Shown in pieces: positions 1 through 26,296 of a stretch of 26,296 nucleotides of DNA (within the stretch, counting starts at the first letter, position 1; each line of letters starts with the position of its first letter). The notes beneath the pieces are model-generated. The model did not search any database, was not told the origin of the DNA, and saw only the letters and a list, made by a program, of their open reading frames with translations. The stretch spans positions 1-26,296 of IMG/VR virus record IMGVR_UViG_3300035698_032533; one strand, given 5' to 3'. Origin of the DNA: a virus. The translations under genes and the position numbers were made by a program.

Positions 1-127
1 AAAGTTGACCTTTACCCAATGCCTGTCCGAGAATTGGTGCTGCTTCGACCAACTCACGCTCAGCCGTAGTTACCGACTCACTAGTAATCCTATCGAAGGC
101 GTCTTGCTTGATGAGTTTTCGTCTCAT
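1..127 (-). CDS. Unidentified phage protein, N-terminal part only
   Basis: The ATG at 125-127 (minus strand) opens a frame that stays open to the left edge, giving 42 residues beginning MRRKLIKQDAFDRI. A strong ribosome site (GAGGAG, about nine bases before the ATG) supports this start. The fragment is charged and helical, with Glu-rich segments, and has no signal peptide. It is the next leftward gene after the portal block, the position where T4-like phages carry prohead core or protease genes, but I do not recognise the family. The rest lies outside the window. Confidence 0.75.
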   Translation of the reverse strand, partial: MRRKLIKQDAFDRITSESVTTAERELVEAAPILGQALGKGQL

Positions 128-286
128 GGTTTATTACTCCTCGACTTCTAATGTTGGCTTCAAAAGCACTACAGCCTGTGATTCCTGATATTTTCTTTTT
201 GGTTAGAGTGACTTGAAATCCACTCTACAGACAATAAATACACAATGTCTGCTATTATGTAAGTATGCACAAACCAATAAAAATTA
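128..286. promoter_or_regulatory. Divergent intergenic region with a small inverted repeat
   Basis: This gap separates the leftward edge gene from a rightward gene, so it should hold promoters for both. It contains a 7-bp inverted repeat, TAGAGTG at 204-210 and CACTCTA at 221-227, with a ten-base spacer. No T-run follows on either strand, so it is more likely an operator or leader hairpin than a terminator. No clear -35/-10 pair is visible. Confidence 0.3.
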
Positions 287-688
287 ATGATCAAGCGTCA
301 ATTATTGCTTGGTTTAACCGGGTGGGAGAGAGCTATGTTCCAAGAGTGGCTTCAAAAAAGAAACTTTAGAGAGGAATTTGGCATGGGTTCAGAACCCGTA
401 GACCAATTCAAATTTAACGCTGATGATAATGATTATGCAGATGATCATGAACATGTTCAGAAGGAATTGTTCCAAGTTGTTATGAGCAAATATCCTGAAG
501 AGAGCATACAGTTCTTAAACGGAATTGCCGCTAGAGGCGATGAAGAAGTGGCGGCTCTATTAAGAAAACTGCAAAAAGACGGCCCCAATCAGATGAAAGA
601 ACCTAGCCATCCCACAGAGGGCGACGAAGTAGTTCCATCTGGCGCTGACAGTGGAATGGGTGGAGAAGAAGGTGGTGGTGAAGAGTAA
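287..688 (+). CDS. Small acidic protein of unknown function
   Basis: The frame encodes up to 133 residues. The ATG at 287 has no ribosome site. The ATG at 335 (MFQEWLQKRN) is preceded by GGGAG at good spacing, so the real protein may be 117 residues. It is strongly acidic, with a helical middle part (around residues 55-95) and a disordered Gly/Glu-rich tail ending GGEEGGGEE. No membrane segment or Cys cluster is present. It ends directly against the stop codon of the convergent zinc-ribbon gene, with no terminator between them. Function is unknown; a structural or scaffold-like role would only be a guess. Confidence 0.65.
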   Translation: MIKRQLLLGLTGWERAMFQEWLQKRNFREEFGMGSEPVDQFKFNADDNDYADDHEHVQKELFQVVMSKYPEESIQFLNGIAARGDEEVAALLRKLQKDGPNQMKEPSHPTEGDEVVPSGADSGMGGEEGGGEE

Positions 689-913
689 TTAAAACCAATG
701 TCCTTGAATTCTTTTTAGCATCTCAATATCACATATTGGCAATACCGCATCCACATTACACTTAGGACAGATGGCTGTTTGATGTCCATCTGTCCATTCG
801 GAGATTTCACTTATATTAAATTCAGCTAAACAGTGATAGCAACTGCACATCCCAGTAAGATGTTTTCTATTCTTCATAGAATCTACAGGTGCTTGACGAA
901 CATAATTATCCAT
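689..913 (-). CDS. Small zinc-ribbon protein
   Basis: This 74-residue protein carries two Cys pairs suited to one zinc site: C-S-C-Y-H-C near residues 23-28 and CPKC near residues 49-52, followed by the hydrophobic stretch DAVLP. The pattern (CxxC, about 20 residues, CPxC, then DAVLP) occurs in small phage and bacterial zinc-ribbon proteins of unknown role. The start overlaps the end of the GIY-YIG endonuclease gene by eight bases, so the two are translationally linked and lie downstream of the portal. It could bind nucleic acid or be a small structural protein. Confidence 0.75.
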   Translation of the reverse strand: MDNYVRQAPVDSMKNRKHLTGMCSCYHCLAEFNISEISEWTDGHQTAICPKCNVDAVLPICDIEMLKRIQGHWF

Positions 914-1760
914 TAAACAAATCCTCTAATCGTTCCAAAACTATTTGATAATCTTCACAATCAAACACTTCGGTTGCTGTTTTTTGGTTCTTGATCTCGG
1001 TGAAGAGTTGAGTACACCCCTCGGTGACTTGATTTCTTATTTTCGCTTCATCATCTTTATGACATTTCCACTTCTTGATAATTCTGGCATTGGGGCAGCA
1101 TCGTTGATGCTGTTTGAGTCTGTTCATCACGTTTCTGGAAAATCCAAGTTTAATGCGATTAGGATTTAGTTCTGGAACAGGCTGAATCATATAAAAGAAA
1201 CCTTCTGATTTCATTTGCATAAGGTATCTTTCCAAATCTGCCGCATCACTTTTTTTAAGAGCCACTTGTGACCTTCCGCCTTTGTCAGATTTAATCTTCG
1301 TGAATTCACAATTGTTCCTATCCACCCACCGTCTCACCACTCTCCAATCTGTGTTGTAGGATTGCAAAATATCTGTGACCGGTATGCAGTTGGTTTCGTG
1401 ATACTCTTGCTTAAATAGCTCTGCATCTTTTTTAGAAACAGCTTGTGCAGGAGGTCCATCAGATCTTCTAAGTTTAGAAACTTTCACACCATTCTTAACA
1501 GCCCAACTACGGATAGTAGCTCTATCCATGCCAACTTCTCTTGATAGATCAGGAATGGAAATCATATCGTCAGGCCAACATGTAGATCGCTTCCAATAAG
1601 AAGAAAACTTATTGGCGTCTTCAGTGGAAACAGCTTGTGTCCACTTGCCATTGCTAATGGCTTTTACCTTATGTAACTTAATGTTATTTTGTTTAATCCA
1701 CTTTCTTATTGTGCAATGATTGCATTGACACTGTTTTGCCAAATCAACAATTATAATCAT
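906..1760 (-). CDS. GIY-YIG (T5orf172-like) homing endonuclease with three HTH repeats
   Basis: The 284-residue protein has two parts. Residues 2-51, 66-115 and 126-177 are three copies of one helix-turn-helix module (pattern TIRKWIKQNN, then AVSTEDA-like), probably DNA-binding. The C-terminal 100 residues look like a diverged GIY-YIG nuclease of the T5orf172 type: FYMIQ (189-193) for GIY, KLGFS (204-208) for YIG, the catalytic-type R214 in NRLKQH, and E264 in TEVFD. It follows the portal stop codon by about 55 bases, and its ribosome site lies in a hairpin with a promoter-like loop (see 1761-1798). A freestanding homing endonuclease is the best reading. GIY residues are degenerate, so activity is uncertain. 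Confidence 0.78.
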   Translation of the reverse strand: MIIIVDLAKQCQCNHCTIRKWIKQNNIKLHKVKAISNGKWTQAVSTEDANKFSSYWKRSTCWPDDMISIPDLSREVGMDRATIRSWAVKNGVKVSKLRRSDGPPAQAVSKKDAELFKQEYHETNCIPVTDILQSYNTDWRVVRRWVDRNNCEFTKIKSDKGGRSQVALKKSDAADLERYLMQMKSEGFFYMIQPVPELNPNRIKLGFSRNVMNRLKQHQRCCPNARIIKKWKCHKDDEAKIRNQVTEGCTQLFTEIKNQKTATEVFDCEDYQIVLERLEDLFNG

Positions 1761-1798
1761 GACTGCCTCCTCCTATTATTATATAGTAAAAGGCAGTC
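1761..1798 (-). promoter_or_regulatory. Hairpin masking the ribosome site, with a promoter-like loop
   Basis: Perfect 8-bp arms (GACTGCCT at 1761-1768 and AGGCAGTC at 1791-1798 on the plus strand) flank a loop holding TATATAAT (minus strand, 1785-1778) and part of the GGAGGAGG ribosome site. One arm touches the endonuclease ATG at 1760. A read-through transcript from the portal gene would hide the ribosome site. A transcript starting inside the loop would lack the 5' arm and leave it free. This matches the known T4 I-TevI arrangement; the function here is inferred. Confidence 0.6.
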
Positions 1799-1814
1799 AA
1801 TTTTCTCTTCTTCA

Positions 1815-4598
1815 TCAATCTATTTCCGAAAAATCAATTTCTTCGTCATCCATTTCTTGGGCGAAATCTTTAATTTCCAGATCATACTTCTGAATATCTT
1901 CTTCTGAAGGTTCTGGAAGGACCATACCACTATTCATAGCGGGAGGTGCCCCTTGTTCAGGTGCCCCACCAGCCATTGGATCTTCGTTGCCATCATCCAT
2001 ATACTTTCGCATACCCTGTGGACCCATGGTTCCACCTTGATCTCCGACAGCACCCATTTCTTGTTCGTCGCCTAACATTGGATTTGGTCCACCCGGCTCG
2101 GAGCCAATTTCGGGTTCATCGGGATTAGGAAGACCGACACCCAGTAAGGTCGGATTTTGGGCAATAATTTGAAGTTTAAGTTCTTCAAGCTTTTGCATCT
2201 TAAGGCGAGCTAACATTTCGTTTGCTTCTTCTTCCGAATACTTCAACCATTTGGTAAGAATATCCCAATCTGATAACAATTGTGAACCTTTAAGATTTGC
2301 AGCATTATTCAATCTATTAGTGGTCACCTCTGCTCTTGTGAGTTCTCGCCAATCTGAAGGTGGCGTCATCTTAATTTCCAGATCTTCGTAGGATTCTTCT
2401 GGATAACCCAAAAGTCGTAAGTGACGATCACAAATATCCCAGAATGCATTTTCAATATGAGACTGTAATCGCTCGATCATACGAGCGAATTTAATATCTT
2501 GAGCCGATAAGCTCACTCGGGTAGCTTGTGCATCCTCATTGTTAAAGTAATTTCTAGGGAAGTTCAAAGCTGTAAATAACTTGTTGCGGAAATACACAGT
2601 ATCATCAATTTCACCAAGGTTTTGGGCACCCGGCAAAGTCTCAACACGGGTGTTGGCATTGGGGCGAATGGGAATCCAATAATCTTCGTCGGCTGCTGGA
2701 GCGTGCCATCTTTCTTCCACAGAAGAGGCACCCGGAGCAGCCCCACGCCCGGTGCCCACTTTCTTCTTTTTGAACTGATCTTTCATTCGTTCGATAAAAG
2801 CCTCAGCTTTGAAAGATGGCATTTGTTGCACGTCAATATAAAATACACGTCGTTCGGGTGCTCTGGTCAAACGATATACCACCATAGCATCTTCCATCAA
2901 TCTCAACTGGTGGGCAGGCCCACGAGCCGCTTCTATAAGACTAATTCCATAGGGGTAGAAAGTCCTACGATCATCCCCAATTTTAATATGGACAACTTGT
3001 TCTGCGGCAAATCGAATAGCAGTAGCTTGTTGAAGATCAGCTTCAGTAGCTTGGGCAATTTCCACACGAGCCAAACTGTTGTAGTCTGGTCCCTCTTTGG
3101 ATTGCTGAAATTCGACTAATTTACCTTTTGTTGTTTCTATCCTATACACGCTATCTGGCGGCAAAGGAGTGAGATTCATGACGCCACTTTTAGGATCTTC
3201 TGGATCAATAACCACCTCATAGAAGAAATCGCCATTAATAAAGAGTCGTTTTGCCATATCCCAAGTTTTGTTTTGGTCAAAGTGCAACATGTTACGATGG
3301 AACAAGAGAAATTCCAATTCTTCTTGCACTTCTTGGTTTGCACAAACTATTTGCATAACTCTGCCATCATCATCTCGTTGGCAATTGTGAACTACTCCCC
3401 AGTCAGTGCAAAAATTGAAATGCTTTTCAACAGACAGATCGAAGACATCGATTTCTTTATGTGGTGATGTTCCTATCACTCTCCTGCGATCTTCTTTTCT
3501 TCCTAACCATTTGACTTCTTTGTTAGAAAATCCAGCACGTTGAATTCGTTCTTGAATGGTTCTCAGATCATTGCCAGTTAATTTCTTGATTTGACGGGTG
3601 GTTAAACCTTCTGCGATCATTTGACAATAATGATTTACCAATCGCAAGTCTTTTCTACTCTTACCAGTAGACCATTCATCTACAAATTGTCGCTCATGTA
3701 CCCAACCTCTGTCGTGCGTCCAAATCCTGGGAAATTGATTGGTATGAAGTCCTGTTAGATCATATCGGGCTGGTTCTCTATAAAACGGCATCAACTCGTG
3801 TCCGTATTCTAGTTCACTAGCTTCAATCCATTTGCCATTTTTCAAAAGTACTCTATGATCAGGCGTACAAATAAAGTGATTGCCATCATCCAGCATTACT
3901 TTGATGGTATGTGCTGTTTTTGTTTTGCGGGGGTTGAATGCCCATCCTAGTGTGTAATCTTTCTTGTCAAAATCATAGCAATAAACTAGGAAACGTTCTT
4001 TTTCTGTTTCGGCTAATTCTCGAATGGTACGAAAACCATGAGGCGTAGCAACTTTGGTGTTACCTGCGAGGCAAGCTTCATCGGCGAATACTGTCATAGC
4101 CATTTCAATTTCGGCCATGTTTCTAAGACGTTCATATTCTTTATATCGATGTAATCGATTGGTTACGGATGAGAGATCAACAAAATCGTTGGTATCTCTT
4201 AGCCGTATGGAGCCACCACCTCCTCCCCATGATCCATTTTGTCCTGCACGGATATCGGGAATTGCATCTGGCTGTGAGACACCAGCACCTACAAAATCAC
4301 GTTGACTCTGCTTGGAGATTGGATCTTCAGTGAATGCATCATCTTATCCATAATTTCTTATGGGACGGACTATATCATCACCCACTTGGGGTGCTGGGCG
4401 CTCTAGCTGGTAATTAAGAGGACTATACCTCTCCAGTAGTCTCTGCACCTTCCTGCGATGTATCGCAGGCTTGGCTCAGGATTGCCCTCGGCATTATCGT
4501 TAGGGTTTCCCTGAATTCACCCAGTCCACTTGCATGATTACTCATGCAAGGCGCTGCTTAATCAACGTGAAAACTTTAAAAAAATCCCACCAGGCCAT
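1815..4598 (-). CDS. Portal protein (T4 gp20-like), split by a group I intron and containing an intein
   Basis: The portal forms the dodecameric ring at the head vertex through which DNA enters. I assemble it as exon 1 (4598-4565, MAWWDFFKVFT plus one base) joined to exon 2 (4342-1815). Together they give 853 residues, or 623 after removal of the 230-residue intein. Exon 1 has a good ribosome site (AAGGAG, seven bases before ATG). The junction restores the frame as ...FTYDAFTEDPIS, removing the in-frame stop at 4344-4346. Portal signatures are VTNRLHRYKEYERLRN, then AEIEMAMTVFADEAC at the intein site, FYEVVIDP, and NYFNNEDA in the stem/clip region. The tail is acidic and Gly/Pro/Met-rich. Starting at the ATG at 4118 would lose about 86 residues and the conserved N-terminus. 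Confidence 0.9.
3384..4073 (-). mobile_element. Intein inside the portal protein (230 residues)
   Basis: The insert starts with Cys (CLAGNTKV, block A), has block B (GNHFICTPDHRVLL, with the T-x-x-H motif near residues 70-73), block F (KEIDVFDLSVEKHFNF) and ends VVHN followed by an extein Cys (block G). These are all the residues needed for standard splicing: Cys1, His/Asn at the end, and Cys+1. The join restores FADEA-CQRDDDG. About 100 residues between blocks B and F are too short for a LAGLIDADG domain. They hold GWVHERQFVDEW, which recalls the start of an HNH domain, and an HTH-like stretch (LTTRQIKKLTGNDLRTI). A small or decayed endonuclease/DNA-binding domain is possible. Confidence 0.93.
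4343..4564 (-). ncRNA. Group I intron in the portal gene, 222 nt, no ORF
   Basis: On the minus strand the core is very close to the tRNA-Leu (IC3-type) introns: GAATTCAGGGAAACCCT, then GGGCAATCCTGAGCCAAG (P3/P4), a P5 hairpin CCTGCGAT/TCGCAGG, GGTGCAGAGACTACTGG (P4-P7 strand), and GATATAGTCC (P7 3' strand). P9 is CCATAA-GAAA-TTATGG, just before the final G at 4343. A 9-bp hairpin (CTTGCATGA/TCATGCAAG) near the 5' end is P2. The 5' splice site after T4565 is inferred because only this phase rejoins the portal frame with the terminal G. P1 is weak (CGU with GCG). No tRNA flanks it. Confidence 0.9.
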
Positions 4599-4674
4599 AT
4601 GTAAACTCCTTGAAAAAGTTGCTGGCGAATACTATATTATATTAGTTAGTATCGAAAATATTACTGGAGTAGTT
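4599..4674. promoter_or_regulatory. Divergent promoter region between the portal and HNH genes
   Basis: The 76 bases between the portal ATG (minus) and the HNH ATG (plus) contain an AT-rich, nearly symmetric block at 4631-4645 (ACTATATTATATTAG). It reads CTAATATAATATAGT on the other strand, so a TATATAAT-like element is offered in both directions. Each gene also has its own ribosome site here: AAGGAG for the portal and GGAG for HNH. Confidence 0.45.
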
Positions 4675-5475
4675 ATGAATGTGCCCGATAATCCTTGTTT
4701 CAAAAACCTGCTTAATCTTAATTTCCACAAATTAACAGTTATCGAATACATGGGTTGTGTTCGTCCAGATAGACCCCGCAAAAAGAATCACCAATGGAAA
4801 TGCAAGTGTGATTGTGGCAATGAGTGTGTGGTTTTAGGCGATAGCCTTAGAAACGGAAACACCCAATCATGTGGATGTTTACAAAAAGAAAGAGCTAGTA
4901 GTACCAAAAGAATAGATCTTACTGGGAAACAGTTTGGCAAACTGACAGTGTTAAATTTTTCACACATCAAGAATGAACAGACGTTTTGGTTATGTGAATG
5001 TGAATGCGGAAATAAGAAATCCATTAATGGTGCAAGTTTACGCAGGGGTGCATCTCAATCTTGTGGTTGTCGTCAAGGCAAGTTTGCTCATGGCATGTGG
5101 GGCAAGCCTGGGTATAAGGCTCACTATTTAAAAGATCCAGTCAAAAAACTAAAGCATATTGTGGGAACATCAGTGAGAGATGCTCTTACAAGAAGAGGTT
5201 CTTCCAAGAATGGCGGAAAAACCTTCGACCATCTTCCATATACTCCCCAGGAACTCAAGAAACATCTTGAGAAACAATTTGAACCTTGGATGACTTGGAA
5301 TAATTATGGAGGAAAAAATAACAATCCCGAAAAGACTTGGCAGATTGACCACATCAAAGCTCAATCTTCTTACTCTTTTACTTCGATGGATGAAGAGCAA
5401 TTTCAAGAATGTTGGGCATTGGAAAATTTGAGGCCCTTAGAAAAGATTGAGAACATCACGAAAGGCGTGAAATGA
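4675..5475 (+). CDS. Freestanding HNH homing endonuclease with two zinc-ribbon repeats
   Basis: The 266-residue protein starts at ATG 4675 with GGAG five to six bases upstream; the open frame further left overlaps the portal exon and intron on the other strand and is not coding. Two copies of a module (G-x-L-T-V, about 15 residues, W-x-C-x-C-x-CG, then SCGC) occupy residues 16-68 and 83-132 and look like zinc-bound DNA-recognition repeats. The C-terminal HNH domain has WQIDHIKAQSSYSF (D225-H226), CWALENLRPL (N251) and N260. It lies outside the portal intron, opposite to the portal gene and 76 bases from its start, so it may help move the ORF-less intron. It overlaps the next gene by ATGA. Confidence 0.85.
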   Translation: MNVPDNPCFKNLLNLNFHKLTVIEYMGCVRPDRPRKKNHQWKCKCDCGNECVVLGDSLRNGNTQSCGCLQKERASSTKRIDLTGKQFGKLTVLNFSHIKNEQTFWLCECECGNKKSINGASLRRGASQSCGCRQGKFAHGMWGKPGYKAHYLKDPVKKLKHIVGTSVRDALTRRGSSKNGGKTFDHLPYTPQELKKHLEKQFEPWMTWNNYGGKNNNPEKTWQIDHIKAQSSYSFTSMDEEQFQECWALENLRPLEKIENITKGVK

Positions 5476-5840
5476 AACGAATACTCTTTATCATGAGTCA
5501 CCCAGAAGCTGATTTAAAAGAATTGACCACTTGCTTGGAAACTCACCCCAATATCTCTTGTTTTTTAACAGGACAGGGCTATCATCACCCTGATGACTTG
5601 GAATATTTAACTGCTCAAATTCACAAGAAAGACAATTCAGCGGCCATCTGGGCTGACATGATCCTTCACAACAAGGACTTTTCCTGTCGAGCATTAACCC
5701 AATGTTGTCATTTTCTTTACTGGGCACAGAATCCCACAGAATATCGAATGGCTGGTTTGAAACAATGGTTCAAGAGGACGGGTGGTTTGTGGAATCCAGT
5801 TCTAACAGAAATCAATTCTTTTTTTGAAACCGCTTTTTGA
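5472..5840 (+). CDS. Unidentified 122-residue protein, translationally coupled to the HNH gene
   Basis: The ATG overlaps the HNH stop codon (ATGA), so the pair form a small operon. The protein begins MKRILFIMSHPEADL, a short beta strand followed by a turn, and has D-x-I-L-H-N-K (near residue 62) and a Cys pair (CRALTQCC). The layout faintly recalls small sulfotransferase-like phage proteins, but the phosphosulfate-binding loop is not convincing. Its last 39 bases overlap the end of the convergent 2H phosphoesterase gene. I cannot assign a function. Confidence 0.6.
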   Translation: MKRILFIMSHPEADLKELTTCLETHPNISCFLTGQGYHHPDDLEYLTAQIHKKDNSAAIWADMILHNKDFSCRALTQCCHFLYWAQNPTEYRMAGLKQWFKRTGGLWNPVLTEINSFFETAF

Positions 5841-6356
5841 GGAGAACACAACATGATCAGTTGAAATCTTCTTTCCAGCCCAAAGCTCTAAATTTTTATG
5901 TTTCCAGCCTTTACCTTTTTTCACATAAGCGATAGTCAGATGGGGCTGATAATCTCCATATCTTTCAGTGTAGGGAACCGTAGTGGCCAACTTCTTGTTT
6001 AATCTTTCGAGGTCTTCGCTGATTACATTAATTACCACCACATCAAACTTAGCCGGATTGGTGAAAATCTCGACCCGTCCTAACCGCACTTGAATAGGTC
6101 GTTCTTTTTTAAAGAGAGCTTCTACTTGGTCAGGTTTATTGGAATGTAGTCCATAGAGAATGGTAATATGGATCTCGTCTTCTCGACCGAATGTAGGTTC
6201 GGTTTGACTTACGAAGATATCATCATCAGAGATATGTTCTCTTCCCCACTTGATGATTTCATCTGAAAGAGGGTTGGCGACATCAATATGCACTGAAGAA
6301 AAACTATAATTAACATTTTGCATTTGAGGATATTTAGCAGAAATAGCCTCAATCAT
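5802..6356 (-). CDS. 2H phosphoesterase (LigT / 2'-5' RNA ligase family)
   Basis: Two H-x-T motifs mark the family: HIT at 63-65 (EIHITILYG) and HLT at 139-141 (YQPHLTIAYV). The length of 184 residues is typical, and the C-terminal strand VVFSSKSGFKK is usual for LigT folds. Such enzymes cut or form 2'-5' or cyclic phosphate bonds in nucleotides and RNA; in phages some degrade host signalling nucleotides or process RNA. The substrate here cannot be told. The start overlaps the stop of the preceding gene by eight bases. A start at the ATG of residue 12 is possible. It lies between terminase and portal. Confidence 0.88.
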   Translation of the reverse strand: MIEAISAKYPQMQNVNYSFSSVHIDVANPLSDEIIKWGREHISDDDIFVSQTEPTFGREDEIHITILYGLHSNKPDQVEALFKKERPIQVRLGRVEIFTNPAKFDVVVINVISEDLERLNKKLATTVPYTERYGDYQPHLTIAYVKKGKGWKHKNLELWAGKKISTDHVVFSSKSGFKKRIDFC

Positions 6357-6726
6357 TCAAAATTTCCGGGTTGGTTTCTTGGGATTGCTTTTCCAATTGG
6401 TCCAATTTACTCAACTTTGCTTTTTCAGCTTCGATCATAGCGTTCAATTGAGCCAATGATCGTTGTTGAGCTTCTGGAGTCATGGGTGATGCTGCTAGTT
6501 GAGCGGTACCTGCCTCAATATTCCCCCACCAACCCTGAAATTGATCTTGTGTCATCTTTTTTCTTTCTTCTTGTTTTTTAGATACCCGATCTAATTTTTT
6601 AATAGCTCTACGTATGTCTCCACGAGCTTCAGATACAGCTTGATTGTTGGGCATTGAATTGTATGCCACGTTCAAAGCTTGGCTCAAAAGGTTCTTAGCC
6701 ACATCAAGTTGTTTAATGTTTTTCAT
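6349..6726 (-). CDS. Helical charged protein between terminase and portal
   Basis: This 125-residue protein is almost wholly alpha-helical by composition, with Lys/Glu-rich segments (residues 45-60) and a C-terminal coiled-coil-like stretch (NAMIEAEKAKLSKLDQLEK). It contains the short motif FQGWWGNI near residue 64. It starts four bases before the stop of the upstream endonuclease gene (ATGA-type overlap) and overlaps the phosphoesterase start. Position suggests a head-assembly or packaging accessory protein; no family is recognised. Confidence 0.7.
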   Translation of the reverse strand: MKNIKQLDVAKNLLSQALNVAYNSMPNNQAVSEARGDIRRAIKKLDRVSKKQEERKKMTQDQFQGWWGNIEAGTAQLAASPMTPEAQQRSLAQLNAMIEAEKAKLSKLDQLEKQSQETNPEILND

Positions 6727-7829
6727 CTTTCCTCACATTTTCTTTCAAAATAATTCATTCCCTTATCGCTTTTATCTATACCCTTGGCGACATGTCCCAA
6801 TTCACTATATTTAGGGAAACGACCTAACCGTTGAATTACAGTTTTCAACTCGGCAATTACATTCTGTTCGTTGTTCCAGTAACCGTATGGTCGTTTGGTC
6901 CTTTTGCCTGTGACAACTTCTTTGAAATAACCATAACCTCCATGGGTTTTAATAGAACTAGCTAAATCACTACGTTTGATTTTTTGCAACTCACGATCAC
7001 AAGGAAAATGCCCAAGAGATTTAGCAACAGACTTTAATTCAGCGATAATTCTGTCCTTAGAAAATTCTTTGGTTTTAGGAATGCAATTGAGTAATTTAGA
7101 AAAATAACGAAATCCACCAAAATTACGTATTGCACGAATCAAGTCATCTCTTTTTATGTTTCTTAATTGGTTAGACGTAGGCATATCTCCAATTTCATTG
7201 ATAATTTCCCGAAGTTCTTTTAAAACAGTTTTTTCATTCCAGTAATCTAATTTTCTTCGATTAAATATGGGGTACTTGACTTGTTTATCATTTGACAAAA
7301 TGCCAAATTGGTTCAATTTGTTTTTGAATAAAGTTTGCAGTTCGTCGGAATTCAATTTGAAATCGGCACCTTCAAGTGATAATAAATCAAGATGGTGTTG
7401 TTTGTATAATTTCTCTTTTAACTTCCTTCGTTCACCATAATTATTGTAATATTTGCTACCTGCTGAACTTATGCCCCAAATTTCGATATACACATTTTTT
7501 ATCTTAAAGTCATAGCGGCATTTACTTCCGCTACAAATAAAGTCATCTGTGTCATGAGGAATATTGTTCAAAAACAAATATTCATCAAAAAGATATTCGT
7601 AATAACTTGAAAGAATATGCCCATCAGAAGCCTTGTGGGATTTTCTTATATTTAATCCAGCTTGTGATACCACACATGGATAACCTCCAAGGACTTTTAT
7701 TCCTTGGGTAAAAGCTCGACCATGTTCTTTATACATGATTGTATATCCGGGCACAAAACCTTTATCGGCAATTTTGTTTAGATAATTTTTCGCTGATTCT
7801 ATGTCTTTCCAAATATTTTTAGTATCCAT
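6723..7829 (-). CDS. Probable homing endonuclease, PD-(D/E)XK-like core with three repeats
   Basis: I place the start at ATG 7829 (368 residues). The open frame reaches back to 7916, but that part overlaps the terminase end and a hairpin. Residues 76-121 read YYEYLFDEYLFLNNI...KCRYDFKIKNVYIEIWG, matching the Vsr/EDxHD-type nuclease pattern (D107 in YDF, E116 in YIEIWG). Residues 198-247, 258-306 and 320-368 are three copies of a DNA-binding repeat of the homing-endonuclease-associated kind (ELKxVxxxLGxFPxxxEL, then GGYGYF). It directly follows the terminase gene, as homing genes in phages often do. No GIY-YIG, HNH or LAGLIDADG motif is seen. Confidence 0.72.
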   Translation of the reverse strand: MDTKNIWKDIESAKNYLNKIADKGFVPGYTIMYKEHGRAFTQGIKVLGGYPCVVSQAGLNIRKSHKASDGHILSSYYEYLFDEYLFLNNIPHDTDDFICSGSKCRYDFKIKNVYIEIWGISSAGSKYYNNYGERRKLKEKLYKQHHLDLLSLEGADFKLNSDELQTLFKNKLNQFGILSNDKQVKYPIFNRRKLDYWNEKTVLKELREIINEIGDMPTSNQLRNIKRDDLIRAIRNFGGFRYFSKLLNCIPKTKEFSKDRIIAELKSVAKSLGHFPCDRELQKIKRSDLASSIKTHGGYGYFKEVVTGKRTKRPYGYWNNEQNVIAELKTVIQRLGRFPKYSELGHVAKGIDKSDKGMNYFERKCEER

Positions 7830-7844
7830 ACCATATAATAGTAT

Positions 7845-7879
7845 GTTGCCCTCCAAATTCTCGAAGAATTTTTGGCAAC
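7845..7879 (-). promoter_or_regulatory. Hairpin after the terminase stop, before the endonuclease gene
   Basis: Arms GTTGCC (7845-7850) and GGCAAC (7874-7879) enclose a second hairpin, AAATTCT (7855-7861) and AGAATTT (7865-7871), with a three-base loop. It begins six bases after the terminase stop codon and contains a GGAGG that could be hidden by folding. An AT-rich ACTATTATATGG follows just before the ATG at 7829. It may limit read-through translation of the endonuclease or act as a weak terminator. Confidence 0.45.
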
Positions 7880-7884
7880 AATTA

Positions 7885-9705
7885 TCACCACCCGAACTCA
7901 CGAAGTAACTTATCATTTTTACGTTTAAACCCAGAAGAAATACTTGGAAAATTATCCGATCTATTCATCAACTCAAGTAATTCTGCATCGTCAGGATTGA
8001 GCCATTCTTCCGGCATTCCTTTCACCAATTCTTCTTTAATTTCCTCCATGATTTCCGCTTTAAACGCTTCAGTGAATTCTTCTTCTGAACCTGCTCCTAC
8101 AGGAACATGTCGCATTCGAGAGTCACGAGCGTACAAAGCGAGACACAAAGCCATAATCGCATCATCGTGAAAACCCTTTGATGCTTCTGCTTTTCTTGTT
8201 TGAGCATTCCATATAAACCCTTTAAGTTCTTTCACAAAACGCCGACTTCGAATAGCAATACTTCTATTAATCAAGCGAGTTTGCATGGTTTCCAAGAATT
8301 TTGACCGATTACTTTGTGTTGTCTTGATGCCAGGATTGAGATTCTTACCAGCGCCTTGAGTGCTTTCAAAGATATTATCATAAGCGAATTCGTGCAACAA
8401 CTTTTCTAAAATCAACAAACCTACACTTTGGCTCTCCACTACGATACAAGCACTATTGTAAGTTTGTCCAATCATGACTAACACTTGTGCAAAATTGTGT
8501 GGTGGCACTTCGCTACTGTAAAATTCAGCTACCTGTTCGCAAGTCACTGCATCAATTACCTCAAAACAACAATTATCACCTTCTTCTCCCATACCTTCGG
8601 CACCATCTGTTCCGATGATATAATCTCTGCCATCAACTGGTTCTCGCCAAATATGGAGAGCACCTTTTTGAAAATCCTCTGCTCTTGCTTGTTCTCGGAT
8701 TTCATCAAGATTATTCCAATGTGGGAAAAGCCGACGAAGGGGATCTATTTCTCGGGTAGTAAGATCGAGATCATTAATGATTTCTGGATCAATGTAAGAA
8801 TCACCAGCGCCCAAGAAGTCACGCATAACTTCTTGCAACCAACCTTTTTCACCAAGTTGTGCCCGAGTTTGTTTGACCCAATCTTCATCGTCATAGTCTG
8901 GATGTTCCCAGTAATCGAGTTCGATAATATTGAAGTCGTTTTGGGGTGGTCGTTTTTCTGCTCCTTTGAAAATGTCATAATACCAATTGCCGACACCATT
9001 GACCGTAGACACACAGATGCAATGTCCACCAGTACTGATCGTGGGGAACATAGCTTTCCAGTGTTTGTCCATTTGTGGAATGAACGCAGCTTCATCCAAA
9101 ATAAGATAAGTAATGGATCTACCACGAGCGGCTTCCGGGGTATAGAAAAACAACTTACAACCAGTATCAGAAAAGATTTTCTGGTGATCGTTGTTTTTCT
9201 CCATTTCAGGTCTCATCCAATGGGGCAATTCCTGCATGGCACGTTTTACAATTTCTCCAGCAGCAATGGCTTCACGATCAGACTTAGACAAAACCATAAT
9301 AGTTTCATCTAGTTTGAACAAGCATCGCCACAAAGACCAAATTACCGTAATGGTTGTCAGACCACCTTGACGGAATTTAGAAAGAATATTGAAACGATGT
9401 TTCTCATATTCTGAGATCACTCGTTTCTGATACTTATAGATGATGAAAGGAACTAATCCTCTTTTTGGGTGGGCGATCTTAACATACTTATGACAGAAGT
9501 ATGAGAAAGACATTGCACACTTAATCAGCTCTTTTTGTCGAACTTCAGGTGTGTATTCCTCGATGTCCTCGAAAGGTTCCATCGGGTCAACTTCCATCTC
9601 ATATTTGTTAAACGAATAATATTTGGAATCATATTCATTGAGATAAAACTCTGTTAAATCAGAATATCTTCCCCTCCAATTAGGATCTATATCTTTAAAC
9701 GGCAT
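7885..9705 (-). CDS. terL: Terminase large subunit (T4 gp17-like packaging ATPase/nuclease)
   Basis: The 606-residue protein starts at ATG 9705 (GGAGG nine bases upstream), not at the further-upstream frame start. The ATPase half has a Walker A-like loop SKFRQGGLTT (109-118), Walker B LILDEA (201-206) and coupling motif VSTVNG (232-237). The nuclease half has IIGTDGAEG (D367), VVESQS (E424) and FHDDAIMAL (D514/D515), the RNase H-fold metal ligands. Length equals T4 gp17 (610). It drives DNA into the head through the portal and cuts the concatemer. The Walker A loop lacks the usual lysine before TT (T4 has LGKTT). It heads the packaging block, and an endonuclease gene follows directly. Confidence 0.96.
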   Translation of the reverse strand: MPFKDIDPNWRGRYSDLTEFYLNEYDSKYYSFNKYEMEVDPMEPFEDIEEYTPEVRQKELIKCAMSFSYFCHKYVKIAHPKRGLVPFIIYKYQKRVISEYEKHRFNILSKFRQGGLTTITVIWSLWRCLFKLDETIMVLSKSDREAIAAGEIVKRAMQELPHWMRPEMEKNNDHQKIFSDTGCKLFFYTPEAARGRSITYLILDEAAFIPQMDKHWKAMFPTISTGGHCICVSTVNGVGNWYYDIFKGAEKRPPQNDFNIIELDYWEHPDYDDEDWVKQTRAQLGEKGWLQEVMRDFLGAGDSYIDPEIINDLDLTTREIDPLRRLFPHWNNLDEIREQARAEDFQKGALHIWREPVDGRDYIIGTDGAEGMGEEGDNCCFEVIDAVTCEQVAEFYSSEVPPHNFAQVLVMIGQTYNSACIVVESQSVGLLILEKLLHEFAYDNIFESTQGAGKNLNPGIKTTQSNRSKFLETMQTRLINRSIAIRSRRFVKELKGFIWNAQTRKAEASKGFHDDAIMALCLALYARDSRMRHVPVGAGSEEEFTEAFKAEIMEEIKEELVKGMPEEWLNPDDAELLELMNRSDNFPSISSGFKRKNDKLLREFGW

Positions 9706-9789
9706 TGATAAATACCTCCAACTCACTGTTACCACAAGTAGTTATTAATGAAATTGCAATTTTTCGCATAATTCTTGCGAGGAGATGAA

Positions 9790-10851
9790 ATGAAAATCCA
9801 ACATTCTTTAATCCTATGTGTCCTCATGATGAGTGTTTTATCAGGGATTATGGCTTACAATAAGTTTGAAAACGTAAGCCACACACCAGTTGTAGAGCGA
9901 CCAACTTCAGAACTGCCCAACAAACCCAATGTGGCGATACCATCACCAACTTTTGAGCAGGCTTTAACTTCCATTAACGCTGATGAACTTCGTGTTCATG
10001 TAGAATGGCTAGCCGATGATGCCAGGGAAGGTCGCATGAGCGGTACCCCTGGATGTGACGCAGCAAGAGACTACATCAAGAAAGAGTTGGAGGGATATGG
10101 TTTACCCACCATGTATGATGAATTCAGTGTTCGAACTGGAGATAAGTCCGCAGAGAATGTTTATGCTTGGATAGAAGGAAGCGAATATCCAGATGATGTT
10201 ATTGTTGTGGGTGCTCACTATGATCACATAGGAATAACCAGGGCTGGAATCAACAATGGTGCTGACGATAATGCGTCTGGCACGGCTGCGGTTTTAGCAA
10301 TGGCGAAAGCACTGGCCCCTTTGAAGGGGCAACTCAAAAGAACTGTGGTGTTTCAGTTATATGCAGGTGAAGAACTGGGACTGGTAGGAAGCAGCCATTA
10401 TGTAAGTGATCCACTTTTCCCTAAAAATAGCCCATCAATGTCTAAACATATCTTTATGGCAAACTTGGACATGATTGGTTATGCTAAATTTGATGAACGA
10501 GCATTCCAAGTTGTAACTTCTAATCCTGTGGGGGATTTAGTTCAACAACTTTCGGTCAAATATCCTTTTGCTTCTAGGGTTACCCAAACAGGTGGATCGG
10601 GATCAGATCATGCTCCATTTCGCAGCAAACGTGTTCCAGTAATTTTCTTACATACTGGGCTTCATGCTAATTACCACAAACCCACTGATGATGCAGATAA
10701 GTTGAACTATAAAGGTGCTGAGCAGGTTACTCGTTATGGACTTGATTTTTTATGGAATATTTGTCAAAATGGTCTTTTAAAGGATGCAATCTACATTAAA
10801 TCTCAGGAAGAAGTGTGGTTGGATCATGGCAAGGAGCCATTTCTCAAATAG
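9790..10851 (+). CDS. Secreted or anchored M28-family zinc aminopeptidase
   Basis: The start is ATG 9790 with GAGGAG five bases upstream. Residues 6-22 are a hydrophobic signal peptide or anchor with no lipobox Cys. The M28 fold shows all metal and catalytic positions: AHYDHIG (H143), NNGADDNASG (D159/D160), YAGEELGL (E194/E195), ANLDMIG (D227), GSDHAPF, and HANYHKPTDD (H296). Family members remove N-terminal residues from peptides, or act on glutamate peptides, in the periplasm or outside the cell. A phage copy with an export signal is unusual. It is the first rightward gene after terminase and overlaps the CYTH-like gene. A promoter should lie in 9706-9789. Confidence 0.93.
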   Translation: MKIQHSLILCVLMMSVLSGIMAYNKFENVSHTPVVERPTSELPNKPNVAIPSPTFEQALTSINADELRVHVEWLADDAREGRMSGTPGCDAARDYIKKELEGYGLPTMYDEFSVRTGDKSAENVYAWIEGSEYPDDVIVVGAHYDHIGITRAGINNGADDNASGTAAVLAMAKALAPLKGQLKRTVVFQLYAGEELGLVGSSHYVSDPLFPKNSPSMSKHIFMANLDMIGYAKFDERAFQVVTSNPVGDLVQQLSVKYPFASRVTQTGGSGSDHAPFRSKRVPVIFLHTGLHANYHKPTDDADKLNYKGAEQVTRYGLDFLWNICQNGLLKDAIYIKSQEEVWLDHGKEPFLK

Positions 10852-11267
10852 GATGCACAATCCACTTGCCTTGGCAGGAGCCACATAGGACAATTCGGAT
10901 TAAACAGGGTTATTTGGCTAAATCTGAGACAATAAATGTTCGGATACGAAGTGAATTCGATAGTAACGGGCAAAAATATTTCTCTACCATTAAACAAAAA
11001 GTGGAAGGTAGAACTGTTGAGATCCATCAAGAAATTGATCATATGGATTTCAAGCTACTTTGGCAGGTTTCGACTGCAAAAATAACAAAAACTCGACATG
11101 TGCTTATGGGTGGAGTTGGTGAAAAATGGGAATTGGATGTGTTTTATCATGAAGATAAAATCTACTTTGTTATGGCGGAAATAGAATTCTCTGAAGAAGA
11201 GAATTGTCCTGAATTGCCAATTTTCTTAAAAAAAACACGTATTGTACAAAGTACCCTTGACAGATAA
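10815..11267 (+). CDS. CYTH-like domain protein, N-terminus reduced
   Basis: The GTG at 10815 (AGGAAG just upstream) gives 150 residues, overlapping the M28 gene end. The CYTH pattern is clear from RTIRIKQGYLA onward: VRIRSE, YFSTIKQK, EIDHMDFKLLW, ITKTRH, KWELDVF and FVMAEIEFSEEE. CYTH proteins form a beta tunnel that binds triphosphates (inorganic triphosphatase, class IV adenylate cyclase, thiamine triphosphatase). The N-terminal EIERKF strand, which supplies metal-binding glutamates, is missing; the first 25 residues are unlike it. The gene is either a truncated remnant or a non-catalytic binder. No better start is seen. Confidence 0.68.
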   Translation: MVGSWQGAISQIGCTIHLPWQEPHRTIRIKQGYLAKSETINVRIRSEFDSNGQKYFSTIKQKVEGRTVEIHQEIDHMDFKLLWQVSTAKITKTRHVLMGGVGEKWELDVFYHEDKIYFVMAEIEFSEEENCPELPIFLKKTRIVQSTLDR

Positions 11268-11373
11268 TCGATTTTCCAACACAATGTTGGGAGACGTGGA
11301 ATACACCACAAATCTTTACGAACGAGTGTTGCTGGAATATCAGCATGGAGATTAACTCAGAATGGAGTCAACA

Positions 11374-11715
11374 ATGACAACTACTAAAGAAAAGAGAAAG
11401 GTATACGAGATTGCTTCCAAGAAACCGGTAGCAAGATTCTATTACCAAGGGACACACAGCCATCCAGTACGGAGAACTGTTGTGATCATCGAAGAAACCT
11501 CTACCACGATCACTGGCTACGAATTCCGTTGCGGCAACGATGTTCGCACGGTAAACGACGCTTTGAGCGAGGTTAAGAGTTATCGTAAGGATCGTATCGC
11601 CCGATGGGGCGACTACAGTCGCCTGCGAATGACCTCAAGGACATTCATGAAAGATCCTAATCGAACAACACTGGAACGATTTCCAATCGTGTCCATGTTC
11701 AATGACGGGGCGTAA
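11374..11715 (+). CDS. Small WYL-like domain protein
   Basis: The protein is 113 residues from ATG 11374, chosen because GGAG lies six bases upstream; ATG 11362 is a weaker alternative. The segment VARFYYQGTHSHPVRRTVV, then GYEFRCGN and VKSYRKDRIA, resembles a WYL-type beta domain, which in bacteria senses ligands or nucleic acid and often sits in defence regulators. The C-terminal 35 residues are basic (LRMTSRTFMKDPNR). GC content is higher than in the neighbours. A strong terminator follows. The family call is tentative. Confidence 0.7.
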   Translation: MTTTKEKRKVYEIASKKPVARFYYQGTHSHPVRRTVVIIEETSTTITGYEFRCGNDVRTVNDALSEVKSYRKDRIARWGDYSRLRMTSRTFMKDPNRTTLERFPIVSMFNDGA

Positions 11716-11735
11716 GGGTTGGTTGTGGACATACG

Positions 11736-11767
11736 ATAAACAAAGCCCCGCAAGGGGCTTTGTTTAT
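11736..11767 (+). terminator. Rho-independent terminator
   Basis: A perfect 14-bp stem (ATAAACAAAGCCCC with its complement) closes a GCAA tetraloop and ends in a T-rich tract on the plus strand; the reverse strand also ends in T's. It stands between the WYL-like gene and the next rightward gene, whose ribosome site (AAGGAG) follows immediately. Confidence 0.88.
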
Positions 11768-11781
11768 TTAAGGAGAAAGAT

Positions 11782-12228
11782 ATGTATGAAAAGTTCTTAA
11801 AACGATTACAGCAAATCAGAGAGTGTGAGGGGAACAATTACGACCTCACAATACATGAAGAAAAAGCGTTTCAAAGAGGTGTGCGTGAAGGAGAAACTGT
11901 TTTAGAGGCGATTGCACGCAACATGGTGGAGGTTCTAGAAGAAAAGGATTCAGATCAAGCCAATCCTGTTCCTTACCTTTCATGGGATGCTCAAGTAAGT
12001 TTTGAGCACAAGGGTTTTGGTCCACAAATTGTCAATTTGCCAGGGGTTTTGGGGCATACTCCCGAAGAGGCCCAAGAAGCTGCTGGAAGAGAATTTGAGC
12101 AAAACATGTCGGACTATGCTGATGAAGATAATGTGACCAAATGGGAAGTTAGAGTTCGTCCCTCGTCCCTCACAAAATGCGACAAATCATCGAAGAGTTC
12201 GTTCAGTCCCTCCGATCCGACATATTGA
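11782..12228 (+). CDS. Unidentified 148-residue protein
   Basis: The ATG at 11782 has AAGGAG seven bases upstream. The N-terminal 50 residues are helical and charged. Residues 64-115 alternate strands and helix (YLSWDAQVSFEHKGFG, then HTPEEAQEAAGREFEQNM). This recalls HicB-like small domains, where a beta sheet is followed by a helix that begins with EEA, but the match is weak. The last 20 residues are Ser/Lys-rich. A bidirectional terminator follows. Confidence 0.65.
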   Translation: MYEKFLKRLQQIRECEGNNYDLTIHEEKAFQRGVREGETVLEAIARNMVEVLEEKDSDQANPVPYLSWDAQVSFEHKGFGPQIVNLPGVLGHTPEEAQEAAGREFEQNMSDYADEDNVTKWEVRVRPSSLTKCDKSSKSSFSPSDPTY

Positions 12229-12263
12229 AATCGACGTATTTTGATTTCAGTCTTAACACAAAT

Positions 12264-12287
12264 GTGGCTCCTCGTTTGAGGAGCCAC
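12264..12287. terminator. Bidirectional terminator between convergent genes
   Basis: A 10-bp perfect stem (GTGGCTCCTC / GAGGAGCCAC) with a GTTT loop is flanked by a partly paired AACACAAA / TCGTGTTTG extension. It lies between a rightward and a leftward gene that point at each other, so it can serve both. Confidence 0.75.
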
Positions 12288-12351
12288 TCGTGTTTGATAG
12301 GAAGGAAAATTATACAATTTGTAATTTTCCCAAATGGTTGCCTTCTTTACA

Positions 12352-12978
12352 TTACATCACAAAAGCCATATAGCCAAAGAAAAGAACTTGAGCAACTAGA
12401 ACTACACCTAGAACAACATTGACCAAAGTATCTTTTTGTTTTTTATCTGCTACATTCTTTGCCACTGCACCTTGAGCATTAAAGTAAGGCTCTTGTGCCA
12501 CGGGTACTAGTTTGGGTTCAGTTTCGAGTTCGGGTTCTTCGTAGTCGTATTCTGGCGGTCCCATGCTTTCCATCATAGCTTCTACGCCAGCAACTACGCC
12601 ATCAGAAATCAACTGAGCGATTTCTTCTTTACGAACATAATCTCCATCAACCACCTTGGCATGATCTGCCACACCAATTTTTTCTCGAATCTGTAGTGGC
12701 ACTTCTGGTTCAAGTGATCTCACTTCAACTTGAGTCACTTCACCATCTTGAATAGTTTCCCGAGTCTCTTTTGCTACAATTTGTTTTCGCTCTCGAAGGA
12801 TTCGTTCTTCGAGTTTTCGAGGTCTCCGTTCCTCTGCAAAAACTTCTACCACTTCGTTGCCATTTTCGTCATTAAAAATGTGTCGCTCTGCTTGACGACC
12901 ATCGGGAAGAGTAATATTCTCCACCCTTTTGTTCTCGCCATTACAGCAAGGGCAGCGGTCATGATGCTTATTAGCCAT
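12352..12978 (-). CDS. Tail-anchored membrane protein with an N-terminal zinc-type CPCC motif
   Basis: The start is ATG 12978 (GGGAGGGAG immediately upstream), giving 208 residues; the longer upstream frame is not supported. Residues 1-15 contain HHDRCPCCNGE, a likely metal site. The middle is charged, with a helical ERRPRKLEERILRERKQ and a conserved-looking REKIGVADHAKVVDGDYV. The last 25 residues are one hydrophobic helix (LVNVVLGVVLVAQVLFFGYM) with only three residues after it, so the protein should be anchored in the inner membrane with its bulk in the cytoplasm. It follows the 13052-13624 gene in the same direction after 73 bases. Role unknown. Confidence 0.78.
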   Translation of the reverse strand: MANKHHDRCPCCNGENKRVENITLPDGRQAERHIFNDENGNEVVEVFAEERRPRKLEERILRERKQIVAKETRETIQDGEVTQVEVRSLEPEVPLQIREKIGVADHAKVVDGDYVRKEEIAQLISDGVVAGVEAMMESMGPPEYDYEEPELETEPKLVPVAQEPYFNAQGAVAKNVADKKQKDTLVNVVLGVVLVAQVLFFGYMAFVM

Positions 12979-13051
12979 TTCTCCCTCCCTGTGGGTTTTA
13001 ATAGAAAGACGATCTATAACTGCATTAGTATCTATGCTAAGACTTGGATTT

Positions 13052-13624
13052 TTACACTCCCCAACGGCGTTGTAAATGCCGCCAGAAACTTTCTTTTTTC
13101 CGTTCGATGTCTTCTCCAATTGTTACCTCTTCCACTTTCTGCTTGTTTTTAGCTTCTTTTTTGGCTGTCTTATACAAACGTTCTATTTTATCCTCCCACT
13201 CACTTAGGGGGAAGTAAGCATGTAATTCTCCAGCAATTTCTTTGTAAACTTCGTATCCCTTATAAGATACTTCAAGTTTCTGATTATGATGCCAAAATTT
13301 TATTTCGAGATGCATTCCACGACTTAAACCATCAAATACCCAACCTTCGTCTTGTGTAGGAACATCGTCCATTTCTTGGATTTCGTCTCTCCACATCTCC
13401 GGTCCATCCTGCCCACTCACAGTCTTTTCTCGTTCTGACTCAATTGTTTCATAAGGGTCTTCTAGGTAATTAACATCCATTAGTCCACTACCTTGTCGAA
13501 TGATGGGACTACCTAAAACCTTGGCAATCATACCCATTTTTCCAGTAATTCCCATAAGGTTTTTAGCAGTTGCTTCCATGGTTCGTTTTTCACGAATAAC
13601 TTTTTCCTTTTGAGTCCAATTCAT
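13052..13624 (-). CDS. Unidentified 190-residue protein
   Basis: ATG 13624 is preceded by AAGGAG at good spacing and by a TATATATCC element. The first 65 residues are basic and helical, and residues 65-95 are acidic. A folded part follows with GWVFDGLSRGMHLEIKFWHHNQKLEVSYKGYEVY and FPLSEWEDKIERLYKTAKK: two strands, then helices, with the general look of a small phage beta-hairpin domain. The C-terminus is very basic (RKKESFWRHLQRRW). No known family is recognised. It is divergent from the metalloprotease gene across 41 bases. Confidence 0.65.
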   Translation of the reverse strand: MNWTQKEKVIREKRTMEATAKNLMGITGKMGMIAKVLGSPIIRQGSGLMDVNYLEDPYETIESEREKTVSGQDGPEMWRDEIQEMDDVPTQDEGWVFDGLSRGMHLEIKFWHHNQKLEVSYKGYEVYKEIAGELHAYFPLSEWEDKIERLYKTAKKEAKNKQKVEEVTIGEDIERKKESFWRHLQRRWGV

Positions 13625-13640
13625 GTTCGTCTCCTTGTTA

Positions 13641-13659
13641 AGGATATATAGAGTAGGAG
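13641..13659. promoter_or_regulatory. Shared AT-rich promoter element between divergent genes
   Basis: The 41 bases between the two ATGs contain GGATATATAGAG. Read left it is CTCTATATATCC ahead of the 13624 gene; read right it sits just before AGGAGG of the metalloprotease gene. It matches the TATATAAT-like motif seen elsewhere in the window. Confidence 0.4.
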
Positions 13660-13665
13660 GTAATT

Positions 13666-15060
13666 ATGAGCAGTAGAACAAGGAGTAAGTTTCCACGTCG
13701 TCGTCGCCCTGTGCCACGACCACAACCCCAACTCAATGATAAACCAATTCAATATGTCATGAATGACATGACAACCCCTAACTTCATTAAAGTAATATCG
13801 CCACCACAACCTGTAGCAACACCAAAATTTGCAGTACAAGGATATGTGGGTGGGGGGTTTCCCAGAGGAAGCATTCACAATTTAGCAGCCGATTGTTTTG
13901 TTACAATCAACAACGCTCTGCAATATTACCAACAATTCTTTCAGATGAATCGTTGGGCTGTTGTGAATCTATTAACGGTAATTCCAGTTGCGGGAAAAGA
14001 CTTAAATGCTTTTTACGACAGAAGATCATTGCAATTCTTTATGTTTGGACATCCACAAGTAGGAACGATCTTTACTGCGGAGTCATCGGATATTGTGTCT
14101 CATGAATTAGGACACGCCATTTTAGATGCTTTGAGACCAGATACATGGTCTGCTGCGGCTTTAGAAGTATGGTCTTATCATGAAGCATTTGCTGACCTCA
14201 CTGCAATGTTGAACATTATGGGGCATGATGAGGTGTTACAAAGAGCACTTAAACAAACCAACAACACCATGCAAACAACCAACATTATTTCAAAATTGGC
14301 AGAACATGTGGGCAAAGCGATTTTTAAATTTTCAGGGCCGAAAAGTGGTCGCAACAAAAATTGTTTGCGAGAGGCACTGAATAAGTTCAACTATATTCCG
14401 CCCAATAGATTGCCCAAAGAGGCTCCACACAACCGACTGTCTTCTGAGTGTCATAGTTTTGGAAGAATTTTTCTGGGTGCTTTTTATGATTTGTTGGTAG
14501 AAATCTATAATGTCGAAAAACAAAACATGAGTCCAATAGAAGCTTTACGACATGCCAGAAATGCTTTGGCTGTTAGAACAATTCAAGCTTCTCAACAGGC
14601 CGGTTTGAATGTCCGGTTTTATGAATCAGTGGCGAAAACAATGTTGTGGGTTGATCAGACTAAACATGGAAGTAAATACCAAGAGGTTATGAGAAAGGTT
14701 TTTATGCAAAGAAATCTCATTAGGCCACAACTGCTAATGCTTAATGCACCAGAGTGTGATAATGCAGATAACATTGTGACTACTCAAAGCACATTGAGTA
14801 TTAAGCTTTCTGATCACATGATGAGAGTCCAATCAACTTCTAATCCCTTGTATGACGTGGAATTAGAAATACCTCATCAACAAATGTATCTTTACAACGA
14901 AGGTAATCCCATCGATGCCGTGCTCGTTTCTGATGAAGAAGCCATTGCGGCGGCACAAGATATGGTGGACTATCTACATGCAACAAATGGCGTTAGTGAT
15001 GATCCCAGTACGCCTTTTGAAATTAAAAACGGAAAACTGACGAGAACTCATTTTTCTTAA
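13666..15060 (+). CDS. HExxH zinc metalloprotease (gluzincin, thermolysin-like)
   Basis: The 464-residue protein has a very basic N-terminus (SKFPRRRRPVPRP) and no signal peptide. HELGH at 146-150 gives two zinc ligands and the catalytic Glu147. E173 in WSYHEAFAD, 23 residues on, is the expected third ligand of gluzincins (compare NEaxxD in thermolysins). H-S-F-G-R-I-F near residues 268-274 may supply the second-half His. The last 130 residues are an extra domain ending in acidic and mixed sequence. AGGAGG lies upstream. A cytoplasmic or virion-carried protease that processes phage or host proteins is plausible; the target is unknown. It leads the small-gene cluster to 16281. Confidence 0.85.
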   Translation: MSSRTRSKFPRRRRPVPRPQPQLNDKPIQYVMNDMTTPNFIKVISPPQPVATPKFAVQGYVGGGFPRGSIHNLAADCFVTINNALQYYQQFFQMNRWAVVNLLTVIPVAGKDLNAFYDRRSLQFFMFGHPQVGTIFTAESSDIVSHELGHAILDALRPDTWSAAALEVWSYHEAFADLTAMLNIMGHDEVLQRALKQTNNTMQTTNIISKLAEHVGKAIFKFSGPKSGRNKNCLREALNKFNYIPPNRLPKEAPHNRLSSECHSFGRIFLGAFYDLLVEIYNVEKQNMSPIEALRHARNALAVRTIQASQQAGLNVRFYESVAKTMLWVDQTKHGSKYQEVMRKVFMQRNLIRPQLLMLNAPECDNADNIVTTQSTLSIKLSDHMMRVQSTSNPLYDVELEIPHQQMYLYNEGNPIDAVLVSDEEAIAAAQDMVDYLHATNGVSDDPSTPFEIKNGKLTRTHFS

Positions 15061-15069
15061 GGAGGCATC

Positions 15070-15363
15070 ATGATTGAACAAGGACCAACTCAACCTGAAT
15101 ATACACGTTATTTTAAGCCAGAAAACAATGATGGTTGTGGCTGTGGTGGAGACAAAAGCTGTGATGCTCCCAGTAATGCCACAGAAGGCTCTCCAAGATG
15201 GGAGTGGGAACAAGTCTATGGTAAACTCGTCACCTATTTCTATAAAGAGCATGATGCCAATGGGCATTCGTTTATAAGGATAGAAAGGAATACATGCCCA
15301 ATTGAAGCAAATCGACCTAGACAACAATCCTGTTGTTCGTTAAGATATAAAGTCTTACGCTAA
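15070..15363 (+). CDS. Small Cys-rich protein
   Basis: This 97-residue protein begins nine bases after the metalloprotease stop, with AAGGAGG before the ATG. An N-terminal GCGCGGDKSC cluster (residues 23-32) and a C-terminal Cys pair near residue 88 could bind metal or form disulfides. The middle, WEWEQVYGKLVTYFYKEHD followed by SFIRIERNTC, looks like a small beta fold. Function unknown; co-expression with the protease upstream suggests a partner or substrate, but that is only inference. A long hairpin follows. Confidence 0.7.
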   Translation: MIEQGPTQPEYTRYFKPENNDGCGCGGDKSCDAPSNATEGSPRWEWEQVYGKLVTYFYKEHDANGHSFIRIERNTCPIEANRPRQQSCCSLRYKVLR

Positions 15364-15371
15364 AAATATTA

Positions 15372-15406
15372 AGAATGGACTTGTTAATTTTTAACAAGTC
15401 CATTCT
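15372..15406 (+). terminator. Long perfect hairpin after the metalloprotease operon
   Basis: Sixteen-base perfect arms (15372-15387 and 15391-15406, AGAATGGACTTGTTAA and its complement) enclose a TTT loop. The downstream bases are AATATACTC, without a real T-run, so it could be a terminator of either strand or an mRNA-stabilising or processing site. Confidence 0.6.
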
Positions 15407-15445
15407 AATATACTCATATCTGGGTTTTTGATGGAGAATCACACC

Positions 15446-15679
15446 ATGTCATGCAGAAATGAATATATGCCCGAATGGCTTAAAGAAGCTCATTACAATG
15501 CTTACGATGATGAAGAAAATCCTTATTACGATGATGAATGGGATGACGATTTAGATGAAGACGACGAAGACGATGATGACGACGAAGACGATGATGACGA
15601 ATGGTATAAAGAGGATGATGACGACTCGGACGACGAATGGGATGATGATGAGGATGATGAGGATGATGATTGGGAATGA
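15446..15679 (+). CDS. Hyperacidic Asp/Glu-rich protein
   Basis: I start at ATG 15446 (GGAG eight bases upstream), giving 77 residues. After a 20-residue ordinary head (MSCRNEYMPEWLKEAHYNAY) nearly every residue is Asp or Glu, broken by Trp/Tyr (DDEW repeated four times). The net charge is extreme. Such tails can mimic DNA, bind basic proteins or hold metal ions; nothing selects between these. The codon runs (GAT/GAC/GAA) could expand by slippage. It overlaps the next gene by ATGA, so translation is coupled. Confidence 0.75.
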   Translation: MSCRNEYMPEWLKEAHYNAYDDEENPYYDDEWDDDLDEDDEDDDDDEDDDDEWYKEDDDDSDDEWDDDEDDEDDDWE

Positions 15680-16281
15680 ATCTCACTATTGAGTATTTAA
15701 TTCGTACAGGAACGATCCAAAACTTTTTTATTCCCCCTTGTACAATTTGCGTGGAACACTGGTTTGGTGCCAAAATTGTGGTGGGTATTGAAAGAGCGGG
15801 AGAACAGTTCAGAATCATCCACTGGCATTTAGATGAATCCTCTCAGGAAAATAGATTACCTAAGTCTTATGTTTATTACATTCATCCTGATGAAGTTTTC
15901 ATCAACGATAAGGTGATTCTACCGGACCATGTGCTATTGCCCTACCGAGAAAGACCAATAGACACTTCACACAACAGATATAATCATCCGATGAACGAAC
16001 CGACTTACAACTTCTTTTTAGAGGAGTTGTTGAATTCCTCTTTACATCACGCCACAAGAGAACAATGGCTTTGGCGATCATTTGTAAAATTGAATATCAA
16101 AAAGCCATTACTGGACTTAATGCTTTATGAATTTGCAAAATCAAGAATTGTGTTATGGGAACAAAACATAGTACGTGAGGAACACAAGGAGGAATGGATG
16201 ACTTGGTGTGTTTGGAAAAGACGGTTACTGAAGACAAGAAAAGTCGCTCCAGAATTACTCTTTAACAAAGCTTACAATTAG
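15676..16281 (+). CDS. Unidentified 201-residue protein coupled to the acidic protein
   Basis: The ATG at 15676 overlaps the stop of the acidic gene. Residues 1-90 appear to be a beta-rich domain (IVVGIERAGEQFRIIHWHL, SYVYYIHPDEVFINDKV). Residues 115-201 are helical with several Trp (EQWLWRSFVKLN, EEWMTWCVWKRRLL), ending basic. No catalytic motif or membrane segment is seen. Coupling with a strongly acidic partner and its own basic C-terminus suggest the two might interact. It meets the 16278-16505 gene tail to tail with a four-base overlap. Confidence 0.65.
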   Translation: MNLTIEYLIRTGTIQNFFIPPCTICVEHWFGAKIVVGIERAGEQFRIIHWHLDESSQENRLPKSYVYYIHPDEVFINDKVILPDHVLLPYRERPIDTSHNRYNHPMNEPTYNFFLEELLNSSLHHATREQWLWRSFVKLNIKKPLLDLMLYEFAKSRIVLWEQNIVREEHKEEWMTWCVWKRRLLKTRKVAPELLFNKAYN

Positions 16282-16505
16282 ACCTTTTTCATCTTTTTTT
16301 TCATAGCTTTACGATAGAATCTAGCGTCTAAATACTTTTTAGTAGGACTTTTGCCGGTTTGGGGAGGTTCATCACCATAAGTTGGAAATGCTCCAACACC
16401 TCTGGTCGCATCGCTAGCAGCCATAGCCTCTGGATTCTCAACTGCTCCAGGTCCACCACCCGGTCCAGCTAAACTCTCATTTTGTAACCAAGTTTTAAAT
16501 TTCAT
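16278..16505 (-). CDS. Short protein with a T4-like capsid-targeting N-terminus
   Basis: The 75-residue protein starts MKFKTWLQNESLAG, close to the capsid-targeting leader of T4 internal head proteins (MKTYQEFIxEA...), which directs them into the prohead before cleavage by the prohead protease. The middle is Gly/Pro/Ala-rich and disordered. The end is very basic (FYRKAMKKKMKKV), fitting a DNA-binding internal head peptide. The related start MKFRDFVNEET occurs at 21407. A weak AGGA lies upstream, and the divergent virion-type gene begins only 17 bases away. The internal-head-protein role is inference. Confidence 0.7.
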   Translation of the reverse strand: MKFKTWLQNESLAGPGGGPGAVENPEAMAASDATRGVGAFPTYGDEPPQTGKSPTKKYLDARFYRKAMKKKMKKV

Positions 16506-16522
16506 ACTATCCTATATATGAT
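16506..16522. promoter_or_regulatory. Very short divergent promoter region
   Basis: Only 17 bases separate two divergent start codons. They hold CCTATATATGAT, a version of the AT-rich motif usable in either direction. A transcript of the rightward gene from here would be leaderless or nearly so, since no Shine-Dalgarno precedes its ATG at 16523. Confidence 0.4.
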
Positions 16523-17053
16523 ATGAACAATAAAGTAAATTGGAATGGCTTACTGAAAGTCTTGGAAATTCAGCACAGAGATGCAGATGGCAATATTCTC
16601 TGGGAAGAGCGAAATATCTTAAACATCCTGCATTTAGATGGAGAAGAATACCTCCTTCGTGCAGCATTCCAAGGTGGAGCAGTAAGTACTATCATTCCCG
16701 ACAATTACTACTTGGGATTAGACAATCGTACAACTATTGCTGTCACAGATACAATGGATGATTTGGCAGGAGAACCTTCTGGAAGTGGCTATCTAAGACA
16801 AGCCGTAAGTTCTAGTGGGGATTTTTCACTCAACTTTGAGGGAACTCACTTTGTGGCAACCAGCCCAATTGTAGCATTCAGAGCGACTACGGGTGATTGG
16901 GGTCCAGTGAATAATTTATTCATGACAGATAACAGTGATAACACTGGATATTTAATTGCCACAGCTACTTTGAGCACAACTGTCCAGGTGTCCGCTGGCA
17001 ATTCAGTGACCGCTCGCATAGGTTTGCAATTAAGAAACTGCGATTCAACTTAA
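16523..17053 (+). CDS. Beta-rich virion protein (tail or decoration type)
   Basis: This 176-residue protein opens NWNGLLKVLEIQHRDADGNILWEERN, then LHLDGEEYLLRAAF, YYLGLDNRTTI, EPSGSGYLRQAV, GDWGPVNNLFMT and a final strand GNSVTARIGLQLRNC. This order of short strands with conserved Asn/Gly/Trp is what I know from small phage virion proteins found with tail or head-decoration genes. No signal peptide, no Cys cluster. The start has no ribosome site. It shares a nine-base overlap with the convergent gene. Structural role is likely; exact location unknown. Confidence 0.75.
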   Translation: MNNKVNWNGLLKVLEIQHRDADGNILWEERNILNILHLDGEEYLLRAAFQGGAVSTIIPDNYYLGLDNRTTIAVTDTMDDLAGEPSGSGYLRQAVSSSGDFSLNFEGTHFVATSPIVAFRATTGDWGPVNNLFMTDNSDNTGYLIATATLSTTVQVSAGNSVTARIGLQLRNCDST

Positions 17054-17533
17054 ACTATGTTGAAGTTTATCCATGTCATTGATTTGTACAAAATGTACTA
17101 ATTGAAGTTTTCGGCCTTCGTGCTGAATTTCGCTATGTTCCCTATAACTCATATGAGCCGATCCACCATCTATTGTGTCCAATAGATTTTTGGAAGAAAT
17201 TTCTGGGATATGTTTGTCGTACAATTTTTCCAACTTATCTGGAGATTTGAATACCAATTTTCGATATTCCTCATCGCTTATATCCAAAGCTTTGCCACCC
17301 CTAAAGGGTAAAGCTAAATCATACCCATGTGTTCTAACAACAATAGGCGTTTCTTTTTTGGTGTTACAAATGGTGTATCGACAGAAAACCTCTTTGGCTG
17401 GTTCCGAGGTGGCTTTATCCATATACCATACAGGTACAGAAATCCCAATTACCACCAACTCTATCCCTGCATGAAGAGCATATCTTTGTTTACGTGTGAG
17501 ATGAATGAGATGTTGAATACTTAAGTTTAACAT
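17045..17533 (-). CDS. Unidentified 162-residue protein
   Basis: The frame begins MLNLSIQHLIHLTRKQRYALHAGI after a modest AGGTC-type site. The N-terminal 25 residues read as a helix-turn-helix-like segment. VIGISVPVWYMD and TPIVVRTHGYDLALPF form a beta part, and a helical part ends in EHSEIQHEGRKLQLVHFVQI. No enzyme motif is visible. It diverges from the trypsin-like gene across 38 bases that hold TATATAAT. Function unknown. Confidence 0.65.
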   Translation of the reverse strand: MLNLSIQHLIHLTRKQRYALHAGIELVVIGISVPVWYMDKATSEPAKEVFCRYTICNTKKETPIVVRTHGYDLALPFRGGKALDISDEEYRKLVFKSPDKLEKLYDKHIPEISSKNLLDTIDGGSAHMSYREHSEIQHEGRKLQLVHFVQINDMDKLQHSLS

Positions 17534-17543
17534 AATTTCGACC

Positions 17544-17551
17544 TATATAAT
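17544..17551 (+). promoter_or_regulatory. TATATAAT promoter-like element for the trypsin-like gene
   Basis: TATATAAT lies 20 bases before the ATG, with AGGAGG in between. No -35 hexamer sits at normal spacing, as in T4-type late promoters, where only the -10-like box matters. It is the clearest copy of a motif repeated across the window. Confidence 0.45.
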
Positions 17552-17571
17552 GTAGTATCTTAGGAGGGGTT

Positions 17572-18489
17572 ATGAACAAATTACTGTATGCGGGATGCAT
17601 TTTGGTGTTTACCTGTATCTGTTTAATGTTGACACATTCACACCAAAATATAGTTTATGATTTAGAAATTCATCCTATTGATAACATGCCTCTCGTGGGG
17701 GATGATCCTTTCGCTGCTATTGCCCATGGTGGATCGCCAATTGAAAAAAGAGATATTCAATATCGACATTGGTTATCCGCAGGTTTAAAAATCAAGGTGA
17801 GAAGCGCCTCTGGTTCAGGAACTATTATATATTACAATCCCGAAGATGGCTATGCCTACATTCAATCTTGTGGACATCTTTGGTCAGGTAACATGACTGC
17901 CGAAGATGGCAAACGTCGCAATGTTCAATGTACCGTTCAAACGTGGTATCATAACGAAACCAAGCTTGATCAGCCCCAAGAATATCCTGCCGAAGTTTTG
18001 TATTACAGTAACAGTCGTGGAAGAGATGTTAGTTTGTTGCGATTCAAGCCCGATTGGAAGCCAAATTATTTCCCAATTGCCCCTGAAAGTTTTACTTTCA
18101 ATCAAAATGATCAACTTAATTCTGTAGGATGTGATGGAGGACGAGAAGTTGCTCACTATGATGTTCGTTATATTGGTATGCGTGATGTGGGTGAAGGTTG
18201 GAAAGATCTCGTTACTACAGAAAATAGCCCCAGACCAGGAAGATCTGGTGGCGGTTTAATGACTGAAAACTTTTATGTTGGAATCTGTTGGGGAACTTCT
18301 AGTTATGATGGTAGTGGTAACGGTTTTTTCACACCTCTCTCTACCATCAGACAATACAATAAGCAAAATGGTTACGGATGGCTCAATGAAGTCAATGTAA
18401 GTTGGGCTAGGATGATTCCTATTAAGGATCGCAACAACCCACAAGGAGAATATCCGCAAAACTATATTCCATTACCCAAGAGACGTTGA
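17572..18489 (+). CDS. Membrane-anchored or secreted trypsin-like serine protease (S1/PA clan)
   Basis: Residues 4-20 form a hydrophobic signal anchor (LYAGCILVFTCICLMLT). The chymotrypsin-fold triad is readable: H102 in SCGHLW, D152 in GRDVSLLRF and S225 in RPGRSGGGLM (GxSGG motif), with ASGSGTIIYY as the first conserved strand. At 305 residues it is normal for the family. The enzyme would cut proteins in the periplasm or outside the cell. It has a strong AGGAGG. Its last 18 bases overlap a short leftward gene. With the M28 and HExxH genes it makes a third protease class in this region. Substrates unknown. Confidence 0.9.
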   Translation: MNKLLYAGCILVFTCICLMLTHSHQNIVYDLEIHPIDNMPLVGDDPFAAIAHGGSPIEKRDIQYRHWLSAGLKIKVRSASGSGTIIYYNPEDGYAYIQSCGHLWSGNMTAEDGKRRNVQCTVQTWYHNETKLDQPQEYPAEVLYYSNSRGRDVSLLRFKPDWKPNYFPIAPESFTFNQNDQLNSVGCDGGREVAHYDVRYIGMRDVGEGWKDLVTTENSPRPGRSGGGLMTENFYVGICWGTSSYDGSGNGFFTPLSTIRQYNKQNGYGWLNEVNVSWARMIPIKDRNNPQGEYPQNYIPLPKRR

Positions 18490-18606
18490 AAGTTCACCAT
18501 CTTCAATCAACATCAAAAGTTCGCCTATGCAACGTTTTTTATCACATTGATTTTTCAATACACGATAGAACTGGTAAGCACCCTGCTTGAAAGCATCTTT
18601 CACCAT
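18472..18606 (-). CDS. Short 44-residue protein nested between two genes
   Basis: The ATG at 18606 overlaps the stop of the nuclease gene (ATGGTGA), with GGAGG just upstream, so it can be translated by coupling. The peptide begins MVKDAFKQGAYQFYRVLKNQ and has two Cys (CDKKRC) and a helical end (GELLMLIEDGEL). Its codons look like the neighbours'. It fills a gap that would otherwise be unexplained, and its end overlaps the trypsin-like gene. Too short for recognition. Confidence 0.65.
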   Translation of the reverse strand: MVKDAFKQGAYQFYRVLKNQCDKKRCIGELLMLIEDGELSTSLG

Positions 18607-19418
18607 CCCCCTCCAAGATTATCCATATTCCCGTCCCATTTGGGATTATTCCCACTACTACCATTGTAGAAAGGACAAAGGGAGACATAGTCGCAATTTT
18701 TGCAATGCCAACCAACTTTTCCCCAAACCTTATCAGCATCAGCCGCTTCGATCAAACGATAAGAATTCAACAACTCTTGCTCTGCTTGGAGCAATGACTT
18801 TTCGCTATAACAACAGCCAATTAAGTTTTCGCCTTCCACGTAATACATTGCTGCTTTAATGTTTTTGGGATCAATACCGAACTCTAGTTGAACCGCTCTG
18901 GCATAAGCACGTAATTGCAGGTCGGATTTAACTGTCTCTCGGGTAACTCGCCACTTACCTTTCTTGGTGGTTTTATAGTCAATGATAAAGGCTTTATCAT
19001 TTTTGATAATCAAACGGTCAATAAAACCTAATATCTTTCGGTCATGAGGTGGATCAAGATCAAGTTCAAATCGATGCTCCACAATGCCTTCTGTTCCAAT
19101 CTTATCGGTCAAGTGTTGAATAGCCCGAAGGTGTTTCTGGAACTTTTTCTGGTAATCTTCTTGAATGACTGGACACTTTCTACCTTGATCATCCAGATCG
19201 TATTCACCTTTGAGAAGCTTCTTGGCAATGTCAGCAACGGAAATTTTGCCCTTTTTTATGACGTAAAGTTCTGCAACTCGGTGGACGATACTACCATAGG
19301 TAAAGTAAAATGGTTCTTCGCCTGGACGAGGAACCTTAAGATGATAGCGGAATTTGTACTGTTGGGCACACTGATCAAAACACTTTTTCCTCGATACACT
19401 CTGATGATTAATTAACAT
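18600..19418 (-). CDS. PD-(D/E)XK exonuclease, Cas4/RecB-like, with a probable Fe-S cluster
   Basis: The 272-residue protein has the order expected for Cas4/AddB-type nucleases: an N-terminal Cys pair (C13, C17 in KKCFDQCAQQYKFRY), GSIVH (H46), GFIDRL (D134), IIDYKTTK (D147, K149 as the D-x-K metal site), QLRAYA (Q168), and a C-terminal triplet CKNCDYVSLC (C239, C242, C248). Four of the Cys could hold a [4Fe-4S] cluster. These enzymes degrade DNA ends in recombination or replication; here the enzyme may serve phage recombination or host DNA breakdown. AAAGGA precedes the ATG. It diverges from the primase gene. Confidence 0.93.
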   Translation of the reverse strand: MLINHQSVSRKKCFDQCAQQYKFRYHLKVPRPGEEPFYFTYGSIVHRVAELYVIKKGKISVADIAKKLLKGEYDLDDQGRKCPVIQEDYQKKFQKHLRAIQHLTDKIGTEGIVEHRFELDLDPPHDRKILGFIDRLIIKNDKAFIIDYKTTKKGKWRVTRETVKSDLQLRAYARAVQLEFGIDPKNIKAAMYYVEGENLIGCCYSEKSLLQAEQELLNSYRLIEAADADKVWGKVGWHCKNCDYVSLCPFYNGSSGNNPKWDGNMDNLGGGW

Positions 19419-19511
19419 ATTTTCCTTTCAAGAGACACCTATCGTGTCGTTTCTCAGTTGCATTATCGTAAAAAATCGGTTAGAACACAAGCATAAAAGG
19501 AGAAATTAAGA

Positions 19512-20564
19512 ATGGCTGTAGATTTTGACTTATTTTACGAATGGTGCGAAGGAAGTTTTGGGAAAGAAAATCTTAAAATACGACATACAGCGCATGGCAA
19601 TGAGATTTGTACTCACAGTTATTTCTCCCTGAAAAAACTAGGAAAAGACGATAACAAGTATCACCTTTGGATGAATCCCAGTGGAGGCAAGAAAAACATC
19701 GATGGTGGTGCTTACCGTTGTTGGTTAACTGATTCAATGGGTTCTTTGGTAGGCTTGGTGTCAGAAGTTGATGGAATCACCTATGAAGAAGCTGAAGAAC
19801 TAATTACAGGAACTACTTCTTTAAGGACATTAGAGAGAAAAGTTCATGAATTCTTTGGATATAGAGAAGAAGTAGAAGAAGTTGTAGAGGAAGAACCTGA
19901 AGAATTTGAATTACCAGACTACACATTCTTGATTGACAAAATGTCACCCAGCAATCATTGGCGTGTGCGTGCAAGACGATATTTGCGAGAACGCAAAATT
20001 CCCACGCAAGGTCTTTATGTCTGCACAGAAAACGAGAAATGCGGAAACAGGATCATAATTCCTTGGTATGATCGGGATGAACGTTTGATTTTCTGGAATG
20101 GTCGCACAATGAGTCCCAATCCAAAGATGCTTCGTTATGCTAAACCAGATCTTGGTGATCAAGAGAACGCTCTCTACATGACAGCATGGCCCAATCCTGG
20201 GCACAAGATTTACATCATGGAAGGCGAGTTTGATGCTATCAGTTTATCTTTAGCTAACCTTGTGGGCTGTGCTGTTGGCGGCAAATTCCTATCTCCTGCC
20301 CAAATAGAATTGATTCGTGGCTATGTCCCTGTTCTGGCTTTTGACGCAGATGAGTCTGGTCGTGAGGCTATGATTAATGTGGGCACAACACTATTAGAAT
20401 CCGGTTTTCCAGAGGTGTATTATGTGCGACCACCAACCGTTTACAAAGATTGGAATAAACTGTTGGTTCAAAGGAACATATACACTCTACATGCTTATGT
20501 CACTCGATTCGAAAAGAGATTTACTGCGATGACGGCGGATTATCTGCTTTCGCTTTCCGTTTAG
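19512..20564 (+). CDS. DNA primase-like protein with a Toprim domain
   Basis: AAGGAG lies upstream of ATG 19512 and the protein is 350 residues. The N-terminal 95 residues resemble the primase zinc domain: CTHS (33-36), YHLWMNPSGG, AYRCW (C70) and GSLVGLVSEVDGITYEEA. The CHC2 Cys set is incomplete, so zinc binding may be lost or altered. The Toprim domain follows: YIMEGEFDAISL (E237/E239) and LAFDADESGREA (D278, D280). The enzyme would make RNA primers for phage DNA replication. No helicase domain is fused. Its end overlaps a leftward gene by 44 bases. Confidence 0.9.
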   Translation: MAVDFDLFYEWCEGSFGKENLKIRHTAHGNEICTHSYFSLKKLGKDDNKYHLWMNPSGGKKNIDGGAYRCWLTDSMGSLVGLVSEVDGITYEEAEELITGTTSLRTLERKVHEFFGYREEVEEVVEEEPEEFELPDYTFLIDKMSPSNHWRVRARRYLRERKIPTQGLYVCTENEKCGNRIIIPWYDRDERLIFWNGRTMSPNPKMLRYAKPDLGDQENALYMTAWPNPGHKIYIMEGEFDAISLSLANLVGCAVGGKFLSPAQIELIRGYVPVLAFDADESGREAMINVGTTLLESGFPEVYYVRPPTVYKDWNKLLVQRNIYTLHAYVTRFEKRFTAMTADYLLSLSV

Positions 20565-20757
20565 GCATAGGAAGATCGACTTTCTTGTTTTCAATTAACC
20601 AAACTAGGTCTGCATCCGAAACGTAACGAATAGATCCATCAGGTTGCCACAGAGGTATATTCGCTTCTTCCGTGGGTTGTGCTTTCATTCTGGGAGTATA
20701 ACCGGGTGTTCCCAAACCATGTTTAACTTTGCTGTTCTTGCCTCTGATTCCAGGCAT
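20521..20757 (-). CDS. Small basic protein of unknown function
   Basis: ATG 20757 follows AGGAAAAC, and the frame gives 78 residues. The N-terminus is Gly/Lys-rich (RGKNSKVKHGLGTPGYTPRM). The middle, IPLWQPDGSIRYVSDADLVWLIENKKVDLP, is a compact strand-helix unit. The tail is basic and disordered. It lies 13 bases after the end of the frameshifted Pro/Gln-rich gene and may be co-transcribed. Its 3' end is antisense to the primase end. Confidence 0.6.
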   Translation of the reverse strand: MPGIRGKNSKVKHGLGTPGYTPRMKAQPTEEANIPLWQPDGSIRYVSDADLVWLIENKKVDLPMPKRKAKADNPPSSQ

Positions 20758-20769
20758 AGTTTTCCTTTC

Positions 20770-21407
20770 TTAAGCTAAAGCTTGCTGTAAAGCTTGTTGG
20801 GCCATTTGTGGATTGGCCTGATTTTGTTGCATAATCCCATCTACGTATTTTTGAAATTCTTCAAAACTACCAAACTTTGGCCCCTGCTTGCCTCCTTGGG
20901 TTGCTGACCTTGAGGTTCCTGACCTTGAGGTTCCTGTCCTTGCTGAGGTTCCTGTCCTTGTTGGGGCTGCTGAGGTTGCCCTTGTTGAGGCTGTGGTTGA
21001 CCTGGAGTCATTTGGGGCTGTTGTACTTGTGGTTGTCCCTGAGACCCTTGTTGAGGCATCTGAGGTTGTTGAGACATCTGAGGTTGTTGAGACATCTGAG
21101 GTTGTTGAGGCATCTGAGGTTGTTGAGGCATCTGAGGCATTTTAGGTGGTTGCCCATTAAATTCCATCCAACGATGTTCGTCTTTCTTTTCGGGTTTACC
21201 TTTCAGAGAACTCTCTTGATCTTTGTAGTGAGATTTGTCGCCTTTCTTTGCCATTGAATGAGCAATGGCCCAAGGATTCATTTTGCCATCTTTACCATCG
21301 CTGTCAGCGTCAGCATCAAATTTATCAGGATGTTTTGTTAGCATAGCACGAACAGTACCCTTCCAACCCTTTTTAGTTTCTTCGTTGACAAAATCTCTAA
21401 ATTTCAT
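20770..21407 (-). pseudogene. Pro/Gln-rich head-type protein, apparently frameshifted near its end
   Basis: The start is ATG 21407 (MKFRDFVNEETKKGWKGTV), with GGTGGG upstream. Residues 1-75 are a conserved-looking unit: KGWKGTVRAML, then MNPWAIAHSMAKKGDKSHY. A long Pro/Gln/Gly stretch with five 18-base repeats follows (21051-21140). The frame then ends at 20841 with an unlikely tail (SLVVLKNFKNT). One base over, the DNA encodes a good-looking end, FGSFEEFQKYVDGIMQQ and onward, stopping at 20770. The change lies near 20880-20900, where CCC or GGGG runs could have lost one base. A -1 programmed shift or a sequence error are alternatives. The N-terminus resembles T4 capsid-targeting leaders. Confidence 0.7.
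21051..21140 (-). repeat. Five 18-base repeats coding for a Gln/Pro/Met peptide
   Basis: Units of TTGAGGCATCTGAGGTTG and close variants repeat five times in phase on the plus strand, the last one partial. On the coding (minus) strand they give QPQMPQ or QPQMSQ. The array lies in the disordered part of the frameshifted gene. Confidence 0.85.
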
Positions 21408-21425
21408 AATGCACCCACCTTTAAT

Positions 21426-21461
21426 ATGCAATTATCTATGATCTTACTCTGATAATTGCAT
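21426..21461. promoter_or_regulatory. 11-bp inverted repeat between divergent genes, touching a start codon
   Basis: ATGCAATTATC (21426-21436) and GATAATTGCAT (21451-21461) are perfect complements separated by 14 bases. The right arm overlaps the ATG at 21460. Placed between divergent genes, it could be an operator for both, or a hairpin controlling the rightward mRNA, which lacks a Shine-Dalgarno site. Confidence 0.55.
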
Positions 21462-21900
21462 GAACGGTAAAACACTAACAAAAATGAAATATTTCGAAGG
21501 TAGGGTTTGTAGCATTGTCACAGCATCTATGAATCGTAGTTTCGATGAACAAATCTCTCGGGAACACTTTGTGGTCCGGGTAGAAGAGGTAAACCCTGAT
21601 GGTATTTGGGGCACTCATCCTTATAACGAAGAAATGATAAGCTTTTTCGCCATGCCTCATATCATTTCGATCCATCAGGAAATTGAATTAAATCCCAATG
21701 ACCCAGAACATGCCAAGTTGATTCAAGAATATGAGGAACGTACTGGGCAACAAGCAAAACCCGATATTTTAGGAGAACCTAAAGAAACACCCCCTGGTAA
21801 ACCAGAGGGTGAAACTGCCTTTGTAGACATTGAAAGTTTAGAAGAGCTTGCTGAAAGCACTAAACGTAATTACGAGGCTTACAAATTGTTACGAAAGTAA
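21460..21900 (+). CDS. Unidentified 146-residue protein with a beta-barrel-like start
   Basis: The frame begins at ATG 21460 without a ribosome site; ATG 21484 (MKYFEGRV) is an alternative. Residues 9-75 alternate strands (YFEGRVCSIVTASM, EHFVVRVEEVNPDGIWGTHPY, ISFFAMPHIISIHQEIEL) like a small Sm-like or OB-like barrel. The rest is acidic and disordered, with a final helix (IESLEELAESTKRNYEAYKLLR). The end overlaps the large leftward repeat gene by 12 bases. No family recognised. Confidence 0.65.
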   Translation: MNGKTLTKMKYFEGRVCSIVTASMNRSFDEQISREHFVVRVEEVNPDGIWGTHPYNEEMISFFAMPHIISIHQEIELNPNDPEHAKLIQEYEERTGQQAKPDILGEPKETPPGKPEGETAFVDIESLEELAESTKRNYEAYKLLRK

Positions 21901-24723
21901 CTTCTTCTTGAGCCCATCGACTTTGTGACGGAAGTGATCCTTCTTCATCATTTGGTTACCGTCATCATCTAGTTGGCTTCCGTAACGATCTGACACTGTA
22001 TCTTCATCATCTTCTTCGCCCATGTCGAAGTTGTTACCACCTACTTCTTCGTCATCTACGTCGCCTGCTTTTACTTTAGCGAGTTTATCTTGTAGTGTCA
22101 CTTCCATGGTGGCTTCATCTTGATTCAGTTCTGATACTTTTGTAATCCAGTTAATAAAACCATCTTCGGGAGCATGTTTGGGGTCGAGTGCTATAACCTT
22201 ATCCCAAGCTTCTTCTAACTCATTTTTTAGATCAATAAGATAGGGGTATTTTTCATCAAACGTTCGATCATCGCCTTCATCGCCAGCTTCGCCTTCATAG
22301 CCAGCTTCGTCTTCACCGCCAGTTTCGCCTTCATCATTAAAAACATCATTGCCCTCTATGTCATATTTGCCTGAAGGCGGGACTATCTGATTAGGATTGT
22401 CTTCTACTGCTGCTGATCCTTCTTTTTCTTTTACAATTTTATCAATCAAATCGGCTAGAATACTTATGTGTTTTTCTAAAAATTCGTCAGCAGCTTCTTC
22501 GGTTGTTATGTTCTCGTATCTTTTGGGATCAATAAAACCTTGTAACCTTTTCGTTTCTTCAGGTGTTAATCCTTTTTCTTTCGCTGCTTGTAACGCACCG
22601 TCTACGTTGCTTTTCATATGTTTTTCGATATATTTTCGGCTGCCCAAAGCATTGAAGTCTTGATCGGCTCCTTCTATTCCTTGATCGACGCCTTGATCGA
22701 CGCCTTGATCGACGCCTTGATCGACGCCTTGATCGACGCCTTGATCGACGCCTTGATCGACGCCTTGATCTACAGCTTGATCGACGCCTTGATCTACAGC
22801 TTGATCTACAGCTTGATCTACAGCTTGATCGACGCCTTGATCGCTAACGGGTTGGTTGTTTATAAACCTCGTTAGCTTTTCGATTACCAAATCTACATCT
22901 TTATCTTTTGCCAGTGCATTGGCTATAGCCTTTTTATATTTCGGTGAAAAATTCATAAACTTATTAAATGTAGCTGGGTCTTCTTGTTTCCATTTAGCGA
23001 TTACTGTTTCCACAGATCCTGGTTGACCATTTGCTGCTTGTGCTACTGGGGCTGCTTGTGCTGCTGGGACTGCTTGTGCTGCTGGGACTGCTTGTGCTGC
23101 TGGGACTGCTTGTGCTGCTGGGACTGCTTGTGCTGCTGGGACTGCTTGTGCTGGTTCTTCAGCAAAGTCCCATGATCCTTCTGTGTGAGCTTTTCCAAAT
23201 CTAGCCAACATTTGGCCAATGGTATTTGTGTTAGCACCACCCTCTATCTTCAAAGCGTTTTTGACAACTTTTAATTTTCTTCCAGCTATACCTTTTACTC
23301 GTTCATGTTTATTTTTACCTTTACCAGTATACACCGCATTCTCTACATCGGCTTCGAAAGCTGGATTCATTTCTGTCAGTTTTTCAAATATTCTATCTAT
23401 AATGGCTTTAAATACAGGACTAGCACTTGCTCCCAAAGATTGACCAGTCGCATTATCCACCCAACCTTTAGGTGAAATGTTTAGTTTATTACCATTAGTG
23501 CGTTTATGTCCAGCATTTAAACCACGAATGATTTTATCTAAACTTGGATGAGAAATACCAAGAGCATCAGCACCTTGTTTTGCACGCTGTGCTAATTTCA
23601 CTTGTTGAGCTTCTTGTCCAGCTTCTTTCGCTTCTTCTGGTGTGGCACCTTTTTGTGTTGCTAAATCCTGTTGAGCTTCACCTTCTCGTTCCGCTTCCTC
23701 TTCTGGCGTATCATCAGGGATTTGTTCATTGTTACCCACAACATTAGGGGCACCAGGAGTGCCAGGAGTATTAGGAGCACCAGGAACAGCATTGGCTGCA
23801 TTTGGATCAGCCAAAGAGCGAACTATTTGGACAATTCTTTGATTAATGAAGCGAATGATTTCTTTTTCGAAACGATCAATAGTATCTGCAACGTTAGTGT
23901 TATTTTCGTCAAAGATCATCTGTAAAGTTTCAACGTGCTCTTTGGACATCTCACGGTTAGGGTCGCCATGCCAAATTCTACGAATAGGACGAGTAACACG
24001 ACGCCACAATCGGCTTAGACCACCTCGAATGCCATCTGTGGGAGTTTTTTGTCCATAAGCTGCTGGCTTATAACCACCATCAACTTCTGGTCTATCATTA
24101 CCTCTGTAATCACTCCACCGAGGATAAGCACTATTACCAGCACGAGGGGCTCCAGCCTGTGAGCCACCTGGAGCAGCTTGTGAGCCACCTGGAGCAGCCT
24201 GTGAGCCACCTGGAGCAGCCTGTGAGCCACCTGGAGCAACTTGTGAGCCACCTGGAGCAACTGGAACGGGAGAAGCACCAGGAGAAGTACCCAATTGCGA
24301 ACCGCCAGAGATGGCACCAGCACCACCCGCATCACCATCCTGTCTTCCAGCTTGAGTTGCCACACCCACATCAGCACGAAGTTGATCCAAGAATTCTTTG
24401 ATTTTAGCAATGAGTTCTTTTTGGAATTGTTCTAGATCTGCCCCAGCACTGCTGGCTTCAATCATTAACTCATCAAAAAAATCTTCTTTGCATACTTGAA
24501 TCATTTGCTCGATAAGATAACGGTTTTGGGCGTAATCCTGTCTGCGACATTGATTGTATTGAACCTCTGCCAGAATTGAATTCTGTGGGCAAAGTGGAAG
24601 TTTAATAGCTTCCACTAAATCTAATCGTAAAATTTCAAAATGTTTTTCGAAACCTTCTCGCAAACTTCCACGTCGAATGACTTGTCTAAGCTGATTCTGA
24701 CGATATTCTGCAAAACTTCGCAT
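21889..24723 (-). CDS. Large repeat-rich protein (944 residues), probably structural
   Basis: It starts at ATG 24723 (GAGGGAGAA upstream; TATATAAT further up). Residues 1-135 are helical with ordinary composition (MRSFAEYRQNQLRQVIRRGS). Residues 155-188 are about five AAPGGSQ-type units, and 250-300 are helical again. Residues 523-559 are six AQAVPA-type units, and 629-681 are thirteen GVDQ/AVDQ units. The C-terminal 250 residues are very acidic (Gly/Glu/Asp), with folded helices between the arrays. No catalytic motif, signal peptide or membrane segment is visible. The repeats look like flexible linkers between small helical domains. A head-internal or scaffold protein is possible. Confidence 0.8.
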   Translation of the reverse strand: MRSFAEYRQNQLRQVIRRGSLREGFEKHFEILRLDLVEAIKLPLCPQNSILAEVQYNQCRRQDYAQNRYLIEQMIQVCKEDFFDELMIEASSAGADLEQFQKELIAKIKEFLDQLRADVGVATQAGRQDGDAGGAGAISGGSQLGTSPGASPVPVAPGGSQVAPGGSQAAPGGSQAAPGGSQAAPGGSQAGAPRAGNSAYPRWSDYRGNDRPEVDGGYKPAAYGQKTPTDGIRGGLSRLWRRVTRPIRRIWHGDPNREMSKEHVETLQMIFDENNTNVADTIDRFEKEIIRFINQRIVQIVRSLADPNAANAVPGAPNTPGTPGAPNVVGNNEQIPDDTPEEEAEREGEAQQDLATQKGATPEEAKEAGQEAQQVKLAQRAKQGADALGISHPSLDKIIRGLNAGHKRTNGNKLNISPKGWVDNATGQSLGASASPVFKAIIDRIFEKLTEMNPAFEADVENAVYTGKGKNKHERVKGIAGRKLKVVKNALKIEGGANTNTIGQMLARFGKAHTEGSWDFAEEPAQAVPAAQAVPAAQAVPAAQAVPAAQAVPAAQAAPVAQAANGQPGSVETVIAKWKQEDPATFNKFMNFSPKYKKAIANALAKDKDVDLVIEKLTRFINNQPVSDQGVDQAVDQAVDQAVDQGVDQAVDQGVDQGVDQGVDQGVDQGVDQGVDQGVDQGIEGADQDFNALGSRKYIEKHMKSNVDGALQAAKEKGLTPEETKRLQGFIDPKRYENITTEEAADEFLEKHISILADLIDKIVKEKEGSAAVEDNPNQIVPPSGKYDIEGNDVFNDEGETGGEDEAGYEGEAGDEGDDRTFDEKYPYLIDLKNELEEAWDKVIALDPKHAPEDGFINWITKVSELNQDEATMEVTLQDKLAKVKAGDVDDEEVGGNNFDMGEEDDEDTVSDRYGSQLDDDGNQMMKKDHFRHKVDGLKKKLLS
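22681..22836 (-). repeat. Thirteen 12-base repeats with a GATC in each
   Basis: Thirteen in-phase units of TTGATCGACGCC (nine) or TTGATCTACAGC (four) code for GVDQ or AVDQ on the minus strand. Each carries one GATC site, twelve bases apart. Intact phase and two alternating unit types point to unit duplication within a coding gene. Confidence 0.95.
23048..23155 (-). repeat. Six 18-base repeats coding for PAAQAV-type units
   Basis: GGGACTGCTTGTGCTGCT and near copies repeat six times (plus strand). The first and last units carry single changes, consistent with the inner copies being the newest. They encode an Ala/Pro linker inside the 944-residue protein. Confidence 0.95.
24161..24259 (-). repeat. 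Nearly five 21-base repeats coding for GGSQAAP units
   Basis: GAGCCACCTGGAGCAGCCTGT-type units repeat about 4.7 times with a few third-position changes. They encode the flexible linker after the first helical domain of the 944-residue protein. Confidence 0.9.
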
Positions 24724-24755
24724 AGCTTGTTCTCCCTCTTCTGTGCTGGCTTAGG

Positions 24756-24763
24756 ATTATATA
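24756..24763 (-). promoter_or_regulatory. TATATAAT promoter-like element for the large repeat protein
   Basis: Read on the minus strand this is TATATAATCC, 33 bases before the ATG, matching the element at 17544 and the loop of the 1761-1798 hairpin. It lies between two same-direction genes, so it could give the large protein its own late transcript. Confidence 0.4.
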
Positions 24764-24766
24764 TCT

Positions 24767-25270
24767 TTAGGCAAAGGTATTTTTGCTCGGCATATACTCT
24801 CCGATCTTCTTTAGAGCCATGAGATTGGAATCATAGGTCTGGAAGGGGCTAGGAAGATATTGATAAGAAAGCCTTTCAAAATCATCACCTTTACCTTCTG
24901 GGTGTTCAAAATAGACATATTTGCCTTTTTTGCCAATAACCTTGACGCCTAGACTATTGTCTCCATACTCCTTCATAAGAAGATAAGCGGCCACACCTAA
25001 ATCAGAGACCACTTTGTGGTGACTGTCTTCAAGATTTTCTGGCACGACTTCGTTAATCTTTTTGAGAAACATCAAACAAGAGTCAAAGGTGTAAAACTCA
25101 CAAGGAGGTTGGTATTCCAACACCAATCTGTCAAACCCTTGTGCCTCTTCCTCGTTGGCACACTCGAAATAAATCGATCTTCCCCGCTTTCCGATTACAG
25201 CATAGCCGTGCATGAGGAGATAAGCAGCTACACCGAGGTCGTTCACGAATTTGTGAATACATTCTGTCAT
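24767..25270 (-). CDS. Protein of two tandem DUF5659-like domains
   Basis: The 167 residues are an internal duplication. Copy one (about 7-72) and copy two (about 85-157) both read DLGVAAYLLM, then VIGKxGxxxYFE, then a 20-residue charged loop, YxP, TxDSxLMxLKKI. This matches my memory of the DUF5659 fold, small strand-helix domains common in phages and of unknown role. AAAGGG lies upstream. It lies between the actin-like gene and the large repeat gene, all leftward with short gaps. The copies differ by roughly half, so the duplication is old. Confidence 0.8.
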   Translation of the reverse strand: MTECIHKFVNDLGVAAYLLMHGYAVIGKRGRSIYFECANEEEAQGFDRLVLEYQPPCEFYTFDSCLMFLKKINEVVPENLEDSHHKVVSDLGVAAYLLMKEYGDNSLGVKVIGKKGKYVYFEHPEGKGDDFERLSYQYLPSPFQTYDSNLMALKKIGEYMPSKNTFA

Positions 25271-25294
25271 TTCATTACCCTTTCCTAATTTAGG

Positions 25295-26296
25295 TTAAAT
25301 ACTTCCTGCGTTTTCAGCGGCAACAAGGCATCCTCGTGCCACCGAATAAATAGGGTCTTCTGGTCGAATCACTTCGCCAATATCAACATTCATTTCCGAA
25401 GCTGTCATTAAACTTCTAAACAAAGTATCAAAACCCGGAGGACTTGCACTACCACCAGCAACAACAACATCAATGGGATGATCCAATCGAGCTTTCTTGT
25501 CCTGATTTTCAACCAAGCCTTTTTTGATTCCGCCGATGGTCTTTTCGATCATTAACTCATATTGTGTCTTGATGGCTCTTTCTACAAGAGTGGTTGGTTC
25601 TTTATTTAGATCGATCTTATGTTTTTCCTTGTTGATAAAAGCAATCGATTCACCAGTTGCTCTTGCAGCTTGTTTGTCAATCCAGTCACCAGAGTTCACA
25701 ATGGAGAAACTAAAGACTTCTGCTCCAAACAATGAGAAAGCCACATTAACCATTCCGGCACCACAACTAACACCAATGCCCGTGAACATCTTATCACCTA
25801 ATTCGGCATAAACCAAAGCCATGGCTTCGTTAATTGGTCGAGCGTCTACCATATAGCCTTTGTCTGACTTATATGCTTTGAAAATGGCTTCCAAAAGCTT
25901 GGCATGATATTCTGCATCTGTTTCGGCATTAATGGCATTTGCTGGAACACTGTAATATAGAAGCTCTTTGTCGTGGGTTACATTGTCCAAAAGGCTATGC
26001 ATCATGATGTTCATGATTTGAAAAGCGTCTTTCTCAGACGGATTAACACAACCATCTTGCATAGGTCGCTTTAAGACCAATTGATTCATCGTATATGCCA
26101 TGTTAATGGCGGCTTCACCAAGAGCATATGCTTTATTCACATCTTCTCGGTGAATGAGTGGAACTCCTGCTTTTTTCATCATATTGAATACGAATTGATT
26201 TTCTAGCTCCATCTCTAAAAAGGCATTCACTTCTCGTTTGTAAACGAGATCCCCTTCGTTGTTGCGTTTGCAGGTGATGAGATTATATGTACCAGC
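25295..26296 (-). CDS. Actin-like ATPase (ParM/actin fold), N-terminus outside the window
   Basis: The frame is open to the right edge, adding AGTYNLITCKRNNEGDL before the GTG at 26230, so that GTG is not the real start. The pieces fit an actin-fold ATPase: GTYNL as the phosphate-1 loop, GIGVSCGAGMVNVAF as phosphate-2, SGDWIDKQAARATGE after it, and VVVAGGSASPPGF as the adenosine motif. At least 333 residues are present. Phage and plasmid homologues form filaments that position or segregate DNA, or organise replication. Asp/Gly positions of phosphate-2 are replaced by Ser/Cys (VSCGAG), a variation that may matter for ATP use. The first residues lie beyond the window. Confidence 0.85.
   Translation of the reverse strand, partial: AGTYNLITCKRNNEGDLVYKREVNAFLEMELENQFVFNMMKKAGVPLIHREDVNKAYALGEAAINMAYTMNQLVLKRPMQDGCVNPSEKDAFQIMNIMMHSLLDNVTHDKELLYYSVPANAINAETDAEYHAKLLEAIFKAYKSDKGYMVDARPINEAMALVYAELGDKMFTGIGVSCGAGMVNVAFSLFGAEVFSFSIVNSGDWIDKQAARATGESIAFINKEKHKIDLNKEPTTLVERAIKTQYELMIEKTIGGIKKGLVENQDKKARLDHPIDVVVAGGSASPPGFDTLFRSLMTASEMNVDIGEVIRPEDPIYSVARGCLVAAENAGSI

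Follow-up and report, generated by a model that had tools for sequence, protein, structure and literature searches.

A ribosome-site-hiding RNA hairpin before a probable homing endonuclease gene behind a T4-type portal gene

Several phage endonuclease genes are preceded by an RNA hairpin that sequesters the ribosome-binding site (RBS), an arrangement reviewed for I-TevI, I-TevII and I-TevIII and for the free-standing enzymes SegB of T4 and MobE of Aeromonas phage Aeh1 (PMC2988022). I-TevI and I-TevII are encoded within group I introns (td and nrdD) of early or middle genes. In their leaders a stem hides the Shine-Dalgarno (SD) sequence and the start region on read-through RNA, and a TATA-type promoter, late in T4 and reading TATAAATA or a near variant, is located in the left arm or loop. 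T4 late promoters comprise an 8-bp TATA box approximately one helical turn before the transcription start, without a -35 element (PMC2988020). I-TevI is also autorepressed, as it binds over its own late promoter (PMC2988022). The segB gene is found in the tRNA region and its late promoter is a predicted one (PMC2988022), whilst mobE belongs to the HNH family, is inserted in nrdA and carries a hairpin that lowers translation (reviewed in PMC2988022, PMC3014915). The lysozyme gene e of T4, a resident phage gene that does not encode an endonuclease, likewise has its SD and AUG in a stem; its late promoters (TATAAATA) lie at -34 and -21 and the left arm is missing from its late RNA (PMC3014915). 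Known hairpin-controlled endonucleases share their transcripts with genes for early or middle products, a trait common to them (PMC2988022) but not strictly required for the mechanism.

The window analysed here is a 26-kb fragment (26,296 nucleotides) of an uncultured virus. Its minus strand carries a probable free-standing homing endonuclease gene of 284 codons (906-1760) and, upstream of it, a T4-type portal gene of the gp20 family, of which most of exon 2, intein included, spans 1815-4118. The N-terminus of the endonuclease contains several helix-turn-helix repeats and its C-terminal domain weakly resembles the GIY-YIG superfamily. Profile searches with all three homologues (see below) returned weak matches to MUG113 (E 3.5e-4, just under the MUG113 cut-off) and T5orf172 (best E 2.3e-3), and from its sequence the protein is probably a GIY-YIG endonuclease. 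A structure model and fold search were uninformative, the C-terminal domain being too poorly modelled. The annotated phage collection contained no match to the protein, and no sequence relation to T4 SegB was found.

Relatives of the portal are numerous in viral contigs, several of them in records of 100-527 kb. Among 80 portal relatives, a homologue of the endonuclease is located right behind the portal gene in three loci, L002, L012 and L025. The latter two are identical in the leader and protein shown, so that only two distinct homologue sequences are represented, 57% and 49% identical to the window endonuclease. Many other relatives lack the endonuclease, and in these the portal stop overlaps or adjoins a small gene; in the window this gene (689-913, minus strand) follows the endonuclease, its start overlapping the endonuclease stop at ATGGATAA. 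Because many relatives join the portal directly to the small gene, the endonuclease gene and the 54-nt leader before it give the impression of a cassette inserted there, and its distribution among the 80 relatives is sporadic and insertion-like, as for a homing endonuclease.

The portal gene also harbours a 230-residue intein (3384-4073, minus strand). All portal relatives tested with a contig reaching that position have it at this site, with 41-75% identity, and the intein looks fixed in the phage group. A link between endonuclease and intein was considered and rejected, since the intein occurs in every tested relative with coverage and the endonuclease in three loci. In addition, the portal gene is split by an ORF-less group I intron (4338-4565, minus strand; Rfam RF00028 at 4347-4573), with exon 1 (MAWWDFFKVFT) at 4598-4566 and exon 2 starting at 4337; the portal genes of L002 and L012 are uninterrupted at this intron site. 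Beside the intron is an HNH-type gene on the plus strand (4534 or 4675 to 5475), and the two possibly form a collaborative-homing pair. Other genes of the window include a second probable homing gene (HNH_repeat; 6723-7916, minus strand), which overlaps the terminase end, shows no hairpin occlusion and has a copy with 66% identity near position 1297 of L002, and a gene for a 2'-5' RNA ligase-superfamily protein (5802-6356, minus strand) that matches the anti-CBASS protein Acb1.

The portal stop codon (1817-1815) is followed, after 15 nt, by an RNA hairpin (1760-1799, minus strand), into which the portal transcript would read through. The hairpin-forming sequence, TGACTGCCTTTTACTATATAATAATAGGAGGAGGCAGTCATG, runs from 1799 on the minus strand, and the ATG of the endonuclease is at 1760. 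In the fold, an 11-bp stem with two G-U pairs (U1799-A1760 to U1789-G1770) encloses an inner 4-bp helix (C1786-G1773 to U1783-A1776) around a 6-nt loop. An earlier note on this DNA had described perfect 8-base arms, and these are present as claimed at 1761-1768 and 1791-1798, within an RNA stem that is somewhat longer. An RNA with its 5' end within the loop does not contain the left (5') arm region, TGACTGCCTTTT (1788-1799). Two overlapping SD sequences, AGGAGGAGG (1766-1774), provide AGGAGG copies at 1774-1769 and 1771-1766, situated 8 and 5 nt before the AUG respectively; both copies, together with the A of the AUG, take part almost entirely in base pairs. The fold energy is -23.1 kcal/mol for 81 nt (z = -5.7) and was reached by none of 200 shuffles, and the hairpin is confirmed as real and beyond chance. 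A stable hairpin in the read-through RNA thus pairs the SD and start, as in RBS-hairpin control of the T4 type.

The degree of occlusion was expressed as an opening cost, the free energy for unpairing about -14 to +3 around a start codon, and compared with shuffles of the upstream part only, in which the SD to +20 was left fixed. For the endonuclease start this cost is 20.3 kcal/mol, reached by none of 1000 shuffles. It ranks first among the 21 predicted starts of the window and second among the 547 starts of the window and the 80 portal relatives, where the sole start above it looks like a misplaced one inside a terminator-like hairpin. The value is higher than those of four T4 positive controls, I-TevI (13.4), I-TevII (14.9), segB (15.1) and e (16.0 kcal/mol), each reached by none of 300 shuffles; the remaining eleven T4 starts tested required 1.0-5.0 kcal/mol and none was unusual against its own shuffles. 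One of these eleven, I-TevIII, failed as a positive control: T4 carries a deleted copy, whose annotated start gave 3.5 kcal/mol. Since this gene is reviewed as hairpin-controlled, the metric is an incomplete detector. In the window, occlusion relative to shuffles was absent from the portal, the small downstream gene, the terminase and the other endonuclease ORFs. The hidden ribosome site proposed in the earlier note is therefore borne out by the fold, the start ranks and the shuffles, and is stronger than in T4's own hairpin-controlled genes; the strength of the hairpin is the best-supported part of the whole picture. A separate 14-bp perfect hairpin at 11736-11767 immediately precedes the SD of a gene located at 11782, leaves that SD uncovered and resembles the seg43(25) hairpin in layout (PMC2988022).

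Both distinct homologues also fold over their own start codons, using arms unrelated to those of the window: AUUAUAGAU/AUCUAUGAU in L002 and UAUCAUA..GUU/AAC..UAUGAUA in L012. These hairpins are much weaker, with opening costs of 9.9 and 7.1 kcal/mol (37th and 98th of 547) that were reached by 1 and 23 of 1000 shuffles respectively. Because the kind of occlusion persists although the arms change in sequence, the comparison points to an RNA-level function rather than a conserved DNA operator. When the window's arms were sought in viral contigs, 87 stretches were obtained. Of 174 oriented occurrences, 46 had some start triplet within 6 nt, and among the ones of these listed, inspection by eye revealed none with the SD-and-TATA layout. 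Arms of this length recur by chance.

A promoter-like box, TATATAAT (1778-1785, minus strand), is situated within the hairpin. It is not accompanied by a sigma-70 -35 element, no sigma-70 promoter is listed at the hairpin on the minus strand, and the T4 late promoter TATAAATA is absent from the window. The box matches a strand-specific upstream motif of the phage group. In 354 upstream regions, the set left after removal of near-duplicates, TATATAA is found 32 times in the forward and twice in the reverse orientation, and [AC]TATATAA 26 times and never, compared with 13 and 14 for plain TATAAT. Three of the four TATATAA copies in the window are upstream of same-strand genes, and approximately 0.004 copies would be expected by chance in such a leader. 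A TATA-like element stands 12-13 nt before the SD in the window and in both distinct homologues (CTATATAATAAT, CTATTATAGATAA and CTATCATAAGTTA), the boxes of the two homologues being off-consensus. Relative to the AUG, the window box is at -25, compared with -26 for the late promoter of T4 I-TevII and -21 for that of e. If the geometry of T4 late promoters is applied to TATATAAT, RNA would start near 1772 and the left arm would be missing. The predicted RNA would have a leader of only about 12 nt and an opening cost of 1.7 kcal/mol, versus 19.0 kcal/mol for the read-through RNA. A promoter inside the hairpin is likely from the sequence, and, by analogy with T4, it is possibly of the late (gp55) class. 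Of the earlier proposal of a late promoter in the loop, the box and its match to a directional group motif were upheld; the late class found no support, and the box is not T4's TATAAATA.

A gp55-like late sigma factor (phrog_234) is encoded by seven of nine large relatives. No gp55 was found in the 234-kb relative that carries an endonuclease homologue, where TATATAAT is rare (one copy), and sigma family phrog_12791 gave no matches, controls included. The gp55-like family of seven large relatives (L202-L208) has a conserved EYLNN..FE N-terminus and escapes phmmer when T4 gp55 is the only query. In the 234-kb relative (L172-L183, G001), the regions upstream of genes are strongly enriched in TTGACAC/TGACACC/GACACCC. 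A different element, TAATAACTA, is common to the portal upstream regions of L003, L005, L007, L010, L016 and others, roughly 30-60 nt before the portal start and followed in several relatives by GGTAACA; it is possibly a second promoter type or an operator. As the portals of close relatives carry TAATAACTA upstream, promoters of more than one type may be in use in the group.

In common with I-TevI and I-TevII, the window gene has a stem that hides the SD and start region on read-through RNA, a TATA-type box in the left arm or loop and, probably, a GIY-YIG product. Unlike these two it is free-standing behind a portal gene, and its box is TATATAAT in place of their TATAAATA or near variant of it. 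It shares with segB a free-standing position, an RBS-hiding hairpin and, probably, the GIY-YIG family, although segB differs in its genomic location. By description it can be likened to mobE, also a free-standing endonuclease gene with an RBS-sequestering hairpin, and the burial of SD and AUG in a stem is shared with e, despite the resident status of that gene. The earlier note saw convergence in the occurrence of this arrangement in an unrelated endonuclease; however, it had already been described in unrelated endonucleases (PMC2988022), and the window hairpin is a further example of the known T4 device, not a new convergence.

On balance, we favour, with some reserve, a lock on translation that acts in cis, as for I-TevI and SegB of T4, and controls a probable homing-endonuclease cassette; the gene's own RNA would escape from this lock. 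The cassette would have entered between the portal gene and the gene that usually comes next. Portal read-through RNA is predicted to fold such that the SD and start codon are buried, at a cost of about 19-20 kcal/mol to open, whilst the site is open (1.7 kcal/mol) in RNA that begins just downstream of TATATAAT and lacks the left arm. Were TATATAAT a phage promoter making this short RNA, the endonuclease would be translated mainly from its own transcript. The portal is a late gene in T4-type phages, and from this knowledge of T4 it is presumed to be late here. With a presumed late portal gene upstream, the likely purpose is insulation from heavy portal read-through, with a low endonuclease dose, rather than a delay to late infection. 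The timing control proposed in the earlier note is weakened by this position, given that the known cases are located on early or middle transcripts. A true T4-like timing switch would require additional early or middle transcription of the portal region, and the lock would delay the endonuclease until the late sigma factor became active. It has in its favour a layout the same as that of I-TevI and I-TevII and the gp55-like proteins of the phage group, but the portal upstream is at odds with the early- or middle-product transcripts of the described systems (PMC2988022), and we regard such a switch as rather unlikely. Insulation from portal read-through fits better than early/late timing as the purpose of the lock.

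It is similarly doubtful that the hairpin is a plain translational damper with no internal promoter, the endonuclease being made by rare translation of portal read-through as the stem breathes and the TATA box being an AT-rich coincidence. Such a damper draws on the hairpin's strength and on the off-consensus boxes of the two homologues; against it stand the low chance expectation of TATATAA in such a leader, the strong directionality of this motif in the group and a box position that matches the T4 I-TevII and e promoters. The inverted repeat could instead be a DNA operator to which the endonuclease binds through its helix-turn-helix repeats, a form of autorepression for which I-TevI, acting over its late promoter, offers a precedent (PMC2988022), and the centres of the two arms are separated by 30 bp. 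This explanation is quite improbable, as in homologues that are 49-57% identical the arms are unrelated, pairing being kept and not sequence, although a DNA operator and an RNA lock could coexist. Least probable, and very much so, is a role of the hairpin in terminating transcription of the portal message, or in processing or stabilising that RNA. A stable stem does follow directly on the stop codon, and a T-rich stretch follows the stem on the opposite (plus) strand. However, no U-run follows the stem in the sense direction, the hairpin is absent from the terminator scan list, the stem takes in the following gene's SD and start codon and, at 11 bp, it is short for RNase III.

More generally, and tentatively, the translational lock and its candidate promoter might constitute a portable module that frees the cassette from whichever operon it invades, late structural operons included. 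The arms would turn over freely between homologues whilst occlusion is kept, for insulation and dose control and not for T4-style timing. So far described mainly in T4-like phages that infect enterobacteria and Aeromonas, this form of control now extends to an uncultured group of large phages with a T4-type portal. It also lies behind a presumed late structural gene, a position for which timing, the usual explanation, does not obviously apply, and whether such hairpins serve timing or insulation becomes a testable question. In addition, TATATAA emerges as a candidate promoter element for this phage group.

Follow-up and report, generated by a model that had tools for sequence, protein, structure and literature searches.

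A T4-type phage contig (the window, i.e. the whole analysed stretch of 26,296 nucleotides; Table 1) carries three unrelated, apparently active protease genes on its plus strand, all within 8.7 kb. The contig comes from a lineage of large tailed phages of the T4 type. An initial annotation had described three proteases with intact active sites on one strand in less than 9 kb, and this was borne out: the genes lie where it had placed them and the catalytic residues are present. As judged from sequence, there is about an even chance that the phage uses its exported enzymes for proteolysis in the envelope of the infected cell; the M4-like enzyme would work separately in the cell interior.

Table 1. 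Coordinates of the protease genes and associated features in the window.
Feature	Position	Strand	Basis
Large terminase, T4-type	7885..9735	-	Pfam/PHROGs
M28 aminopeptidase, 353 aa, putative signal-anchor type, Pro-rich stalk behind N-terminal hydrophobic segment	9790..10851	+	Pfam, PDB sequence matches
Gene 'd', C-terminally membrane-anchored (tail-anchored), adjoins 'e'	12352..13119	-	Hydrophobic C-terminus in 64/70 unique relatives
Gene 'e', conserved divergent neighbour of M4-like gene	13052..13624	-	Travels with M4-like gene in synteny map
M4-like gluzincin metalloprotease, thermolysin/fungalysin fold, 464 aa, cytoplasmic, without signal peptide	13666..15060	+	Pfam, fold, motifs
Small Cys-rich protein	15070..15363	+	Alignment, motif scan, profile
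Virion-structural-like protein (Gp80 fibre/head type), between M4-like and serine protease genes	16523..17053	+	Pfam Gp80, 27.9 bits (cut-off 27)
Gene 'h', conserved convergent neighbour of serine protease gene	17045..17533	-	Synteny
Serine protease, HtrA/chymotrypsin fold, exported, 305 aa, without PDZ	17572..18489	+	Trypsin_2, fold, triad
C-terminal tail of serine protease, IPIKDRNNPQGEYPQNYIPLPKRR, common to papain-like protein of relatives	18415..18486	+	Leave-family-out profiles, ORF scan

Head maturation is the role for which phage proteases are chiefly known. In 14 of the 16 long relatives a separate gene encodes a canonical S77 prohead protease, and the S77 profile matched none of the three proteases in a Pfam scan. 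The M28, M4-like and serine proteases are therefore additional enzymes. Head maturation can proceed without the trio in phages that carry this separate gene, so such a role was ruled out, in agreement with the initial annotation. The T4 gp21-type S77 protease occurs in the same phages but is a different gene of a different family.

Relatives were picked using the large terminase as marker; the nearest annotated isolates share only about 30% identity with it. The main co-occurrence count was made on 22 loci chosen by terminase and extending 8 kb or more to each side, and a second sample comprised 16 long relative records searched whole. All three proteases occurred together in 13 of the 22 loci (M4-like in 22, serine protease in 17, M28 in 14), and the trio was complete in 9/16 long records. 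M28 was patchy in a second set also (8/21). In the presence states on the terminase tree, those of L014 (serine protease) and L033 (papain-like, see below) were locus-end artefacts; the respective gene is present in each whole record. Lack of co-occurrence in relatives had been named beforehand as grounds for rejection; the check was run, and the trio was co-occurring and syntenic in many large-phage contigs.

Catalytic residues were invariant in the M4-like protein (85/85) and the serine protease (75/75), and were kept in 38-40 of 40 M28 sequences (gaps, one decayed copy). dN/dS was 0.057 for the M4-like gene (against its closest relative) and 0.046 for the serine protease, with neighbouring phage genes at 0.021-0.20. 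Chance proximity and pseudogenes were ruled out by this conservation and by dN/dS. A purine-rich, ribosome-binding-like sequence lies upstream of each of the three starts. A single operon for the trio was ruled out by the oppositely oriented genes that separate the protease genes (12352-13624, 16278-16505 and 17045-17533).

That the trio is not one operon, and that the distributions of the three families differ, would fit three independent acquisitions with unrelated roles, kept close together only through a conserved genome region. Distances in all three families tracked those of the terminase, but less well for M28 (r 0.72) than for the M4-like protein (0.86) or the serine protease (0.92), as calculated over 19 loci, some near-identical, with 0/1000 permutations as high. 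However, M28 preceded the M4-like gene on one strand in 9/9 tabulated records with both, despite inversions of neighbouring blocks, and independent acquisition is considered very unlikely.

The M28 gene (ATG 9790, stop 10851) was assigned to peptidase family M28 by its domain score (Peptidase_M28 E 8e-40, 137 bits, cut-off 21.3) and by the two-metal ligand set plus general base (H143, D160, E194, E195, D227 and H296, numbered from ATG 9790). It matched PDB aminopeptidases at E 5e-30. The catalytic domain and metal ligands resemble those of M28 aminopeptidases (PDB 2ek8, 6ica, Aeromonas/Vibrio leucyl aminopeptidase type), from which the window protein differs in being phage-encoded and apparently signal-anchored, with a Pro-rich stalk and its own conserved C-terminal DHG motif.

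Export segments were judged by scripted hydropathy and not by a trained predictor. By this measure N-terminal segments were found in 31/31 usable M28 relatives (9/40 set aside), 64/65 usable serine proteases (of 75) and 36/36 usable papain-like proteins, compared with 1-10% in six control families. For M28 this supports the export that had been proposed. Lys or Arg lay 8 or fewer residues from the hydrophobic stretch in all usable M28 relatives, so the segment looks like an uncleaved signal anchor; since basic residues flank it on both sides, orientation is not certain.

The serine protease has the His-Asp-Ser triad (H102, D152, S225) and two-barrel structure of the chymotrypsin (S1-type) fold, with a Trypsin_2 match at E 1.3e-7. 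Its profile gave no significant match to PDB sequences. The AlphaFold model (pLDDT 82.8) aligned with DegP/DegQ at VIA Z 19 (rmsd 2.8, 181-183 aligned). The protease-domain fold, export and PG-x-SGG active-site loop are common to the periplasmic HtrA/DegP/DegS/DegQ proteases; unlike these, the window protein has a linear C-terminal tail in place of a PDZ domain. Pfam found Trypsin_2 only, and residues after approximately 275 form a low-confidence tail. A plausible cleavable signal was scored in 50/65 relatives by a crude rule; in many relatives the signal ends in AFAQ- or ATAE-like sites. The enzyme had been called membrane-anchored and trypsin-like. The N-terminal export segment and chymotrypsin-type fold were upheld, but the anchor is better assigned to M28 and the likeness to trypsin is one of fold only. 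Trypsin has Asp six residues before the catalytic Ser; this residue was Ser in 75/75 serine proteases.

Within its clade the serine protease is almost a core gene, and its low dN/dS together with an invariant NSPRPGRSGGGL segment suggests a specific substrate. These same features count against nutrient recovery, in which the exported endoproteases and M28 would serve as auxiliary peptide digestion, supplying a long infection with amino acids from periplasmic or extracellular protein. A patchy distribution is usual for auxiliary metabolic genes. The structurally known relatives of M28 are secreted aminopeptidases, and an endoprotease with an aminopeptidase is a classical pairing for complete digestion, both of which speak for recovery. 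It suits the patchier M28 better than the serine protease and is, on the whole, unlikely.

Because a virion-structural-like gene adjoins that of the serine protease, a virion role was weighed for this enzyme. The neighbour, which matched phrog_240 'head protein' in 6/26 relatives, is kept beside the protease gene. Particle-borne serine protease and M28 would then cut envelope proteins at entry, and the hydrophobic N-terminus would be a membrane-insertion element instead of a Sec signal. Ordinary cleavable signals in many serine-protease relatives argue against this, as does the fact that Sec export removes proteins from the cytoplasm, the site of virion assembly; the probability of virion enzymes is accordingly rated low.

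The M4-like protein was recognised by Peptidase_M4 (26.6 bits, cut-off 22.4) and has the HExxH, downstream Glu, active-site His and thermolysin fold of the M4 catalytic domain (H146, E147, H150, E173, H263). Its sequence profile gave no significant match to PDB, and fold comparison was needed. The AlphaFold model (pLDDT 90.6) aligned with M36 fungalysin at VIA Z 27.0 (rmsd 2.7, 283 aligned) and with thermolysin at Z 23.0 (rmsd 3.5, 274 aligned); at E<=0.001, BFVD, a library of viral structures, yielded no match, and the enzyme adds a protease fold unmatched there. Fold and HExxH/E/H active site are common to thermolysin (M4) and fungalysin (M36), from which the window protein differs in lacking a signal peptide, in an extra C-terminal domain and in a Cys-rich extension or separate protein. 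The signal peptide of the secreted M4/M36 architecture was absent from the window protein, and a hydrophobic N-terminus was seen in just 6/83 relatives. No FTP/PepSY propeptide was matched by Pfam, and the fold match begins at approximately residue 20-26 of the model, which opens directly with the catalytic fold; no propeptide region is apparent in it. An amphipathic N-terminal helix is visible in some relatives but not in the window, and its signal across 48 sequences was weak (mean z 0.85); it is not claimed.

The motif of the small Cys-rich protein was fused to the M4-like C-terminus in other clades (alignment, motif scan), and its profile matched inside the M4-like ORF of a 595-kb phage (E 1e-8). 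The basal lineage, including this phage, carries the M4-like gene without M28 or the serine protease. The trio is therefore not one obligate unit, and the earlier idea that all three act together was not supported. The M4-like protein is best read as a separate, older cytoplasmic activity; of the original description as a 'cytoplasmic or virion' HExxH gluzincin, the gluzincin assignment was retained and a cytoplasmic location is preferred; the protein has no export signal.

A fourth exported candidate, papain-like, was present in 13/30 relatives, with C, H and N invariant in 39/39. One of nine members weakly matched Peptidase_C39 (E 0.077), and the profile gave no significant match to PDB sequences. 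Both this protein and the serine protease end in a tail of approximately 22 residues, of the type IPI-x-D-R-N-x-P-Q-G-x-Y-x-x-D-Y-I-L-x-P. A profile built from serine-protease tails alone detected 7 papain-like tails at E 3e-8 to 6.5e-5, and one from papain-like tails detected serine-protease tails down to E 5e-9. Scores were weak (E 0.08 to 5) for true serine-protease members L035, L040, L041, L043, L044 and L047; the tail has diverged in that branch. A looser regex found 56/73 serine-protease and 12/45 papain-like C-termini (including loci cut inside the gene) and 3/9,659 unassigned ORFs, with 7 hits for the reversed-tail control (not made unique). Among 44,729 ORFs scanned the tail occurred in these two families only, which suggests a common docking or sorting tag. 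A Pro/non-Pro position agreed in 17/18 clusters of loci with both proteins (14 x/x, 3 P/P, 1 P/x; Fisher p 0.005), a hint of co-variation that phylogeny alone may explain.

By sequence, the papain-like protein is the natural candidate partner of the serine protease. A tail common to both could mark a joint complex, and proteases with the HtrA-type fold typically serve in site-specific processing and in quality control; the enzymes might thus mature the phage's own exported proteins, or the papain-like protein, instead of attacking the host. This is improbable: the serine protease also occurs in clades that lack the papain-like protein, for example in G001, G004 and G011 (long relatives from the window's own clade, searched whole), and this analysis turned up no conserved phage substrate that is exported.

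Under envelope proteolysis, Sec-dependent export after infection would take the enzymes across the inner membrane, and they would then digest proteins of the host envelope. The shared tail would tether the serine protease and papain-like protein to one site or partner, and M28, anchored in the membrane, would shorten the peptides so produced from the N-terminal end. A remodelled or stripped envelope would follow, whether this serves to remove receptors, to loosen the envelope before lysis or to recover amino acids. If so, large phages manage the host envelope proteolytically in infection, which matters for receptor removal, for resource recovery and for the timing of lysis. More broadly, large phages may run their own extracytoplasmic proteolysis in the host, a private tag fitted to two unrelated protease folds guiding both to a single site or partner in the envelope; this is put forward only tentatively, and the tail offers a concrete handle for finding that partner. 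The superinfection-exclusion protein Spackle of T4 is likewise a T4-type phage protein exported to the periplasm and affecting infection, but it is an inhibitor and not a protease (PMC7677548).

A literature search found no paper on this protease trio or the shared tail. Genes 'd', 'e' and 'h' had no reliable match in Pfam, PHROGs or further database searches. The only cellular-genome match of the serine protease was a phage-like contig in a Neisseriaceae MAG, which is not a host assignment. In one relative, Shine-Dalgarno-like sites preceded 56/108 ATGs against 4/108 control positions, an excess that suggests a host using SD sites.

The window, a 26,296-base fragment of a virus record, encodes a portal protein and a large terminase of the T4 type and so derives from a tailed phage. 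The M28 aminopeptidase, the HExxH (M4-like) protein and the serine protease were all found on the shared plus strand where the initial annotation had placed them, each preceded by a good ribosome-binding-like sequence. Minus-strand genes (12352-13624, 16278-16505 and 17045-17533) are interposed among the three, which therefore do not form one operon.

Coordinates of features in the window and in relative loci (L) or long relative records (G).
Feature	Position	Strand	Basis
T4-type portal protein	1815-4118	minus	database matches
2'-5' RNA ligase-like/Acb1-like (anti-CBASS) protein	5802-6356	minus	exceeds both Pfam cut-offs
HNH-repeat homing-endonuclease-like ORF	6723-7916	minus	
T4-type large terminase	7885-9735	minus	database matches
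M28 aminopeptidase	9790-10851	plus	Pfam
HExxH protein (M4-like)	13666-15060	plus	Pfam
Serine protease	17572-18489	plus	Pfam
944-aa repeat protein	21889-24723	minus	
Actin-family protein	25295-26296	minus	Pfam Volactin, E 8e-63
Exported papain-like candidate protease with serine-protease-like tail	L082:12770-13483		
Exported papain-like candidate protease with serine-protease-like tail	L084:11374-12075		
Second M28 copy	L100:3744-4691		
Serine protease, two copies	G033:457587-458408 and 416813-417601		

Judged by sequence, the M28 protein is clearly an aminopeptidase (Pfam E 8e-40 for the window protein; family profile matching aminopeptidases in the PDB down to E 5e-30). The M4-like protein exceeded the Pfam M4 cut-off; its profiles gave no significant match to the PDB by sequence only. 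Its AlphaFold model (pLDDT 90.6) was matched to an M36 protease (VIA Z 27.0, rmsd 2.7, 283 aligned) and to thermolysin (VIA Z 23.0, rmsd 3.5, 274 aligned), and on this model the protein is a gluzincin of thermolysin/fungalysin type. A Cys-rich domain is fused to it in some clades and is a separate protein (15070-15363) in the window. The serine protease model (pLDDT 82.8) matched DegP/DegQ (Z 19, rmsd 2.8 over 181-183 residues), giving a predicted chymotrypsin/HtrA fold that ends in a low-confidence tail; no PDZ match was found.

Active sites were compared among unique sequences from 344 loci plus the window. They are intact, as had been proposed: HExxH, Glu and His were present in 85/85 M4-like proteins, the catalytic triad in 75/75 serine proteases and the M28 residues in 38-40 of 40, the exceptions being gaps and one decayed second copy. 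This copy, in L100 (a relative of 234 kb), is apparently decayed and is without one metal ligand. In the chymotrypsin fold the position six residues ahead of the catalytic Ser bears on specificity, and a Ser there argues against Lys/Arg cleavage. All 75 relatives have Ser at this position, so the earlier description 'trypsin-like' is best taken to mean the fold only. Between the window and its closest relative, L006, dN/dS was 0.057 for the M4-like gene, 0.046 for the serine protease and 0.021 to 0.20 for other genes; M28 lies outside this comparison as the L006 contig begins past it, and against L002 its synonymous sites were saturated. The 527-kb phage record G033 (the record of L140) carries two serine-protease copies.

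Export was called by hydropathy rules rather than a trained predictor. A hydrophobic N-terminus was present in 31/31 usable M28 sequences (9 of 40 set aside) and in 64 of the 65 usable serine proteases among the 75, against 1/79 to 8/86 in control families and just 6/83 M4-like proteins. In every usable M28 sequence K/R closely follows the segment, then a Pro-rich stalk, an arrangement resembling an uncleaved signal anchor; many serine proteases have a plausible cleavage site. Export segments thus agree with the initial annotation for both enzymes, and its membrane anchor would fit M28 better than the often cleavable-looking serine protease.

The trio was looked for in other phages using 55 terminase-relative loci, selected independently of the proteases; the relatives are metagenomic records, mostly fragments. 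Whatever each locus covers, M4-like was found in 37, serine protease in 38 and M28 in 26. For the 22 loci that extend 8 kb or more to either side of the terminase, the counts were 22, 17 and 14, with all three in 13. Sixteen long records, picked by length (at least 53 kb) among the contigs collected to that point, were searched whole and held M4-like in 14, serine protease in 12, M28 in 9 and all three in 9. The 70-kb record of L010 was left out of this set because it matched the record of L007 throughout. A second set (n=21), comprising 20 records picked for having the M4-like gene and the genome of one MAG contig, had serine protease in 13 and M28 in 8. IMG/VR yielded 130 candidate M4-like stretches, the best 80 of which were kept and included records of 458, 527 and 532 kb, and 113 serine-protease stretches (best 80 kept). 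By tblastn against named phages, M4-like matched only LR756511, a metagenomic phage of 595 kb, and one other phage in part; M28 gave distant partial matches only and serine protease none. The 30 kb of LR756511 examined contained the M4-like gene, with M28 and serine protease absent. L126 (RXKI01000042.1), a phage-like contig of the window's lineage, lies within a MAG titled Neisseriaceae bacterium AWTP1-37, possibly a host lead or mis-binning.

Coordinates were tabulated for 11 records, where the proteases extend over 7-18 kb. M28 and M4-like kept one strand and a constant order in 9/9 tabulated records with both; some records carry the serine-protease block in inverted orientation. The synteny map gave two movable blocks, M4-like with minus-strand neighbours d and e (12352-13119 and 13052-13624), and the serine protease with a fibre/head-like gene and neighbour h (17045-17533). 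Protease pairwise distances track those of the terminase (r 0.86 M4-like, 0.92 serine protease, 0.72 M28). In a quick terminase tree with long branches flagged, M4-only rows were mostly basal, and serine protease and M28 fell in the large remaining clade. The set can be pictured as assembled stepwise, M4-like first and the exported enzymes later.

A head-maturation role for the trio was rejected, as an S77 (T4 gp21-type) prohead protease was found in 14/16 long records, all exceeding the curated cut-off; none was found in 14 control genomes. M28 and the serine protease, both exported but unlike in chemistry, have been retained throughout the divergence of the terminase, and this points to a predicted role outside the infected cell's cytoplasmic membrane. 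Host-envelope proteolysis is the most likely role, with about an even chance of being correct; receptor removal, lysis preparation and peptide recovery are not ranked. Joint envelope action had been suggested for all three proteases and is retained here for the exported pair. The M4-like enzyme is an older, cytoplasmic, different activity that happens to neighbour them. No description of the trio, or of the tail described below, was found in the parts of the open-access literature searched, PMC7162821 included.

When the serine-protease profile was run on whole records, its last ~40 residues weakly matched another protein in two relatives. This papain-like protein (about 230-260 aa) shares the C-terminal tail of the serine protease and has a hydrophobic N-terminal segment in 36/36 usable sequences, again by hydropathy. 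A papain/C39-like arrangement of Q-C, H and N is invariant in 39/39; as this was recognised by eye, with one Peptidase_C39 match at E 0.077, the protein is a candidate peptidase. It was found in 13/30 records searched whole, with two further records matched by tail only, and relatives are encoded at 44 IMG/VR loci. Neither the window's fragment nor G001, G004 and G011, long records from the clade to which the window belongs, yielded this protein. The gene lies near M4-like, downstream on the same strand in 6 of the 8 tabulated records holding it. Among 19,909 ORFs, a serine-protease-tail-only profile matched 7 papain-like tails (E 3e-8 to 6.5e-5), the papain-like-tail profile matched serine-protease tails down to E 5e-9, and the best match of either outside both families was E 1.2. 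In 44,729 ORFs, matches below E 1e-3 comprised 43 serine proteases and 26 papain-like proteins (unique C-termini), and no third family. Short, poorly ordered and, among the ORFs scanned, limited to two unrelated kinds of exported protease-like protein, the tail is most simply read as a docking or sorting tag, with one partner shared by both.

Elsewhere in the window, an intein-splicing domain (Pfam Intein_splicing, E 1.2e-10) lies close to the N-terminus of the portal protein. It is probably common to the portal relatives, since these align along almost the whole protein. The HNH-repeat ORF overlaps the terminase 3' end and, within the first relative set, occurs in only 2 loci; the Acb1-like protein, close to the terminase, is kept in 33 loci. 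The 944-aa protein has long short-tandem-repeat runs (PGGSQ-, PAAQA- and VDQ-type) and is poorly conserved among relatives. Within that set, 25 loci encode the Volactin-type protein, and its relative in L126 reads as one ORF broken by an intein-like insertion.
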